Source: Rhodobacteraceae bacterium WFHF2C18 (GTDB lineage Bacteria; Pseudomonadota; Alphaproteobacteria; Rhodobacterales; Rhodobacteraceae). Taken from it: a DNA stretch of 64,000 nucleotides. Positions 1 to 64,000 of this stretch are shown here, in pieces (the stretch's first letter is position 1; each line of letters begins with the position of its first letter). The notes below the pieces were generated by a model, which was not told the DNA's origin, did not search any database, and saw nothing but the letters and a program-made list of their open reading frames with translations. Where the stretch lies: assembly GCA_002166865.1 (NCBI GenBank), contig NHTQ01000001.1, positions 62,001-126,000 of the forward strand, read 5' to 3'. The position numbers and the translations under genes are program-made.

Positions 1-1
1 C

Positions 2-568
2 CCTGGCAGTGTGGGCGGCTGTCGCTATACCTCAGCCGTTCAAGAGATAGGACTGACCGGTCCGGTCGCCTATGCATCCCGGCTTCTCTCTGGCTTCGGC
101 GCGGCGTTCAAAACGCGACTGCGCTCCAGTTTCGGATCCGCCATTACCGTCGGCGCAACAGGGGCCGTCATCCCCGACGCGCGCAGTTACATTGCCTTGT
201 CCGACACTGAGAACGACAGCGATGGCTTGGCCCTTCCCGTCATCAATTCGGTTTTGAGCGCAAACAGCCTGAAGTTGTTACAAAACATGGCAAGCACTGC
301 GCGCGAGCTGTTGCGCCAGACCGGAACGGACCGTCTTGTAGAAGAGTTCGGATCTTGGGACAGGTTTACGGCGACACATGTTTTTGGGACTGCACGCATG
401 GGCGCCGACAGTGCCACCTCGGTGACGGATCGCTTTGGTCGCAGCCACGATCATCCGAACCTCTGGATAGCCGATGCCAGCCTGTTTCCCTCTTCCGGTG
501 GAGGCGAGGGCCCGTCTCTTACGATCCAGGCCCTTGCCTTGCGCCAGGCCGAGCGCATCAGCGGATGA
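2..568 (+). CDS. GMC-family oxidoreductase, C-terminal part (5' end outside window)
   Basis: The reading frame is open from the first bases of the window, so this is the last ~188 residues of a longer FAD-dependent glucose-methanol-choline oxidoreductase. The C-terminal signature is clear: HVFGTARMG, which carries the catalytic histidine, then a DRFGR segment, NLWIADASLFP and a GEGPSLTIQALALR tail. In many family members the tail reads SGNPxxT; here it is GGGEGPSLT, so the second catalytic position differs from the commonest form. The substrate cannot be told from this fragment. It ends ahead of a region with decayed mobile DNA, so its link to the polysaccharide locus is uncertain. Confidence 0.8.
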   Translation, partial: PGSVGGCRYTSAVQEIGLTGPVAYASRLLSGFGAAFKTRLRSSFGSAITVGATGAVIPDARSYIALSDTENDSDGLALPVINSVLSANSLKLLQNMASTARELLRQTGTDRLVEEFGSWDRFTATHVFGTARMGADSATSVTDRFGRSHDHPNLWIADASLFPSSGGGEGPSLTIQALALRQAERISG

Positions 569-683
569 CCTAATCGTAAGCGCGGGTTGCGCCCACCTTC
601 CGCGGGGATTCCGGGGATGGGCGGCCGTTCCTGTCGCGCGGCAGGGAGCGCGTTTCACAATGTGTGCAAAGACTGCGTGTCTC

Positions 684-785
684 AGATCGCCGGGTGTGGA
701 GGTCCAACCGGCCGGCCAGCGACGGTGGCGGGACGAGGTGAAGGGGCAGATCGTCGTTGAGAGCTGTAATCACCCGCCACGATAG
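684..785 (+). pseudogene. Remnant of an IS66-type OrfA (TnpA) N-terminus
   Basis: A short stretch reads GVEVQPAGQRRWRDEVKGQ followed by IVVES and then stops. The pattern 'xEVxxG-RRRW-DEVK-IVAES' is typical of the N-terminal helix-turn-helix of IS66 OrfA proteins. The homology breaks at the stop near 785, and no OrfB or OrfC or terminal inverted repeats are visible. It appears to be a fossil of an insertion sequence. The match is by eye and short. Confidence 0.35.
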
Positions 786-1193
786 GCCGCCGGGGGACGA
801 GGTATCGGGCGGGCTGGCGGCCGAATAGACGGACCTGCCGCAGCAAGGCGCCGGAGGCGTTTTGGCATGCCTGCCGCCGGGCTCTGCGGGGCCTCCAGCT
901 GGCGGATTTTGCTGGCGCAGCGTTTCGCTGTTGCCTTGGCGTGGTTTGTGCAGTAGCCGGTCACCAAGGGTGCGCAACTTCAACGTGTGGGCATGATCCG
1001 CCTTCCGAGTAGACGAAGGTCGCGCCCCTGACCCGCACCACCGCTGACATTTCCTGTTGCTTCAGGGCCCGGACGCCTGTATCGCTCATCATTGAACGAT
1101 CATGGCGATTGTGCGTCACATTGCGAAACAAGTCACCCCGAGGCGGCCCGCAGGCACTCCTCGTGCGGCAGCCTGCGCGAGAGTCTCCATCCT
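786..1193. other. Non-coding stretch, nothing recognised
   Basis: About 400 bases between the IS-like remnant and the MarR-type regulator. Open frames here have no recognisable domain and no convincing ribosome binding site. It probably holds further decayed mobile DNA plus the promoter of the regulator. Confidence 0.4.
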
Positions 1194-1568
1194 GTGACGA
1201 CCCGGCGCGACAAGCTGCGCGAGGATGTGACATTCCGCATCCTGCGCCTGCTGAAGGACAATCCGGAACTGTCGCAGCGCGAATTGGCCCGGGCGGTGGG
1301 GGTCAGCACGGGCGGCGTTCACTACGTGCTGAACGCTCTGCTGGACAAGGGGCTGGTCAAGTTGGGCAATTTCACCGCCGCCGAGGACAAGCGCCGCTAT
1401 GCGTATATCCTGACGCCGAAGGGTATTTCGGAAAAGGCGGCACTGACCCAGCGGTTTCTGGCCCGCAAGCGGGCGGAATATGTGGCGTTGAAAGAGGAAA
1501 TCGAGGCGCTGGAGCAGGAGGCCGATCTGGGAGCCGACATGGGGCCGGCCCCGCGGGACGGTCATTGA
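1194..1568 (+). CDS. EPS-associated MarR-type winged-helix regulator
   Basis: A 124-residue DNA-binding protein. Residues ~8-70 form a winged helix-turn-helix: TFRILRLLKDNPELSQREL, then ARAVGVSTGGVHYVLNALLDKGLVK, then a wing ending in YILTPKG. A C-terminal coiled segment rich in Glu and Lys follows (ARKRAEYVALKEEIEALEQE). This layout matches the short MarR-family regulators found at the edge of exopolysaccharide loci. The GTG at 1194 is preferred because the conserved domain begins there and upstream codons are of poor quality. It lies directly before a repeat array and galU, which makes it the likely local regulator; the target site is inferred, not shown. Confidence 0.8.
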   Translation: MTTRRDKLREDVTFRILRLLKDNPELSQRELARAVGVSTGGVHYVLNALLDKGLVKLGNFTAAEDKRRYAYILTPKGISEKAALTQRFLARKRAEYVALKEEIEALEQEADLGADMGPAPRDGH

Positions 1569-1574
1569 TTCGCG

Positions 1575-1695
1575 GTATCGCGCTGCCGCTCCGCTCCTAG
1601 AGCGCGATTTGCGTTGTCGCGCGACCGCTTCGCTCCTAGAGCGCGGATTTTGCGTTATCGGGCGTTCGAGTCGGGTGAGGCGTCTTGGATAGAGA
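1575..1695 (+). repeat. Imperfect ~39-bp repeat array upstream of galU
   Basis: Roughly three diverged units are present. The 14-mer CGCTCCTAGAGCGC occurs at 1592 and 1631, 39 bases apart; it contains the inverted repeat CGCTC-CTA-GAGCG. Each is followed by a GCGTT(G/A)TCG word at about 1611 and 1652. The last unit (1649-1695) matches 2684-2730 at about 40 of 47 bases. The array fills the gap between the MarR-type regulator and galU, so a regulatory role is plausible, but no function is demonstrated. Confidence 0.7.
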
Positions 1696-1780
1696 AATCT
1701 AAACGATAGATGTATGATAAATTACAATTTCTTAGAAACCAAAAGCCCGATTGGAGCATGACTTGAGAGCACAATCGATC

Positions 1781-2674
1781 ATGACGACAACACGCCAAAC
1801 GCACGTCCGTAAAGCCGTCTTCCCCGTGGCGGGCATGGGCACGCGCTTCCTGCCGGCCACCATGGCCATGCCGAAGGAATTGCCGCCGATCATCGACAAG
1901 CCCATCATCCAGTACGCAGTCGAGGAGGCCGTCGAGGCGGGGATCGATACCCTGATCTTCGTGACGGGGCGACACAAGCGCGCCATCGAGGATCACTTCG
2001 ACGCCAACCCGGAACTTGAGGCCGCCTTGAAGGCGAGCGGCAAACAGGACCAACTGGAGATGGTCCGAGATATGGTGCCGCGCGAGGTGGAGTGTATCTT
2101 TGTCCGTCAACACCAGCAGCTGGGGCTGGGGCACGCCGTGGCCTGCGCCGACCGTGCCGTGGCCGGAGAGCCGTTCGCCGTCCTGCTGGCCGATGACTTC
2201 ATCGTTCAGCAAGGCGGCAATGCGACGGCGGATCTCCTCGCGGGATATGCAACGAGTGGAAAGACACAGATTTCCGTGATGCAGGTCGATGGCCCTGATA
2301 TTGCGCAATACGGCGTCGTAAGGCCCTCGGGCACTGCTGGCGGTGTCGCCGGCCTGGTGGAAAAGCCAAATGCTGAAGAGGCGCCGTCAAATCTCGCCTC
2401 GATCGGGCGATATGTTCTCGAACCGGATATTTTTGATGCGCTGCGCGACTTGCTGCCAGGCGCTGGCGGCGAAATCCAGCTCGCCGACGCGATCAACATC
2501 CTCGCCGAGGCGGGGCGGGTCGACGCTGTGCGCCTGAGGGGGCAACGCTACGATTGCGGGTCGAAGATGGGTTACCTCGAGGCCATCCTCGATGCAGGGT
2601 TGCAACATCCAGACTTTGCGGGCCCCTTCGCGGCGCTGCTGGACGCCCGTATGCGGAAAGGCGCCGCGAAGTGA
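1781..2674 (+). CDS. galU: UTP--glucose-1-phosphate uridylyltransferase
   Basis: Makes UDP-glucose from UTP and glucose-1-phosphate in the cytoplasm, the first nucleotide sugar of the locus. The 297-residue length is normal for GalU/ExoN. The nucleotidyltransferase signature is near the N-terminus: VFPVAGMGTRFLPATMAMPK, then PPIIDKPIIQYAVEEA. LLADDFIV and the late YDCGSKMGYLEA motif, normal for the family, are present. The ATG at 1781 is chosen because the preceding ten in-frame codons fall outside family similarity. ugd, which uses its product, follows after 116 bases; the two genes have similar 47-base leader elements. Confidence 0.95.
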   Translation: MTTTRQTHVRKAVFPVAGMGTRFLPATMAMPKELPPIIDKPIIQYAVEEAVEAGIDTLIFVTGRHKRAIEDHFDANPELEAALKASGKQDQLEMVRDMVPREVECIFVRQHQQLGLGHAVACADRAVAGEPFAVLLADDFIVQQGGNATADLLAGYATSGKTQISVMQVDGPDIAQYGVVRPSGTAGGVAGLVEKPNAEEAPSNLASIGRYVLEPDIFDALRDLLPGAGGEIQLADAINILAEAGRVDAVRLRGQRYDCGSKMGYLEAILDAGLQHPDFAGPFAALLDARMRKGAAK

Positions 2675-2683
2675 CACGCGCAG

Positions 2684-2730
2684 TTTGCGTTGTCGGCGGT
2701 TCGACTCGGATGAGGCGTCTTTGATGGAGA
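2684..2730 (+). repeat. 47-bp leader element duplicated from upstream of galU
   Basis: Bases 2684-2730 align without gaps to 1649-1695 with about 7 mismatches, including the shared words TTTGCGTT, GTTCGA and TGAGGCGTCTT. One copy ends 85 bases before the galU ATG and this one ends 60 bases before the ugd ATG. An AT-rich stretch follows each copy. This suggests a shared promoter or operator segment. Confidence 0.65.
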
Positions 2731-2790
2731 CATTTGAGGCCTTGGAACTTCTCAAAATCATCAAGTTACGTAGTAAGTGAATATTTTCAT

Positions 2791-4095
2791 ATGAAAATCG
2801 CAATGATTGGAACGGGCTACGTTGGGCTCGTGTCTGCTGTCTGCTTCTCCGATTTTGGCCACGAGGTGGTCTGCGTCGACAAGGATCTTTCCAAGATCGA
2901 GGCGCTGAGATCCGGCAAAGTGCCGATCTACGAACCCGGGCTCGATGAGTTGATGGTTCGGAACTTCGAGGCGGGCCGACTGAGTTTCACAGGCGATCTG
3001 CGCGAGGCGATTGCTGGTGCCGATGCTGTCTTCATTGCCGTGGGCACGCCGACGCGGCGCGGCGATGGCCATGCTGATCTAACGTATGTCTTCGCCGCCG
3101 CAGAGGAAATCGCACACGCACTCGGCAACTACGCGGTGTTGGTAACCAAGTCGACCGTCCCGGTGGGAACGAACCGGAAAGTTCAGCAGATTATCCGCCA
3201 GGCCAATCCCGCAGTCGAGTTCGACGTCGCTTCAAACCCAGAGTTCCTGCGCGAAGGGGCTGCTATCGACGATTTCATGCGCCCTGACCGAGTAGTGGTC
3301 GGCGTCGAGAGCGCCCGCGCCGCGGTGGTGATGTCTGAAATCTACCGCCCACTATTCTTGCGTGATTTTCCAATCGTTACTACTGACCTCGAGTCCGCCG
3401 AGATGATCAAGTATGCAGCGAATGCATTCCTAGCGACCAAGATCACCTTCATCAATGAGATCGCGGCGCTCTGCGAACGTGTTGGCGCAGATGTGAAGCA
3501 GGTGTCCAAAGGCATTGGCCTCGATAATCGGATCGGCAACAAGTTCCTACACGCCGGCCCGGGCTACGGCGGCTCCTGCTTTCCCAAGGACACCAAAGCC
3601 TTGGCCCGGATCGGGCAAGAACACGGATTGCCGATGCAGATCACCGAGACGGTGATCAAGCTCAACGAAGACATCAAGCGGCGTATGATCGACAAGATTC
3701 TTGACCTCTGCGACGGCTCGGTGAACGGCAAGACCATCGCAGTGCTGGGCGTGACCTTCAAACCCAACACCGACGACATGCGCGCCGCGCCAGCGCTCAC
3801 GATCGTGCCGGCGCTTGTCGGTGGCGGGGCGAAGGTGCGGGTGGTGGACCCGCAAGGTCGGCGTGAAGGTGAGGCTTTACTGCCGGGCGTCAGCTGGATG
3901 GACGATACTTACAAGGCCACCCAGGGCGCGGATGTGGTGGTGATACTCACCGAGTGGAACGAGTTCCGCGCGCTCGATCTCTCGCAGCTCGCCAAAGCCA
4001 TGAAAACGCCACGCATGGCCGACTTGCGAAATATTTACTCAACCTACGACGCGACGCGGGCCGGGTTCGAGGCCTATGTCTCGGTCGGGCGATGA
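2791..4095 (+). CDS. ugd: UDP-glucose 6-dehydrogenase
   Basis: Oxidises UDP-glucose to UDP-glucuronate with two NAD+. The 434-residue length is typical. The N-terminal Rossmann motif is GTGYVGLVSAVCFSDFGHEV. The catalytic cysteine lies in GPGYGGSCFPKDTKAL (about residue 260), and the C-terminal UDP-binding domain carries VLGVTFKPNTDDMRAAPAL. The start at 2791 places MKIAMIGTGYVGL at the N-terminus, as in homologues; in-frame codons upstream are not conserved. Its product would feed the 4-epimerase that once stood at 5326, now broken. So glucuronate rather than galacturonate may be the acidic sugar available, which is an inference. Confidence 0.95.
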   Translation: MKIAMIGTGYVGLVSAVCFSDFGHEVVCVDKDLSKIEALRSGKVPIYEPGLDELMVRNFEAGRLSFTGDLREAIAGADAVFIAVGTPTRRGDGHADLTYVFAAAEEIAHALGNYAVLVTKSTVPVGTNRKVQQIIRQANPAVEFDVASNPEFLREGAAIDDFMRPDRVVVGVESARAAVVMSEIYRPLFLRDFPIVTTDLESAEMIKYAANAFLATKITFINEIAALCERVGADVKQVSKGIGLDNRIGNKFLHAGPGYGGSCFPKDTKALARIGQEHGLPMQITETVIKLNEDIKRRMIDKILDLCDGSVNGKTIAVLGVTFKPNTDDMRAAPALTIVPALVGGGAKVRVVDPQGRREGEALLPGVSWMDDTYKATQGADVVVILTEWNEFRALDLSQLAKAMKTPRMADLRNIYSTYDATRAGFEAYVSVGR

Positions 4096-4183
4096 CCGTA
4101 GCTCCGCCGTTTAACACAATGCCGGGCAATAAAGAGCCATGCGGGACCGTGAAAAATGGGAAGAGCGTTCTGGGCAGGAAAAA

Positions 4184-5329
4184 ATGCACGTCCTGCTAAC
4201 CGGCAACACCACATTCAAGCTCGCGAATTTTCGGGAGGGGCTAATCCGTCGGGTTCTCGCGGATGGTCACCGGGTGACGGTCGTTGCGCCTCCCGACGAA
4301 TATGTCGAGAAAATCCAGGCCCTTGGATGCGATTTTGTGCCTTTACAAATAGATCGCAACGGCACATCTCCAATCTCCGAGGCGCGGCTACTTTTCTCGA
4401 TCTTTAAGGTGATCCGTCGTGCGGGACCTGATGTTGTGTTCAGCTACACGATCAAAAACAACATCTACAGCGGGATCGCCTGCCGGGGGCTAGGCATTCC
4501 CTTCGTCCCTAATGTCACTGGTCTTGGACCGATGTTCAACGCAACGGGGCTCCTCAACCGCACGGTCCAGGCGCTCTACCGCGTCGCCTTCGGCAAGGCC
4601 CGAGCGGTGTTTTTCCAGAACTCCAGCGATGTCATGCTTTTCACCGGCTCCCGCCTCGTCTCGAAGGACCGCGTCCGCCTGCTCCCAGGTTCAGGCGTCG
4701 ACCTGAATCGCTTCGCCGCCTCAACACTGCCCGAAAGCGGAGAGGGCATCCGTTTCCTTCTGGTCGCGCGGTTGCTTTGGGACAAGGGTGTCGGCGTCTA
4801 TGCGGACGCGTCCAGGAAGGTCCGTGAAACCTTTCCGCAGGTCCGTTTCCAACTTCTGGGGCCGCTGGATCCCGACAGCAAGAGCGGCATCAGCAGGGCG
4901 CAACTCGACGAATGGATCAGCGAGGGCGTGGTCGACTATCTCGGATCCACGCAGGACGTCCTTCCGTTTTTGCAGGCGGCCAATTGCCTGGTGCTGCCCT
5001 CCTACTACCGCGAAGGCACCCCGCGTTCTCTGCTCGAGGCTGGGGCGGTCGGGCGGCCAATCATCACGACGGATATGCCGGGCTGCCGCGACGTGGTCGT
5101 CGAGCATGAGAGCGGATTTCTGGTAGCGCCACGTGATGCCGACCAGCTGGCCGCCGCCTGTGAGGCCTTTCTCAAATTGAGCCCTGAGGAGCAGCGAGCG
5201 ATGGGCGCAGCTAGTCGTCGGCACATCGCACAGAACTATGACGAGGAGATCGTCATACGTGCCTATCTCGGGCTTCTGGCAGAATTGCCCGGCAACACGC
5301 AGCCGGCTCACGGGAAACAGGCCGTATGA
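4184..5329 (+). CDS. Glycosyltransferase family 4 (GT-B fold)
   Basis: A 381-residue cytoplasmic transferase that probably adds a sugar to the lipid-linked repeat unit. The N-terminal acceptor domain starts [20 protein letters not shown]. It shows the PglA/CapM-like pattern [13 protein letters not shown] and NVTGLGPMF. The C-terminal donor domain carries [11 protein letters not shown] and the E-x7-E motif in [15 protein letters not shown]. The ATG at 4184 follows a good AGGA ribosome site; upstream in-frame codons are non-conserved. Its stop overlaps the start of the epimerase pseudogene by four bases, showing they were one operon. The donor and acceptor sugars cannot be read from sequence. 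Confidence 0.85.
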
Positions 5330-6339
5330 CACGCGTTCTCATCACCGGCACCGCCGGTTTCATCGGCTTCCACTTAGCGAAGCTCCTGCTGACGGAAGGT
5401 TTCCAGGTCCACGGGTTGGACGGGATGACGGATTACCACGGCGTCACTCTGAAGCAGAAACGCCATACGCTGCTTTTGCAGAATCCCGGTTTCTCGGCGA
5501 CCGAGGGGATGCTCGAGGACGCGGTGCTGCTCGACCGGGTGGCGGACGAGTTCCAACCCGACGTCATCGCCCACCTCGCCGGCCAAGCGGTGGGCCGCTA
5601 CAGTCTTGAGAATCCGGGCTCATACATCAACTCAAACATCGTGGGTACATTCAATGTGATGGAGTTTGCGCAGCGGCTTCAGGTTCGGCTTCTACTGATG
5701 GCTTCGACGCCGTCGGTCTATGGCGCGAACACCGAGATGCCCTATCGCGAGACCGACAAGGCAGACGCGCAGCTCACCATCTGTTCGGCAAGCAAGAAGG
5801 CGAACGAGGCGATGGGCCATTCCTATGCCCATCTCTGAGACCTCCCTGTGACGATGTTTCGGTTCTTTACCGTGTATGGCCCTTGGGGCCGGCCGGACAT
5901 GGCGCTTTTCAAGTTCGTCGACGCAATCCTCGATGGCAGGCCGATCGATATCTATAATAACGGCGAGATGTATCGCGACTTCACCTATGTCGAGGATCTG
6001 GTGCGGGCGGTCCGACTGTTGATCGACGTGGTCCCTGAACGGCCGGCGAGCCCCGAGGAAATTGCCGAAGGCGACTCGCTCTCACCGATCGCACCGGACC
6101 GTGTAGTGAATATTGGCAATTCTAACAAGGTGCGGCTTCTGGATTTTATCGAGGCGATCGAAGAGGTGGTCGGGCAGAAGGCGATCCGCAATTACATGGA
6201 GATGCAGAAGGGCGACGTACCTGCAACCTGGGCCGACGCGTCTCTTCTGTACCGTCTTACCGGTTACCGCCCTGGGGCCGACATGCGTCAAGGGGTCGAC
6301 GGCTTTGTCTCCTGGTTCCGGGAGTATTACGAAAAATGA
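5326..6339 (+). pseudogene. UDP-glucuronate 4-epimerase-like gene, inactivated
   Basis: An extended short-chain dehydrogenase/epimerase of the LpsL/Cap1J type. It begins [19 protein letters not shown] and keeps [14 protein letters not shown], typical for the family. A TGA at 5836-5838 interrupts the frame; reading continues in the same frame with DLPVTMFRFFTVYGPWGRPD. A tryptophan or tyrosine is usual at the stop, so TGG to TGA is the simplest event. The catalytic YxxxK motif is also damaged: Cys153 (TGT at 5782) replaces tyrosine, with Lys157 kept. Pro129 stands beside the catalytic Thr/Ser, and [13 protein letters not shown] replaces the usual AAQAGVRYSLENP. Several independent lesions argue for a true pseudogene rather than one sequencing error. 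Confidence 0.85.
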
Positions 6340-6373
6340 TCCCTGAATCGCCCCCCCGCCCCGGGCCGGTTCG

Positions 6374-6403
6374 CGCAACTCTCCCGTACGCAACTCTCCC
6401 GTA
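6374..6403 (+). repeat. Perfect 15-bp tandem duplication
   Basis: CGCAACTCTCCCGTA occurs at 6374-6388 and again, directly adjoining, at 6389-6403. It lies in the 85-base gap between the epimerase pseudogene and the flippase gene, ahead of the flippase ribosome binding region. Confidence 0.85.
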
Positions 6404-6424
6404 ACGGACGAGAATAACGGGCGC

Positions 6425-7861
6425 ATGAGCAGTCGAAAAAGCTGGGGATCGATCCGGCGCGGTCTTGCCTGGAACGCCGTGAACCTCGTCGCCAACAAGG
6501 GGGTCGGGATTTTGACCCGCCTGATGCTCGCGCGGCTGTTGGTGCCGGACTATTTCGGCCTGGTCGCGATGGTAATCGTATTCCTGAGCCTGCTCGGGGT
6601 TTTCATCGACTTCGGACTCCAGAATGCCCTGATTCAACGCCCCCGTGACGAGAATAGCCTGACACGCTACCACAGCGCGTTCTGGTTCCTGTTAGCGGGA
6701 GGCGCCGGATGGACGCTGTTTTTCGTTCTGGCCTGCGTGCCAGCGATGGTCTGGTTCTATCACGAACCGCGACTGCTTGAGATCGCCTTTGCCATGGCGC
6801 CGAGCCTCATGTTTCAGAGCGTGGCAATCGTTCCGGAAGTTAGGCTGACCCGGCGTCTCCGGTTCAAATCTATCGCGATTGCGGAAGTCACCTCGACACT
6901 CGTGGCGGCCGGCCTGGCGATCGGCCTTGCGTTGGCCGGGGCCGGCATACATGCGCTCGTAGCGCAGCAGGTCGCCTATGCCGGGCTGCGCAGTTTACTC
7001 ATCTGGTACTTCGCGCGCTGGCGGCCGCGTCTTCGGTTCGAATGGGCAAGCCTAAATGATGTCACGAGTTTTAGCAGTTATGTACTCGGCGCGCGGGTGC
7101 TGTATTTCATCCGCACTAATCTCGACACATTAGTGATCGGAGCATTGCTCGGAGCAACATCGCTCGGGGTCCATACTATCGCCTACGCAATCACGGAAAA
7201 CGTGCGCGCGCAGTTTGCGCGGATCATCAGCCGCGTCATGTTGCCGGTCTACAGCCGGATGCAGCACGACACGGAAATGATCAGACCGCATTACCTTAAC
7301 ATCACTCGCGCAATGACGCTTGTCTTCTTCCCACTGTCATTGAGCCTGATCCTGTTCGCGAAACCCATCATTGAAACGCTCTTCTCGGTAGAGTGGCAGG
7401 CTGCAATCGTTCCAACCCAGCTCCTTGCCGCCGGAGGAATGGTGTATGCGCTCTCAGGCCCCGCGACCGAAGTGTTTCAAGGTATCGGTCGCGTGAAGGC
7501 CCTTTTCCTGATATCGACCTTCAACGTCGCCGTCATTGGGTTCCCCCTGATGTGGATACTGACAAGCCTGTACGGACTAGTCGGCGCGGCAGCCGCGATG
7601 CTGCTGTCGTTCATCAGCATGCGCATCTTGAGTTTCGTAGTCTTGCGGCGCTATCTCTTCATTTCGCTTTCGGACGTACTGCGGGCCACCGGTCCGGCAC
7701 TGGTAGCGGCGTCGCTGCTCACGGCCCTCAATTTGCTGACCCCGAACCGCAACCTGTTCCTTGGGCTGGCCACCATCCTGTCGGGTTTCTCGTTGACCGC
7801 CTCCATCTGCTATCGCGATGCGTTACGGACGTGGCTCAAAGCCAGGGGCGTAAAGGCATGA
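6425..7861 (+). CDS. Wzx-type lipopolysaccharide/oligosaccharide flippase
   Basis: A 478-residue integral membrane protein of the MOP/PST superfamily (WzxC/AmsL-like). It is expected to move the undecaprenyl-linked repeat unit across the inner membrane. The N-terminus is typical: LARLLVPDYFGLVAMVIVFL, then DFGLQNALIQR. Around a dozen hydrophobic segments run to the end, the last in the 730-780 base-pair region before the stop. The presence of this flippase with an EpsG/Wzy-like polymerase downstream indicates a Wzx/Wzy-dependent pathway. The start ATG at 6425 gives the expected positively charged SRKSWGSIRRGLAWN leader before the first helix. Confidence 0.85.
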   Translation: MSSRKSWGSIRRGLAWNAVNLVANKGVGILTRLMLARLLVPDYFGLVAMVIVFLSLLGVFIDFGLQNALIQRPRDENSLTRYHSAFWFLLAGGAGWTLFFVLACVPAMVWFYHEPRLLEIAFAMAPSLMFQSVAIVPEVRLTRRLRFKSIAIAEVTSTLVAAGLAIGLALAGAGIHALVAQQVAYAGLRSLLIWYFARWRPRLRFEWASLNDVTSFSSYVLGARVLYFIRTNLDTLVIGALLGATSLGVHTIAYAITENVRAQFARIISRVMLPVYSRMQHDTEMIRPHYLNITRAMTLVFFPLSLSLILFAKPIIETLFSVEWQAAIVPTQLLAAGGMVYALSGPATEVFQGIGRVKALFLISTFNVAVIGFPLMWILTSLYGLVGAAAAMLLSFISMRILSFVVLRRYLFISLSDVLRATGPALVAASLLTALNLLTPNRNLFLGLATILSGFSLTASICYRDALRTWLKARGVKA

Positions 7862-7977
7862 ACCCCTTTCCGTTTAGACCGACCCATGTGAGGACAGTCA
7901 TGCCGGCCCGTCAGGTTCTGGCGCGACGTTCCCGCCGGCCCGGTGCCTCGGCCGCCCGAGCGAAAGGATGATCCTGC

Positions 7978-8613
7978 ATGCCGTTGTTTTCAAAGAAAGG
8001 CCGCTACGTCTTGTTTGTCCACATACCGAAGACGGGCGGATCGTATATCGAGAAAGCAGCCCAGGCAAATGGCTGGCGCACTGACCTCCTGCTGAACGGC
8101 TTCCGGATCACAGAAAATTCATTCTTGCAAGTTTCCCCCCAACACTTCCATGCTGGGTTGTATGAACAGATGTTCGACCTCTGCAAGGAAATCGAGGTGT
8201 TCACGGTCGTACGGCACCCTTTTAACAGATTGAAATCAGAGTATTATTGGCAGCGCAAGCAAGAACGCACCGATGTCCCCGTCGATGAATGGGTGCCGCG
8301 TGTTCTGGGCGAATGTATGGAGAATCCCTGCATCCACGACAATCACATCCGCCCGCAAATCGACTTCCTGCCAACCCGGGCGAAGCACCGGGTATTCAAG
8401 CTGGAGGAAGAGGGGATTTCGAAAGCGCTCGCCTTCCTCGGTGCCCGTTCCGAAAAAAGTATGTTCAACCGCCTGAAACCGGCATTTCGCAGGTCAAAGG
8501 TGAAGGCCTCCGTCTACGAGCCCGAAATCGAAAAAGCGTTTCAGGTCAGAAGGCAGGACATCGAAACCTTCTACGCAAACGACATGCATGAGTTTGGCTA
8601 TGATCGTGCCTAG
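7978..8613 (+). CDS. Sulfotransferase family 2-like protein
   Basis: A 211-residue protein with both PAPS-binding elements of carbohydrate sulfotransferases. The 5'-phosphosulfate loop is VHIPKTGGSYIEKAA near residue 15, and the 3'-phosphate site is VVRHPFNRLKSEYYW near residue 80. This predicts transfer of sulfate from PAPS to a sugar hydroxyl, so the polysaccharide may be sulfated; family assignment is seen, substrate is inferred. The start has an AAAGGA site about nine bases upstream. The 3' end overlaps the next gene by 26 bases, indicating co-translation with it. Confidence 0.8.
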   Translation: MPLFSKKGRYVLFVHIPKTGGSYIEKAAQANGWRTDLLLNGFRITENSFLQVSPQHFHAGLYEQMFDLCKEIEVFTVVRHPFNRLKSEYYWQRKQERTDVPVDEWVPRVLGECMENPCIHDNHIRPQIDFLPTRAKHRVFKLEEEGISKALAFLGARSEKSMFNRLKPAFRRSKVKASVYEPEIEKAFQVRRQDIETFYANDMHEFGYDRA

Positions 8614-9418
8614 CCGGCCCCGCATAGCCGTCTGCTTCTTTGGCATAACTCGGTCGTTGAGTCATACGATCGGCTCCATCGAGAGGAATATCCTGACCCC
8701 TGCCCGCACCAGGGGCGAAACAAGGATATTCGCGCATTTCTTCCGGCAGCAAGAGATCGACAATCCCCGTTCAGGCGAGAAAGGGATGCTTCGCTCGAAT
8801 GAACACAAGCTGCTCGCCCCCGACTGGCTTGAACTCGAAATGCCGGAAAACTGCCTTGCCGAGCGTGACTTCGAAGGGCTGAAGGAATTCGGTGACACCT
8901 GGAAGGACGATTTCCGGTCGCTGCGCAACCTACTGCACCAGCTCCATTCTCTTGACCGGGCAACGCGGGCCGCACTGGAATGGACCCCCGATATCGTTGT
9001 CTTCGCGCGCCCAGACCTGGAATACCACGATAGCCTGGAACCCTATCTACAGGTGCACAGCGCCGTCCCGCTCGTGCAGCTACCAAACTGGCAACATTGG
9101 GGCCACGGCTACAACGACCGGTTTGCCGTTGCCACGCATCCAACAGCCACCATGGCTTACGGGTCGAGAATAAGTCTTACGCATCGCTTCTGCCACGAGA
9201 TGAACCGCCCCTTGCACGCTGAGCTTCTGGTTCGCTATGCCATGGAAGCTAACGCGGTGAAGAAGGAGTTAATTGGCGCGCGGGCGACCCGGGTCCGATC
9301 GGACGGCACTCGGGCGGAGGAAAGCTTCCGGCATCGTCAGGTCGAACGCATCCTGCGCTTTCCCGGCGGCATCGGGGATCGGATCAAGCGCCGGTTTTAC
9401 GCTGGCAAGACGCCATGA
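8588..9418 (+). CDS. Unrecognised protein of a polysaccharide locus
   Basis: A 276-residue soluble protein that I cannot place in a named family. It starts with a strand-like segment, RIAVCFFGITRSLSHTIGSI, and continues through DIVVFARPDLEYHDSL, where 'ARPDLEY' resembles a metal-binding DxD-type site of GT-A glycosyltransferases. A WGHGYNDRFAVATHPTA segment follows. No signal peptide or membrane helix is visible. It overlaps the sulfotransferase gene at its start and the next glycosyltransferase by an ATGA at its end, so it belongs to the same operon. A glycosyltransferase role is a guess. ATG at 8600 is an alternative start. Confidence 0.6.
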   Translation: MSLAMIVPSRPRIAVCFFGITRSLSHTIGSIERNILTPARTRGETRIFAHFFRQQEIDNPRSGEKGMLRSNEHKLLAPDWLELEMPENCLAERDFEGLKEFGDTWKDDFRSLRNLLHQLHSLDRATRAALEWTPDIVVFARPDLEYHDSLEPYLQVHSAVPLVQLPNWQHWGHGYNDRFAVATHPTATMAYGSRISLTHRFCHEMNRPLHAELLVRYAMEANAVKKELIGARATRVRSDGTRAEESFRHRQVERILRFPGGIGDRIKRRFYAGKTP

Positions 9419-10485
9419 CGGACAATGCCTCCCCCAATCTGATCTCACGCGTCGGTCGGCTTATTTACGTGCATCCGCGTGCCCGCGACACTTCGCATGT
9501 CAACGCGGTTGCCGATATGGTCAGCGAGCGCATTGCCATCACCAAGGCACCTTTTCAGTTCCTCTCGCTGTTGGCTCGTTTTCGCCGTCGCAACGCCTAT
9601 GTCGTGGCAGGGAACCTCGACCTGGTGGCGACCGCGGCTCTGTATATCTTCGCGCCCTTACCCGGCCGTTTCATTCTGCTGGTCAGTGACCACCGCACGA
9701 ATCTCTTTCATGCGGCGATCGTGAATTTCTTCACCCGCGCCAAGAAGGCTCGCATCGCTTTCATCACTGAGGAGGTTCGGACTACACTCGCAGAGAAGCT
9801 GGGGGCCCACATCTTGACTGCCGGCAGCGTGGTCTACCATTCATCGAAGACCGCGGATCTCGCGATGAATACTGAACAGAAGTTACCTTGGGCGGCGCGC
9901 GAGGTCGACGTGCTGTTTTTCGGGCGCCTAAACGAAGAGCGCGGCCTGCCCGAGTTCCTCGAGATAGTGCGGCGTCGGCCGGATCTTCGCTTCGCGGTGG
10001 CCGGCTCCGGTCCGCTCGCTGGCAGTGTCAAACAAGCTGATCGCCGGCTCGAAAACCTTCGATTTCTTGGCTTTGTCAGCGACAGTGCCGCAAAGCTCGA
10101 CCTACTCGCCGGAAGCCGGATCCTGTTTTCCAACATGATGGGCGTGGAAAATTTCGGTATCTCAATTCTTGAAGCCGTTGCCTCAGGTACAGCCGTGTCG
10201 TGCCCGAGGGACTACGGTCCCGTTGCGATTCTCGGGGCCAACTCACCCTACCTGCGTTCGCCGAACCTTACGACTGCGGAAAAGATCGCCCACTTAGACG
10301 CTCTGCTCGCCACTGGCCCAACCCCCCATAACATCGCGCGCTTCCATTCGCGGGAGCTGCGCAGACTATGGTTTGATCTGCTCATGAGAGATGATGGAGC
10401 GGAGCGGCACAGTGCGAAAAGTCCGTGCCCATCGGATACGTGTACGGCGTCTGACACCAGAAAAGATACGGATCCAAAACGATGA
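9415..10485 (+). CDS. Glycosyltransferase family 4 (GT-B fold)
   Basis: A 356-residue protein whose C-terminal half is a GT4 donor domain. It contains DVLFFGRLNEERGLPEFLEI, FAVAGSGPL, a NLRFLGFVSD segment, and the E-x7-E motif in GVENFGISILEAVASG. The N-terminal acceptor half is less conserved. The start overlaps the stop of the preceding gene (ATGA at 9415-9418). The last ~35 residues are low in hydrophobic residues and may be a non-conserved tail. Downstream, 244 bases without a clear gene separate it from the polymerase. Sugar specificity is unknown. Confidence 0.8.
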   Translation: MTDNASPNLISRVGRLIYVHPRARDTSHVNAVADMVSERIAITKAPFQFLSLLARFRRRNAYVVAGNLDLVATAALYIFAPLPGRFILLVSDHRTNLFHAAIVNFFTRAKKARIAFITEEVRTTLAEKLGAHILTAGSVVYHSSKTADLAMNTEQKLPWAAREVDVLFFGRLNEERGLPEFLEIVRRRPDLRFAVAGSGPLAGSVKQADRRLENLRFLGFVSDSAAKLDLLAGSRILFSNMMGVENFGISILEAVASGTAVSCPRDYGPVAILGANSPYLRSPNLTTAEKIAHLDALLATGPTPHNIARFHSRELRRLWFDLLMRDDGAERHSAKSPCPSDTCTASDTRKDTDPKR

Positions 10486-10729
10486 ATGCGGCAGCGTCCT
10501 GTCTCAAACTTCCGGGCAGAGACTCGTCGCCATGCGCGATCTTAAGTTGTGCGAGTTTGAAAGCCGCTTGTATGATGGCAAGACGTACGCGGCACCCGAA
10601 AAAAGAAGGTGCGACACTTTCATTTTGCGTTACGATCGGAATCGTTGGATCTTTCGGAGCTCCCTTGACGCATACGCTTGAGACCGCACTTCATAGCAAC
10701 CGCTCAAAACCCATTTGGAAACTGGGTCA

Positions 10730-11707
10730 ATGATTAAGACCACGACCCTGATTGGTGTTAGCAGTGCAATCCTGGCAATCTTAATGGCCGCGATCATCTC
10801 GTTTGGAGGGTTCGGAGAAGGGGTTGATACAGCCAACTATGTCCGTATTTTCGCTCAAATCCACAATCAGACCAGCATTTGGGATCTGCGATACGAGCCG
10901 CTTTTCGTTGTGTTCGTAAAGACCTTTTCAAGTCGTTACAGCAGCCCCGAATTCGTCTTCCTCATGATCACAGTCCCCGCCATTCTCAGCAAAGTTCTTG
11001 CTGTGAGAGCAGTGAACGGCAACGGCCTTGTCTTTCTGTTTCTTTACATGTCGCTTTGGGCGCCAACAATGGAGTTGAACCAAATCCGCGTTGCTCTTGC
11101 GACAGGCCTTTTCTTGTATGTGATCTCCGCACACCGCCTAAACATTTTTGTTGCACTCGTCTTGGCCACGCTTACCCTGGGTTTCCATTACTCGATGATC
11201 GGGTACATCTTGACCCTGTGGGTGGTCCTGCTATGGCGCAATAATATGTTCTTGGCCCAAAAGTTCCTCTTGGCTTTCGCCATTTTAACTCTTGCGTACC
11301 TTGGTTTCACGATAGTGGGCGAAAATCTTCTTGACCGGATTAAAATCAGGGAGAGTATCGTGATCACTCAAAGCATTCGGGTGTTCGGGCTTTTTAGTGT
11401 ATTCACGATCATCTCGACTAGTTTTGTTCTCCTTTATCAGCTCAGAATCGGCATCAATAACGTGCCGCTAGCGGTTCAAGTTGTGACGATCAGTGCAGTC
11501 GGTGGTATTCTGGTATTCCTCTACCAGTCGATGCATGGCGGTCTGTTCGCCTATCGCACTCTTGAGACGATGACCTCGTTACTGCCGTTTTCACTAGCAT
11601 GGGTTTGGCGCAGCGCCGATCGATCGGAATGGCGCATCGCGATCCTCGTTCTCATTGGCATAGGTATTGCCATCGCGCCTAACTACTGGTCGTCTCGCAT
11701 TATCTAA
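10730..11707 (+). CDS. EpsG/Wzy-like polysaccharide polymerase
   Basis: A 325-residue, highly hydrophobic protein with about nine to ten membrane segments. The EpsG family pattern is visible: GVDTANYVRIFAQI, YEPLFVVFVKTFSS, then MELNQIRVALATGLFLYV and FHYSMIGYI, with the conserved Q-I-R and H-x-S residues. Proteins of this type polymerise lipid-linked repeat units at the outer face of the inner membrane. Base composition is richer in A and T than the genes on both sides, as is usual for horizontally moved wzy genes. The ATG at 10730 is preferred; a TTG at 10715 is in frame. Confidence 0.75.
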   Translation: MIKTTTLIGVSSAILAILMAAIISFGGFGEGVDTANYVRIFAQIHNQTSIWDLRYEPLFVVFVKTFSSRYSSPEFVFLMITVPAILSKVLAVRAVNGNGLVFLFLYMSLWAPTMELNQIRVALATGLFLYVISAHRLNIFVALVLATLTLGFHYSMIGYILTLWVVLLWRNNMFLAQKFLLAFAILTLAYLGFTIVGENLLDRIKIRESIVITQSIRVFGLFSVFTIISTSFVLLYQLRIGINNVPLAVQVVTISAVGGILVFLYQSMHGGLFAYRTLETMTSLLPFSLAWVWRSADRSEWRIAILVLIGIGIAIAPNYWSSRII

Positions 11708-11726
11708 AGAAGAATGAAGCACCAAG

Positions 11727-12476
11727 ATGGCTAGGGTCACCATTATTTCCGTCAACTACAAGTCGAAACCGCTCATCAACGTGTTGGAGCATAAGATCGA
11801 CCCCGCCCGGGCAGACTACATCGTTGTCGACAACAGCGGCGACTTTGTTCCAGTACGGGCGACGACGCGGGTGGTAAATGCCGGCGGCAACATCGGTTTT
11901 GGCCGCGCCTGCAACATGGGCGTGGAGAACAGCGATGCCGATGTAATCGTGTTCGCCAATCCCGATCTCGATATGGATGCCGCCAGTCTCTCTGTGTTTG
12001 TCGACTTTTCTTGCACCCAGCCCGCTGAAGCGATCTGGGGCCCGTTCATCCGCGACGGCAAGGGCGATGTCGTCTCGCTGTTTCGCCCTGGTCGGGCAGG
12101 GCTGGCGTTTTGCCGCCGCGCGCTCACGGAGGCTGAGCTAGAACGCGAGACCATTGAGACGGTCTATGTCTCAGGTGCTTGCCTCGCTACAAGCCGCACG
12201 CTGTTCCAACAGCTTGGAGGGTTCTCCGACAAGATATTCCTCTATGGCGAAGACCTCGACCTATGCCTGCGCGCTCATGACATCGGTGCCAAGATATACC
12301 TCACCAGCTCGGTGGAGTTGACGCACCACGGTGGCGGTTCCTCGACGCGGCTCGACCGGTTCAAGCGGCTTTTTCGGTCCACGAAGGGCCATTACGAATT
12401 CTTTCGCCTCCACGATTTTGGGCGCATCGCCGCAGTGATCAACGCCCTGCACCTTGCCTCGGGGCGGCGCTTCTGA
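11727..12476 (+). CDS. Glycosyltransferase family 2 (rhamnosyltransferase-like)
   Basis: A 249-residue GT-A fold enzyme. The N-terminus VTIISVNYKSKPLINVLEH is typical, followed by YIVVDNSGDF, GGNIGFGRACNMGV and VIVFANPDLDMDAASL, whose DPD-like region supplies the metal site. Late motifs SGACLATSRTLFQQLGGF and YGEDLDLCLRAHDIG carry the ED acidic pair. WbbL/RfbN-like rhamnosyltransferases share this arrangement, and a dTDP-rhamnose operon lies 6 kb downstream, so rhamnose transfer is plausible but unproven. Cytoplasmic, membrane-associated through substrate. Confidence 0.85.
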   Translation: MARVTIISVNYKSKPLINVLEHKIDPARADYIVVDNSGDFVPVRATTRVVNAGGNIGFGRACNMGVENSDADVIVFANPDLDMDAASLSVFVDFSCTQPAEAIWGPFIRDGKGDVVSLFRPGRAGLAFCRRALTEAELERETIETVYVSGACLATSRTLFQQLGGFSDKIFLYGEDLDLCLRAHDIGAKIYLTSSVELTHHGGGSSTRLDRFKRLFRSTKGHYEFFRLHDFGRIAAVINALHLASGRRF

Positions 12477-12497
12477 ATTCGTCAAGAGGCTTGCATT

Positions 12498-13568
12498 ATG
12501 GAGAATAGTGGCGTGTCCAAACGTAGAAGCATCTGTTTTTTCGCCCCTTACGGCGGGCGGGGCAACATTTCTGGCATTCAGGTTCGCCTGCGAATGCTGG
12601 CGCCCAATCTGGAGGCACTTGGCTACGACGTACACGTCATCGGCCCCTACGAGGAAATCCACGGTGCCACTACGCATTACTTCAGCTTGGACGTACCGCT
12701 CTTGCTTCGGCCATTTCGCGGGCTCGCAGCGAGCCACATCATCCGCCGCCTTCGCCCGTCAGTGGTCATTCTAGAGGGCCCCGCAGTCGTTGTTGGGCTG
12801 CGCGGGACCAAAGTGATCCAGATGATCCACGACAGCAAATTTGTGACAGAACATCGCCGTCGCGGCGGGTGGTTGCTTTGGTTTTTCTATTTCGTGATGT
12901 GCCGGGTCTACAGTTGCATAATGACCGTTTCCGAAGCTGAAAAGACCCGCATAGCTTCTAGTCTGAGGCTTGCGCGGGATAGAATTGTCGTCTCCTATAA
13001 TGGCATAGGAGATGATTGGTCTAAGTTGCCAAAGAACTTAAACAAGGATTTCGACCTAATCTACGTATCAAATTTCGCCAAACACAAAGGCCATATCCGT
13101 TTTCTCCAATCTATTGTAGGACTAGGGTATCGCGTTGCGCTTGTTGGAGGCGATCTCGGAACGCTCGCGCAGGTTAGAACTTTTGCTAATGAGTATAAGC
13201 TTGACGTGCAATTCTTCCACAACCTTAGCGAGACCGATCTCATCGACGTATATGACCGTTCACGCGTATTTGTTTTTCCCTCAGAGCTAGAAGGATTTGG
13301 TATTCCCTTCCTTGAAGCCCGCGCCCGCGCCCTGCCTGTAGTCGCATCTGATCTTGAGGTCTTTCACGAACTAGCTACGCTACTTGGTGCAACCATCGTC
13401 GATTTTTCCGATACATCGGCTGTCCGGAAGGCGATTTTTCGGGCCTTAGAGGTTGGGCCGCAACCAATTGAGACCGATCGTTTCCAGTGGAAGAATGTTG
13501 CTGCCGACCTATCAAAGATAATTTTCTCTGAGAGCAACGACATGCCAGCTGCACGAACGACGCGTTAG
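12498..13568 (+). CDS. Glycosyltransferase family 4 (GT-B fold)
   Basis: A 356-residue transferase. The N-terminal glycine-rich start is CFFAPYGGRGNISGIQVRL. The donor domain includes FDLIYVSNFAKHKGHIRFLQ, YRVALVGGD and the E-x7-E motif in SELEGFGIPFLEARARALP, with VASDLEVFHEL after it. A hydrophobic stretch near residue 130 (LLWFFYFVMC) may sit against the membrane. It follows the GT2 gene by 21 bases with a GAGG ribosome site. AT-rich codon choice near its end contrasts with manC downstream, marking a junction at about 13.57 kb. Confidence 0.85.
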   Translation: MENSGVSKRRSICFFAPYGGRGNISGIQVRLRMLAPNLEALGYDVHVIGPYEEIHGATTHYFSLDVPLLLRPFRGLAASHIIRRLRPSVVILEGPAVVVGLRGTKVIQMIHDSKFVTEHRRRGGWLLWFFYFVMCRVYSCIMTVSEAEKTRIASSLRLARDRIVVSYNGIGDDWSKLPKNLNKDFDLIYVSNFAKHKGHIRFLQSIVGLGYRVALVGGDLGTLAQVRTFANEYKLDVQFFHNLSETDLIDVYDRSRVFVFPSELEGFGIPFLEARARALPVVASDLEVFHELATLLGATIVDFSDTSAVRKAIFRALEVGPQPIETDRFQWKNVAADLSKIIFSESNDMPAARTTR

Positions 13569-13755
13569 GTCCCATTTGGGCATGTGATGGATGCTGTCGC
13601 AGCAAGAACAGGTAGGAGACTTTTTGAAAGCCGTCGTCCCGCAGCTCTCAGTCCTTGGTTTGATCACGTGGTTGGCTGCCAAACTTGGCGCCACTCAAGG
13701 ATTAGCAGGAAGCCATGTTGGTCAAGTCGCAACCGCTGCAGCCAACGCAGAATTG

Positions 13756-13923
13756 ACAGGCAAGGTCGCAACCGACCCCAATAAACCTGACGGGACACCA
13801 CGCAAACTGATGGATGTGTCGCGCCTGACAGCGATGGGATGGCAGGCAACGATCAGCCTCGATGAGGGGCTGCGCAGCACCTACGCGTGGTTTCTCGATC
13901 ACCAAAGCGACCTGCGCGGCTGA
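13756..13923 (+). pseudogene. C-terminal remnant of GDP-L-fucose synthase
   Basis: The last ~55 codons before manC read [20 protein letters not shown] and then [17 protein letters not shown] with a [13 protein letters not shown] end. This is the conserved C-terminus of GDP-L-fucose synthase (Fcl/WcaG). The N-terminal ~260 residues, including the Rossmann domain and catalytic YxxxK, are absent; codons from 13591 to about 13755 in the same frame are unrelated. The remnant sits 12 bases before manC, as an intact gmd-fcl-manC operon would. It marks a deletion or recombination junction. Confidence 0.8.
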
Positions 13924-13935
13924 GGAGACACCGAC

Positions 13936-15381
13936 ATGACCCAAGACATTCATCCGGTCCTTCTTTGCGGTGGTTCCGGCACCCGCCTCTGGCCGCTCTC
14001 GCGCAAGTCCTACCCCAAGCAGTTCGTGAGGCTGACCGGTGACGAGAGCCTTTATCAGGCTTCTGCCCGCCGCCTCTCAGGGTCAGGTTTTGCCGCACCG
14101 GTGATCGTCACGGCCTCGGATTTCCGCTTCATCGTTTTGGAGCAGCTTGCGGCGCTGGACATGGCGCCCGCCGATATCCTGATCGAGCCGGCTGCCAAGA
14201 ACACCGCCGCCGCGATCTGTGCGGCCGCCCTTGCGCTGGAGGCCCGCGCGCCGGGGGCTTTGATGCTGGTCGCCCCGTCCGATCATGTGATCCCCGACGC
14301 GGCACGGTTCCGCGCCGCGGTGCAGGCAGCAACCCCTGCCGCCCTTGCGGGCCAGTTGATGACCTTTGGCATTCGCCCTGACCGTGCCGAGACCGGCTAT
14401 GGCTGGCTGGAGCTGTCGGAGGCGGCGGAAGACTTCGCGCCGGTGGCGCAACCGCTCAAAAGCTTTGTCGAGAAGCCGGACGCCGCCAAGGCCGCAGCCT
14501 TGCTGGCAGGGGGCATGCATCTCTGGAACGCCGGTATTTTCCTCTTCACCACGACCACAATCCTTGACGCCTTTGCCAAACATGCGCCCGAGGTGCTGGA
14601 GGCCACGCAAGCGGCCTTCACCGCCGCCGAACGCGACCTTGCCTTTACACGGCTGGACCCCGCGGCGTGGGAGACCCTGCCCGATATCTCGATCGACTAT
14701 GCCGTGATGGAACGGGCCAGCAACCTCAGCGTCGTCCCCTACGCTGGCGCATGGTCCGACCTTGGCGACTGGCAGGCCGTCTGGCGCGAGGCAGAGGCAG
14801 ATGCGACAGGCACAGTCACATCCGGCCCGGCTACCGCGCTCGACTGTGCAGACACGCTTTTGCAGGCGACCGATGACGCGCAGGAACTCGTCGGGATCGG
14901 CCTGAAGGACATCATCGCGGTCGCCATGCCCGACGCAGTGCTCGTCGCCCATAAGGACCGCGCGCAAGAAGTCAAAGAGGCCGTCGCCACCCTCAAACGC
15001 AAATCCGTCCCGCAGGCCGAGACCCTGCCCCGCGACTATCGGCCCTGGGGCTGGTTCGAAAGCCTTGTTGTCGGGCCGCGGTTTCAGGTGAAGCGCATCA
15101 CGGTGCACCCTGGTGCGGCCCTCTCGCTGCAAAGCCACCACCACCGCTCCGAGCACTGGATCGTCGTCGAAGGCACCGCCAAGGTCACCATCGACGATGA
15201 GGTCCAACTGGTGGGCGAGAATGCTTCCGTCTACATCCCCCTCGGCGCCGTCCACCGCATGGAGAACCCCGGCAAACTGCCGCTGACCCTGATCGAGGTG
15301 CAGACCGGCAGCTACCTCGGCGAGGACGACATCATCCGCTACGAAGACATCTACGCCCGCGGACAAGGGGCCAAGGGATGA
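13936..15381 (+). CDS. manC: Mannose-1-phosphate guanylyltransferase / mannose-6-phosphate isomerase
   Basis: A 481-residue bifunctional enzyme making GDP-mannose and interconverting fructose-6-phosphate and mannose-6-phosphate. The nucleotidyltransferase half begins LLCGGSGTRLWPLSRKSYPK and contains LVAPSDHVI and SFVEKPD. The C-terminal cupin isomerase half contains RPWGWFESLVVGPRF and LSLQSHHHRSEHWIVVEGTA, with the metal-binding histidines. Length is standard for type II PMI/GMP proteins. Its stop overlaps the manB start by four bases (ATGA), so the two are one unit. With the fucose synthase lost, GDP-mannose itself may now be the end product used here. Confidence 0.95.
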   Translation: MTQDIHPVLLCGGSGTRLWPLSRKSYPKQFVRLTGDESLYQASARRLSGSGFAAPVIVTASDFRFIVLEQLAALDMAPADILIEPAAKNTAAAICAAALALEARAPGALMLVAPSDHVIPDAARFRAAVQAATPAALAGQLMTFGIRPDRAETGYGWLELSEAAEDFAPVAQPLKSFVEKPDAAKAAALLAGGMHLWNAGIFLFTTTTILDAFAKHAPEVLEATQAAFTAAERDLAFTRLDPAAWETLPDISIDYAVMERASNLSVVPYAGAWSDLGDWQAVWREAEADATGTVTSGPATALDCADTLLQATDDAQELVGIGLKDIIAVAMPDAVLVAHKDRAQEVKEAVATLKRKSVPQAETLPRDYRPWGWFESLVVGPRFQVKRITVHPGAALSLQSHHHRSEHWIVVEGTAKVTIDDEVQLVGENASVYIPLGAVHRMENPGKLPLTLIEVQTGSYLGEDDIIRYEDIYARGQGAKG

Positions 15382-16748
15382 CCCCCCTCACCTGCTTCAA
15401 GGCCTATGACATCCGCGGACGTCTCGGCATCGATCTGGACGAGGACATCGCCTATCGGATCGGACGGGCCTTTGCGGTGGCGCTGGATGCCACGACCGTC
15501 GTGCTGGGGCGCGATGTGCGCGCCTCATCCGAGAGCCTCGCCGCCTGCGTCGCACGCGGGCTGATGGATGCAGGCTGCAATGTGCTGGACCTTGGTCTGT
15601 CTGGAACTGAGGAGATGTATTTCGCCACCAGTCATTTCGGCGCGGATGGCGGCATCTGTGTAACCGCCTCGCACAACCCGATGGACTACAACGGGATGAA
15701 GATGGTGCGGGCGGGCTCCGCGCCTCTGGATACGGCGACCGGACTGACCCGCATCAAATCGCTGGCTGAAGAGAACGCATTTGCCGCGCCGATGAGCCAA
15801 GGCGCGCTCAAAGATGTCTCGGCAGAGGCCCGCGCCGCCTATGTCGCCTGCATCTGTGATTTCGTCGACGTCACAGCCCTCAAACCCCTCAAGATCCTCG
15901 TCAACGCAGGCCACGGGGCGGCAGGACCCACCTTTGACGCCATCGCCGCGGAACTGGCCAGACGCGGGGCGCCGCTCACCTTCGCGCGCATCCACCACAC
16001 CCCCGAAGGCACTTTCCCGCAAGGTATCCCGAACCCGCTCCTGCCCGAGAACCGCCCCGCTACGGTAGAGGCCGTCCGCGCAACGGGGGCAGATTTCGGG
16101 GTGGCATGGGACGGGGACTTCGACCGCTGTTTCTTCTTTGACCATGATGGGAACTTTATCGACGGCGAATATGTCGTAGGACTGCTGGCCGAGGCCTTTC
16201 TGGCCAAGGAACCCAGGTCCACCATCATCCACGACCCGCGCATCATCTGGGACACCCAGGACATCGTGGCCCGCGCAGGCGGCCGCGCCGTGCAAAGCCG
16301 CACCGGCCACGCGTTTATCAAGCAGGTCATGCGCGACGAGAACGCTGTCTACGGCGGCGAGATGTCAGCGCATCACTATTTCCGCGACTTTGTCTTCTGC
16401 GACAGCGGCATGATCCCCTGGCTTCTCGTGGCCGAACTGGTCAGCCGACACGGCAAGCTGGCCGATCTGGTCGCCGACCGGATCGCAGCCTTCCCATCAT
16501 CCGGCGAGATCAACTTCACGCTCGACGATCTGCAAGCCGCCATAGCACGGGTCGAGGCCGCCTTCGCGGACAAGGCGATGTCGGTGGATCGCACCGATGG
16601 CATCAGCTTTGACATGGGCGAGTGGCGCTTCAACCTGCGCAGCTCAAACACAGAGCCAGTAGTGCGTCTCAATGTCGAGGCAAAGCGGGATGCGGAGATG
16701 GTCAAGGAGGGGGTTGCGAGGGTGACGGAGCTCTTGAAGAGTCCATAA
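15378..16748 (+). CDS. manB: Phosphomannomutase
   Basis: Converts mannose-6-phosphate to mannose-1-phosphate for ManC. A 456-residue alpha-D-phosphohexomutase with its four domains recognisable. The active-site serine loop is CVTASHNPMDYNGMK, the metal-binding loop is WDGDFDRCFFFD, and the sugar-specificity region is YGGEMSAHHYFRDF. The C-terminal phosphate-binding loop is RSSNTEPVVRLNVEA. ATGA overlap with manC indicates translational coupling. This is the last gene of the forward block before the first recombinase gene, whose 3' end faces it 106 bases away. Confidence 0.95.
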   Translation: MTPLTCFKAYDIRGRLGIDLDEDIAYRIGRAFAVALDATTVVLGRDVRASSESLAACVARGLMDAGCNVLDLGLSGTEEMYFATSHFGADGGICVTASHNPMDYNGMKMVRAGSAPLDTATGLTRIKSLAEENAFAAPMSQGALKDVSAEARAAYVACICDFVDVTALKPLKILVNAGHGAAGPTFDAIAAELARRGAPLTFARIHHTPEGTFPQGIPNPLLPENRPATVEAVRATGADFGVAWDGDFDRCFFFDHDGNFIDGEYVVGLLAEAFLAKEPRSTIIHDPRIIWDTQDIVARAGGRAVQSRTGHAFIKQVMRDENAVYGGEMSAHHYFRDFVFCDSGMIPWLLVAELVSRHGKLADLVADRIAAFPSSGEINFTLDDLQAAIARVEAAFADKAMSVDRTDGISFDMGEWRFNLRSSNTEPVVRLNVEAKRDAEMVKEGVARVTELLKSP

Positions 16749-16854
16749 GGGGCTACGTCCCTTCATGGATTACGCCGCCGATACTCTTAAGATCTCGACG
16801 ATGGACACGTCGACACCCCTTTGAGACGACAGGGCCGATTTGCAGCTATCATGC

Positions 16855-17769
16855 TCAAGCCCACACATTGTGCTCGGCCTTTTCCAGATAGCGCGCGAGC
16901 ACATTGATCGACTTCCATCCGCCTGCTCTCATGATCGCAGCTGTGTCGAAGCCGCGGGTCAACAAGTCTTGGGCTGCCCCTACCCGCATTGAATGACCAC
17001 TGAAGGCGTCGACATCATCGGGATCGATTCCGAGACGTTTGGCTGCATTCTTGACGACACGTTTGACGGCCGTCGTCTCCAGCGATCGGTCGATTGGCTT
17101 GCCTTGGTAGATCGGGCAAAAAAGCCAGTCGATGTGCCTGCCGCGCCAATTGATCCACTCTTCGACGAGTGTGGCCGTTTGATGCGATGTGAAGGCCAGG
17201 CGCCCCTCGCCAAAGGGGTCCGCCTTGCTGCGCCGGATCAGCACCCGCAGGGTTCCATCCTCACGAATCTCCAAATCATCGAGGCGCAGGGCGACAAGTT
17301 CCGAGCGCCGCGTAAGAAGTTCGTAACCCAAAGACAGCATTGCACGATTGCGCAGCCCCCAAGGCGTGTCGGGCTCGGTTGCGAGAAAGCGATCAAGGTA
17401 GTCGCGGGTCAGGCCCTTGGCTTGCTTCGGGCGAACGGGCTTGCTGCGCCGGACTCGCCGCAGCGCAAGGTTGACCTCTTCATCATAAGTCGGGTCGCCG
17501 AGACCCAGCAAGCGGTGCACCTTCCGGATCGCGTAGAGGCGCCGGCGCACAGTTGAGGGTGCATGTGACCTGCCTTGATCAATAAGGAAACTGCACAACG
17601 TTTCGACGTTGGCCGGAAACACTTCTGAAATGTCTCTCGCTTGACACCAACCCTCGAAAGCCTCGACATCTGCGTAGTAACTGCGCATGGTCGCGGGAGC
17701 GTAGGCGCCTTCGAGGCGCTGAAACTCAGAGCGCCAGCTCTTATTAGCTTGGTGTAAATTCGGAGCCAT
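16855..17769 (-). CDS. Tyrosine recombinase (integrase), copy 1
   Basis: A 304-residue site-specific recombinase. The N-terminal SAM-like core-binding domain includes LEGAYAPATMRSYYADVEAF and APSTVRRRLYAIRKVHRLL. Catalytic residues are in place: Arg in YELLTRRSELVALRLDDL, Lys in RRSKADPFGEG, H-x-x-R in FSGHSMRVGAAQDLL, Trp in GGWKS and the nucleophile Tyr in LARYLEKAEHN. It is about two thirds identical by eye to the copy at 21626. The ATG at 17769 abuts a perfect palindrome shared with the divergent XRE gene. No Shine-Dalgarno precedes it, so a leaderless transcript is possible. No att site was identified. Confidence 0.9.
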   Translation of the reverse strand: MAPNLHQANKSWRSEFQRLEGAYAPATMRSYYADVEAFEGWCQARDISEVFPANVETLCSFLIDQGRSHAPSTVRRRLYAIRKVHRLLGLGDPTYDEEVNLALRRVRRSKPVRPKQAKGLTRDYLDRFLATEPDTPWGLRNRAMLSLGYELLTRRSELVALRLDDLEIREDGTLRVLIRRSKADPFGEGRLAFTSHQTATLVEEWINWRGRHIDWLFCPIYQGKPIDRSLETTAVKRVVKNAAKRLGIDPDDVDAFSGHSMRVGAAQDLLTRGFDTAAIMRAGGWKSINVLARYLEKAEHNVWA

Positions 17770-17772
17770 ATA

Positions 17773-17788
17773 TGGCACTATAGTGCCA
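17773..17788. promoter_or_regulatory. Perfect 16-bp palindrome between integrase 1 and XRE 1
   Basis: TGGCACTATAGTGCCA is a perfect inverted repeat. It ends four bases from the integrase start codon and 16 bases before the XRE start codon. A palindrome of this size between a recombinase gene and a divergent helix-turn-helix gene is the usual layout of an autoregulatory operator. Binding by the XRE protein is inferred. Confidence 0.7.
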
Positions 17789-17803
17789 ATAGAGATGAAT
17801 GCA

Positions 17804-18040
17804 ATGGTGACAGGCAATCAAATTCGCATTGCTAGATCTGCGCTTCGATGGTCGGTGCAAGAACTCAGCGAGCGATCTGGGGTATCGACGAGAACCCTCA
17901 AACGGATAGAGGCTTCCGACGGAATACCGTCGACAAGCGCCAACTCTCTGCAGAACATAAAGGACTGCCTCGAAGCTGCCGGAATTGAATTCATCGGTAC
18001 ACCTGACGACCGACCCGGCGTTCGCGTCGGTACCAACTAG
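17804..18040 (+). CDS. Small XRE-type helix-turn-helix regulator, copy 1
   Basis: A 78-residue protein that is almost wholly one Cro/CI-type domain: QIRIARSALRWSVQELSERS then GVSTRTLKRIEASDG. A conserved tail follows, CLEAAGIEFIGTPDDRPGVR. The ATG at 17804 aligns with the start of the second copy at 22582; in-frame GTG (17783) would start inside the palindrome and ATG 17795 is possible. It is divergent from integrase 1. Only 31 bases separate its stop from rfbC, with no terminator visible, so it may lead the rhamnose operon. Probable role: control of the integrase, perhaps also of rfb; both inferred. Confidence 0.8.
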   Translation: MVTGNQIRIARSALRWSVQELSERSGVSTRTLKRIEASDGIPSTSANSLQNIKDCLEAAGIEFIGTPDDRPGVRVGTN

Positions 18041-18071
18041 TTGCACAGCGCTTACGAAATCTAACTGACTT

Positions 18072-18638
18072 ATGCAGATCGAAGACACAAAACTGTCAGG
18101 TGTGAAGATCCTGACGCCCGCACGCTTTGGCGACCACCGAGGCTTCTTTTCCGAGAGCTGGAACAAGGCCCGAATGGAGGCGGCCGGGCTGGGCCATGAT
18201 TTCGTGCAGGATAACCACTCGCTGAGCCATGAGGTCGGCACCATCCGTGGCTTGCATTTTCAGTCTCCACCCCACGCGCAGGCGAAGCTTGTGCGCTGCG
18301 GCCGTGGGTGCCTATTCGATGTTGCGGTCGATATTCGCAAAAATAGCCCGACATTCGGTCAGTGGATTGGTGTTGAGCTGAGCTTTGAGAATGGCAAGCA
18401 GCTACTCATCCCTGAGGGCTTCCTGCATGGCTTTGTCACGCGAGAGCCGAATACCGAGATCATCTACAAGTGCTCTGACTACTATGCGCCCGACTGCGAT
18501 GGTGCCGTCCGCTTTGACGATCCGGACCTTGGCATCGACTGGGGTCTGAATTGTGAGCCGTTCCTGTCAGAAAAGGATGCCGCAGCCCCTCTCATGAAAG
18601 ATTTCGTATCCCCCTTTGTTTGGGAGGATCGCGCATGA
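18072..18638 (+). CDS. rfbC: dTDP-4-dehydrorhamnose 3,5-epimerase
   Basis: Third enzyme of dTDP-L-rhamnose synthesis, epimerising C3 and C5 of dTDP-4-keto-6-deoxyglucose. A 188-residue RmlC cupin with normal length. Family residues are visible: [12 protein letters not shown], the active-site [12 protein letters not shown] with catalytic histidine, [17 protein letters not shown], and [11 protein letters not shown]. The ribosome site is weak, consistent with coupling to the preceding XRE gene. Its stop overlaps the rfbB start (ATGA at 18635). Confidence 0.95.
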
Positions 18639-19696
18639 AACTCCTTATCACAGGTGGTGCAGGCTTCATCGGCTCGGCCGTAGTCCGCTTGGCAGTAGCC
18701 CGCCGGCATGAGGTCATCAACCTCGATGCGCTGACATACGCGGCATGCCTTGCCAATGTTGCTGAGGTCGCGGAAAGCCCGCTTTACACGTTTGAACACG
18801 CGGACATCCGTGATCGGGCTGCCCTGGACCGCATCTTTGCAGCGCATGCTCCTGACATCGTCATGCATCTGGCGGCGGAGTCACATGTCGATCGCTCGAT
18901 CGATGGGCCCGCAGACTTCATCGAGACGAATATTGTCGGCACTTTCAACATGCTGGAGGCGGCGCGCAAATATTGGGAGGACTGCGGCAAACCAGAGAGC
19001 TTCTGCTTTCACCACATCTCGACCGATGAGGTCTTTGGATCGTTGCCTGACGACCCCACCGTTCAGTTCACCGAAGAAACCCCCTACGATCCGCGCAGCC
19101 CCTACTCCGCCTCCAAGGCCAGTTCTGACCATCTGGCGCGCGCATGGCATGAGACCTACGGGCTTCCGGTCGTGCTCAGCAATTGCTCGAACAATTACGG
19201 GCCTTATCACTTCCCCGAAAAGCTGATCCCCGTGATCATCCTGAATGCCCTCGCCGGCAAGCCGCTGCCGATCTATGGCGACGGGAGCAATATTCGCGAC
19301 TGGCTCTATGTCGAAGACCATGCCGACGCACTCCTGCTAGTGGCCCAGAAGGGAAAAGTGGGGCGCAGCTACAATATTGGCGGCGAGAACGAGCGCAGCA
19401 ATCTGGGCCTCGTGCAGACTATTTGCGCCATCCTCGACCGCATTCAGCCGCGCGCCCAAGGCAGTTACGAGGACCTCATCACCTTCGTCACCGACCGGCC
19501 CGGTCATGACGCGCGCTATGCCATCGACCCCACGCGGATCCGGGAGGAACTCGGGTGGCGGCCTTCGGTCACTGTCGAAGAGGGACTGGAGAAGACAGTC
19601 CGCTGGTATCTTGCAAACGAGGGCTGGTGGCGTCCCCTTCTGGCACGCGAGGGTGTGGGTAAGCGCCTCGGCACCGGAACGGAGAGTGCGCGATGA
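18635..19696 (+). CDS. rfbB: dTDP-glucose 4,6-dehydratase
   Basis: Second enzyme of the dTDP-rhamnose pathway. A 353-residue extended SDR. It begins [17 protein letters not shown] (NAD-binding), with [20 protein letters not shown], then [11 protein letters not shown] that carries the Thr-Asp-Glu triad, and the catalytic YxxxK in [28 protein letters not shown] is typical for RmlB. The start at 18635 (overlapping the rfbC stop) removes a short non-conserved extension. It overlaps rfbD by four bases. Confidence 0.95.
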
Positions 19697-20544
19697 CCGG
19701 TATCCTCGTCTTCGGTCGTTCCGGGCAGGTTGCCACGGAACTGCAGCGTCTTGCCGACGTCGCCGTCATCGGTCGCCAAGAGTGCGATCTTGCATCGCCC
19801 GCCGCCTGCGCCACCGTCATCGCAGCGTACAAACCAAGGGCAGTCCTCAATGCAGCCGCCTATACGGCCGTGGACCGCGCCGAGGAAGAAGAGGTCCTGG
19901 CGCGGACAATTAACGGCGAGGCACCCGGCGCCATGGCTGAGGCCTGCGCCAAACTCGGCATCCCCTCCGTCCAGATCTCGACCGACTACGTCTTTGACGG
20001 CAGCGGCGACGCACCTTGGCCACCTGACGCAGCCCTTGCCCCGCAGAGCGCATATGGGCGCACGAAACTGGCCGGCGAAGAAGCCGTGCGCGCTGCCGGT
20101 GGCTGCCACGCGATCCTGAGGACATCCTGGGTCTTCTCGGCGCATGGCAGCAACTTCGTGAAGACGATGCTGCGTCTCTCGGAGAGCCGCGACACACTGA
20201 ATATTGTTGCAGATCAGATCGGCGGGCCGACGCCTGCCCGCGCCATTGCGGAGGCTTGCTTGACGATCGCCGCGCAGCTGATGGAGGACCCATCAAAGTC
20301 GGGCACCTACCATTTCAGCGCGGCGCCAGATGTGAGTTGGTATGACTTTGCCCGTGCGATCTTTGCCGAGGCTGGAAAATCTATGACGGTACATCCGATC
20401 CCGACATCCGATTACCCGACGCCGGCGAAAAGGCCGCTGAACTCGCGACTGGACTGCACCGCAACCGAAGAGACATTCGGCATAATCCGTCCGGGTTGGC
20501 GGAGTGCGCTACGTGACGTTATCAAGCAATTGGAGCAAAAGTGA
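19693..20544 (+). CDS. rfbD: dTDP-4-dehydrorhamnose reductase
   Basis: Last step of the pathway, NAD(P)H-dependent reduction to dTDP-L-rhamnose. A 283-residue SDR of the RmlD family. It starts [17 protein letters not shown], with [26 protein letters not shown] and the catalytic YxxxK in [12 protein letters not shown]. The C-terminal substrate region ends [17 protein letters not shown], matching the family RPxxSxLxxxK-like element. It is coupled to rfbB and rfbA by four-base overlaps. Confidence 0.95.
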
Positions 20545-21416
20545 TGAGCGACCGTAAGGGAATTATTTTGGCCGGCGGATCGGGCACGCGGCTCTATCCG
20601 ATTACCTTGGGCGTCTCGAAACAGCTCTTACCCATCTATGACAAGCCGATGATCTACTATCCCTTGACCGTATTGATGCTCGCCGGCATTCGCGAAATTC
20701 TCGTTATCACAACGCCGCAAGACCAGGCGCAATTCCAGCGGACTTTGGGCGATGGCAATCAGTGGGGCATCAGCCTGCAATACAAGGTGCAGCCAAGCCC
20801 TGATGGTCTGGCTCAGGCGTTCATCCTCGGAGAGGATTTCCTTGACGGCTCGCCGTCGGCGATGGTCTTGGGTGACAACATCTTTTTTGGTCACGGGCTG
20901 CCCGAACTGCTGCAGGCAGCAGATACAGCAGCCGATGGCGCAACCGTCTTTGGCTACCGCGTCTCCGATCCGGAGCGTTACGGCGTCGTCGACTTCGATA
21001 TAGACGGCAAGGTGGTATCGATCATTGAAAAACCCGCGACGCCGCCGTCGAACTATGCAGTAACAGGGCTTTACTTTGTCGACGGGACAGCACCTGCACG
21101 TGCACGTGAAGTTAGGCCCTCTGCACGCGGCGAGTTGGAGATTACATCGCTCCTGGAAAGCTATCTTGCGGATGACAAACTTTCCGTCGAACGTATGGGA
21201 CGCGGTTATGCCTGGCTCGACACCGGCACGCACGCGTCACTTCTGGATGCAGGGAACTTTGTCCGCACACTTACCGAGCGGCAGGGGCAACAGGTCGGAT
21301 CACCAGACGAGGTCGCATTCGGGAAGGGCTGGATCTCACGCGAACAATTGCTCGCACTGGCCGACCGCTTTGGGAAGAACGGGTATGGCGCATACCTCGA
21401 AGGCATCGCGGGGTAG
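20541..21416 (+). CDS. rfbA: Glucose-1-phosphate thymidylyltransferase
   Basis: First step of the pathway, making dTDP-glucose. A 291-residue RmlA. The signature [20 protein letters not shown] is followed by [35 protein letters not shown] and [35 protein letters not shown] near the end is also typical. It is last in the order C-B-D-A. A strong hairpin begins at its stop codon. The set is complete, so the segment alone could supply dTDP-rhamnose. Confidence 0.95.
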
Positions 21417-21440
21417 CTGGCCGCAGGCTCGCGGCCCAGC
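21416..21440 (+). terminator. Stem-loop at the end of rfbA
   Basis: GCTGGCCGC, loop AGGCTC, GCGGCCCAGC forms a stem of about nine pairs with one bulged G. It starts within the rfbA stop codon. No U-run follows, so it is a terminator-like or mRNA-stabilising hairpin rather than a classical intrinsic terminator. Confidence 0.4.
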
Positions 21441-21625
21441 TTCGCTGCTTGGGCACTGACAAGAGTGGGGCCAACTCGGGCGCTGGGGATGGCGATGCAC
21501 ACCGCTTTGACTGGTAGCATCGCATAGTGAAGGATTTGCGCGCCCCCATCTTTTTCAAGGATTATCCGGGCCACTCGGAGCGCAACAGCTCCAACGCGTG
21601 AATATGCCGCGACGCGCGTCGTCGC

Positions 21626-22528
21626 TCACGTCCAGACATTGTGCTCGGCGTGCTCAAGGTAGCGTGAGAGGATATTCACCGACTTCCAGCCGCCCGCCCG
21701 CATGATGGCGACGGTATCATGTCCCGCGCACAGTAGATCCTGCGCCGCACCGACGCGAAGTGAATGGCCGCTGAAGCCGTCGATCTCATCGGGATCCAGC
21801 CCTGCTTTTCTCGCAGAGCTCTTGATGAGGCTCTTGACCGAGGTCGTGCTCAGGCTGCGCTGCATGGCCTTGCCCTGATAGATCGGGCAGAAAAGGTAGG
21901 AGATGTGCGGTCCCCGCCAGTCCAGCCAGTCTCGAACGAGGCTGGCTGTTTTGCGTGAGGTGAAGGCGATACGGCCTTCGCCAAAGGGATCCGCCTTGCT
22001 TCGGCGAATGATTACCCGCAGCGTGCCATCGTGGCGATCTTCCAGATCGTCGCTGGTCAGCGCCACCAGTTCGGAGCGGCGCGTCAGCAATTCATACCCC
22101 AAGGACAGCATGGCGCGGTTGCGCAGACCCCAGGGCGTGTCCGGCTGAACGGCGAGAAACGCGTCGAGATAGGCGCGGGTCAAACCCTTCGCCTGTTTCG
22201 GGCGCGTGTGTTTTGCCCGGCGGATACGGCGGAAGGTGAGGTTGATCTCCTCGTCATATGTCGGATCGGGAAGCCGCAAGAGCCGGTGGGCCTTGCGGAT
22301 GGCATACAGACGCCGGCGCACGGTGGAGGGCGCCTTGCCCGGGGCTTGGTCTTCCAGAAATTGGCAGATCACCGGGACTGGGGCAGGGAAGGGCTCGAGC
22401 CCATGTTCCAGGGACCAGGTTTCAAAAACCTCGATGTCGGCGTAGTAGGATTTCAAAGTCGATGGGGCATAGGCGCCCTCAAGACGCTTGAATTCAGATC
22501 TCCAATCGTGTTTCGGTCCAAACGGCAT
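21626..22528 (-). CDS. Tyrosine recombinase (integrase), copy 2
   Basis: A 300-residue recombinase, close paralogue of the copy at 16855. Shared blocks include APSTVRRRLYAIRKAHRLL, RPKQAKGLTRAYLDAFLA and DTPWGLRNRAMLSLGYELL. Catalytic residues are intact: Arg in LLTRRSELVAL, Lys in RRSKADPFGEG, H-x-x-R in FSGHSLRVGAA, Trp in AGGWKS and Tyr in LSRYLEHAEHN. The ATG at 22528 removes a non-conserved extension. Like copy 1 it lies on the minus strand, divergent from a small XRE gene, with its 3' end facing the previous cargo operon. Confidence 0.9.
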   Translation of the reverse strand: MPFGPKHDWRSEFKRLEGAYAPSTLKSYYADIEVFETWSLEHGLEPFPAPVPVICQFLEDQAPGKAPSTVRRRLYAIRKAHRLLRLPDPTYDEEINLTFRRIRRAKHTRPKQAKGLTRAYLDAFLAVQPDTPWGLRNRAMLSLGYELLTRRSELVALTSDDLEDRHDGTLRVIIRRSKADPFGEGRIAFTSRKTASLVRDWLDWRGPHISYLFCPIYQGKAMQRSLSTTSVKSLIKSSARKAGLDPDEIDGFSGHSLRVGAAQDLLCAGHDTVAIMRAGGWKSVNILSRYLEHAEHNVWT

Positions 22529-22543
22529 GGATAAAGCCTGACG

Positions 22544-22564
22544 ACTTGCGTAAAATATGCAAGT
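22544..22564. promoter_or_regulatory. Inverted repeat between integrase 2 and XRE 2
   Basis: ACTTGC (22544-22549) and GCAAGT (22559-22564) form an inverted repeat with nine AT-rich bases between. It occupies the same relative place as the palindrome of the first module but has a different sequence, which suggests that each XRE protein has its own operator. Confidence 0.5.
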
Positions 22565-22581
22565 TAAAATGATTGGCGCAA

Positions 22582-22830
22582 ATGATAACATCGGCTCAAA
22601 TAAGGAGTGCTAGAACCGCTCTTGGCTGGTCGGCTTCTAAGTTGGGTGACCAAGCAGGTCTTTCGCTGCGAACGGTTCAAACCGTAGAAACTGACGGTGG
22701 TGAGTCCAAAGTGCGAAAAAGCTCACTTCTAGCAATCAAAACCACTCTCGAATCTGCCGGCATCGAGTTCATCGGCGCGCCGGACGACGCCCCCGGTATC
22801 CGCATTCATGGGGGTGCCTCCGGATCCTGA
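22582..22830 (+). CDS. Small XRE-type helix-turn-helix regulator, copy 2
   Basis: An 82-residue Cro/CI-type protein: QIRSARTALGWSASKLGDQA then GLSLRTVQTVETDGG, with the tail ESAGIEFIGAPDDAPGIR. It is a diverged paralogue of the product at 17804, with the same length and tail. ATG 22582 is preferred over an upstream TTG. It reads away from integrase 2. Unlike copy 1, it is followed by more than 500 bases with no clear gene. Confidence 0.8.
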   Translation: MITSAQIRSARTALGWSASKLGDQAGLSLRTVQTVETDGGESKVRKSSLLAIKTTLESAGIEFIGAPDDAPGIRIHGGASGS

Positions 22831-23387
22831 GCGGGCTCACGGAGGCCGCGCGTGACCGCCGTGGAGCTCGCGCGCACCATCCTGGGGCGCTTCTGGCGAC
22901 CCGTCTGCCGGTCTTGATCATCGCCTGGTGGCACACCCCCTCTCGCCGCCCCGGCGCTGAACAGCGCTCTGTCGGGCAAGATCTGCCACGTGATGGCCTT
23001 TCCGGCCCGGGTTGTCCCGGCGGGCTTGCGCGGCGCGCGCAGTCTACCCCGTGGGCCGTCACGGGCGGCGCTCGTCGGTCCCGCGATCGCGTTCGGGCAA
23101 CCTTGAAAGTGGCGCGTTAAGGTGGCGCGGTGCCGCGGCGGCGGATGTGCCCCCGGATGCCCCGGGCCCCGATTGGCCGTGGCCATGGGTCCTTTCTTGC
23201 GCGTCGAGCTCCGCGGCGCGGATGAGGCCAACACACATCTCTGCGCCCCGGAAGAGGCACTGTGTGACCAACATGCATGTAGTCCCAGCTTGACTCGTCG
23301 GCACAATATCTGGTAGGTATCTGACAGGAATAGATATGGCGCATGATGTGCCTCCACCGAGCAGCCTGATCGTTGAGTGGAGCCTGC
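22831..23387. other. Non-coding stretch with a possible promoter near its right end
   Basis: No open frame here has a recognisable domain. Near the right end, TTGACT (23290-23295), 18 bases, then TAGGTA (23314-23319) resembles a sigma-70 promoter for the gene at 23388. The rest is GC-rich with no repeats that I could identify. Confidence 0.35.
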
Positions 23388-23999
23388 ATGTCACGCAAAC
23401 CCGCCCCGAAGCGTCCCGGACCGTCCAAATCCCCCGACCCCGCCGAGGTGACCCGCACGCAGGACCTTGCTGCGCGTCTGCCGTCGGTGCCTCCGGCCCC
23501 CGGGGAGCATCCCGATCATGCCGCCACGATTCCCCTGGTCGTGCACGACCGATTCGCGCCGCGCAACGGGTTCGAAACGGTGCTGGTCGAAGAGATCGCT
23601 GATCTGACGCGGCGCATACGGACCGATGAACACCGCATGGAGCAAATTCATCGGATCAAGCGCAACGACCTTGCGGTGACCGCCCTGACCCGATCGCTGA
23701 CGGCGAAGGGCGCAACCGCGGAGACCAGCGACCGGATGGTCGACGAACTGCTCGCGGCGCTTTCCTCCGGCGGCGCCAAGGACCGCCAGGAGGCGTCGGA
23801 CACGCTTGCGCGCTACGGCATCGATCTCGACCAGCTCGACGCCCAGGCCTGGGTCGCCTGCGCCGGATACATCGAGCAACTCAACCGGCAGATCGCGGGC
23901 TGCCGCCGCCAGCGCCAGCAGGTGATCGAGGATCTTGAGCGGCTGCGCCGTGCCGCGGCGCGCGACGGCATTGCCGACGCCGAGGATGTGACGGACTGA
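23388..23999 (+). CDS. Uncharacterised protein, first of a phage-like triad
   Basis: A 203-residue, highly charged soluble protein with no family that I recognise. It is proline-rich at the N-terminus (KPAPKRPGPSKSPDPAE), then helical, with NGFETVLVEEIADLTRRIRT and a C-terminal coiled-coil-like segment, QLNRQIAGCRRQRQQVIEDL. Its stop overlaps the start of the next gene by one base, and that gene overlaps the terminase-like gene. This gives a compact three-gene unit. The ATG at 23388 has a TGGAG ribosome site. Confidence 0.6.
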   Translation: MSRKPAPKRPGPSKSPDPAEVTRTQDLAARLPSVPPAPGEHPDHAATIPLVVHDRFAPRNGFETVLVEEIADLTRRIRTDEHRMEQIHRIKRNDLAVTALTRSLTAKGATAETSDRMVDELLAALSSGGAKDRQEASDTLARYGIDLDQLDAQAWVACAGYIEQLNRQIAGCRRQRQQVIEDLERLRRAAARDGIADAEDVTD

Positions 24000-24478
24000 T
24001 GCGGGACGCCAGAGACCGCGCCAACCGGGAGAATGCCCGGCGCTCGACCGGGCCGCGCAGCCCGCAGGGCAAGAGACGCGCGGCGCAGAATGCACGGCGC
24101 CACGGTGTGATGTCGCAAGCGGCGCGCGCCGCCCGGCGCGAGAGGCTCCTGGCGGCGATGACGCTTCCGGAGATCGCGCCGCTGGCCCCCCTCACGGCAT
24201 CGGATCCCGACGTGATCCGTCTCCTTGATGCGGTTGCGCGTCTGCAGCTGGTGCGCGACGCGGAAACCGCTCTTGACGCCGCCTTCGCCGCGCAGGTTAC
24301 GCGGGCGCGCGGCGGCTGCATCGATCCCGCGGCCGCCCCCGATCCTGTCGATGCGCTGCTCGGAGAGGCGCGGCTCCTGGCCCGCTACCGGAGCGAAGCC
24401 ATGTCCGCCCGCCGACGCGCCCTGCGCGTCCTTATCGACAAGCACCAGACGACAGACGAGGCCCAACATGACCCATGA
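23999..24478 (+). CDS. Uncharacterised protein with 'N-A-R-R-S-T-G-P' motif
   Basis: A 159-residue basic protein. The N-terminal ANRENARRSTGPRSPQGK followed by RRAAQNARRHGV is a motif found in many short bacterial and phage-associated proteins of unknown role. The rest is helical and Ala/Arg-rich. It overlaps genes on both sides, including the terminase small subunit-like gene by 11 bases. The Arg-rich N-terminus could bind nucleic acid; this is a guess. Confidence 0.65.
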   Translation: MRDARDRANRENARRSTGPRSPQGKRRAAQNARRHGVMSQAARAARRERLLAAMTLPEIAPLAPLTASDPDVIRLLDAVARLQLVRDAETALDAAFAAQVTRARGGCIDPAAAPDPVDALLGEARLLARYRSEAMSARRRALRVLIDKHQTTDEAQHDP

Positions 24479-25103
24479 GACATCGCCAGAGACAGAGATC
24501 GAAGGCGGCCCCGGTGCGGCCGGGGACGGGGCGCAGCCCCTCGTGCCCGCGTGTCGGGAGCGCTTCGCGCAGGCCTTTGCGGCAACCCATTGCGGCGAGG
24601 AGGCGGCCCGCCTGGCCGGCTATGGCCGCCACGCGGCTTGGGTCTGGATCGAGCTATTGCAAAAAAGATCGGTGCAGGCGCGTCTTGGCTTCCTGAAGCG
24701 GGCGCCGGATCGGCCGGCGGCGCGCGCTCGTGATCCGGAAGATGCCTTGCGCGAGATGGCGTTCACGGACATCTCGACCCTCTACCATGTCGACCCGCTG
24801 ACCGGCGCGCCCACCCTCGATCTCGCGCGGGCGACCACGGCGCAACTTTTCGCGCTCGCGGTCACGCAGACCATCGTCGTGCAAGACGGGCGGACGCGGC
24901 ACAGCATGACGGTCAAGACGCCCGATCGGGTGGGCGCCGCGAAGGCCCTGCTGAGCCGGGAGCCTTCCGCCCGCGATACGCACGAAGCCAGGGTTCGCGA
25001 CGATTTCTTGCGTGCGGCCCGCGCCATCAACGCGGCCAGCCCGCCCTTGGACCCGGAATACATAAAAGCCAACGCGTACCGTCTTTTCGATCCCGACGAG
25101 TAA
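24468..25103 (+). CDS. Phage terminase small subunit-like protein
   Basis: A 211-residue protein resembling the Terminase_2 DNA-recognition subunit. It has RFAQAFAATHCGEEAARLAG, a helix-turn-helix-like opening, then DPEDALREMAFTDISTLYHV, PTLDLARATTAQLFALAV and VKTPDRVGAAKALLSRE, all in the usual order. In a phage it would bind the packaging site beside a large ATPase/nuclease subunit. No large subunit, portal or capsid gene follows; the next 540 bases hold no gene. It is therefore either a prophage remnant or a reused DNA-binding protein. Confidence 0.7.
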   Translation: MTHETSPETEIEGGPGAAGDGAQPLVPACRERFAQAFAATHCGEEAARLAGYGRHAAWVWIELLQKRSVQARLGFLKRAPDRPAARARDPEDALREMAFTDISTLYHVDPLTGAPTLDLARATTAQLFALAVTQTIVVQDGRTRHSMTVKTPDRVGAAKALLSREPSARDTHEARVRDDFLRAARAINAASPPLDPEYIKANAYRLFDPDE

Positions 25104-25562
25104 GGCATGTCGCTCAAGCGTGGGACCCGGTCTTGATTTCCTCGACCATGCGACATCAAACGGGTGGTGTGTGCCCGCGCGACTGCCAGGGAACGCGGCC
25201 ACGCGCCAGTTCGCCACGATGCGCGCCTCGAGAAAGAACACGCGCCCGGGCCCGGCCCGCGACACCGGGTCGGGCGCGGCCCGTTCTCCCGGCGGGCGGG
25301 CGTGAGCCGGCCCGCTGATCGGCTGTCCGCGGCGCGCGCACGCGGCAGCCCCGCTCTTTGACAATTCAAGAAGGCCGCGGCGCGGCTCCCCGGGCGATGT
25401 CCGGCCCGGGGCGGTTGGCCGCCCCGGGCACGCGGGGCACCAAAGTCGTTGTTTCCCGAAACGAACCCAATTGCAATCTTGCCGTGCAACCTCGTTCGCG
25501 AGATCGCTCCTCGCTGGGCGTGGCCCACGGCGGCCCCATCCTGCCGCCGCCGTCAAATGCCC
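25104..25562. other. Non-coding stretch with strong hairpins
   Basis: About 460 very GC-rich bases between the terminase-like gene and the repeats near the wecA-like gene. No frame shows a recognisable protein. The main feature is the hairpin at 25404-25429. Confidence 0.5.
25404..25429. other. Perfect 11-bp stem hairpin
   Basis: GCCCGGGGCGG, loop TTGG, CCGCCCCGGGC: eleven uninterrupted pairs with a four-base loop. No T-run follows on either side. It could serve as a bidirectional transcription block between the terminase-like gene and the convergent wecA-like gene. Confidence 0.55.
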
Positions 25563-25647
25563 GATAACGCCTCGCCTCAAGTAGCGAAGCGGTAGGCTTG
25601 ATAACGCCTCGCCTCAAGTAGCGAAGCGGTAGGCTTGATAACGCCTC
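25563..25647 (-). repeat. 37-bp tandem repeat, 2.3 units
   Basis: Two identical 37-base units (25563-25599 and 25600-25636) begin GATAACGCCTCGCCTCAAGT, and a third partial unit runs into the stop codon of the gene at 25646. Read on the minus strand, each unit has GCGTTATC and ACCGCTTCGCT. The same two words, GCGTT(G/A)TC and ACCGCTTCGCT, occur in the array before galU (1611-1636). Confidence 0.8.
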
Positions 25648-27049
25648 AACGCGTTGTGGCAAGATAATCGCCTGAGACGGCTTCCATGGACTCCGCCCGC
25701 ACCGTCTCCAGGAACGTCCGCCAGGCCTCTTGGTCCGTCGCGAAGCGCTGGCTCCAGGTGACGGTCAGGTGGTCCCCGTCATCCGTCTCCATGCGCCAGA
25801 AGTCTTCATGCGCATAGCGGTAGATCCGGACGTCGACCGAGAGACCATCCTCGATAAACACGCCGCTGAACTTCGATTCGATCTTGGCTGGTGGCAGGGA
25901 GACGATCCCGGACGCGCCTTTTCGCGTCGCTAGGCCGCGCCCGCCTGTATCGCTTGTTCCCTCGCCATTCGATTTCCGGCGTGTCCTGGCGAATTGAATG
26001 ATCGCCAGGTTGGTCACCGCGAAAAGACCGAGGAATCCCAAAAACGCCACCCACGCCATCATTGACTGATCATACAGCAAAACGCCGGCGACAACGGGCG
26101 TGATGACCATGGGCGCCATGACGAGGGTGGTCAGCGGATTGGAGAGCGCTTTCCGGCCGCGCCCCAGAACGACGATTTCCAGGCCGCGGCGGATTTTCTG
26201 GTGCAGGTGCATCCGGTCGGGGTGGTGAATGGGCAGACCATCCAGGGCCCGCCGCGTGATCGTGTGCGCGACATCCGCGAGCGGCCAGAACAGGACGAGC
26301 AGGAGGGCCGGGACCGCGACGCCCGGCGCCAGTGCCGCAATCGAGATCGCAATCCAGACGAGAAAATGCCCCAGCGTATAGGCACCCGCATCGCCGAGGA
26401 ACAGGCGCCCAACGGGCCAATTGAAGAAGAAAAAGCCCAGCGTGCCGGCCGCGAGCAGCCCCGAGAGCACGGCCATCTGATCCAGCCCGACCCTGTGCGC
26501 GATATACGACAGGCCCACGGCCGCCGCACCGATGGTCAATGCCGCCAAGCCGTTCATTCCGTCGATCAGGTTCAGAGCATGGCAGAAACCCGCCGCGAAC
26601 AATACCGTTATCGGAATCCCGAAGGTGGCGATCGCCAGGGCATCGTCCAGGAAGGGCAGGTCCGCGCGTGGCGCCCAGAGCCCGAGGGCCGCCGTCGCGA
26701 TCACCGCCGAGACGATGGCGGCCAGGAAACGCCGAAAGGGCGAGACGAGATACCCGAGGTCTTCCGACACGCCGGCCAGGAAGACGGGAAGGCCCGAGGC
26801 TATCAACCACAGCGAGTGCTGGCCCGCCGTCTGGTCGCTCAAGGCCGCCGCACCCAGGCAAAGGCCGCACAGCACGGCCACACCGCCCAGGCGCAGCGGT
26901 TCGCCGACATGTGAATTTTGCACCGCCCGCCTGTCATCGCGGGGGCGGATGAAACGCTCGATAATTGACTGGCACTCTGTCAGTAAGAAGGACAGCGCGA
27001 CTGAGAGGCTCGCCGCGATTACAAGGGACCATAGATAGGGTTCCGACAC
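25646..27049 (-). CDS. WecA/MraY-like polyprenyl-phosphate sugar-1-phosphate transferase with C-terminal extension
   Basis: An integral membrane enzyme expected to start repeat-unit assembly by moving a HexNAc-1-phosphate onto undecaprenyl phosphate. Of its 467 residues, about 1-350 form the multi-helix GT4/MraY-like core. Catalytic elements are CHALNLIDGMNGLA, FLGDAGAYTLGHFL and HHPDRMHLHQKIRRG. After residue ~360 comes a soluble extension of ~100 residues containing SGVFIEDGLSVDVRIYRYA and LTVTWSQRFATDQEAWRTFL, which is not part of typical WecA. The start is GTG at 27049. It sits alone on the minus strand, its stop inside the 37-bp repeats, with a recombinase remnant upstream. Confidence 0.85.
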   Translation of the reverse strand: MSEPYLWSLVIAASLSVALSFLLTECQSIIERFIRPRDDRRAVQNSHVGEPLRLGGVAVLCGLCLGAAALSDQTAGQHSLWLIASGLPVFLAGVSEDLGYLVSPFRRFLAAIVSAVIATAALGLWAPRADLPFLDDALAIATFGIPITVLFAAGFCHALNLIDGMNGLAALTIGAAAVGLSYIAHRVGLDQMAVLSGLLAAGTLGFFFFNWPVGRLFLGDAGAYTLGHFLVWIAISIAALAPGVAVPALLLVLFWPLADVAHTITRRALDGLPIHHPDRMHLHQKIRRGLEIVVLGRGRKALSNPLTTLVMAPMVITPVVAGVLLYDQSMMAWVAFLGFLGLFAVTNLAIIQFARTRRKSNGEGTSDTGGRGLATRKGASGIVSLPPAKIESKFSGVFIEDGLSVDVRIYRYAHEDFWRMETDDGDHLTVTWSQRFATDQEAWRTFLETVRAESMEAVSGDYLATTR

Positions 27050-27289
27050 GGGACTGAACTCGAATTTGGTGCACTGGAGCGTTCGGGAATCGCGTGCAAT
27101 AAATGGAACGGTTTAGATCCTTTAGTAAACCCCCGGTAGAAAACTTTCACGAACCATTGCCGTTTGGTCGCGCACGGCGACACGCGGAGAGCGCCAAAAA
27201 TGTCGGTGCGACGGACGATTGGACGGATCGGCGGTTTCTTGCGCGGGTTCTGTCTGGCGTTTCGCAAGCGTCGAGAGCCGGGTTTCCCG

Positions 27290-27612
27290 CCCCACACATT
27301 GCGCTCGGCTGTCTCCGGGGACCGCGACAGCCTGTTGATGGACCTCCAGCCGCCCGCGCGCATGACCGCGGCCGTCTCGAATCCCATGCAGAGCAGGTCC
27401 TGGGCGGCGCCTACGCGGAGGGAGTGCCCGCTGAAACCTTCCGTAGCCACCGGGTCCAGTCCGGAGCGCGTGGCCGCGGCCTTGATCAAGCGCTTGACCG
27501 TCGTGGTGCTGAGGCCGCGGTCGAGCGCCTTGCCCTGGTAGATCGGACAGAAGAGCCAGGAGAGGCCCGGCCCGCACCGATCGAGCCAGTGGCGTACACG
27601 CCGCGCTGTTCG
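27290..27612 (-). pseudogene. Third tyrosine recombinase, truncated and decayed
   Basis: About 108 codons match the C-terminal third of the recombinases at 16855 and 21626: LSWLFCPIYQGKALDRGLST, TTVKRLIKAAATRSGLDP, FSGHSLRVGAAQDLLCMG and AGGWRSINRL. The end reads LSRSPETAERNVWG where intact copies have L(A/S)RYLE(K/H)AEHNVW, so the nucleophilic tyrosine is a serine. The N-terminal domain and the first catalytic Arg and Lys are missing. It lies about 300 bases from the 3' end of the tRNA-Ser gene. Nothing recognisable was found between 27613 and 27907. Confidence 0.85.
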
Positions 27613-27907
27613 ACCCTGTACAAGGTGGAGCCCAAGCGCGCAGCGCTTGGCCTTCACGACAAGGGCTTCCGTCTCGACAAGACCGATCCCGCCGGGGCGT
27701 ATTACGAAGAAATGTTGAGGGCCCTGTAGCGCCGCGAGAGCGCAAAGCTTCCCCCGGCGTCGGGGGCAGTCTGTCCGCTAACGCGGACGACTCCGAAGAA
27801 TGACCCCCGTGCCACCTGATTGACCACGCCTTCCTGTGGCCAACAGCGAGGCCAATAAGCTGATTCACTTATCGCGTAAATTGCTGTTATCATTGATAAT
27901 ATAGGGG

Positions 27908-27997
27908 TGGCGGAGGAGGTGGGATTCGAACCCACGGTACGCTTTCACGTACGCCGGTTTTCAAGACCGGTGCAATCGACCACTCTGCCACTCCTCC
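27908..27997 (-). tRNA. tRNA-Ser (anticodon UGA)
   Basis: On the minus strand the gene begins GGAGGAG and ends CTCCTCC-G-CCA, giving a full seven-pair acceptor stem with encoded CCA. The anticodon stem-loop CCGGT-CTTGAAA-ACCGG has anticodon TGA, reading UCA. A long variable arm (CGTACGTGAAAGCGTACG) is typical of serine tRNAs, and the T-loop reads GGTTCGAATCC. Its 3' end faces the mosaic region to the left, a usual position for integrase target sites. Confidence 0.95.
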
Positions 27998-28195
27998 GGT
28001 CCGGCTTCCCTAGCGCGCGGACAGCGATTCTGGAAGCGGTTTGAGCAGAGGGAATTCCGCCGATGGCCTTCGCGGAGGCTTTTCTTGGCCGCACCGAGCC
28101 GCTAAACTCCGTCTCGGCAAGGCAACGGCGCGGACAAGGCCCGGGCAACGGGCGAGCGCCGCCAAAGGCGGCCGATACGGGCAAGGGGCGAGGGA

Positions 28196-29067
28196 ATGAC
28201 TGTCACAGCAACGCATGCACATGCCGGGCTGCGCGGCGCGGGCCTGATCGCGGCCTGCCTGCTTCTGGTCGGGGGATGCTCGGAAACAGGGGCGCCGGGG
28301 TTCCTGGCGCCGAAGGAAGAGGCGGCGGCCGAAGAGCCCGCACCGGGCGCCGACTCGGTCAAGCTGGTCGAGCGTGACGTGGAGGCGCCGGAGGTCTTCG
28401 AGGTCACCGACATGGGGCTGTGGGACGGCCGCCCCTCGCTCGGCGGGGTCTGGGTGGCCCATCCGGAGGTGGACGAGCCCGAGCGGGTCATCATCCGCAA
28501 CATGAAGAATTCCAAGTTCGTGATCGGGGCCCTGTTCCGGCGCGAGCGGGAGAACCCCGGCCCGGTGATCCAGGTCTCCTCGGACGCGGCGGAGGCGCTG
28601 GGCATGCTGGCCGGGCAGCCCGCGCAGCTCAACGTCACGGCCCTGCGCCGGGAGGAGGCGCCCGCCGCCGGGGAGACCGCCGCGGCGGAGGGCGCCCCCC
28701 CGTGGCCGCCCCCGACGACATCGAAGAGGCCGCGCTGGAGCCCGTCGAGGGCGCCGAAGCGGCCATCGAGGCCGCCGAGAGTACGGGGCAGGCCGCCGAT
28801 GAGAGCGCGCCCGCGGCGCCTGCCGCCGCGGAACTGGAAAAGCCCTACATCCAGATCGGCATCTTCAGCGTGGAGCAGAACGCGCGCAACACCGCCACGG
28901 CCATGCGCCGGGAGGGCATGGTGCCCACGGTCAAGAAGCAGAGCGCCCGGGACAAGACCTTCTGGCGGGTCATCGTCGGCCCGGCCACCTCGAAATCGGA
29001 ACGCGCGGTGCTGCTTGACAAGATCAAGGAGGTGGGTTTCGACGACGCCTACTTCGTGTCCGAGTGA
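28196..29067 (+). CDS. SPOR-domain lipoprotein, interrupted by a frameshift
   Basis: The N-terminus is a lipoprotein signal ending LLVGGC (lipobox, Cys about residue 28), then an acidic linker. The C-terminus, in another frame, is a SPOR domain binding septal peptidoglycan: YIQIGIFSVEQNARNTATAM through FWRVIVGPATSKSE to VGFDDAYFVSE. The frames meet at a run of seven C at 28695-28701; eight C would join them as EGAPPVAAPDD. This is a one-base deletion in a homopolymer, either real or a sequencing error. The shifted frame has no stop and would fuse in frame to the carboxypeptidase that follows. Gene order with a D-Ala-D-Ala carboxypeptidase fits a cell-envelope role. Confidence 0.75.
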
Positions 29068-29077
29068 GACGACCATC

Positions 29078-30250
29078 ATGACCCTGCCGCATCCCCTTCG
29101 CGCCCTCCTCGGCCTTGCCCTGCTGGTCGCGCTGGCGCTGCCGGCGCGCGCCTTCGAGACCCAGGCGCAGGCCGCTTTCGTGACCGACATGGGCACCGGC
29201 ACCGTGCTGCTGAGCAAGAACGCCGACGCGCCGCTGCCGCCGGCCTCCATGTCGAAACTCATGACGCTCTACGTCGCCTTCGAGGCGATCCGCGAGGGGC
29301 GCCTGTCCCTGGACGAGAAGCTGCCGGTCTCGCGCCACGCCATGAGCTACGGCGGCTCGACCATGTTCCTGGACACCACCGATCGCGTCCGGGTCGAGGA
29401 CCTGCTGCGCGGAATCATCGTGCTGTCGGGCAACGACGCCTGCGCGGTCATCGCCGAGGCGCTCAGCCCCGACGGGACCGAGGCGGGTTTCGCCCGCTAC
29501 ATGACGCAGCGTGCGCGCCAGATGGGGCTGACGAACTCCACCTTCACCAACTCGAACGGCTGGCCCGCCCCCGGCCACCGCATGAGCATGCGCGACCTGG
29601 CGCTGCTGGCGCGCCGGATCATCGAGGACTTCCCCGGGTTCTACCCGATGTTCGCCGAGACCGAGTACGCCTTCGACGGGCGCGCCCCGCAGAACACGCG
29701 CAACCGCAACCCGCTGCTGGAGCTCGGGATCGGGGCCGACGGGCTCAAGACCGGGCACACCCAGGAAGCGGGCTACGGCCTCGTGGGATCGGCCAAGCAG
29801 GGCGACCGGCGGGTGATCTTCGCGTTGTCGGGCCTGCCAACGGCCCAGGCCCGCGCCGAAGAGGCCGAGATGCTGATCAACTGGTCCTTCCGCCAGTTCG
29901 TCGAACGCCGGGTCCTAAAGGCCGGCGAGGAACTGGCCCGCGCCGAGGTCTGGATGGGCGAGGCGCAGAGCGTCGGGCTCGCCCCCGCCGAGGACATCGT
30001 GACCCTGTTGCCGGTTCTGGCCGGCGACGAGGTGGACGCGCAGGTGATCCACGACGGCCCCGTGCGGGCGCCGGTGTCCCAGGGCACGGAACTGGGCGAA
30101 CTGGTCTTCGCGCCCGAGGGCCTGCCCGAGACGCGGGTGCCGCTGGTGGCCACGCGGGACGTGCCCAGGGGCGGCTTCATGGCCCGGCTGCGCACCGTGT
30201 CGCGGCACCTGATCACCCGCCTGCGCGAAGGGCCCGAGGGCGCGCTGTGA
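29078..30250 (+). CDS. D-alanyl-D-alanine carboxypeptidase (PBP5/6 type)
   Basis: Trims the terminal D-Ala from peptidoglycan stem peptides in the periplasm. A 390-residue peptidase S11 with a clear signal peptide (ALLGLALLVALALPARAFET). The active-site triad is present: SxxK in PASMSKLMTLYVAFE, SxN in VLSGNDACAVIAE and KTG in GADGLKTGHTQEAG. A C-terminal beta-sandwich domain follows and the last residues form a basic amphipathic anchor (MARLRTVSRHLITRLRE). ATG 29078 is separated by ten bases from the SPOR gene. The stop overlaps the tmk GTG. Confidence 0.9.
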   Translation: MTLPHPLRALLGLALLVALALPARAFETQAQAAFVTDMGTGTVLLSKNADAPLPPASMSKLMTLYVAFEAIREGRLSLDEKLPVSRHAMSYGGSTMFLDTTDRVRVEDLLRGIIVLSGNDACAVIAEALSPDGTEAGFARYMTQRARQMGLTNSTFTNSNGWPAPGHRMSMRDLALLARRIIEDFPGFYPMFAETEYAFDGRAPQNTRNRNPLLELGIGADGLKTGHTQEAGYGLVGSAKQGDRRVIFALSGLPTAQARAEEAEMLINWSFRQFVERRVLKAGEELARAEVWMGEAQSVGLAPAEDIVTLLPVLAGDEVDAQVIHDGPVRAPVSQGTELGELVFAPEGLPETRVPLVATRDVPRGGFMARLRTVSRHLITRLREGPEGAL

Positions 30251-30873
30251 CCCCGATGGGGCTTTTCGTGAGCTTCGAGGGCATCGACGGCTCGGGCAAG
30301 ACGACCCAGGCGCACATGCTGGCCGAACACCTGGAGGGCGCGGGCCGCGACGTCGTGCTCACGCGCGAGCCCGGCGGCAGCCCCGGCGCCGAGGAAATCC
30401 GCCGCCTCCTGCTGGAGGGCGCCGGCGACCGCTGGTCGCCCGAGACCGAGCTGCTGCTGTTCACCGCCGCGCGTCGCGATCATCTGGAACGGACGATCGG
30501 CCCGGCGCTCGCCGCGGGCCGCGTGGTGATCTGCGACCGCTTCGCCGACAGCACGCGGCTCTACCAGGGCCTTGGCCGGGCCGACCTGCGGCCCCTTGTC
30601 GATCAGCTCCATGCGCTCATGATCGGGCGTGAGCCGGACCTGACCGTGCTGATCGACATGGATCCGGCGACCGGGCTGGAGCGTGCCCTGGCCCGGCGAG
30701 GCGGGGAGGACCGTTTCGAATCCTTCGGCGCGGAGATGCAGGCGCGCCTGCGGCAGGGGTTTCTGGATCTGGCCGGCGAATTTTCCGACCGCTTCGTGGT
30801 GATCGACGGCAACCGCGCGGTCGAGGCGGTGGCGGCCGAGGTGCGCGCGGCGGTGGCGGCGCGGCTGGCATGA
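30247..30873 (+). CDS. tmk: Thymidylate kinase
   Basis: Phosphorylates dTMP to dTDP. The 208-residue length is standard. The P-loop is FEGIDGSGKTTQ, followed by TREPGGSPGAEEIR, the DRFADSTRLYQG lid-adjacent motif and PDLTVLIDMDP. GTG at 30247 has a GAGGG ribosome site and overlaps the dacC-type stop; ATG 30256 is an alternative. The tmk-holB-tatD order is common in bacteria and supports the call. Confidence 0.95.
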   Translation: MTPMGLFVSFEGIDGSGKTTQAHMLAEHLEGAGRDVVLTREPGGSPGAEEIRRLLLEGAGDRWSPETELLLFTAARRDHLERTIGPALAAGRVVICDRFADSTRLYQGLGRADLRPLVDQLHALMIGREPDLTVLIDMDPATGLERALARRGGEDRFESFGAEMQARLRQGFLDLAGEFSDRFVVIDGNRAVEAVAAEVRAAVAARLA

Positions 30874-32003
30874 CCGCGCCCGAGGACGCCGCCCCCGATC
30901 GCGTCGAGGGTGCCCCGCACCCGCGCGAGACGCCGCGGCTGATCGGGCAGGACGCGGCCGAGCGCGCGTTCCTGGCGGCCTTCAACACCGGCCGGCTGCA
31001 CCACGGCTGGCTGATCTCGGGGCCGCGCGGGGTGGGCAAGGCCACGCTGGCCTGGCGGATCGCCCGGTTCCTGCTGGCCACGCACGGGGCTGAGGCCGAG
31101 GCAGAGGCAGAGGCCGGCCTGTTCGGCGCGCCGCCCGCGCCCGAGACGCTGGAGGTGGCCCCCGATCACCCCGTGTCGCGCCGGCTGCTGGCCCGCTCCG
31201 AGCCGCGGCTTTATCACATCACGCGGCGCATCAACGACAGGACGGGCCGCCTGCGCGACCAGATCGTCGCCGAGGACGTGCGCGCACTGGGCGCGTTCCT
31301 GCATCTCAGCGCGGCCGAAGGCGGCCGCCGGGCCGTCGTCATCGACTGCGCCGACGAGATGAACGCCCAGGCCGCCAACGCGCTTCTGAAGATGCTCGAG
31401 GAGCCGCCGGCGCGCACCGTGATCCTGCTGGTCAGTCACCAGCCCGCGCGCCTGTTGCCGACGATCCGATCGCGCTGCCGGGAATTGCGCCTTGCGCCGC
31501 TGGACGCGCCGGCCATGGCCGCGGCGCTGCACCAGGCCGGCATCGATCCCGGCCCCGACACGGCCGCGCTGGCCGAACTCTCCGCCGGCTCGGTGGGCGA
31601 GGCGGTGCGGCTTCTCAACCTCGGTGGCATGGAAAGCTATGCCGAGCTCGTGGCGCTTTTCTCGTCCCTGCCGCGGCTCGACCGGGCCCGCGCGCTGAAA
31701 CTGGCCGAGGGCGCGGCCGCCCGCGGCGCGGAGGAACGGCTGTCGCTGCTTTTCGGGTTGATCGACCTCTTGCTGGCGCGGCTGGCGCGCGCCGGGGCGC
31801 TGGGTGCGCCACCCCCGGTGGAGGCCGCGGCGGGCGAGGCGGCCCTGGCCGCGCGCCTGGCCGCGACGCCGGCGCAGGGACGCGCCTGGGCCCTCTGCCA
31901 ACAGGAGGTGGGCGCGCGCGCCCGCCACGGCCGGGCGGTCAACCTTGACCCTGCCGCGTTGGTCCTAGATACGGTGTTCAGAATACAGAAGGCCGCCGCC
32001 TAG
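30870..32003 (+). CDS. holB: DNA polymerase III delta' subunit
   Basis: Clamp-loader component, cytoplasmic. A 377-residue AAA+ protein with HHGWLISGPRGVGKATLAWR (Walker A region), RRAVVIDCADEMNAQAANAL and KMLEEPPARTVILLVSHQP, then LLPTIRSRCRELRLAPL, the arginine-finger SRC motif. The C-terminal collar domain is Ala-rich. It overlaps tmk by ATGA, and tatD follows after 19 bases. Confidence 0.93.
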   Translation: MTAPEDAAPDRVEGAPHPRETPRLIGQDAAERAFLAAFNTGRLHHGWLISGPRGVGKATLAWRIARFLLATHGAEAEAEAEAGLFGAPPAPETLEVAPDHPVSRRLLARSEPRLYHITRRINDRTGRLRDQIVAEDVRALGAFLHLSAAEGGRRAVVIDCADEMNAQAANALLKMLEEPPARTVILLVSHQPARLLPTIRSRCRELRLAPLDAPAMAAALHQAGIDPGPDTAALAELSAGSVGEAVRLLNLGGMESYAELVALFSSLPRLDRARALKLAEGAAARGAEERLSLLFGLIDLLLARLARAGALGAPPPVEAAAGEAALAARLAATPAQGRAWALCQQEVGARARHGRAVNLDPAALVLDTVFRIQKAAA

Positions 32004-32022
32004 GCACAGCGCGAGGGACCCC

Positions 32023-32826
32023 ATGCGCGAGCAGATCGAGATCACCGACAGCCATTGCCACCTTGATTTCCCCGCCTTCGACGACGCGCGCGCGGCGGTT
32101 GTGGCGCGCGCGCTGGAGGCCGGCGTGACGCGCATGGTGACCATCTGCACCAAGCTGCGCGACGAACCGCGGGTCCGCGCCATCGCCGAAGGCTTCGCGC
32201 CGGTCTTCTACGCCGCCGGAACCCATCCCATGAGCGCCGCCGCGGAACCGATGGTCAGCGCCGATGACCTCGTGGCGCTGGCCGATCATCCCAAGTTCGT
32301 GGGCATCGGCGAGTCGGGGCTCGATTACCATTACACCGGCGAAAGCGCCGACGTGCAGCAGCAAAGCCTGCGCGTGCACATCGAGGCGGCGCGCCGCACC
32401 GGTCTGCCGCTCATCATCCATGCTCGCGACGCCGACGACGACATGGCGCGCATCCTGACCGAGGAATACCGCAACGGCGCCTACAGCTGCGTGATGCATT
32501 GCTTTTCCTCCGGTGCCGGGCTGGCGCGGGCGGCGCTTGATCTGGGTTTCTATCTCTCCATGTCGGGCATCGCAGCCTTCCCCAAGAGCCAGGGGCTGCG
32601 CGACATCTTCGCCGCCGCCCCGGTGGAGCGCATCCTGGTGGAGACCGACGCGCCCTACCTGGCGCCGCCGCCCTACCGCGGCAAGCGCAACGAACCGGCC
32701 TATACCGTCCATACCGCGAAAGTGGGCGCCGAGGTCTTCGGCATGGACTGGCCCGATTTCGCCGCGCAGACGCAGGCCAATTTCGACCGCCTGTTCTGGA
32801 AAGCTGCCCCGGAGGGCGGCCGCTAA
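32023..32826 (+). CDS. tatD: TatD-family metal-dependent deoxyribonuclease/hydrolase
   Basis: A 267-residue TIM-barrel hydrolase with two-metal centre. It starts ITDSHCHLDFPAF (HxH motif), then GTHPMSA, VGIGESGLDYHYTGES with the bridging Glu, LPLIIHARDADDD, MHCFSSGAGLAR and VETDAPYLAPPPYRGKRNEP. Family members act as 3'-5' exonucleases or deacylate D-aminoacyl-tRNA; the exact substrate is not resolved. Its TAA overlaps the ATG of the next gene. Confidence 0.92.
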   Translation: MREQIEITDSHCHLDFPAFDDARAAVVARALEAGVTRMVTICTKLRDEPRVRAIAEGFAPVFYAAGTHPMSAAAEPMVSADDLVALADHPKFVGIGESGLDYHYTGESADVQQQSLRVHIEAARRTGLPLIIHARDADDDMARILTEEYRNGAYSCVMHCFSSGAGLARAALDLGFYLSMSGIAAFPKSQGLRDIFAAAPVERILVETDAPYLAPPPYRGKRNEPAYTVHTAKVGAEVFGMDWPDFAAQTQANFDRLFWKAAPEGGR

Positions 32827-33623
32827 TGGGCGAGATGCGCTTCACCATCCTCGGGTGCGGCTCGTCGGGCGGGGTCCCGCGGCTGGGCAACCACTGGGGG
32901 GACTGCGACCCGCAGAACCCCCGGAACTACCGGCGCCGCTGCTCGATGCTGATCGAACGCGCGGGCCCGGCGGGCACCACCCGCGTGCTGATCGACACCT
33001 CGCCCGACCTGCGCAGCCAGCTTCTGGATGCCGGCGTCGGCACGCTGGAGGCGGTGGTCTACACCCACAGCCACGCCGATCACGTCCACGGGCTGGACGA
33101 TCTGCGCATGATCGTCTTCAACATGAAACAGCGCCTGCCGGTCTGGGCGGACGGCGACACGCAGAACGCGCTTTATTCGCGCTTCGGCTACGCCTTCATG
33201 CAGCCCGAGGGTTCGCCCTATCCCCCGATCCTCGACATGCACACGATCGAAGGCGACATCACGATCCCGGGGCCGGGGGGGCAGGTCACGCTCACGCCGT
33301 TCCAGGTCAACCACGGTGCGATCGATGCGCTCGGCTTCCGGGTCGGGGATCTGGCCTACCTGCCGGACGTCGCGCGCATCCCCGAGGCCGCCTGGCCCGT
33401 GCTGTCGGGGCTTGACTGCTGGGTGCTGGACGCGCTGCGGCGCACGCCGCACCCCACGCATTCGCATCTGGAACAGTCGCTGGACTGGATCGCCCGCGCC
33501 GCGCCGCGCCGCGCGGTACTGACCAACATGCACATCGACATGGACTACCAGACCCTGGTCGAGGAAACGCCCGACCACGTCACCCCCGCCCATGACGGGA
33601 TGACCATCACCTACCCGGCCTGA
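32826..33623 (+). CDS. MBL-fold metal-dependent hydrolase (PhnP-like)
   Basis: A 265-residue metallo-beta-lactamase-fold protein. The opening ILGCGSSGGVPRLGNHWGDC and RCSMLIER are typical of the PhnP/RNase Z-like group. The metal motif is YTHSHADHVHGLDDLR, with further ligands in VNHGAIDALGFRVGDLAYLP (H and D) and HPTHSHLEQSLDW. Phosphodiesterase activity on cyclic ribose phosphates is known for PhnP, but no phosphonate genes are near, so function is uncertain. Linked to tatD by a one-base TAATG overlap. Confidence 0.85.
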   Translation: MGEMRFTILGCGSSGGVPRLGNHWGDCDPQNPRNYRRRCSMLIERAGPAGTTRVLIDTSPDLRSQLLDAGVGTLEAVVYTHSHADHVHGLDDLRMIVFNMKQRLPVWADGDTQNALYSRFGYAFMQPEGSPYPPILDMHTIEGDITIPGPGGQVTLTPFQVNHGAIDALGFRVGDLAYLPDVARIPEAAWPVLSGLDCWVLDALRRTPHPTHSHLEQSLDWIARAAPRRAVLTNMHIDMDYQTLVEETPDHVTPAHDGMTITYPA

Positions 33624-33628
33624 GCGCC

Positions 33629-34558
33629 ATGCAGGCGCTTCTGGATGTCATCCTGCCGGTCTTCCTGGTCATCGGGTTCGGCTACCTCGCGGTCTGGCGG
33701 GGCTGGTTTTCCGATGCCGGGGTGGACGGGCTCATGCGGTTCACCCAGCAGTTCGCGATCCCCTGCCTGCTGTTCACCGCCATCGCCGGGCTCGACCTCG
33801 GCCAGACCTTCGACTGGCGGCTTCTGACCAGCTTCTACGCCGGGGCGCTTGCCGGGTTCCTGCTGGGGCTGTTCGGCGCGCGGCTGCTTTTCGCCCGTCC
33901 GTGGGAGGACAGCGTGGCCATCGGGTTCTGCTGCCTGTTCTCCAACTCGGTGTTGCTGGGGCTGCCGCTGACGGAACGGGCCTACGGCGCGGACGCGCTG
34001 ACCGCGAACTACGCGATCATCGCGCTGCATTCGCCCTTCTGCTACGGGCTTGGCATCTCGGTGATGGAGGTCACGCGCGCCCGCGGCCGGGCGGGCGCGG
34101 CGTTGGTGGGCCAGGTGCTCAAGGCGATGTTTTCCAACGCGCTCATCCTCGGCATCCTGCTGGGGTTCGCGGTGAACCTCTCCGGCGTGCCGCTGCCGGG
34201 CGTGCTGCGCGACGGGCTGGACCTCATGGTGCGCGCCGCCCTGCCGGCGGCCCTGTTCGGGCTGGGCGGGGTGCTGGTGCGCTACCGCCCCGAGGGCGAC
34301 CTGCGCACGGTGCTCTACGTCTGCCTTGTCGGGCTGGTGGTGCATCCGCTGGTGACGCGCGGGCTCGGCCTCGGCTTCCAACTGCCGGTCGATGCCACCC
34401 GCTCGGCGGTGCTGACCGCGGCCATGGCGCCGGGGATCAATACCTACATCTTCGCCAACATGTACGGCCGCGCCCGGCGCGTGGCGGCCTCCAGCGTGCT
34501 GGTCGGAACCGCGCTGTCGATCCTCACCGTCTGGGTCTGGCTCGGCTACCTGCCCTGA
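33629..34558 (+). CDS. AEC-family transporter (auxin efflux carrier type)
   Basis: A 309-residue inner-membrane protein with about ten helices, typical for the AEC family. It begins LLDVILPVFLVIGFGYLAVW. A conserved crossing FSNSVLLGLPLTERAYG matches the family, with MAPGINTYIFANMYGRARRV near the end. Members export or import carboxylates; the substrate here is unknown. It is convergent with the ArsR-type repressor, only three bases apart. Confidence 0.85.
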   Translation: MQALLDVILPVFLVIGFGYLAVWRGWFSDAGVDGLMRFTQQFAIPCLLFTAIAGLDLGQTFDWRLLTSFYAGALAGFLLGLFGARLLFARPWEDSVAIGFCCLFSNSVLLGLPLTERAYGADALTANYAIIALHSPFCYGLGISVMEVTRARGRAGAALVGQVLKAMFSNALILGILLGFAVNLSGVPLPGVLRDGLDLMVRAALPAALFGLGGVLVRYRPEGDLRTVLYVCLVGLVVHPLVTRGLGLGFQLPVDATRSAVLTAAMAPGINTYIFANMYGRARRVAASSVLVGTALSILTVWVWLGYLP

Positions 34559-34561
34559 GCG

Positions 34562-34918
34562 TTACTGCGCGCCGCAGAACTGCCGGTAGAGAAGTTCGAT
34601 GATCTCGCGCGTGTTGCCGTCGGCCAGCCGGTAGTAGATCACCTTGCCCTCGCGGCGGGTGCTGACCAGCCCCTCCTCGCGCAGGCGGGCCAGGATCTGG
34701 CTGACCGCGGCCTGGCGGATCTCCAGCAGCTCTTCCAGCTCGCCCACGGATTTCTCGCCGGTGGACAGGTGGCACAGGGCCATCAGGCGACCCTCGTGGG
34801 CGAGAACCTTCAGGAAGGTGGCGGCGCTCTGCGCGTTCTCCGCCATCTCGGCGGGGGGCACGATGTCTTCGGTCTTGGTCACGGCCTTGCGTCCTGTCTG
34901 CTCCCGGTGATCTAGCAT
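34562..34918 (-). CDS. ArsR/SmtB-family repressor, BigR/SqrR-like
   Basis: A 118-residue winged-helix repressor. The DNA-binding helices read SVGELEELLEIRQAAVSQIL then ARLREEGLVSTRREGKVIYYRL. It has just two cysteines, Cys49 in RLMALCHLSTGE and Cys115 in YRQFCGAQ. Their spacing of 66 residues equals that of the redox pair in BigR (42/108) and SqrR (41/107), which sense persulfide by forming a cross-link. There is no typical metal-site CxC of ArsR. It lies 21 bases after the enolase-superfamily gene on the same strand; no sulfide-oxidation gene is next to it. Confidence 0.85.
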   Translation of the reverse strand: MLDHREQTGRKAVTKTEDIVPPAEMAENAQSAATFLKVLAHEGRLMALCHLSTGEKSVGELEELLEIRQAAVSQILARLREEGLVSTRREGKVIYYRLADGNTREIIELLYRQFCGAQ

Positions 34919-34939
34919 GGACGCGCCCGGAAGGCGAGC

Positions 34940-36172
34940 CTAACGCGGCTCGGGCGGCGCGCCGCCCTGAAATGCGTTGCCTTGCGCGTAATTGCAAGGC
35001 GCCTCCTGCATCTCAAGGTGCAGGCCCGTGCCGGCATAGGGGTGCGCGCAGGCCAGGGCCTCGTCCACCTCGATGCCCAGCCCCGGCGCCTGCGGTGCCG
35101 CGACGAAGCCCTCCTCGACCGTGATCGCCCCCTTGATGAGGGCGTCGTGGTAGTCCGTCTCGATGGTCTCGGCCATCAGCAGGTTGGGGATCGCGACCGA
35201 CAGGTGGATGTTGGCCGCCCATTCCACCGGCCCGGCATACAGGTGCGGCGCGATCTGGGCGGAGTAGACCTCGGCCATCGCCGCGATCTTGCGGGCCTCC
35301 CAGATGCCGCCCGCGCGGCCCAGGGCCGGTTGCAGGATCGCCGCCGCGCCGGCCCGCAGAAGCGGCGCGAACTCGGCCTTGGTGGTCAGCCGCTCGCCGG
35401 TGGCCACGGGGATGCCCACGGCCTGCGCCACCCGCGCCATGCCGCCCGCGTCGTCGGGGGGGATCGGCTCCTCGAACCACAGGGGGTCGTAGGGCGCGAT
35501 CGCGCGGCCCAGCCGGATGGCGCCCGCCACGCTGAACTGCCCGTGCGTGCCGAACAGCAGGTCGGCGCGGTCGCCCACGGCCGCGCGCACCGCCTTGCAG
35601 AAGGCGACCGACTGCGCGATGTCGCCCATCGCCGGCATGTGACCGCCGCGGATGGTGTAGGGGCCGGCGGGGTCGAACTTCACCGCCGTATAACCCCGGC
35701 GCAGGCAGTCCTCGGCCGCTTCGGCGGCCATCTCCGGCGCGGTCCAGAAGGCCGCGGTATCGTGCCGGGGCAGGGGATAGAGGTAGCTGTAGGTGCGCAC
35801 CCGCTCGTTGACCCGCCCCCCCAGAAGCGCCCAGACCGGCCGGTCGCGGGCCTTGCCCAGGATGTCCCAGCAGGCGATCTCGAGCCCCGAGAAGGCGCCC
35901 ATCACCGTTGGGTCGGGGCGCTGCGTGAACCCCGCGGAATAGGCGCGGCGGAACATCAGCTCGATGTTCTCGGGGTTCTCGCCCTCCATGTGCCGCGCGA
36001 AGACGTCCGCGATGACCGCGCGCATCGCCTCGGGTCCCACCGTGGAGGCGTAGCATTCGCCCCAGCCGGTGATCCCGTCGTCGGTGGTCAGCTTCACCAG
36101 GATCCAGTACCGCCCGCCCCAGCCGGGCGCCGGGGGCGCGGTCACGATGATCTTGAGGTCTTGCAGTTTCAT
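34940..36172 (-). CDS. Mandelate racemase/muconate lactonizing enzyme family protein
   Basis: A 410-residue enolase-superfamily enzyme, probably a sugar-acid dehydratase. The capping domain starts LKIIVTAPPAPGWGGRYWIL. The barrel has the family metal ligands in order: DLLFGTHGQFS, LWFEEPIPPDD (Glu) and ATGERLTTKAEF (Glu), then a general base His in APHLYAGPVEWAA. The pattern resembles galactonate-dehydratase-like members; the substrate is not determined. Start 36172 is set by an AGGAGG ribosome site. It is transcribed toward the BigR-like gene. Confidence 0.85.
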   Translation of the reverse strand: MKLQDLKIIVTAPPAPGWGGRYWILVKLTTDDGITGWGECYASTVGPEAMRAVIADVFARHMEGENPENIELMFRRAYSAGFTQRPDPTVMGAFSGLEIACWDILGKARDRPVWALLGGRVNERVRTYSYLYPLPRHDTAAFWTAPEMAAEAAEDCLRRGYTAVKFDPAGPYTIRGGHMPAMGDIAQSVAFCKAVRAAVGDRADLLFGTHGQFSVAGAIRLGRAIAPYDPLWFEEPIPPDDAGGMARVAQAVGIPVATGERLTTKAEFAPLLRAGAAAILQPALGRAGGIWEARKIAAMAEVYSAQIAPHLYAGPVEWAANIHLSVAIPNLLMAETIETDYHDALIKGAITVEEGFVAAPQAPGLGIEVDEALACAHPYAGTGLHLEMQEAPCNYAQGNAFQGGAPPEPR

Positions 36173-36340
36173 GGCCCCTCCTGTCGCTGCCGCCACGGTG
36201 CCCCGCGCGGCGGGCCGGTGGCAAGCAGGTTGTTTCCGCGCGGGGGGGTGGAACCCCTCTGCGGTCTGTCTTGTTGGGTCCCCGCCGGCAGCTTGCGAAC
36301 CGGTCCGCCGCCCGAAGCGGCCATTTGAAAGGAGGTTTCG

Positions 36341-36802
36341 ATGCTCGTTCTCACAAGTCCCGATTTCAACCCCGGCGAGACGATCCCACAGCGTTTCACC
36401 TGCGATGGCGACAACGTCTCGCCGGCGTTCCGATGGACCGGCCTGCCCGAGGGCACGCAGCAGTTGCTGCTGGTCTGCGACGACCCCGATGCCCCCGGCG
36501 GCGTCTTCCACCACTGGGCGGCCTGGGGGTTCGATGCCGACAGCGGCTTCCTGCACGCGGGCTTCGGCCCGGAATCGCTCGAGCCGGGCTTCAGCCAGGC
36601 GGTCAACGATTTCGGAAAACCCGGCTACGCCGGCCCGTGCCCGCCCGAGGGCGATGCGCCGCACAGTTACCATTTCCGGCTGAGCGCGCTGAACGAGCCG
36701 ATCACGGCAGCGGCCCCGGGCGCCACCGTGGAAGAGATCATCGCGCTGGCCCAGCCCAAGGTGATCGAGTTCACCGAACTCGTCGGGATCTACGGACGGT
36801 AG
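36341..36802 (+). CDS. YbhB/YbcL-type phosphatidylethanolamine-binding protein
   Basis: A 153-residue PEBP/Raf-kinase-inhibitor-like protein. It contains FTCDGDNVSPAFRWTGLPEG, VCDDPDAPGGVFHHWAAWG (ligand-pocket DPDAP and H) and GPCPPEGDAPHSYHFRLSAL, in the expected order. No signal peptide is present. Bacterial members have no agreed function. A full AAGGAGG site precedes the ATG. It stands alone, divergent from the enolase-superfamily gene. Confidence 0.88.
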   Translation: MLVLTSPDFNPGETIPQRFTCDGDNVSPAFRWTGLPEGTQQLLLVCDDPDAPGGVFHHWAAWGFDADSGFLHAGFGPESLEPGFSQAVNDFGKPGYAGPCPPEGDAPHSYHFRLSALNEPITAAAPGATVEEIIALAQPKVIEFTELVGIYGR

Positions 36803-36931
36803 CCTCCCCGCAGCCCGGCGGCGCAAGGCCCCGCCCCTGTCGCGGGGAAACCGGGGCGGCCATCGGGCGGGGCCGTCCGGCCGCGCCCGTCCGTGCGGGC
36901 GTGTCAGCCATCGATTGCCGCGGCCCGCGCG

Positions 36932-37507
36932 TCAGCCCGGGTCATATTCCAGCCGGCTGATGGGGCGCACCGTGCTGGCCTGCGGGCCGACGTCGCTTTC
37001 GTCGCTCTGGACGACCAGTTCCACCGTGTCGCGGGGCTGCAGTTCGTCGAAATCGCCGTCCACCACGCTGTTGCGGTGGAAATAGACCAGCCGGTGATCG
37101 GTCGCGATGATCTGGCCGAAGTCGCGGTCGTGGTGGATCTCCACGATCTTGCCCTGCAAGGGTCCGGCATGGGTCTTCACCTCGCTGGCCGCCTTCTGCT
37201 TCCATTCCTTCAGCTGGCGCTCCATCGCGGCGAAGGCGTCGCGGATCGCCACCTCGGGGTGCTCGTGGGCCGGCTCGTCGCCCTTGCCGCTGTCGACGAA
37301 CAACTCGTCCCCCGGCACGCGCACCTCGATGTGCACGGCATGAAGGTTGCCGGTCCGGTGGCTCTGGTGCGGGGCCTTGACGTAGACGTGGCAACTGGTG
37401 ATCCGGTCGAGGATCTTCTCCAGGCGCGACACTTTCTCCCGCACGATCGCTTCCAAGCGCTCCGTCCCCTCCATGTTGACGAATGACAGCTCCAGCGGCG
37501 TTTCCAT
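36932..37507 (-). CDS. HPF/RaiA ribosome-associated domain fused to a cold-shock domain
   Basis: A 191-residue two-domain protein. Residues ~1-105 are an HPF/RaiA (sigma-54 modulation) fold: LSFVNMEGTERLEAIVREKV, SRLEKILDRITSCHVYVKAP and AIRDAFAAMERQLKEWKQK. Residues ~118-185 are a cold-shock OB-fold: GKIVEIHHDRDFGQIIATDH then RLVYFHRNSVVDGDFDELQP. HPF domains bind the 30S decoding centre and cold-shock domains bind RNA, so a role in ribosome protection under stress is likely. The ATG at 37507 has an AGGAGGA site. It is a single-gene unit. Confidence 0.88.
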   Translation of the reverse strand: METPLELSFVNMEGTERLEAIVREKVSRLEKILDRITSCHVYVKAPHQSHRTGNLHAVHIEVRVPGDELFVDSGKGDEPAHEHPEVAIRDAFAAMERQLKEWKQKAASEVKTHAGPLQGKIVEIHHDRDFGQIIATDHRLVYFHRNSVVDGDFDELQPRDTVELVVQSDESDVGPQASTVRPISRLEYDPG

Positions 37508-37666
37508 GTCTTTCCTCCTCTCGTGCTCCGTCCCCGGCGCGTCTGGGCGCGCCAGCCGGGGACAGCCGATGATGCCCCCGGGCGGCGCCGGGGGCAAGCG
37601 GGTCGCGCCCGGCGCGCGGGCGCCGTCCTCAACGCGCGCGCCGGGGTATGGTTTCAGCCATGCGCG

Positions 37667-38650
37667 TCAAAGATGGGACAGGCCCAGGGTCGCGCGCAGC
37701 CCCGGCGCAAGCTGGACCGCCAGGTAGGCCAGGTAACCCAGCAGCAGCACGCCGCCCTCGGCCCGGCCGATCCGGCCCGCCGTCGCCGCGAACGCGGCAA
37801 GAAGCCCGGCGGCTGCCAGCATCACCCAGATGTCCAGCACGGCGATCTGCGCCGGCACGCGCAGCGGCGTCACCAGTGCGGTGGTCCCCGCGATTCCGAG
37901 GATGTTGAAGATGTTGCTGCCCACCACGTTGCCGAAGGCCACATCGCCGTGGCGGCGCAGCGCGGCCATCACCGAGGTCACGAGTTCCGGCAACGAGGTT
38001 CCCACCGCGACCAGCGTCAGCCCGATCACCGTCTCCGAAAGTCCCGCCGCCCGGGCGATCGAGATCGCCGCCCCGATCAGGAAATCCGCCCCGAGGACGA
38101 CCCCGGCGATGCCGCCCAGGGCCCACAGGAGCGCCGCGGGCATGGACATGCCCGGCGCCGCCACCTCGGCCGCCTCGCCGGCGTAGACATCCCCGGCCGG
38201 CGAGGGCCGGCGCCGCTCGGCCAGGTAGGTGCCGCCCGTGTAGGCCAGCAGGACGACCACGAAGGCCAGCCCGGCCCCGCGGCCCATCCAGCCGGTCAGA
38301 ACCACGGCGACCATCGCCAGGCTCGCCAGGATCAGCACCGTCCCGTCGCGCGCCAGCGCCCGGCGGTTCACCGTCATGGGCAGGATCGCCGCGGACAGGC
38401 CCAGGATCAGGGCCACGTTCGCGATGTTGCTGCCCACCACGTTGCCGACGGCCACTCCCGGCGCGCCCGACAGCGCGGCCTGCAGGCTGGCCACCAGTTC
38501 CGGCATCGAGGTGCCGAAGCCGACCAGCGTCAGCCCGATCACCATTTTCGAAACGCCCAGCCGCGTGGCCGCGGCCACGCTGCCGCGCACCAGCGCCTCG
38601 CCCCCCCCAAGCAGCAGCACCAGGCCGGCGATGAGTTCGATCCAGATCAT
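37667..38650 (-). CDS. CaCA-family calcium/sodium antiporter
   Basis: A 327-residue membrane exchanger of the YrbG type with about ten helices. The two alpha repeats with acidic ion-binding residues are GFGTSMPELVASLQAALSG with GNVVGSNIANVALILG, and AVGTSLPELVTSVMAALRR with GNVVGSNIFNILGIAG. They are in inverted halves as expected. A short loop with EAAEVAAPG joins the halves. It probably exports Ca2+ in exchange for Na+ at the inner membrane. Confidence 0.9.
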   Translation of the reverse strand: MIWIELIAGLVLLLGGGEALVRGSVAAATRLGVSKMVIGLTLVGFGTSMPELVASLQAALSGAPGVAVGNVVGSNIANVALILGLSAAILPMTVNRRALARDGTVLILASLAMVAVVLTGWMGRGAGLAFVVVLLAYTGGTYLAERRRPSPAGDVYAGEAAEVAAPGMSMPAALLWALGGIAGVVLGADFLIGAAISIARAAGLSETVIGLTLVAVGTSLPELVTSVMAALRRHGDVAFGNVVGSNIFNILGIAGTTALVTPLRVPAQIAVLDIWVMLAAAGLLAAFAATAGRIGRAEGGVLLLGYLAYLAVQLAPGLRATLGLSHL

Positions 38651-38696
38651 GTGCCTGCAACCCCTTCGGGCGCCGCCGTGTTCCCGGCGCGCGCGC

Positions 38697-39782
38697 CTAC
38701 GCCATGACGATCACGTTGCGCCGCGCGCCGCCCGCCGCGGTGTCGGCGATGGCCGCGTTGATCTCGTCGAAGCGCCAGCGCCCCGAGATCAGCTCGTCCA
38801 GCTTCAGCCGGCCCTGGCGGTACAGGTCGATCATCCAGGGAATGTCGCGGCGGATCACGACGTCGCCCATCTTAGAGCCGATCATTCCCTGGCCGGTGGC
38901 CGCGAAGATGACGGGCTCGTAGGCCGCGGTCTGGCCGGAATGGGGCATGCCCACCATGACCACCCGGCCGCCGCCGCCCAGGTAGGGCGGCGCCTGTTCA
39001 TAGGCGGCCGCGTTCCCAACCGTGACGATCACCGCGTCGGCCCCGCGCCCCATGGCCTGCTTGGCTGCCTTCCAGGGCTTGTCCTCGGTGGCCAGCACGC
39101 CGTCCGTCGCGCCGAAGGCGCGGGCCGTCTCCAGCTTCTCGGGGCTCATGTCCACCGCGACGATGCGGCGGGCCCCGGCGATGCGCGCGCCCTGCACCGC
39201 GTTCAGCCCCACGCCGCCCGCGCCGATGACCACCACGTCCTGGCCCGCGCGCAACTGGGCGGCGTTCACCACCGCGCCAACCCCGGTGATGACCCCGCAG
39301 GACAGAAGGCTGGCCGCCGCCATCGGCATGTCCTCGGGGATCGGCACGATCTGGCTTTGATCCACCACGACCTTCTCGGCGAAGGCGCCGCAGGCCATCC
39401 CCTGGTGCAGCCGGCCGCCCCCGGTGGTGCGCAGCGGGCCGGCGTCGCCGTCGTAGGGCGTTTCGCAGGCCGTGGGCCGCCCGCCCGCGCAGCTGGGGCA
39501 CTGGCCGCAGGCGCGGATCAGGGTGACGATGACCCGCGCGCCCGGCGCCAGGCCGGTCACGCCGGGGCCCACGGCGCTGACCCGGCCGGCGGCCTCGTGG
39601 CCGTAAACCGCCGGCAGGCTGCCGCCCCAGGCGCCGTCGGCATAGGAGATGTCGGAATGGCAGATCGCGACGGCCGCGACATCGACCGTGACCTCGCCGG
39701 TCTGCGGCGGGCGCAGCGCCACCTCCTCGATCACCAGGGGCGCCCCGAAGGCGTGGCATACCGCGGCCTTGATGGTTTGCAT
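38697..39782 (-). CDS. Zinc-dependent alcohol dehydrogenase (class III-like)
   Basis: A 361-residue medium-chain dehydrogenase. The catalytic zinc ligands are in ICHSDISYADG and YGHEAAGRVSAVGPG. The structural zinc lobe is RACGQCPSCAGGRPTACE with four cysteines. The NAD-binding motif is VVVIGAGGVGLNAVQGARIA, with ARRIVAVDMS giving the Asp of NAD-dependent members. It resembles Zn alcohol dehydrogenases that act on aryl or formaldehyde-glutathione adducts; substrate uncertain. ATG 39782 follows an AGGAGG-type site. It lies downstream of pobA-pcaD on the same strand. Confidence 0.88.
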   Translation of the reverse strand: MQTIKAAVCHAFGAPLVIEEVALRPPQTGEVTVDVAAVAICHSDISYADGAWGGSLPAVYGHEAAGRVSAVGPGVTGLAPGARVIVTLIRACGQCPSCAGGRPTACETPYDGDAGPLRTTGGGRLHQGMACGAFAEKVVVDQSQIVPIPEDMPMAAASLLSCGVITGVGAVVNAAQLRAGQDVVVIGAGGVGLNAVQGARIAGARRIVAVDMSPEKLETARAFGATDGVLATEDKPWKAAKQAMGRGADAVIVTVGNAAAYEQAPPYLGGGGRVVMVGMPHSGQTAAYEPVIFAATGQGMIGSKMGDVVIRRDIPWMIDLYRQGRLKLDELISGRWRFDEINAAIADTAAGGARRNVIVMA

Positions 39783-39870
39783 GGGTCCTCCTTCCCGTCG
39801 TTCGGGCCAGCTTCGGATGGTGGGGCGCCCCGGCGCAAGCCCAATCGCGGCGCGGGGGGCGCATTTCGCC

Positions 39871-40658
39871 TCAGCCGTGGCCGATGGCCGCCAGGAAAGG
39901 CGCCAGCGCCGCGGCATAGGCCTCCGGGCGCTCCACGCAGGGCAGGTGGCCCGCGCGCCGGATCAGGTGGAACTCCGCACCGGGGATCAGCTCCACGGTC
40001 TCGCGCACCAGGTCGGGCGGGGTGGCGCCGTCCTCGGACCCCGCGATTCCCAGCGCGGGCAGTCGCAGCCCGCTGGTGGGCGTGTAGAAATCGGTGCCCG
40101 CGATCGCCGCGCAGCACCCGGCATAGCCCTCGGGCGGCTGGCGCAGCAGCATGTTGCGCCAGGCGTGAAACGCCGGCGTCTCGCGGAAGGCGCGGGCGAA
40201 CCAGCGCGCCAGCACCCCGTCGGCCAGCCCCGCGATGCCCTCGGCCTGCACGGTGGCGATCCGGTCGTGCCACATCGCGGGCTGGCCGATCTTGGCGGCG
40301 GTGTTCGACAGCACCAGCGCGCGCACCTGGTCCAGGCGCTTGACCGCCAGTCCCTGCGCGACCATGCCCCCGATGCTGAGCCCCACGAAGACCGCGTCAC
40401 GCACCGAAAGGTGATCGAGCAGCCGTTCGGCGTCGCGCACCAGCGCCCCCATCGCGTAGGGGCCGCGCGGGCAGTCCGACAGGCCGTGGCCGCGCATGTC
40501 GTAGCGGATGATGCGCAGGCCGGGGGGCAGGTGGTCCAGCACGGCGTCCCAGATGCGCAGGTCGGTGCCCAGCGAATTGGCGAAGACCAGCGGCGCCCCC
40601 GCGGGGTCGCCGTCCTCGCGGTAGTGCAGGTGCAGCCCGTCCAGATCGGCGATGCGCA

Positions 40659-40659
<1 letters not shown>
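39871..40659 (-). CDS. pcaD: 3-oxoadipate enol-lactonase
   Basis: Hydrolyses 3-oxoadipate enol-lactone in the protocatechuate branch of the beta-ketoadipate pathway. A 262-residue alpha/beta hydrolase. The triad is visible: Ser in FVGLSIGGMVAQGLA, Asp in GIAGSEDGATPPDL and His in IRRAGHLPCVERPE. NSLGTDLRIWDAVLDHLP and RYDMRGHGLSDCP are hallmark PcaD segments. Its ATG overlaps the pobA stop by one base (TGATG), so both are translated together. The other pca genes are not within this window. Confidence 0.9.
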
Positions 40660-43084
<2,425 letters not shown>

Positions 43085-43091
43085 GGCGCGC

Positions 43092-43556
43092 TCAGGACCT
43101 CGTGCCGGGCAGGACAACAAGGGCGTGGTCATGGTCGTGCAGGGCGGCATCGATGCGCGGCGCGATCTTGTCCCAGTCGCCGCCCGCCATGCCCGCCCCG
43201 ATCATCGGGTAGCCGATGCGCGCCCCGGGGAACTGCCGCGCGACGGCAGCGAAGGCGTCTTCCACCGCGTCGTAGTCCACCAGCCGGCCGCCCCCGCGAT
43301 AGTCTTGCTGGGTATAGGCGTTGACCACCGCGAAGCTGTGCCCGCCGCGTTCCACCTCGGCCCAGGTGATCGTGCCCAGCTTGCCCCTGTCGCCCTTCCC
43401 GGTCTGCCTGTCGGCCTCCAGCGCCTCGGGGAATGCGCGCGCGATCACCTTGGCGATGCCGCCGCTCATCTCGTGGAAGCAGTTGGCGCCGTGGACGATC
43501 ACGTCGAAGTCCCCGGCCTTGGCCATCTCCATCAGGTCGCCTTCGATCTTTCTCAT
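43092..43556 (-). CDS. Macro-domain protein (ADP-ribose binding)
   Basis: A 154-residue stand-alone macro domain. Key loops are DVIVHGANCFHEMSGGIAKV (substrate-binding Asn and Gly-rich turn) and ARIGYPMIGAGMAGGDWDKI (second phosphate loop). This class hydrolyses ADP-ribose-1''-phosphate or removes ADP-ribose or acetyl-ADP-ribose from targets. Its start overlaps the dehydratase stop by four bases. An endonuclease-family gene follows, so a nucleotide-repair link is possible but unproven. Confidence 0.85.
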   Translation of the reverse strand: MRKIEGDLMEMAKAGDFDVIVHGANCFHEMSGGIAKVIARAFPEALEADRQTGKGDRGKLGTITWAEVERGGHSFAVVNAYTQQDYRGGGRLVDYDAVEDAFAAVARQFPGARIGYPMIGAGMAGGDWDKIAPRIDAALHDHDHALVVLPGTRS

Positions 43557-44542
43557 GACACTGCGCTCCCGTAGCGTTCAAGGGCGGTTCGGAAAATCCC
43601 GGCATCGGCGTTGCCGCCCGATATGGTGCAGATCACGGCCTCGCCCGCGATCTCGTCGGGGCGGAACAGCGCGGCGGCCAGGGCCACGGCCCCGCCCGGC
43701 TCGGCCACGACCTTCAGCCGCAGCCAGGCCAGCGCCATCGCGCGCAGCACCTCCGCCTCGCTGACCACCAGCCCCGGCCCGCAGAGCCGCCGCATGATCG
43801 GGAAGGTCAGCGCGCCGGGCTGCGGGGTGAGGATCGCATCGCAGATGCTGCCCGACTCGCGCGGATTGGGCGAGACCTGCCCCGTGGCCAGCGCCCGCGC
43901 GGTATCGTCGAAACCTTCCGGCTCGCAGGGGCGGGCGCGCAGGCCCGGCGCCTCGGCCTCCAGCGCCAGGGCGATTCCGCTGCTCAGCCCGCCGCCCCCG
44001 CAACAGACCAGCACGTCGGCGCGCGTCACGCCGCGGGCCCGGGCCTGCGCGGCGATCTCCAGCCCGCAGGTCCCCTGGCCGGCGATCACCTCCGGCGCGT
44101 CGTAGGGCTTGATCAGGGTCAGGCCCCGCTCGGCCATCAGCCGGGTGCCCACTTCCTCGCGGCTCTCGCCGCCGGGGCGGTCGTAAAGCACCACCTCTGC
44201 CCCGTAGGCCCGGGTATTGGCGATCTTCAGCACCGGGGCGTCACTGGGCATCACGATGACGGCGGGCGCCCCCATCTCGCGCGCGGCCAGCGCCACGCCC
44301 TGCGCGTGGTTGCCGCTGGAATAGGCGATCACGCCCCGCGCCCGCGTCTGCGGATCCAGCGCCGAAAGCGCGGCGCGCCCGCCGCGGTACTTGAAGCTGC
44401 CGGTGTGCTGCAGGCATTCCGGCTTGACCAGCACGCGGCGACCGGCGATCTCGTCCAGGAAGGGCGAGGACAGCATGGGCGTGCGCCGGGCATGGCCCGC
44501 CAGCCGCCCGGCGGCGGCGCGGATCATGGCGATGTCGCTCAT
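43553..44542 (-). CDS. Threonine/serine dehydratase-like PLP enzyme
   Basis: A 329-residue fold-type II PLP enzyme. The PLP lysine lies in HTGSFKYRGGRAALSAL, followed by YSSGNHAQGVALAAREMG and the glycine loop LVCCGGGGLSSGIALAL. The C-terminal regulatory (ACT-like) domain of biosynthetic IlvA is absent, so it is the short catabolic or serine racemase-like form. It probably deaminates threonine or serine; beta-hydroxyaspartate activity is an alternative. The ATG at 44542 overlaps the hydrolase stop by four bases. Confidence 0.85.
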   Translation of the reverse strand: MSDIAMIRAAAGRLAGHARRTPMLSSPFLDEIAGRRVLVKPECLQHTGSFKYRGGRAALSALDPQTRARGVIAYSSGNHAQGVALAAREMGAPAVIVMPSDAPVLKIANTRAYGAEVVLYDRPGGESREEVGTRLMAERGLTLIKPYDAPEVIAGQGTCGLEIAAQARARGVTRADVLVCCGGGGLSSGIALALEAEAPGLRARPCEPEGFDDTARALATGQVSPNPRESGSICDAILTPQPGALTFPIMRRLCGPGLVVSEAEVLRAMALAWLRLKVVAEPGGAVALAAALFRPDEIAGEAVICTISGGNADAGIFRTALERYGSAVS

Positions 44543-45372
44543 CTGCTTCTCCGCAGCAGCGCGTGGATCACCTCCAGCGAAACCGCTTCGTCCAGGAAGG
44601 GCACATGCCCCCGATCCGGCACCGTGGCGCAGAGGGCCCCGGGGTGGCGCGCCTGCATCTTCTCTACCGTCTCGGGCAGCAGGATGTCGGAATTGGCCCC
44701 GCGCAGAATCGCCAGCGGCTTGCCCGACAGGTGGTCGAAGAGCGTCCAAAGGTCCGGCCCCTCGCCGGCGCCGGCCTGGCCCACCAGCGCCTTGCGCAGG
44801 TTGACGTCATAGCGCAGGCCCAGCCCGCCGCCCGGTTTCTCGAAGAACATGAACTCCGCCTGCGCGCGCCAGCGCGCCAGCGGCACGCCGGGGAAGTCGG
44901 CGCCGTGCAGGGTCCACAGCGCCTCGGCGGCGGCATCCAGGTCGGGGAAGTCGGGTTCGCGGCCGACGTAGTCCATGATCCGCTCCAGCCCGGCGGGGTT
45001 CACGTCCGGGCCGATGTCGTTCAGCAGCACCCCCTGGATCCGGCCGGCGTGGGACAGCGACAACTCCATCGCGATCAGCCCCCCGCGCGAGGTGCCGATC
45101 ACTGTGGCCGCCGGCAGGCCCAGGTGGTCCAGTAGCTCCAGCGCGTCCCGGCCCTCGCGCACGATGTTGTAGTTCATGAAATCCGGATCGTGATCCGACA
45201 GCCCGCGCCCGCGGTAATCGGGCCGAATCAGGCGCATGTCCGGCAGGTGCGGGGTCAGGAACTCGAAGTCCAGGCTGTTGCGCGTCAGCCCGGCCAGGCA
45301 CAGCACCGCCGGCCCCGTGCCCGCGTCCCGGTAAAACAGCTGCAGCCCGTCGCTGGTGGTGAAATACGGCAT
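44539..45372 (-). CDS. Alpha/beta hydrolase
   Basis: A 277-residue hydrolase with the triad Ser in VIGTSRGGLIAMEL, an acid in ILRGANSDILLPET and His in VPDRGHVPFLDEA. The oxyanion region is LAGLTRNSLDFEFLTPHLPD and RPDYRGRGLSDHDP. The nucleophile context G-T-S-R-G is common in short-chain ester hydrolases; no substrate can be named. It shares a one-base overlap with the HAD gene upstream and overlaps the dehydratase downstream. Confidence 0.82.
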   Translation of the reverse strand: MPYFTTSDGLQLFYRDAGTGPAVLCLAGLTRNSLDFEFLTPHLPDMRLIRPDYRGRGLSDHDPDFMNYNIVREGRDALELLDHLGLPAATVIGTSRGGLIAMELSLSHAGRIQGVLLNDIGPDVNPAGLERIMDYVGREPDFPDLDAAAEALWTLHGADFPGVPLARWRAQAEFMFFEKPGGGLGLRYDVNLRKALVGQAGAGEGPDLWTLFDHLSGKPLAILRGANSDILLPETVEKMQARHPGALCATVPDRGHVPFLDEAVSLEVIHALLRRSR

Positions 45373-46058
45373 CAGCGCGCCGCCAGGTCGGGCAGGCCGG
45401 ACAGGTCGCGCAGGACATGCGCGGGCGCGGCCGGCAGGCGTTCCAGCGGTTCGGCCGCGCGGTTGGCCCATGCGGTGACGAAGCCGTAATCGGCCGCCGC
45501 CGCCGCGTCCCAGCCGTTGGAGGACACGAAAAGCACCTCGCGCGGGGCGCAGCCGAAGCGCGCGCCCACCATGTCGTAGACCTGCCGCGCGGGCTTGAAG
45601 ATCCCCACCGCCTCGACCGACAGGACATCGTCCAGCAGGTCCCCGATGCCGGCCGAGCGCACCGCCGCCGCCAGCATCTCGGGCGCGCCGTTGGACAGGA
45701 TGGCGGTGGCAAGGCCACGCGCCTTCAGCGCCTCCAGCATCCCGGGCACCTCGGGGTAGGCGTCCAGCTCCCAGTAGAGCTGCAGCAGCCGCTCGCGCAG
45801 GCCCGGCTCATCGGCCAGCCCCTGCGCCTCCAGTGCCCAGTCCAGCCCGTCCTGCGTGACCTGCCAGAAATCGGTGTGCCGCCCCGTGACGGCCCGGAGC
45901 CAGGTGTATTGCAACTGCTTGAGCCGCCAGCTTTCGGCGATCTGCGGCCAGTGCCGGGCAAAGCCCTCGCGCCCCGGCTCGGTGGCGGCGGTGCGCGCGG
46001 CGGCGGCGACGTCGAACAGCGTGCCGTAGGCGTCGAATATGCAGGTCGTGATCGGCAA
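45372..46058 (-). CDS. HAD-superfamily (S)-2-haloacid dehalogenase-type hydrolase
   Basis: A 228-residue type II haloacid dehalogenase-like enzyme. The nucleophile Asp is in CIFDAYGTLFDVAAAAR, followed by ATAILSNGAPEMLAAAV, GIFKPARQVYDMV with the conserved Lys and VLFVSSNGWDAAAAADYG. These are diagnostic of L-2-haloacid dehalogenases rather than phosphatases. TTG at 46058 is chosen because it follows a GGGAGGGG site and places the domain at the N-terminus; no ATG is suitably placed. It is first of the five-gene operon. Confidence 0.82.
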   Translation of the reverse strand: MPITTCIFDAYGTLFDVAAAARTAATEPGREGFARHWPQIAESWRLKQLQYTWLRAVTGRHTDFWQVTQDGLDWALEAQGLADEPGLRERLLQLYWELDAYPEVPGMLEALKARGLATAILSNGAPEMLAAAVRSAGIGDLLDDVLSVEAVGIFKPARQVYDMVGARFGCAPREVLFVSSNGWDAAAAADYGFVTAWANRAAEPLERLPAAPAHVLRDLSGLPDLAAR

Positions 46059-46250
46059 TGTCCCCTCCCGTCTCTGCCGGGGCAGCGTGGCACGTCTTCG
46101 ACAGGCCGAAAAGGCCCATTCACGCCCCTTTTCGCGGTCCCGGCCTGTTTGCAATCCGTCGGCACAATGCCTAGGTTGGCGTCAGTCGCACAAGCACCCG
46201 CGCGATGGCGCGGCCTTGAAACCCATTCCCCCAAGACAAGTGGATACCCC

Positions 46251-46688
46251 ATGACCCAAGTCAAATCGGGCGACACCGTTCGGATTCATTACACCGGCAC
46301 GCTGACCAACGGCGAAACCTTCGACAGCTCCGAGGGCCGCGAGCCGCTGGAATTCACCGTCGGGTCCGGCCAGATCATCCCCGGCCTGGACAACGCGATG
46401 CCCGGTATGGAAGTCGGCCAGAAGAAAAGCGTCGAGGTCCCCGCGGACGAGGCCTATGGCCAGCCCGACCCCAACGCGCAGCAGGCGGTGCCGCGCGGCG
46501 AGATCCCCGACAACATCCCGCTCGACCTGGGCACGCAGCTGCAGGTGCAAACGCCCCAGGGCCAGGTGATGCCGGTCACCGTGGTGGATGTCACCGACGA
46601 ACAGGTCACGCTGGACGCTAACCACCCGCTGGCGGGCAAGGACCTGAAGTTCGATATCGAACTCGTCGGCATCGACGAAGAGACGTGA
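46251..46688 (+). CDS. FKBP-type peptidyl-prolyl isomerase (SlyD-like)
   Basis: A 145-residue cytoplasmic foldase and chaperone. It has the FKBP core VRIHYTGTLTNGETFDSSEG, GSGQIIPGLDNAMPGMEVGQ and the chaperone insert (IF domain) around DEAYGQPDPNAQQAVPRGEI. The end is DLKFDIELVGIDEET, without the metal-binding His-rich tail of E. coli SlyD. It is a single-gene forward unit between minus-strand genes. Confidence 0.9.
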   Translation: MTQVKSGDTVRIHYTGTLTNGETFDSSEGREPLEFTVGSGQIIPGLDNAMPGMEVGQKKSVEVPADEAYGQPDPNAQQAVPRGEIPDNIPLDLGTQLQVQTPQGQVMPVTVVDVTDEQVTLDANHPLAGKDLKFDIELVGIDEET

Positions 46689-46725
46689 TCCGGCGCGGCC
46701 CGGGCGGCGCCCGGGCCCTCGCGCC

Positions 46726-47718
46726 CTAGTCGATCTCCAGCAGAACGGCCCCGGCGCGGCCGCCGGCCATCACGGCCTCGTGCGCGGCCGCGCAGCGCGT
46801 CAGCGGATAGCGCGCGTGGATCGCCGGCGTCAGCGCGCCGGCGGCAAGCGCGCGCTGCAACACGTCGATCGCGGCCTGTCGCTGCGCTTGCGGCAGGATG
46901 TAGACCAGCACGATGTCGATCGTGATGGCCTTGAACAGGTAGGCGCCGAAGGGCAGGGCGGGCGTCATGTCCAGGCCCGAGCCATAAGCGGCCACCGTGC
47001 CGTTCTCGGCCATGACCTGTCCCAGCGTCTCGGCGTTGCGGCCGAATTCCACCTCCACCGCGCGGTGCACGCCCGCCTCTCCGGCCACGGCGGCGATCTT
47101 CTCGGCCAGTTGCGGATCGGCATAGTCGAAGGCGTGATCGGCGCCGGCCGCGGCCACCCGCGATAGCGACGTTTCCGAGGCGGTGGCGATCACCGTCGCG
47201 CCGCCCCACTTGGCCAGTTGCACGGCATTGTGGCCGACGGCGCCCGCGCCGCCGCTGATCAGCACGGTCTTGCCGGCCACCTCGCCGCCGCCGAAAACGC
47301 AATGCGCGGCCGTCATCCCCGGAATGCCCAGGCAGGCGCCGGCGTCCAGCGGCACGTCATCGGGCAGGGGCACGGCCTGCGCGGCGTCGATCGCGATGTA
47401 TTCGGCCGCCGTGCCGAAGGGGCGTCGCCACTGCCCGTTCCAGATCCAGACGCGCTGGCCCAAGCGACCGGCATCGACGCCCTCGCCCACCGCCTCGATC
47501 ACGCCGGCCCCGTCGGAATGCGGGATGATTCGGGGAAAGGGGGGCTTGGTGACCCCGGGCCGCGTGCCCGCGCGGGCCTTGGCGTCGGAGGGGTTCACAC
47601 CGGAGAAGGCCACCCGCACGAGCACCTCGCCCGGCTGCGGGGCGGGGGTTTCGGCCTCGCCGGTTTCCAGAACCTCGGCCGCCGGGCCGAAGCGTTCGTA
47701 CCAGACCGCGCGCATCAT
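46726..47718 (-). CDS. NADPH:quinone oxidoreductase-type zinc-independent dehydrogenase
   Basis: A 330-residue medium-chain reductase of the QOR/zeta-crystallin group. The N-terminus MRAVWYERFGPAAEVLETGE is typical. The NADPH site is GKTVLISGGAGAVGHNAVQL, with TASETSLSRVAAAGADHAFDY. The catalytic zinc ligands of alcohol dehydrogenases are missing. It probably reduces quinones or enones with NADPH. ATG 47715 is a close alternative start. Confidence 0.87.
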   Translation of the reverse strand: MMRAVWYERFGPAAEVLETGEAETPAPQPGEVLVRVAFSGVNPSDAKARAGTRPGVTKPPFPRIIPHSDGAGVIEAVGEGVDAGRLGQRVWIWNGQWRRPFGTAAEYIAIDAAQAVPLPDDVPLDAGACLGIPGMTAAHCVFGGGEVAGKTVLISGGAGAVGHNAVQLAKWGGATVIATASETSLSRVAAAGADHAFDYADPQLAEKIAAVAGEAGVHRAVEVEFGRNAETLGQVMAENGTVAAYGSGLDMTPALPFGAYLFKAITIDIVLVYILPQAQRQAAIDVLQRALAAGALTPAIHARYPLTRCAAAHEAVMAGGRAGAVLLEID

Positions 47719-47833
47719 GCTCTCCTCATTGCTGAAGTCCTTGGTGACACATCGGTTTAGGGGCGGGTGTAAAGTTTTTGTTTACCATACGCCCCTAATG
47801 CTCGGGCCACGGAAAGTAAACGCAGGGTGGCAC

Positions 47834-48148
47834 ATGACCATTGAAAAAAGAACGATCCTTTGCATGGCGGTTTCGGCTGGATTGGCCGGTTGCGGTACCC
47901 CCGAAAGCATGACCGAGCCGATCGTGTCCTCTTTCAACGAAGCAAGTGTCGAAATCCAGGTTGGGGAAAGCGACATGGGGTTCATGAGCGGGGACTTGCG
48001 GGCGCAGGCCATCCAAAAAGCCGACGCGAAGGCGGCCGAGATCTGTGCGCGCGGACCAAATCGGCGGGCGGAATTCGCAAGCCAGAGGCGCGTGCCGATC
48101 AGCCAGTATCTGTCGGTGACGCGGCGGTTGTACCTGTGCCTCGAATAG
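47834..48148 (+). CDS. Small putative lipoprotein
   Basis: A 104-residue protein with lipoprotein signal: RTILCMAVSAGLAGC, cleavage before Cys20. The mature part contains GDLRAQAIQKADAKAAEICA and SQYLSVTRRLYLCLE. Two further cysteines could form a disulfide. The family is not recognised, though short lipoproteins with a similar Ala-rich helix and terminal 'YLC' are frequent in Rhodobacteraceae. It stands alone and ends ahead of a terminator-like hairpin. Confidence 0.65.
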   Translation: MTIEKRTILCMAVSAGLAGCGTPESMTEPIVSSFNEASVEIQVGESDMGFMSGDLRAQAIQKADAKAAEICARGPNRRAEFASQRRVPISQYLSVTRRLYLCLE

Positions 48149-48243
48149 TGCGGGAAAGTGCCACCCCGCCTGGCGGGGCGGTCCGTTTGCGCACCGGCGT
48201 TTGAGACAGACGCCGCGCGCACTCGGCGCATCCAAGCACGCCA

Positions 48244-48270
48244 CGCCCCGTTCTCGGGTCGGGGCGTTTT
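48244..48270 (+). terminator. Rho-independent terminator
   Basis: CGCCCCG, loop TTCTCGGGT, CGGGGCG followed directly by TTTT. The seven-pair GC stem and T-run fit an intrinsic terminator for the lipoprotein transcript, 95 bases after its stop. Confidence 0.75.
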
Positions 48271-48338
48271 GCGCGGCATGACGTCCATGCGCTCGCCGTT
48301 GGCTGCCGGGCACGATGATGCCCGATGAGGGCAACCTT

Positions 48339-48764
48339 CTAATTGCGGGTGCGCCGCAGCCGGATCACGACGTCGACCGAGGCGATCTCGGCCCCCGAGG
48401 GCGCCTGCGGCAACCGCGTGATCTCCAGCTCCTCGGCGGGGGCGTCCGTCAGCCGTTCCTCGTCTTCCCAGAAGAAATGCGGATGGTCGTGGGTGTTGGT
48501 GTCAAAGTAGCTCTTCGACCCGTCCACCATGACCTCCTGGATCAGCCCCGCATCGCAGAAGGCGCGCAGGGTGTTGTAGACGGTGGCCAGCGACACGCTC
48601 TCGCCCATCTTCTGGACATCGGCGAACAGGCTTTCGGCGGTCACGTGGCGATGCTGGCCGTCTCCCATCAGCAGGGCGGCCAGCGTCAGCCGCTGGCGTG
48701 TGGGCCTGAGGCCGGCACCCGAAAGCCATTCGGATCCACGTTTTGCCATCTCAGGTGATGTCAC
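48339..48764 (-). CDS. irr: Iron response regulator Irr (Fur family)
   Basis: A 141-residue Fur-superfamily regulator. The winged helix includes GLRPTRQRLTLAALLMGDGQ and VTAESLFADVQKMGESVSLA with TVYNTLRAFCDAGLI. The His-rich segment FDTNTHDHPHFFWEDEERL matches the haem-linked region of Irr rather than the metal sites of Fur. Alphaproteobacterial Irr responds to haem status and represses or activates iron-use genes. It is divergent from fabA, the common Rhodobacteraceae arrangement. GTG 48764 has an AAAGGG site; ATG 48749 is also possible. Confidence 0.88.
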   Translation of the reverse strand: MTSPEMAKRGSEWLSGAGLRPTRQRLTLAALLMGDGQHRHVTAESLFADVQKMGESVSLATVYNTLRAFCDAGLIQEVMVDGSKSYFDTNTHDHPHFFWEDEERLTDAPAEELEITRLPQAPSGAEIASVDVVIRLRRTRN

Positions 48765-48791
48765 GGCTTGTATCCCTTTTCCTTCCCGCTC

Positions 48792-48821
48792 AATATAGGG
48801 AGTGGCAAAGGGGGATTTCAA
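48792..48821 (-). promoter_or_regulatory. Sigma-70-like promoter for irr
   Basis: On the minus strand, TTGAAA (complement of 48816-48821), 18 bases, then TATATT (complement of 48792-48797) lies about 30-45 bases upstream of the irr start codon. Both boxes are close to consensus in an otherwise GC-rich region. Confidence 0.55.
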
Positions 48822-48822
48822 A

Positions 48823-48835
48823 CGAATTTCATTCG
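48823..48835. promoter_or_regulatory. Inverted repeat in the irr-fabA divergent region
   Basis: CGAAT-TTC-ATTCG is a perfect 5-bp inverted repeat placed just upstream of the irr -35 box and about 100 bases before fabA. It could be an operator for Irr itself or another regulator; it does not match the full iron-control-element consensus. Confidence 0.35.
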
Positions 48836-48935
48836 CGGGCCCCGGGCTTGCCGGCGCAGGCAGGCTTGCAAGGAGCTTTCGGCGGGTGATAAGGGGTCGG
48901 CGACGATCCGCGCCACAAGCAGAGGGGCCGCCTGA

Positions 48936-49445
48936 ATGGCCGATTATCCAAGCAGTTTCGACAAGGACGACCTGCTGAAATGCGCCCGCGGGGAGCTCTT
49001 CGGCGAAGGCAACGCGCAGTTGCCCGAGCCGCCGATGCTGATGGTGGACCGGATCACCGACATCAGCAGCGAGGGCGGACCCCACGGCAAGGGCCATGTC
49101 GTGGCCGAGTTCGACATCCACCCCGACCTGTGGTTCTTCAAGTGCCATTTCCCCGGCAACCCGATCATGCCCGGATGCCTGGGCCTTGACGGCCTGTGGC
49201 AGTTGACCGGCTTCAACCTGGGCTGGCGCGGCTGGCAGGGGCGCGGCTACGCGCTCGGCGTGGGCGAGGTCAAGCTGACGGGCATGGTCCGGCCCGACCG
49301 GACAATGCTGACCTACTACGTGGATTTCACCAAGGCTGTGCAGACCCGCCGGCTGACCATGGGGGTCGCCGACGGCCGGGTCGAGGCCGAAGGCGAGGTC
49401 ATCTACCAGGTCAAGGACCTCAAGGTCGCACTGTCGGAAAGCTAG
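48936..49445 (+). CDS. fabA: 3-hydroxydecanoyl-ACP dehydratase/isomerase
   Basis: Dehydrates 3-hydroxyacyl-ACP and isomerises the C10 intermediate to start unsaturated fatty acid synthesis. 169 residues, standard. The hot-dog fold active site is [20 protein letters not shown], with catalytic His and, in the same block, Asp. Opening [20 protein letters not shown] is typical. It forms an operon with fabB (27 bases) and fabI. Confidence 0.96.
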
Positions 49446-49472
49446 ATTCCAACAAGCCAGGGAGGGCGCCAA

Positions 49473-50702
49473 ATGCGTCGCGTCGTCGTCACGGGTCTGG
49501 GGATCGTTTCCTCGATCGGCAACAATGCGGAGGAGGTGCTGGCCGCGCTCAGGACCGGCACCTCGGGCATCGAGGCCAGCCCCGAAATGGCCGAACACGG
49601 CTTTCGCAGCCAGGTCGCCGGCACGCTCAAGATCGACGTGGCCGAACACGTGGACAAGCGCACCCTGCGCTTCATGGGCCCCGGTGCCGCCTATGCCCAC
49701 ATCGCCATGAGCCAGGCCATCGCCGATGCCGGGCTGGAGGAGGCCGACATCGTCAACCCGCGTACCGGCCTGGTCGCGGGCTCCGGCGGGCCCTCGACCA
49801 GCGCCATGCTGGCCGCGCACCAGACGGTGCTGGACAAGGGCAGCCCCAAGCGCATCGGCCCCTTCGCCGTGCCCAAGTGCATGTCCTCGACGATCTCGGC
49901 CAACCTCTCCACCGCTTTCCGGATCAAGGGCATCAACTACTCGATCACCTCGGCCTGCTCCACCTCGCTGCACTGCATCGGCAACGCGGCCGAGCAGATC
50001 ATGATGGGCAAGCAGGACGTGATCTTCGCCGGCGGCGGCGAGGAACTCGACTGGACCCTGTCGTGCCTCTTCGACGCGATGGGCGCGATGAGCGCCAAGT
50101 ACAACGACCAGCCCGAACGCGCCTCCCGCGCCTTCGACACCGACCGCGACGGCTTCGTCATCTCCGGCGGCGGCGGCATGGTCGTGCTGGAGGATCTCGA
50201 ACACGCCAGGGCCCGCGGCGCCAAGATCTACGCCGAGGTCACGGGCTATGCCGCCACCTCGGACGGGCACGACATGGTCGCGCCCTCGGGCGAGGGCGGC
50301 GAGCGCGCCATGCGGCTGGCGCTCGACTCGCTTCCGCCGGACCGCCGTGTGGGTTACATCAACGCGCACGGCACCTCCACGCCGGTGGGCGATGCCGGCG
50401 AGGTCGAGGCCGTGCGCCGCATCTTCGGGCAGGGCAGCACCCCGCCCATCAGTTCCACCAAGTCGATGACCGGCCACAGCCAGGGCGCCACCGGCGCGCA
50501 GGAGGCGATCTATTGCCTGCTGGCGCTGGAACACGACTTCATCATTCCCTCGATCAACGTGGAAACGCTCGACCCCGCGCTTTCGCCCGAGGAGATCGCG
50601 ACCGCGCGCGTCGACAACGCGGGTCTGGATACGGTGATGACCAACAGTTTCGGTTTCGGCGGCACCAACGGGTCCATGCTGCTGAGCAAATACCACGGAT
50701 GA
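49473..50702 (+). CDS. fabB: Beta-ketoacyl-ACP synthase I
   Basis: Condensing enzyme for elongation of cis-3-decenoyl-ACP. A 409-residue thiolase-fold protein. The Cys-His-His triad is in YSITSACSTSLHCIGNAAEQ, INAHGTSTPVGDAGE and TKSMTGHSQGATGAQEA. FGFGGTNGSMLL near the end is conserved. It follows fabA by 27 bases with GGGAGG and precedes fabI by seven bases. Confidence 0.96.
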   Translation: MRRVVVTGLGIVSSIGNNAEEVLAALRTGTSGIEASPEMAEHGFRSQVAGTLKIDVAEHVDKRTLRFMGPGAAYAHIAMSQAIADAGLEEADIVNPRTGLVAGSGGPSTSAMLAAHQTVLDKGSPKRIGPFAVPKCMSSTISANLSTAFRIKGINYSITSACSTSLHCIGNAAEQIMMGKQDVIFAGGGEELDWTLSCLFDAMGAMSAKYNDQPERASRAFDTDRDGFVISGGGGMVVLEDLEHARARGAKIYAEVTGYAATSDGHDMVAPSGEGGERAMRLALDSLPPDRRVGYINAHGTSTPVGDAGEVEAVRRIFGQGSTPPISSTKSMTGHSQGATGAQEAIYCLLALEHDFIIPSINVETLDPALSPEEIATARVDNAGLDTVMTNSFGFGGTNGSMLLSKYHG

Positions 50703-50709
50703 TAGTCAG

Positions 50710-51501
50710 ATGAACAACTCGATGCAGGGCAAGCGCGGCCTGATCATGGGAGTTGCCAACGAGCGCTCCCTCGCCTGGGGGATCGCCAAGGCGATGCACG
50801 AGGCCGGGGCCGAGCTGGCCTTCTCCTACCAGGGCGCCAACTTCGGCAAGCGGGTGGAGCCGCTGGCGGCCTCGGTCGGCTCCGATGTCCTGCTGGACGC
50901 CGACGTCACCGACGACGCCTCGATGGACGCCGCCTTCGAGCAGCTGGCCGCGCGCTGGCCGACGATCGATTTCGTCGTTCACGCCATCGCCTATTCCGAC
51001 AAGACCGAGCTGTCGGGCCGCTTCATCAACACCAGCCGGCGCAACTTCAAGCACTCGCTGGACATCTCGGCCTATTCCTTCATCGACACCGCCCGCCGCG
51101 CCTATCCCCTGATGAAGGATCACGGCGGCACGCTCTTGACGCTGACCTACCAGGGCTCCAACAAGGTCGTGCCCAACTACAACGTCATGGGCGTGGCCAA
51201 GGCGGCGCTGGAATCGGCCACGCGCTACCTGGCCAATGACCTCGGCCCCGACGGCATCCGCGTGAACGCCATCAGCCCCGGCCCGATGAAGACGCTGGCC
51301 GGCGCCGCCATCGGCGGCGCGCGCCGCACCTACAAGCACACCGACCAGAACGCGCCCCTGCGCGCCAACGCCACGCTGGATGCGATCGGCGGCACGGCCG
51401 TCTACCTGGCCTCCGACGCCGGCGCCTGCACCTCGGGCGAGATCATCCATGTCGATGGGGGCTATCACGTGCTGGGCATGCCCCAGGCCGAGAACCTCTG
51501 A
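50710..51501 (+). CDS. fabI: Enoyl-ACP reductase (NADH)
   Basis: Last reduction step of the fatty acid cycle. A 263-residue SDR: GKRGLIMGVANERSLAWGIA, then the catalytic Tyr-x6-Lys region in SNKVVPNYNVMGVAKAALES and SPGPMKTLAGAAIGG. The triclosan-sensitive FabI type is identified by these motifs. ATG 50722 (MQGKRGL) may be the true start since homologues begin there. It is last of the fabA-fabB-fabI operon. Confidence 0.95.
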   Translation: MNNSMQGKRGLIMGVANERSLAWGIAKAMHEAGAELAFSYQGANFGKRVEPLAASVGSDVLLDADVTDDASMDAAFEQLAARWPTIDFVVHAIAYSDKTELSGRFINTSRRNFKHSLDISAYSFIDTARRAYPLMKDHGGTLLTLTYQGSNKVVPNYNVMGVAKAALESATRYLANDLGPDGIRVNAISPGPMKTLAGAAIGGARRTYKHTDQNAPLRANATLDAIGGTAVYLASDAGACTSGEIIHVDGGYHVLGMPQAENL

Positions 51502-51599
51502 CCGCGCGGCGGCTGTCACGAAAAGGTCCGGAGCGGACGGAACCTGTCCCGTAACCCGCGCGTTTGCCCGGAGATTCCGGCATCCGCAAAGGAGGGACC

Positions 51600-52928
51600 A
51601 TGTCGCAGGACGCCAGCCAGAGCCGCAGGCATCCCAACGTGCCCAGCGTCGATCAATCGGATCGGACGGTGCCGGCCAACCTGCGCCAGACCGGCCCGAC
51701 CCCCGTGCAGATGCTCGTCTCGACCCGGGTGCGGAAATCGCCGTTCTGGCACCTCTCGGTCGAGGCCGGCGCCTGGCGCGCCACCGTCTACAACCGCATG
51801 TATCACCCCCGCGGCTATGCCAGGCCCGAGGATGGCGGCGCGATGGCCGAGTACCGTGCGCTGGTGAACCGGGTCACGCTCTGGAACGTGGCCGTGGAGC
51901 GCCAGATCCGCGTCAAGGGCCCGCAGGCGGAGGATTTCGTCAATTTCGTCATCACCCGCGATGCGACGCGGATCAAGCCGATGCACGGCAAGTACTGCAT
52001 TCTGTGCAACGAGCGCGGCGGCATCCTGAACGATCCCGTGCTGCTGCGGCTCGCGCAGGACGAGTTCTGGTTCTCGATCTCCGACAGCGACCTGATGCTC
52101 TGGCTGCAAGGGGTGAACACGCCCCGTGGCTGGGAGGTGGAGATCGACGAGATCGACGTCGCCCCCCTGCAGGTGCAGGGGCCGCTGTCGGAGGACCTGA
52201 TGGCCGACGTGGTGGGCGACGAGGTGCGCGAGATCCCCTATTACGGCTTGCTGGAAACCGAAATCGACGGCTGCCCGGTGGTTGTCAGCCAGACCGGCTT
52301 CTCGGGCGAGAAGGGCTACGAGGTCTATGTGCGCAACGCCCACGAAACCGCCGAGCAGGTCTGGTACGCCATCCGCGGCGTCGGCGCGCGCTACGGGCTG
52401 CGCGTCATCGCGCCCGCCCACCACCGCCGCATCGCCGCCGGGATCCTGTCCTGGGGCCAGGACATGGATGCCGAAACCTCGCCGTTCCAGGTCAATCTTG
52501 CCTACCAGGTGCCGCGCAAGAAGACGGCCGACTACATCGGCAAGGCGGCGCTCGAACGCCAGCGCGACCTGATCGACGCCGGCGGCTATCCCTTCCGGCT
52601 CAAGATGGTCGGCCTCAAGATGGGCGGCCAGCCGATCACCGACTACGCCCCGGACTTCTGGCTGATCGCCGATGGCGACGGGCGCCGCTGCGGCTACGTC
52701 ACCTCGCCTTGGTGGTCCCCGGAGCTGGACACAAACATCGCCCTCGGCTTCGTCCCGTGGGAGAAGACCGAGATCGGCACCGCGCTCAGGGTGGAACTGC
52801 CCGAGCGGTACCGCGAAGCCTCGGGCGAGCCGGTCGATGCCATCGTCTCCGAGGTGCCCTTCGTCCCCTCCGCGCATCCCAGTGCGCGCGAACGGGCGAG
52901 GGAAAGGGGCCGCGACAGCACCGAATGA
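51600..52928 (+). CDS. GcvT-fold aminomethyltransferase, DmdA-related
   Basis: A 442-residue folate-dependent methyltransferase-fold protein. RKSPFWHLSVEAGAWRATVY and VTLWNVAVERQIRVKGPQAE resemble DmdA (DMSP demethylase), as do ERGGILNDPVLLRLAQDEFW and SDSDLMLWLQGV. The C-terminal barrel is GCPVVVSQTGFSGEKGYEVY. DmdA is nearer 365-370 residues; this one carries an extra N-terminal ~35 residues and a C-terminal Arg/Glu tail. It is therefore a related demethylase or glycine cleavage T homologue, with methyl donor unknown. Start set by AAGGAGGG. It is downstream of fabI with its own ribosome site. Confidence 0.75.
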   Translation: MSQDASQSRRHPNVPSVDQSDRTVPANLRQTGPTPVQMLVSTRVRKSPFWHLSVEAGAWRATVYNRMYHPRGYARPEDGGAMAEYRALVNRVTLWNVAVERQIRVKGPQAEDFVNFVITRDATRIKPMHGKYCILCNERGGILNDPVLLRLAQDEFWFSISDSDLMLWLQGVNTPRGWEVEIDEIDVAPLQVQGPLSEDLMADVVGDEVREIPYYGLLETEIDGCPVVVSQTGFSGEKGYEVYVRNAHETAEQVWYAIRGVGARYGLRVIAPAHHRRIAAGILSWGQDMDAETSPFQVNLAYQVPRKKTADYIGKAALERQRDLIDAGGYPFRLKMVGLKMGGQPITDYAPDFWLIADGDGRRCGYVTSPWWSPELDTNIALGFVPWEKTEIGTALRVELPERYREASGEPVDAIVSEVPFVPSAHPSARERARERGRDSTE

Positions 52929-53018
52929 GCCGAAGGCGCCGCCCCGGCACGCGGGCGCGGCAGGGGTAGGGGGAGGCGCCCCGCCATTTCCGGCGCCGGG
53001 CGCCCGCGCCCCCGCCGG

Positions 53019-53888
53019 TCAGAACCACTGGCCGGGTTCCATCAGGCCCAGGTCCAGCAGTTGGCGCGAATGCCACTCGAAGGGGATGGAATTGTGCCAG
53101 GTGAAGGTCTGGATGTCGAAGGTGGAGCCCGGGTTGCGCTTCAGGGCCTTGGCCGTGCGGAACGACACGATGGCGGCCGTCAGGTTGTGGTGCCAGGGGC
53201 AGGCATAGGTGTTGTATTCCTCGTCATCGAAGGTGTGATCGTCGCGCAGGTGCAGGCCGGGCTTGGCACGGAACAGCGCGATGCGGTCGATCTTGCGGCG
53301 CTTGGCCGAAATATGCTCTTCGTAGCGCCAGCGCAGCCCGCCGAAGAAATCCAGCTGCCGGTCCTTCGGATGCCCGTGGTTGGCGGGGTCGGGGCGGGCC
53401 AGCGCGTAGTAGCCCGATTTGTCCAGGTGCGCATCCTCCAGCGACACCGCGTCGGGATGCGCCGACAGGTCCCGCGCGTAAAGGTCGATCACGTAGGTCA
53501 GCATCGCGTCGCGGCGTTCCTCGGTGTGGAAGGCCAGCATCTCGCCCACGGTGCGGGTCTCGCAGAAAGGGTAGAACAGGTATTCGGCGTTGAAGCAGTA
53601 ATACAGCCAGATCCCCGGCGCGGCGGCGGCCACGCGGTTCACCGTCTCGGCGAAGGAGGTGCCGGCCCTCGTCACGTGGTCGATTCGCACCACCCGGCCG
53701 TGCAGATCAGCGGGCAGGGCGAAGGCCGCCGGCATCAGCGCCAGGACCTGCCTGAACCCGCAATCCAGGTGATGGCGCAGGGTGCTGGCCACCTCCACCT
53801 CGTCCTCCACCAGGATCAGCGCGACCGGCCCCTTGGTCAGGTGGGCCCGGCCGTCCTTCAGGAAACTGTCGAGGCTGGAATACTGCAT
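53019..53888 (-). CDS. Glycosyltransferase 2-like protein of unknown role
   Basis: A 289-residue soluble protein. It begins with [20 protein letters not shown], typical of proteins where the GT-A strand replaces the usual opening. It has [40 protein letters not shown] and [20 protein letters not shown]. These blocks recur in Rhodobacteraceae proteins labelled as glycosyltransferase 2-like, often beside miaB. A function as transferase is a family inference; no DxD is obvious. Single-gene minus unit, divergent from miaB with 106 bases between. Confidence 0.6.
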
Positions 53889-53994
53889 CGTCGGGGCCTT
53901 TTTGCCGCGCAGGGTGGGTCAATCCGGCCCGCATTGCAAGCCACCCCCGTTGTGGTGTAGGCAAGCGCTCTCAAGCGGCGACAGGACGGGCACA

Positions 53995-55323
53995 ATGGCG
54001 CAGGCGAAGAAGCTCTATATCAGGACCTATGGCTGTCAGATGAACGTCTACGACAGCGAGCGCATGGCCGAGGCCATGGGCAGCGCGGGCTACACCCAGG
54101 CCGCCACGCCCGAAGAGGCAGACATGATCCTGCTCAACACCTGTCACATCCGCGAAAAGGCCGCCGAGAAGGTCTATTCCGAACTCGGCCGCTTCAAGCC
54201 GCTGAAAGAGGCCAACCCCGATCTCAAGATCGGCGTGGCGGGCTGCGTGGCCCAGGCCGAGGGCGAGGAGATCATGCGCCGCCAGCCCCTGGTGGACATG
54301 GTCGTCGGCCCGCAGAGCTATCACCGCCTGCCGCAGATGGAGGCCCGGGCCCGCCAGGGCGGCAAGGCGCTGGATACCGATTTCCCCGAGGACGACAAGT
54401 TCGACACCCTGCGCACCCGGCCCAAGGCGAAGCGCGGGCCCACGGCCTTCCTGACCGTGCAGGAAGGCTGCGACAAGTTCTGCGCCTTCTGCGTCGTGCC
54501 CTACACCCGCGGCGCCGAGGTCAGCCGCCCCGCGCCCCGCGTGCTGGAAGAGGCGCGCGACCTGGTCGAGCGCGGCGTGCGCGAGATCACGCTGCTGGGC
54601 CAGAACGTCAACGCCTACCACGGCGCGGGCCCGGACGGGGCCGACTGGTCGCTGGCGCGGCTGATCTGGGCGCTCAATGACATCGACGGGCTGGAGCGCA
54701 TCCGCTTCACCACCAGCCACCCCAACGACATGACCGACGACCTGATCGCGGCGCACGGGACGTGTGACAAGCTCATGCCCTACCTGCACCTGCCCGTGCA
54801 ATCGGGCAGCGACCGCATCCTCAAGCGCATGAACCGCAAGCACACCGCCGAAAGCTACCTGCGGCTGATCGAGCGCATCCGCGCCGCGCGCCCCGACATC
54901 CTGCTTTCTGGCGATTTCATCGTCGGCTTCCCCGAGGAGACCGAGGCCGATTTCCAGGCCACGCTCGACCTGATCGAGGAGGTGAACTACGGCTACGCCT
55001 TCTCGTTCAAGTATTCCACCCGGCCCGGCACGCCCGCCGCCGAGCGCGCGCAGCTCGACGAGGACGTGAAATCCGACCGCCTGCAGCGCCTGCAGGCCCT
55101 GCTGACCCGGCAACAGCGCGCCGCGCAGGACGCGATGGTGGGCCGGCAGGTCAAGGTGCTCTTCGAAAAGCCCGGGCGCGAGCCCGGGCAGATGGTGGGC
55201 AAGTCCGATTACCTGCATGCGGTTCATGTCGCCGACACCGGAATCGCCGCCGGGCAGATCGCGCCCGTCGAGATCCTCGAAAGCGGCCCCAATTCGCTGG
55301 CCGGTCGCCTGTCGGGGGGCTGA
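53995..55323 (+). CDS. miaB: tRNA-2-methylthio-N6-dimethylallyladenosine synthase
   Basis: Radical-SAM methylthiotransferase acting at A37 of tRNA. The 442-residue length is standard. N-terminal UPF0004 cluster: [39 protein letters not shown] and [10 protein letters not shown]. The radical-SAM cysteines are in [16 protein letters not shown] (CxxxCxxC). A TRAM domain ends the protein ([29 protein letters not shown]). It is a single gene with AGGA ribosome site. Confidence 0.96.
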
Positions 55324-55544
55324 GCGCCCGCCGGTCAGCCGGGCAATCCGCTGAGATGGCAGGTATTTTTCCCGCCGGCGCAGGAATTGTGGCGGGAATA
55401 CGGCATTGTTTCCGCTGGCTCCACAATGCCGGGGGAATTTGTCTTCACATCGACTCCAAACTTGCTAAACTCAAAAAATAATTCGATTTTTGGCCCGTGG
55501 CCGAACGCCACCCGCCAAGGGGGATGTTTTAGCAAAAAAGGACA

Positions 55545-56123
55545 GTGGCTGTGACAGAGAGGGGTTCTGACAATCTGCGCCGGTTGCTGGGGGGGCTTGC
55601 TGCCGCCGCCCTGGGACTGGCTTTGACCGCCGGGGAGGGGGCCGCGCAGCAGCGCACCGTCGTCGGCGAACGCTATGTGCCCACCATCTGGGTCGACCCG
55701 GACGGATGCGAACACTGGGTGATGGACGACGGCGCCGAGGGCTACATGACCCCGCACGTCGACCGTAACGGTATTCCGGTCTGCCGCCGCGGCGAGGTCT
55801 GCGGGGTGATGAACACCGACACGCTCTTCGCCACCGACAGCGCCCGTATCAACGCCTCGGGTCGCGAACGGCTGCGGGATTTCTTCAACCAGGCGCGGGC
55901 GACGTCCTTCGTCATTACCGGCCATACCGACAGCCGGGCCTCCGACGACTACAACCTGCGGCTTTCCCTGCGCCGGGCGAACGCTGTTGCACGCGTCGCG
56001 CAAGGCACGGGTGCCCGCATCGCCGACATCCGCGGCTACGGCGAACGCATGCCGGCGGCGCCCAACACCACCGCGGCGGGCATGCAGAAGAACCGCCGCG
56101 TCGAAGTCATCTGCATCCGCTGA
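55545..56123 (+). CDS. OmpA-family outer-membrane protein with a Cys-containing N-terminal domain
   Basis: A 192-residue protein. The N-terminus is a signal-like helix ending GEGAAQQ. Residues ~45-80 form a small domain, TIWVDPDGCEHWVMDDGAEG plus YMTPHVDRNGIPVC, also found in the next gene. Residues ~95-190 are an OmpA peptidoglycan-binding domain: LFATDSARINASGRERLRDF, ITGHTDSRASDDYNLRLSLR and NRRVEVIC. Upstream 220 bases are AT-rich and probably carry the promoter. GTG at 55545 follows AAGGAC; GTG 55551 is possible. Confidence 0.82.
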   Translation: MAVTERGSDNLRRLLGGLAAAALGLALTAGEGAAQQRTVVGERYVPTIWVDPDGCEHWVMDDGAEGYMTPHVDRNGIPVCRRGEVCGVMNTDTLFATDSARINASGRERLRDFFNQARATSFVITGHTDSRASDDYNLRLSLRRANAVARVAQGTGARIADIRGYGERMPAAPNTTAAGMQKNRRVEVICIR

Positions 56124-56137
56124 AGGGGGACAAGGAC

Positions 56138-56449
56138 ATGAAACATGCGAAATTCGCCTTGCTGATTCCCCTCGCTGCGCTGGTGGCGGGCTGCGGGCAT
56201 CCCGTCCCGGTGGAGGAGTCCAAGACGCGCGACTACGGCTTCGGCGCCAAGCACCTCAGCCAGTTGCAGGCTGGCGTCTGGATCGATCCCAACGGCTGCG
56301 ATCACTGGATCATCGACGACGGGGTGGAGGGGTATCTCTCGCAGCGGCTGGACAAGTACGGCAAGCCGGTCTGCTCCGGCACTGCGCCGCCCACCGTCGC
56401 CACGGGCAACTTCAAGGGCGCCGGCGATATCAGCGATCCGGCGTCTTAA
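56138..56449 (+). CDS. Lipoprotein sharing a domain with the OmpA-family neighbour
   Basis: A 103-residue lipoprotein with signal ending LAALVAGC (Cys19). The mature domain GVWIDPNGCDHWIIDDGVEG then YLSQRLDKYGKPVC parallels the domain in the upstream OmpA-type protein, with both cysteines conserved. A short Gly/Asp-rich tail follows. The gene is 14 bases downstream of the OmpA gene, so the two are co-expressed. The shared domain has no function known to me. Confidence 0.78.
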   Translation: MKHAKFALLIPLAALVAGCGHPVPVEESKTRDYGFGAKHLSQLQAGVWIDPNGCDHWIIDDGVEGYLSQRLDKYGKPVCSGTAPPTVATGNFKGAGDISDPAS

Positions 56450-56600
56450 CGCCGGTCGGACCTTTCACCACGACGTGCGGCCGCGGGCACCCTGCCTGCG
56501 GCCGTTTTCCTCTTATCCGGGCGCCGGAGGCGCGGTGGCCCTTGCCTATGCGCGCGCAACTTGGCACCATTCCGGAAACGCCTTGCCCCGGGAGATGTGA

Positions 56601-57611
56601 TTGGCCACCAGCGTGCTGCCCCCCCAGACCGAGCCGACCGCCCTGCACGAAGAGGTCGTCGAATTCCCGGACAATCGCCTTCTCATCGACCTTTGCGGGG
56701 AATACGACCGCAATCTCGCCGAAATCGAGCAGAACCTGGGCGTGCAGATCCTGCGCCGCGGCAACGAACTGGTCGTCGTGGGCGAGGATCCCTCCGCCCG
56801 CGAGGCCGTCGAAGTGCTCCAGGCGCTCTACGAACGGCTGGAGAACGGCAAGGACGTGGCGCGCGAGGACGTGGACCGCGAGTTGCGCATGGGCGGCGCC
56901 GCCGGCGCCGAGACGGGCACGCGCGACGGCGACCAGCTGGAGATGTTCCGCGGCGGCCCGATCGAGATCAAGACCCGCAAGAAGCTGATCGAACCGCGCA
57001 CCGACGCGCAGAAGGCCTATGTGCGGGCGCTCTTCGGCAACGAACTGGCCTTCGGTATCGGCCCGGCGGGCACCGGCAAGACCTACCTGGCCGTGGCCGT
57101 GGGCGTGTCCATGTTCATCGAGGGCCATGTCGACCGCATCATCCTGTCCCGCCCCGCGGTGGAGGCGGGCGAGAAGCTGGGCTATCTGCCCGGCGACATG
57201 CGCGAAAAGGTCGATCCCTACATGCAGCCGCTCTACGACGCGCTGAACGACTTCCTGCCGGGCAAGCAGCTGGCCAAGCTGATCGAGGAGAGACGCATCG
57301 AGATCGCGCCGCTGGCCTTCATGCGCGGGCGCACGCTGTCCAACGCCTTCGTCGTGCTGGACGAGGCACAGAACGCCACCTCCATGCAGATGAAGATGTT
57401 CCTCACCCGCCTGGGCGAGGGCTCGCGCATGGTCATCACCGGCGATCGCAGCCAGGTTGACCTGCCCCGCGGCGTGACAAGCGGCCTGCACGATGCCGAG
57501 CGGTTGCTCAAATCCGTGCCCGGCATCGCCTTCACCTATTTTTCGGCGCGCGACGTGGTGCGCCACCCGCTGGTGGCCGCGATCATCGACGCCTACGAGG
57601 CCGACCGCTAG
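56601..57611 (+). CDS. phoH: PhoH family ATPase
   Basis: A 336-residue cytoplasmic P-loop ATPase of the PhoH/YbeZ group, linked to RNA maturation with YbeY. An N-terminal KH-like part includes [20 protein letters not shown]. The ATPase core has [18 protein letters not shown] (Walker A), [20 protein letters not shown] (Walker B) and [23 protein letters not shown] 56601 is chosen for its GGGAG site and agreement with family length. ybeY follows after 22 bases. Confidence 0.92.
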
Positions 57612-57633
57612 GGCAGGGCGCGGGCGCCGGACC

Positions 57634-58119
57634 ATGCTGACCGACACCATCATCGAAGACGCGCGCTGGCAGGCGGCCGGCCTGCCGCATCTGGCCGAAC
57701 CCGCCGCCCGGGCGACGCTGCAGCATCTGGAGATCGACCCGGACGCCTTCGAGATCGTGGTGCTGGGCTGCGACGACGCGCGCATCGCTGCGCTCAACGC
57801 CGATTTCCGCGGCAAGCCCCGGCCCACCAACGTGCTGTCCTGGCCCAGTGCCGAGCGCGCGCCGGATACCCCCGGCGCCCGCCCCGCGCCCCCCGACCCG
57901 GCCGAGGCGGAACTGGGCGACATCGCGCTGGCCTACGACACCTGCGCGGCCGAGGCGGCGGCGGCCGGCCGGCCCCTGGCCGATCATGTCACCCACCTGG
58001 TCGTGCACGGTGTGCTGCACCTGCTGGGATTCGATCACGTCCGTGACGAAGATGCCACTTTGATGGAGGCGGTCGAGGTCGCGATACTTGGCAAACTGGG
58101 GTGTCCTGACCCATATTGA
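57634..58119 (+). CDS. ybeY: Endoribonuclease YbeY
   Basis: A 161-residue zinc endoribonuclease for 16S rRNA 3'-end maturation and ribosome quality control. The zinc motif is VVHGVLHLLGFDHVRDEDA (three histidines). Upstream LNADFRGKPRPTNVLSWPS and AELGDIALAYDTC are family markers. It is encoded between phoH and corC, the usual order. Confidence 0.93.
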   Translation: MLTDTIIEDARWQAAGLPHLAEPAARATLQHLEIDPDAFEIVVLGCDDARIAALNADFRGKPRPTNVLSWPSAERAPDTPGARPAPPDPAEAELGDIALAYDTCAAEAAAAGRPLADHVTHLVVHGVLHLLGFDHVRDEDATLMEAVEVAILGKLGCPDPY

Positions 58120-58163
58120 CGCTTACCGGGGCGGCGAGGCCCCTCATCCGGAATCAAGAGACA

Positions 58164-59054
58164 ATGGGCGACAGCATCGACGACTCCTCTAACGCGGCGC
58201 AGCGCGCGCAACCCGAGGAACACGTTACCGAAGACGACCAGGGCGGATTCTTCCGCCGCATTTTCGAGGCATTGAGCCCCGGAGAAGACGAAGACGACGA
58301 GGCCGAGGCCGCGCAGGCCGCCGCCGCCCTGGGCGTGCCGGGGCTGGGCAACCTGCGCACCCTGACGGTGGAGGATGTTTCCATTCCCAAGGCCGACATC
58401 GTCTCGGTGCCCTCCACGATCACCAAGGACGAACTGGTGCAGGTCTTCCGCGACAGCGGGCTGACCCGCCTGCCGGTCTACGAGGGCACGCTCGACTCCC
58501 CCGTCGGCATGGCGCACCTGAAGGATTTCGCGCTCAAGCACGGGTTCAACGGCGCAGGCGAGCGGTTCGACCTCGAGTCGCTCCTGCGGCCGCTGGTCTA
58601 CGTGCCGCCCTCGATGCCCCTGGGCGTGCTTCTGCAGAAGATGCAGAACGACCGCCGGCACATGGCGCTGGTGATCGACGAATACGGCGGGGTGGACGGC
58701 CTGGTGACCATCGAGGACCTCATCGAACAGGTCGTGGGCGAGATCGAGGACGAACACGACGTGGACGAGGGCCAGTTCTGGACCCGGGAATCGCCGGGCT
58801 GCTACATCGCCCTGGCCAAGACCCCGCTGGAGGAGTTCGAGACCGAGATCGACCTCTCCCTGACCGACGTCGAGGAAGTGGACGAGGAAGAGATCGACAC
58901 CCTGGGCGGGCTGGTCTTCATGCTGCTGGGCCGCGTGCCGGTGCGCGGCGAGGTGGTCGAGCACCCCAGCGGCGTCGTCATCGAGGTGATGGAGGCCGAC
59001 CCGCGCCGGATCAAGCGGCTGCGGGTGCGCCTGCCCGGTCACACGGATAGCTGA
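58164..59054 (+). CDS. corC: CorC/HlyC-family CBS-domain protein
   Basis: A 296-residue cytoplasmic protein. It has two CBS motifs around [20 protein letters not shown] and [20 protein letters not shown], then [20 protein letters not shown], and a C-terminal CorC/HlyC domain with [20 protein letters not shown]. The acidic N-terminus ([13 protein letters not shown]) is variable. The family is tied to Mg2+/Co2+ handling. It lies between ybeY and lnt as usual; ATG 58164 removes a leader overlapping the ybeY stop. Confidence 0.9.
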
Positions 59055-59058
59055 CCCC

Positions 59059-60576
59059 GTGCCCGCGCCGGCCCCCGCCTCCGGCTGGCTTGCGCGGCGC
59101 TCCCGGGCCGGCGGGCTCGTGCTGGCCGGGGGGCTGGGCGCGCTGGCCGCCCTTGGGCAGGCGCCCCTGGGCCTCTGGCCGGCCACCGTGCTGGGGCTCG
59201 CCGGGCTTTTCGCCCTGTTCCGCCGGACAGGGGGCTGGCGCCGGGCCGCCGCCCTCGGCTGGGCGGGCGGCACCGGCCATTTCCTTCTGGCGCTGAGCTG
59301 GATCATCGAACCCTTCCTCGTGGATGTCGCCCGGCACGGCTGGATGGCGCCCTTCGCGCTGGCGCTCATGGCGGGGGGGCTGGCGCTGTTCTGGGCCGCG
59401 GGCTTCGCGCTGGCCCGCGCCGCCGGCCGCGGCGCCGCCGCCTGGATCGGCGGGCTCCTCCTGGCCGAGGCGGCGCGCGGCGTGCTCTTCACCGGTTTCC
59501 CCTGGGCGCAGCCCGGCCACGCCTGGATCGACACGCCCCTGCTGCATTGGGCGGGCTGGGCCGGGGCGCTCGGCCTGCTGGCGGCGATGCTGGTCGCGGC
59601 GGCGGGGCTCTGGCACCTGCTGGCGGGGCGCCGCTGGGCCGGCGCCGCGGGGCTTGCGGCCGTCGCCGTGCTCTACGGGGCCGGCGCCGCGCTGACACCC
59701 CCGCCCGCCGACACGCGGGAGGCCCCCGTGATCCGGCTGGTGCAGCCGAACGCGCCCCAGCACGAGAAATGGGATCCCGAAAAGATCCCCGTCTTCTTCC
59801 AGCGCCAGATCGACTATACCCGCGCCGGGCCGCGCCCCGACCTGGTCGTCTGGCCCGAGACGGCGATTCCGGTGCTGTTGAACGACGCCCAGCCCACGCT
59901 CGACGCGATCGCGCGCGCGGCCCGGGGGGTTCCGGTGGTGCTGGGGGTGCAGCGGATGGCGCAGGGGCGCTTCTACAACTCGCTCGTGGTGCTGGACGCG
60001 GACGGCGGGGTCACCGCCCTTTACGACAAGCACCACCTCGTTCCCTTCGGCGAATACATCCCCTTCGGCGACTGGCTGGCGCGCTACGGCATCCAGGGCA
60101 TGGCCGCGCAGAACGGCGCGGGCTACGCTGCCGGGCCCGGGGCGCAGGTCATCGGCCTGGGCGATCTGGGCCGGGCGCTGCCGCTCATCTGCTACGAGGG
60201 CGTCTTCCCGCGCAACGTGGCCGCGGCGCCGGGGCGGGCCGACTTCATGCTGCTTGTCACCAACGACGCCTGGTTCGGGCGCGTCTCGGGGCCCTATCAG
60301 CACCTCGCCCAGGCCCGCCTGCGCAGCGCCGAGCAGGGGTTGGCGATGGTGCGCGTGGCCAATACCGGCGTCTCGGCCATGATCGACCCCTGGGGGCGGG
60401 TCACCGCGCGCCTGCCGCTGGGACAGGCGGGCTGGACCGACGCGCCCCTGCCCGCGCCCCGGCCGCCCACACTCTACGCCCGCACGGGCGATCTGCCGAT
60501 GCTGGGGCTGGCCCTTCTGGCGCTGCTGGCGGCGGCGCTGCTGCCGGGCCGGAGGCCGCCGCCAAATGGCGATTGA
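59059..60576 (+). CDS. lnt: Apolipoprotein N-acyltransferase
   Basis: A 505-residue inner-membrane enzyme that adds the third acyl chain to lipoproteins. The N-terminal ~200 residues form several helices (FALALMAGGLALFWAAGFAL). The periplasmic nitrilase domain carries the Glu-Lys-Cys triad in VVWPETAIPVLLND, LYDKHHLVPFGEYIPFGDWL and LPLICYEGVFPRN. A final helix precedes the stop. GTG start 59059 follows the corC stop by four bases. It works on the lipoproteins seen elsewhere in the window. Confidence 0.93.
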   Translation: MPAPAPASGWLARRSRAGGLVLAGGLGALAALGQAPLGLWPATVLGLAGLFALFRRTGGWRRAAALGWAGGTGHFLLALSWIIEPFLVDVARHGWMAPFALALMAGGLALFWAAGFALARAAGRGAAAWIGGLLLAEAARGVLFTGFPWAQPGHAWIDTPLLHWAGWAGALGLLAAMLVAAAGLWHLLAGRRWAGAAGLAAVAVLYGAGAALTPPPADTREAPVIRLVQPNAPQHEKWDPEKIPVFFQRQIDYTRAGPRPDLVVWPETAIPVLLNDAQPTLDAIARAARGVPVVLGVQRMAQGRFYNSLVVLDADGGVTALYDKHHLVPFGEYIPFGDWLARYGIQGMAAQNGAGYAAGPGAQVIGLGDLGRALPLICYEGVFPRNVAAAPGRADFMLLVTNDAWFGRVSGPYQHLAQARLRSAEQGLAMVRVANTGVSAMIDPWGRVTARLPLGQAGWTDAPLPAPRPPTLYARTGDLPMLGLALLALLAAALLPGRRPPPNGD

Positions 60577-60611
60577 CGCCCGTCCCGCGCCCGCTTAACA
60601 GTCTGCTATCC

Positions 60612-60655
60612 CGTCACAACGGCTTCCTGGCGTGGCGGCAGACTTCTAATGGAGC
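60612..60655 (+). promoter_or_regulatory. SAM/SAH riboswitch
   Basis: The segment 60613-60631 (GTCACAACGGCTTCCTGGC) and the downstream TGGAGC match the core of the SAM/SAH riboswitch class found upstream of metK in Rhodobacterales. The P1 stem pairs CGTCAC (60612-60617) with GTGGCG (60632-60637), including one G-U. GCTTCC in the loop can pair with GGAGC (60651-60655), the pseudoknot that hides the ribosome binding site. This predicts translational repression when SAM or SAH is bound. It also places the metK start at 60661 rather than 60649. Confidence 0.88.
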
Positions 60656-60660
60656 GTTTC

Positions 60661-61842
60661 ATGTCCCGACGGAACTATATCTTCACCTCCGAGTCCGTCT
60701 CGGAGGGGCACCCCGACAAGGTGTGCGACCGGATCTCGGATGCGATCCTGGATGCCTTCCTGGCCGAGGAACCGGCCGCCCGCGTCGCCTGCGAGGCCTT
60801 CGCCACGACCAACCGGGTGGTCATCGGGGGCGAGGTCGGCCTGTCCGATCCGGGCCGGATGAAGGCCTTCATGGCGCATGTGCCCCAGATCACCCGCGAC
60901 TGCATTCGGGACATCGGCTACGAGCAGGACAAGTTCCACTGGAACACCTGCGAGATCGACAATTACCTGCACGAACAGTCCGCCCATATCGCCCAGGGCG
61001 TCACCGGCGAGGAAGGTCGCGACGAGGGCGCGGGGGACCAGGGCATCATGTTCGGCTACGCCACGAACGAGACCGACGCGCTGATGCCCGCGCCCATCCA
61101 GTTCAGCCACGCCATCCTGCGCCGCCTGGCCGAGGCGCGCAAATCCGGCAGCGAACCCACCCTGGGCCCCGACGCCAAGAGCCAGATCGCCCTGCGCTAC
61201 GAGGACGGCAAGCCGGTCGAGGTGATGTCGGTCGTGCTGTCCACCCAGCACACCGAAGAGGATCAGACCTCGGCGCATATCCGCGAGATCGTCGAGCCCT
61301 ACATCCGCGAGATCCTCCCGGCCGACTGGATCACCGACGCCACCGAGTGGTGGATCAACCCCACCGGCACCTTCGTCATCGGCGGGCCGGACGGCGACGC
61401 CGGGCTCACGGGCCGCAAGATCATCGTGGACACCTACGGCGGTGCCGCGCCGCACGGGGGCGGGGCGTTCTCCGGCAAGGACCCGACGAAGGTGGACCGC
61501 TCGGCGGCCTATGCCGCGCGCTACCTGGCCAAGAATGTCGTCGCCGCGGGCATGGCCGAACGCTGCACCCTGCAACTCAGCTACGCCATCGGCGTGTCCA
61601 GGCCGCTGTCGGTCTACGCCGACACCCACGGCACCGGCGAGATCCCGCCGGCCGAGATCGAGCAGGCGGTGCGCAGGGTGATGGATCTCACCCCGCGCGG
61701 CATCCGCGAGCACCTCGACCTCAACAAGCCGATCTACGCGCGCACCGCCGCCTACGGCCACTTCGGGCGGCAGCCGGAGTCCGACGGCGGGTTCTCCTGG
61801 GAAAGACTGGATCTGGTCGAGGCCCTGAAGAAGGCCGCCTGA
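60661..61842 (+). CDS. metK: S-adenosylmethionine synthetase
   Basis: Makes SAM from methionine and ATP. A 393-residue enzyme. It starts [20 protein letters not shown], with [20 protein letters not shown] (the hexapeptide region) and [20 protein letters not shown]. The ATG at 60649 lies inside the riboswitch pseudoknot region, so 60661 is preferred. Control by the upstream SAM/SAH riboswitch is predicted. SAM is used by MiaB and TrmB, encoded nearby. Confidence 0.96.
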
Positions 61843-61885
61843 GGGGCGGATCCGGGGCGCGGGGCCGGCCATCGCGCCGGCCCGG

Positions 61886-61914
61886 CCGGCTGTACGGAAA
61901 ACCCGTACGGCCGG
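61886..61914 (+). other. Long hairpin between metK and trmB
   Basis: CCGGCTGTACGG, loop AAAAC, CCGTACGGCCGG makes a 12-pair stem with one G-U pair. A third CCGTACGG follows at 61919-61926. No T-run is present. It could attenuate or protect the metK mRNA or control trmB. Confidence 0.5.
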
Positions 61915-61988
61915 TACCTGCCGTACGGTCCGCGCCGCCCCGCACGGGGGGCATTGAAGACGCCGGCAAACTCGGGCATCTGGACGGC

Positions 61989-62702
61989 ATGAGCAGCGAC
62001 AAGCACCCCTCCGGCGCCCCCTGGCGCAATTTCTACGGCCGGTTCAAGGGCAAGGGCCTGCGCCCGGCGCAGGAAACCTACCTCGACGAGGACCTCGGCA
62101 AGCTCTCGCCCGGGCCGGTTGGCTGGGACGTGAATCCCGAGCGACACGCCATTGATCTGCAATCACTTTTCGGGGGCCGGCCCGTGTGGCTGGAAATCGG
62201 TTTCGGCGGGGGCGAGCACATGGTGCACCAGGCCGCCCGGCACCCCGAGGTGGGGATCATCGGCTGCGAGCCCTACATCAATGGCGTCGCCATGCTGCTG
62301 GGCAAGATCCGCGCGGCCGAGGTTCAAAATCTTGCGGTGTACCCGGGCGACGTCCGCGACATGTTCGATGTCCTGCCCGATGCGTCGATCGACCGGGCCT
62401 TTCTGCTCTATCCCGACCCCTGGCCGAAAAAGCGCCACCACAAGCGCCGTTTCGTCACGCCGGAATACCTGGAACCATTGGCCCGTGTCATGCGGCCGGG
62501 CGCGATTTTTCGTGTGGCCACAGATATTTCGGACTACGTCCGCCAGACGCTGGAACAGGTGCCGGCGCATGGGTTCACCTGGCTGGCCGCGCGTCCGTCG
62601 GACTGGCGTGAACCCTGGGACGATTGGCCCTCCACCCGCTACGAACAGAAGGCCCTGCGCGAGGGCCGGGTGCCGCACTACCTGACATTCCGCAGGGAGT
62701 GA
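61989..62702 (+). CDS. trmB: tRNA (guanine-N7-)-methyltransferase
   Basis: Methylates G46 of tRNA using SAM. A 237-residue protein with the opening RNFYGRFKGKGLRPAQETYL, the SAM motif VWLEIGFGGGEHMVHQAARH, IGCEPYINGVAMLL and the signature YPDPWPKKRHHKRRFVTPEY. THE C-terminal STRYEQKALREGRVPHYLTF is conserved. ATG 61989 gives family length. It is downstream of metK with a hairpin between. Confidence 0.94.
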   Translation: MSSDKHPSGAPWRNFYGRFKGKGLRPAQETYLDEDLGKLSPGPVGWDVNPERHAIDLQSLFGGRPVWLEIGFGGGEHMVHQAARHPEVGIIGCEPYINGVAMLLGKIRAAEVQNLAVYPGDVRDMFDVLPDASIDRAFLLYPDPWPKKRHHKRRFVTPEYLEPLARVMRPGAIFRVATDISDYVRQTLEQVPAHGFTWLAARPSDWREPWDDWPSTRYEQKALREGRVPHYLTFRRE

Positions 62703-62754
62703 GTGAAGAGTGCGCCCTAATCGGCGGATAAAAAAGACAATTCCGCCGAAACCG

Positions 62755-63930
62755 TTACCCCGCCAGCTTGTCGCCCAAGCGGCCCAGCATGTCCACGCAC
62801 TTCTGCAACTGCTCGATCGAGACGTATTCGTCGGGCTTGTGCGCCTGATGGATCGAGCCCGGCCCGCAAACCACCGCCGACATCCCGTATTGCTGGAAAA
62901 TGCCGGCCTCGGTGCCGAAGGCAACGACCTCGCAGTCGTCCTGCCCGGTCAATTCCATCATGATTTCCTTTGCTTCGTTGATCTCGGCGGGCTCCAGCCC
63001 GTCCACCTCGCCGATGACCTCGGTCGAGATGTCGGCATCGGGGCAGGTCTCGCGCATGGCCGGCAGGAGCACCTCCTCGCAATAACGGCGCAGATCCTCC
63101 TTCACGTATTCCGCGTCCGAGGCCTGCACGGGCCGCATTTCCCATTCCAGTTGCGCGATCGAGGCGATGACGTTGTGCGCCACGCCGCCGGTCAGGCTGC
63201 CGGTGTTGATGGTGCTCCAGGGCGGGTCGAACCGGCTGTTCGCCGGCGCGCGTTCGCGCAGCCGCTGCTTGAGTTCCAACAGCCGGTTCACGTAGCGCAC
63301 GGCGTATTCCACCGCGTTGACCCCGCGCTCGGGGGCTGAGCCGTGGCCTGCAAGCCCATGAAAATGCGTGGTATATTCGTAGCAGCCCTTGTGCCCCTCG
63401 ACGATGCGCATCAGCGTGGGCTCACCGATCAGCGCCACGTCCGGGCGGATGCCGCGTTCGCGCAGGCTTTCCACCAGCGCCTGCCCGCCCAAGCAGCCCA
63501 CCTCCTCGTCGTAGGTGAAGGCAAAGTGGATCGGCCGGTCGCGTACCTTGTCCACGAAATAGGGTGCCATGGCCACGGCCGCGGCGATGAAGCCCTTCAT
63601 GTCGCAGGTGCCACGCCCGTACAGAAGGCCCTCGTGCTCGGTCATTTCAAAGGGATAGCTGGCCCAGTCCTGCTCATCCACGGGCACCACGTCGGAGTGC
63701 CCGGACAGCACGATGCCCCCGTCGGCCTCCGGCCCGATGGTGGCGAAGAGGTTGGCCTTGTGCCCGATGTCGTCGTGGAAGACCTCGACCCGCGCGCCCT
63801 CGTGTTCCAGCCGGTGGGCCAGGTAGGCGATCATGTCGAGATTGCTGAGCTCGGACACGGTGGGAAATGCGATCAGATCGCCGAGCAGTGCCACGGTATC
63901 GGATAGCTGTGTGGTCACGGACCGCCTCAT
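62755..63930 (-). CDS. argE: Acetylornithine deacetylase (M20 family)
   Basis: Removes acetate from N-acetylornithine in arginine synthesis. A 391-residue metallopeptidase-family enzyme. Metal ligands and catalytic residues are in IVLSGHSDVVPVDEQDWASY, LLYGRGTCDMKGFIAAAVAM, FTYDEEVGCLGGQ and CGPGSIHQAHKPDEYVSIEQ. The dimerisation lid starts near HFHGLAGHGSAPERGVNAVE. ATG 63930 is preferred over 63966. It is convergent with trmB. Confidence 0.88.
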   Translation of the reverse strand: MRRSVTTQLSDTVALLGDLIAFPTVSELSNLDMIAYLAHRLEHEGARVEVFHDDIGHKANLFATIGPEADGGIVLSGHSDVVPVDEQDWASYPFEMTEHEGLLYGRGTCDMKGFIAAAVAMAPYFVDKVRDRPIHFAFTYDEEVGCLGGQALVESLRERGIRPDVALIGEPTLMRIVEGHKGCYEYTTHFHGLAGHGSAPERGVNAVEYAVRYVNRLLELKQRLRERAPANSRFDPPWSTINTGSLTGGVAHNVIASIAQLEWEMRPVQASDAEYVKEDLRRYCEEVLLPAMRETCPDADISTEVIGEVDGLEPAEINEAKEIMMELTGQDDCEVVAFGTEAGIFQQYGMSAVVCGPGSIHQAHKPDEYVSIEQLQKCVDMLGRLGDKLAG

Positions 63931-64000
63931 CGGATTGTCAGGAAACCCTGTCGGTGTAGGGGCCAATCGCTTGCAGCGTCAACCAGAATCCGTCGATATC

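Follow-up and report, generated by a model that had tools for sequence, protein, structure and literature searches.

We lean modestly toward reading the region analysed here as part of a family of recombinase-linked, exchangeable surface-polysaccharide cassettes, with two units fused together in this genome. Two intact tyrosine recombinase genes, each paired with a small XRE gene, lie among polysaccharide genes, and both pairs are bracketed by the only two perfect copies of a short, inward-facing site. The relevant features of the window (the whole 64,000-nucleotide stretch) are as follows.

1092-1568 (+), MarR-family regulator just outside the site (Pfam HTH_24/MarR_2)
1654-1669 (+), promoter-proximal site copy, GTTATCGGGCGTTCGA, facing inward, between the MarR-type gene and the first polysaccharide gene
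1751-13568 (+), polysaccharide genes: nucleotidyltransferase, UDP-sugar dehydrogenase, glycosyltransferases, split epimerase, flippase, sulfotransferase and EpsG-type polymerase (Pfam for ten ORFs in 1751-11707; further ORFs from the ORF list only)
13936-15381 (+), manC, mannose-1-phosphate guanylyltransferase/isomerase (Pfam)
15378-16748 (+), manB, probable phosphomannomutase (distant match to an annotated phosphomannomutase, 25%, E 6e-5; synteny with int1 in locus L031)
16855-17769 (-), int1, intact Cre-like tyrosine recombinase with a Phage_integrase domain
17773-17788, putative operator, palindrome TGGCACTATAGTGCCA, between int1 and xre1
17783-18040 (+), xre1, small XRE gene, 85-aa ORF (Pfam HTH_3 above cut-off)
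18072-18638 (+), rfbC, dTDP-L-rhamnose synthesis (this and the next three genes by family matches and synteny with int2 in locus L039)
18635-19696 (+), rfbB
19693-20544 (+), rfbD
20541-21416 (+), rfbA
21626-22528 (-), int2, intact Cre-like tyrosine recombinase with a Phage_integrase domain
22544-22564, putative operator, palindrome ACTTGCGTAAAATATGCAAGT, between int2 and xre2
22573-22830 (+), xre2, small XRE gene, 85-aa ORF
22840-23045 (+), probable remnant of a VanZ-family gene (homology to L039 at the DNA level ends within that locus's VanZ-cluster gene)
23373-23999 (+), accessory gene in the place of family c3, clustering apart from it (26% aligned identity)
23999-24478 (+), accessory gene of family c5 (STGP...NARRHG motif)
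24468-25103 (+), terminase-small-subunit-like gene, a weak assignment (Pfam Terminase_2 below cut-off; PHROG E 1.5e-5)
25553-25568 (-), XRE-side site copy, GTTATCGGGCATTTGA, facing inward
27019-27657 (-), third integrase copy, broken and outside the site pair, with the copy itself placed at about 27289-27630; 3' part only, catalytic Tyr lost

The recombinases, judged about two thirds identical by eye in the original prediction, share 71% identity. Both are about 300 aa long, with Phage_int_SAM_1 and Phage_integrase domains reported for int1 and Phage_integrase alone for int2, and they have the Cre-like build of a core-binding and a catalytic domain without an arm-binding domain. The nearest solved structure to int1 is Cre (E 4e-27), and every one of the six R-K-H-R-W-Y active-site residues is kept in at least 93 of 95 homologues. 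With dN/dS of 0.05-0.14 in 14 pairs, the recombinase is under strong purifying selection and its function has been kept. Each is divergent from its small XRE gene, as had been claimed. The XRE products are 49% identical over 78 aligned residues; xre2 falls below the Pfam cut-off, and NCBIfam gives one weak, sub-cut-off HTH match. The listed start of xre1 overlaps the putative operator, and there is an in-frame ATG at 17795.

Our family survey took in 80 full-length integrase homologues (79 other loci), and a divergent XRE gene is present with 71 of the 80. The co-occurrence elsewhere on which the original prediction depended is thus found, and the pairing is beyond chance. The hosts, relatives of Rhodobacter and Sphingomonas from sea and soil, carry the module on chromosomes and large plasmids, and it adjoins polysaccharide genes in all 14 annotated plasmid records examined (of 67). 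The 3' side of the integrase is enriched in nucleotide-sugar genes: GDP_Man_Dehyd/Epimerase domains occur there in 18 of 133 proteins, compared with 3 of 139 for the XRE side and at most 1 of 106 for random genes. The suggestion that integrase and XRE gene form a unit for polysaccharide cargo therefore stands in that the module recurs with such cargo and that the cargo differs among otherwise matching loci, but fails on where the cargo lies: the proposed order of integrase (-), operator, XRE (+) and cargo gives way to a recurring order of cargo (+), integrase (-), operator, XRE (+) and accessory genes.

Synteny places the cargo of each module on its integrase 3' side. The stretch manC-manB-int1 (window 13753-17826) is a single block in Boseongicola L031 at 84% identity, and L039 keeps the order of rfbCBDA (77%) and int2-xre2 (82%), so manC-manB belongs with int1 and rfbCBDA with int2. 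The genome thus seems to hold two cassette blocks fused together. The rfbCBDA operon between the modules is complete, as first described, all four genes matching their families, and the xre1 stop does lie 31 bp from the rfbC start. A consensus scan of 17600-18120 found no terminator between xre1 and rfbC, in keeping with the earlier claim, and no sigma-70-type promoter; such scans are weak evidence. A tblastn search with the window's rfbC as query found rfbC beside an XRE gene in none of the other loci in the set searched; because of this and the synteny, any shared xre1-rfbC transcript is probably local to the WFHF2C18 genome, and the abutment of the two genes looks like a fusion scar.

The XRE gene and the palindrome beside it vary together. 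The recognition helix correlates with the intergenic palindrome (Mantel r 0.42, 0 of 2000 permutations), and neither tracks the integrase (r 0.085 for the helix, 0.02 for the operator). In the co-resident modules compared by eye, operators differed.

The site itself, GCGTTATCGGGCRTTYG, is 17 bp overall with a 16-base core, and the 3.36-Mb genome has two perfect copies of that core, at 1654 and 25568, both pointing inward around the two modules. Elsewhere the site is found on the XRE side, a median of 2.8 kb from the integrase stop. XRE-side copies with at most 2 mismatches number 33 in the integrase's orientation and 0 in the opposite one, and the split at 3 mismatches is 64 to 6. Among modules with at least 4 kb of XRE side, 28 of 68 have a site within 6 kb at no more than 2 mismatches and 40 do not, against a mean of 0.24 and a maximum of 2 modules in 200 shuffled-pattern controls; an earlier, looser 21-mer scan gave 33 matches, compared with 1-22 for shuffled patterns. 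An exact 15-mer, its pattern partly drawn from the same genomes, is present in 9 of 20 module genomes and 7 of 374 others (p 3e-9), and 6 of 18 module genomes are without the 16-mer at up to one mismatch. Of the 11 far-end copies examined, 10 have a first inner gene that reads in the same sense as the site, 73-983 bp away, and a MarR-type gene stands outside the site in five of six genomes tested (4 of the 5 other genomes). No lox-type internal dyad was seen in the site by eye. No close integrase copy turned up in the 35 genus mates searched.

Exchange of whole cassettes is most apparent in two P. pseudonitzschiae plasmids, whose flanks are 98% and 96% identical around unrelated cassettes of about 9.3 and 19.4 kb with integrases 75% identical. 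Both cassette junctions fall within 6 bp of the site, and at the far end this coincidence comes from a single strain pair. On the XRE side the exchange junction is also at the site in L041/L045 and L059/L089; in all, 3 of 29 XRE-side homology ends fall at the site in both partners (one through copies with 3 and 4 mismatches), and several others stop just past the XRE gene. We saw no circles and no products of inversion or excision. Cassettes could also be exchanged without the recombinase, by homologous recombination in the flanks.

In a full unit, whose anatomy recurs across loci, a regulator of MarR or NusG type is followed by an inward-facing site, the polysaccharide operon, a convergent recombinase gene, the operator, a divergent XRE gene, small accessory genes and a second inward-facing site. 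The XRE protein may repress the recombinase gene and its own; if this repression were lifted, the Cre-like recombinase would act at the inverted sites, allowing the whole cassette to be exchanged or flipped, in the manner of recombinase-mediated cassette exchange. Pairs of XRE and operator may diversify as phage immunity regions do, which would let an incoming cassette work in a cell already holding one, and the cargo would set which polysaccharide is made. Here unit A (the site at 1654, the operon, manCB, int1 and xre1) would have been joined to unit B (rfbCBDA, int2, xre2, the accessory genes and the site at 25553), with both inner ends lost. The wider proposal, that in an alphaproteobacterial family a Cre-like recombinase under many distinct repressor-operator types swaps whole serotype cassettes, both inside a species and across species boundaries, at a shared pair of inverted 17-bp sites, a natural recombinase-mediated cassette exchange, we put forward tentatively, as possible rather than probable.

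If ordinary homologous recombination in conserved flanks swaps the cassettes, then the integrase-XRE pair would be a selfish gene pair at the operon end. We consider this unlikely, while granting it real weight: long, near-identical flanks surround the exchanged P. pseudonitzschiae cassettes, nine pairs show a change of cargo at the integrase stop, a point at which paralogous integrases provide homology, and remnants decay in place. A bystander, however, would not be expected to be under purifying selection, to keep a site fixed in orientation and position, or to yield three pairs with junctions at the site's inner edge.

A phase switch, in which the entire block between the sites is flipped by the recombinase so as to connect the operon to an outside promoter or disconnect it, appears improbable. 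The locus has the anatomy of an invertible one, with two inward-facing inverted sites around the segment and a recombinase present, and the sense of the far-end first gene and the MarR-type gene outside would suit such a switch, but all three P. pseudonitzschiae plasmids hold the cassette in one and the same orientation, and the 24 kb concerned here would be a large inversion for a phase switch. The original prediction had suggested a test for inversion of 16.8-22.8 kb, whose ends carry no inverted repeat of at least 16 bp; the inverted site pair that was found brackets 1654-25568.

More doubtful is a site that acts as a regulatory, ops-like leader element of the polysaccharide operon, read by the adjacent MarR- or NusG-type protein. 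The far-end copy does lie in the operon leader in sense orientation beside such a regulator, and in the window's operon a degenerate copy also precedes the second gene; against this, the XRE-side copy keeps its inward orientation even beside genes of opposite sense (as in L046, L105 and L107), and the 59 genus mates have 17 matches at up to one mismatch where the reversed pattern has 12, though 57 of 60 genomes carry rfbA. Very improbable, finally, is a site that forms the terminal repeats of an unrecognised transposon with the recombinase as its resolvase. In its favour, inverted sites bound the block, Cre-like resolvases are known in Tn3-family elements, an IS-type cluster (named from reading its sequence) occurs in 15 loci, and 3 of 133 neighbours carry rve_3. 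However, these transposases lie on either side in either orientation, most often beyond the integrase 3' end, and so have no fixed place in the unit; inspection by eye of the window and of L180-L182 showed no target-site duplication.

Several other readings were weighed, and most were rejected. Homology ending at the integrase stop and 3'-end remnants in L060 and L097 had prompted the idea of an att site in the last 80 bp of the integrase gene, but there are no exact repeats and synonymous constraint there is weak; every other occurrence of the tail motif (at most 2 mismatches) is in an integrase copy or remnant, one of which appears to be an integrase split by an insertion sequence. Identity profiles fail to localise a crossover inside the integrase gene. 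A tRNA gene is found in 6 of 60 module loci scanned, too few for tRNA targeting as a general rule; the window's own variable region ends at tRNA-Ser, and ten genus mates had sufficient sequence to compare. Repeat searches found no exact direct repeats of the classical att kind, and a classical integrative island, with direct-repeat att sites and tRNA insertion, was set aside on both counts. Of the features of a phage satellite (PICI-like), the integrase and the divergent repressor are regular, and a terS-like cluster is present in 8 loci only. A phage origin was rejected on the absence of close relatives from phages and viral contigs (best phage match among those listed, 29.8% identical; two viral-contig matches at 32%), and an integron integrase on the int1 score of 18.5 bits against the TIGR02249 cut-off of 265.

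In Bacteroides capsule loci promoters are invertible, whereas here the sites bracket the entire cassette. A site-specific recombinase is tied to polysaccharide loci there too (PMC3090145). An rfb operon as a plasmid-borne surface trait, in work cited in PMC13386836, is a further point of likeness, and no recombinase-XRE module is named in the portion of that paper concerned. The family shares its catalytic residues and closest structural relative with Cre of phage P1 and the simple tyrosine recombinases, but it sits beside polysaccharide cargo on chromosomes and large plasmids, no lox-type site was found and its phage matches are distant. A phage immunity region consists of a repressor plus its operator; the module likewise has a small repressor and a palindromic operator that covary independently of the integrase, yet in our searches of phages and viral contigs it is not part of any known virus. 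O-antigen and capsule serotype loci are exchanged between conserved flanks, and they resemble the present loci in their variable central operon, conserved flanking genes and within-species swaps, but each block here has its own recombinase-repressor module and a shared inverted end site.

Homologous recombination in flanking genes is the usual explanation for swaps of whole surface-polysaccharide loci. A dedicated recombinase with a short shared site and a diversifying repressor would instead give a directly testable mechanism for the swap, and the site is a simple handle for finding cassette ends in genomes. If the mechanism holds, it would supply new recombinase-site pairs and have consequences for how marine bacteria change phage receptors and for their biofilm traits.

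The window holds two modules, each a Cre-like integrase with a divergent small XRE gene, inside a variable region bounded on the right by a tRNA gene, and its main features are as follows.

1654-1669, plus strand: site copy, perfect 16-mer match
16855-17769, minus strand: int1, intact Cre-like tyrosine recombinase
21626-22528, minus strand: int2, intact Cre-like tyrosine recombinase
25553-25568, minus strand: site copy, perfect 16-mer match
27019-27657: third integrase copy, broken
27908-27997: tRNA-Ser(tga), right edge of the variable region

The original prediction of two intact recombinases, each with a divergent XRE gene, around a complete rfbCBDA operon was confirmed, the recombinases being 71% identical and Cre being the best solved relative of int1 (E 4e-27). 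The operon is an extra copy in this genome, which has a second at G000:C1:725454-728752; two rfbA matches occur in 4 of 60 genus genomes. Upstream of int1 lie polysaccharide genes, including a flippase and an EpsG-type polymerase, the last being manC-manB. A sugar epimerase at 5326-6339 is split into two ORFs (5326-5838 and 5848-6339), probably by a frameshift, and 28196-30250 is a single long ORF, an apparent fusion of two genes with a shifted middle, where a frameshift is possible. Among genus mates, ten whose sequence extends about 8 to 12 kb to the left of the tRNA-Ser match the window from the tRNA rightward only, with no strong match to its left in any of these ten; two more contigs stop too near the tRNA to judge.

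A single scan of named genomes, keeping the best 80 of 104 relatives, yielded 79 loci, by title mainly Rhodobacterales and Sphingomonadales, a few assembled genomes being labelled otherwise. The predicted co-occurrence of integrase and small XRE gene elsewhere was found, an XRE homologue lying divergent and adjacent in 71 of the 80 full-length integrase matches at these loci. Relatives at E 1e-60 occur in 20 of 394 genomes of the family sample, the window's own counted, and a close relative in none of 35 genus mates searched, where the sole match at E 1e-30 is 33% identical. The best phage relative among the matches listed is 29.8% identical, and viral contigs gave two matches at 32%. Plasmids gave 67 records at E 1e-30, of which 43 show 60-80% identity; Pseudosulfitobacter supplies 32 of the 67, many with a single plasmid size, which makes the sample non-independent. 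The module stands beside polysaccharide genes in 14 of 14 plasmid records examined, all from the 60-80% group and none from the 24 below 60%. A tree of 77 integrases puts the sequences from Erythrobacteraceae and Sphingomonadaceae at more than one place among Rhodobacterales, which is consistent with transfer but no proof of it. Titles and abstracts of the open-access literature (subscription papers lie outside it) gave no description of module or motif among the matches listed.

Cargo had been predicted downstream of the XRE gene, in the order integrase, operator, XRE, cargo, but synteny places it on the integrase 3' side. Window 13753-17826 (manC-manB-int1) is matched as a block in the Boseongicola locus L031 (84%), and another module locus, L039, keeps rfbCBDA (77%) and int2-xre2 (82%) in the window's order. 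Since tblastn of the module loci found no other rfbC adjoining an XRE gene, the xre1-rfbC abutment looks like a scar of fusion between two units, and the putative shared transcript would probably be local to this genome; a pattern scan of this stretch detected neither promoter nor terminator. Pfam searches of the two genes nearest the module on either flank point the same way, with GDP_Man_Dehyd and Epimerase each at 18 among 133 3'-side proteins (12 of 145 listed genes, mostly short ORFs, removed by hand), at 3 among 139 XRE-side proteins (of 145 genes), and at no more than 1 among 106 of 107 control genes from 20 fixed-spacing regions in five module-bearing genomes (Fisher p 4e-4 and 2e-4). 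Orientation against the integrase is not peculiar to cargo, as it is about equally frequent among first and second neighbours on the 3' side (104/145) and the XRE side (97/145). The XRE side carries recurring small families (VanZ, a c3-c5 pair and HGGxSTG-type genes), and terminase-small-subunit-like genes recur on both sides. For the conserved small proteins c3 and c5 (L107:7022-7657, L067:5984-6559 and relatives), two examples searched at E 0.05 matched nothing in Pfam or NCBIfam.

The integrase is under purifying constraint (dN/dS 0.05-0.14 in 14 pairs), with a conserved active site. Many loci have a palindrome of varying sequence between integrase and XRE gene, and across 80 modules similarity of the XRE recognition helix follows that of the intergenic DNA (Mantel r 0.42, 0 of 2000 permutations), and allowing for the integrase does not alter this; integrase similarity is nearly unrelated to helix (r 0.085) or operator (r 0.02). 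In some locus pairs (L057/L062) the XRE gene has diverged much further than its neighbours on both sides, whereas in others (L090/L094 and L039/int2) it has not. This pattern resembles an exchangeable immunity cassette, in which XRE would repress int.

A first, looser 21-mer scan for a shared site gave 33 matches in 120 module loci, where shuffled patterns gave 1-22, and no match in 310 kb taken from other regions; the counts that follow are for a tighter pattern. Exactly two perfect matches to the 16-mer GTTATCGGGCRTTYGA occur in the window's genome, facing each other and enclosing both modules, alongside four further copies with 2 mismatches each. At up to 2 mismatches, the XRE sides of 80 modules, related loci among them not being independent, hold 33 copies oriented like the integrase and 0 opposed to it. 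The XRE-side site lies a median 2.8 kb from the integrase stop, and is present within 6 kb in 28 of the 68 modules whose XRE side spans 4 kb or more and in 2 of the 12 with a shorter one. For 200 shuffled patterns the number of modules with a site averaged 0.24 and never exceeded 2. At up to 3 mismatches the copies divide 64 to 6 by orientation, and a site is present in 45 of the 68; 298 kb of control regions hold 1 copy at up to 2 mismatches and 11 at up to 3. Beyond the selected 16 bases, conservation among 48 copies is limited to a GC directly before and a weak box 5-11 bases away.

Across whole genomes, the exact 15-mer GTTATCGGGCRTTTG, a pattern derived partly from the tested module genomes themselves, occurs in 9 of 20 module genomes (in 2 of the 9 on a different contig from the module) versus 7 of 374 others, about the chance number. 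With up to 1 mismatch allowed, 12 of 18 module genomes contain the 16-mer. At that stringency, among copies no farther than 60 kb from a module, 11 of 11 on the XRE side share the integrase's orientation and 9 of 10 on the 3' side oppose it, several copies being clustered in one genome. A MarR-type gene lies directly outside the far-end site in 5 of 6 genomes tested, window counted; P. pseudonitzschiae has a NusG-type gene instead. A tandem repeat with units of about 37 bp adjoins the outer side of the window's XRE-side site (25567-25640), and a 57-bp repeat (82%) at 1642-1698 and 2677-2733 includes a degenerate site copy before the second operon gene.

The clearest case of exchange is within one species. 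The P. pseudonitzschiae TT37-67 and SM26-46 plasmids share flanks (98% over 4.3 kb, 96% over 10.3 kb) around two cassettes (about 9.3 and 19.4 kb) that are unrelated and carry separate modules, the integrases being 75% identical and that of TT37-67 broken by a frame change, and the motif faces inward at both junctions. A third strain, SMR1, has the identical layout with pseudaminic-acid cargo and flanks about 79% identical to both. Nine pairs combine homology of the XRE-side DNA with unrelated cargo (two loci each used twice; L073/L115 dropped, as a contig ends 31 bases on), and in these homology stops from 16 bases before to 2 bases after the integrase stop. Since paralogous integrases resemble one another, this does not locate the crossover; in eight further pairs cargo is common too. 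Directly after the L115 integrase, an unannotated 203 bp (10918-11120) has 87-88% matches in at least 6 other Rhodobacterales plasmids.

Homology ends on the XRE side number 29 (minimum 300 bp, 80% identity), and 3 of them fall within 6 bp of a site in both partners, namely L180/L181 (P. pseudonitzschiae plasmids), L041/L045 and L059/L089, the last with copies of 3 and 4 mismatches; of 3520 randomly drawn segments, 47 contained a site with 3 mismatches or fewer. The other 26 ends have no such coincidence in both partners, several stopping just past XRE. If cassettes were swapped by homologous exchange the recombinase would be a bystander, a reading that we consider rather unlikely beside the purifying constraint on the recombinase, the fixed orientation of the site and the three pairs with ends at it. 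Large-scale inversion of the site-bracketed block, which the facing copies might suggest, is improbable, the three P. pseudonitzschiae plasmids having their cassettes in one orientation, and a regulatory role for the motif is about as improbable.

The simplest account is a family of polysaccharide cassettes that can be exchanged, each associated with a recombinase and lying between inverted sites at which that recombinase would act. The window is then two such units fused within one site pair, inside a variable region ending at tRNA-Ser.
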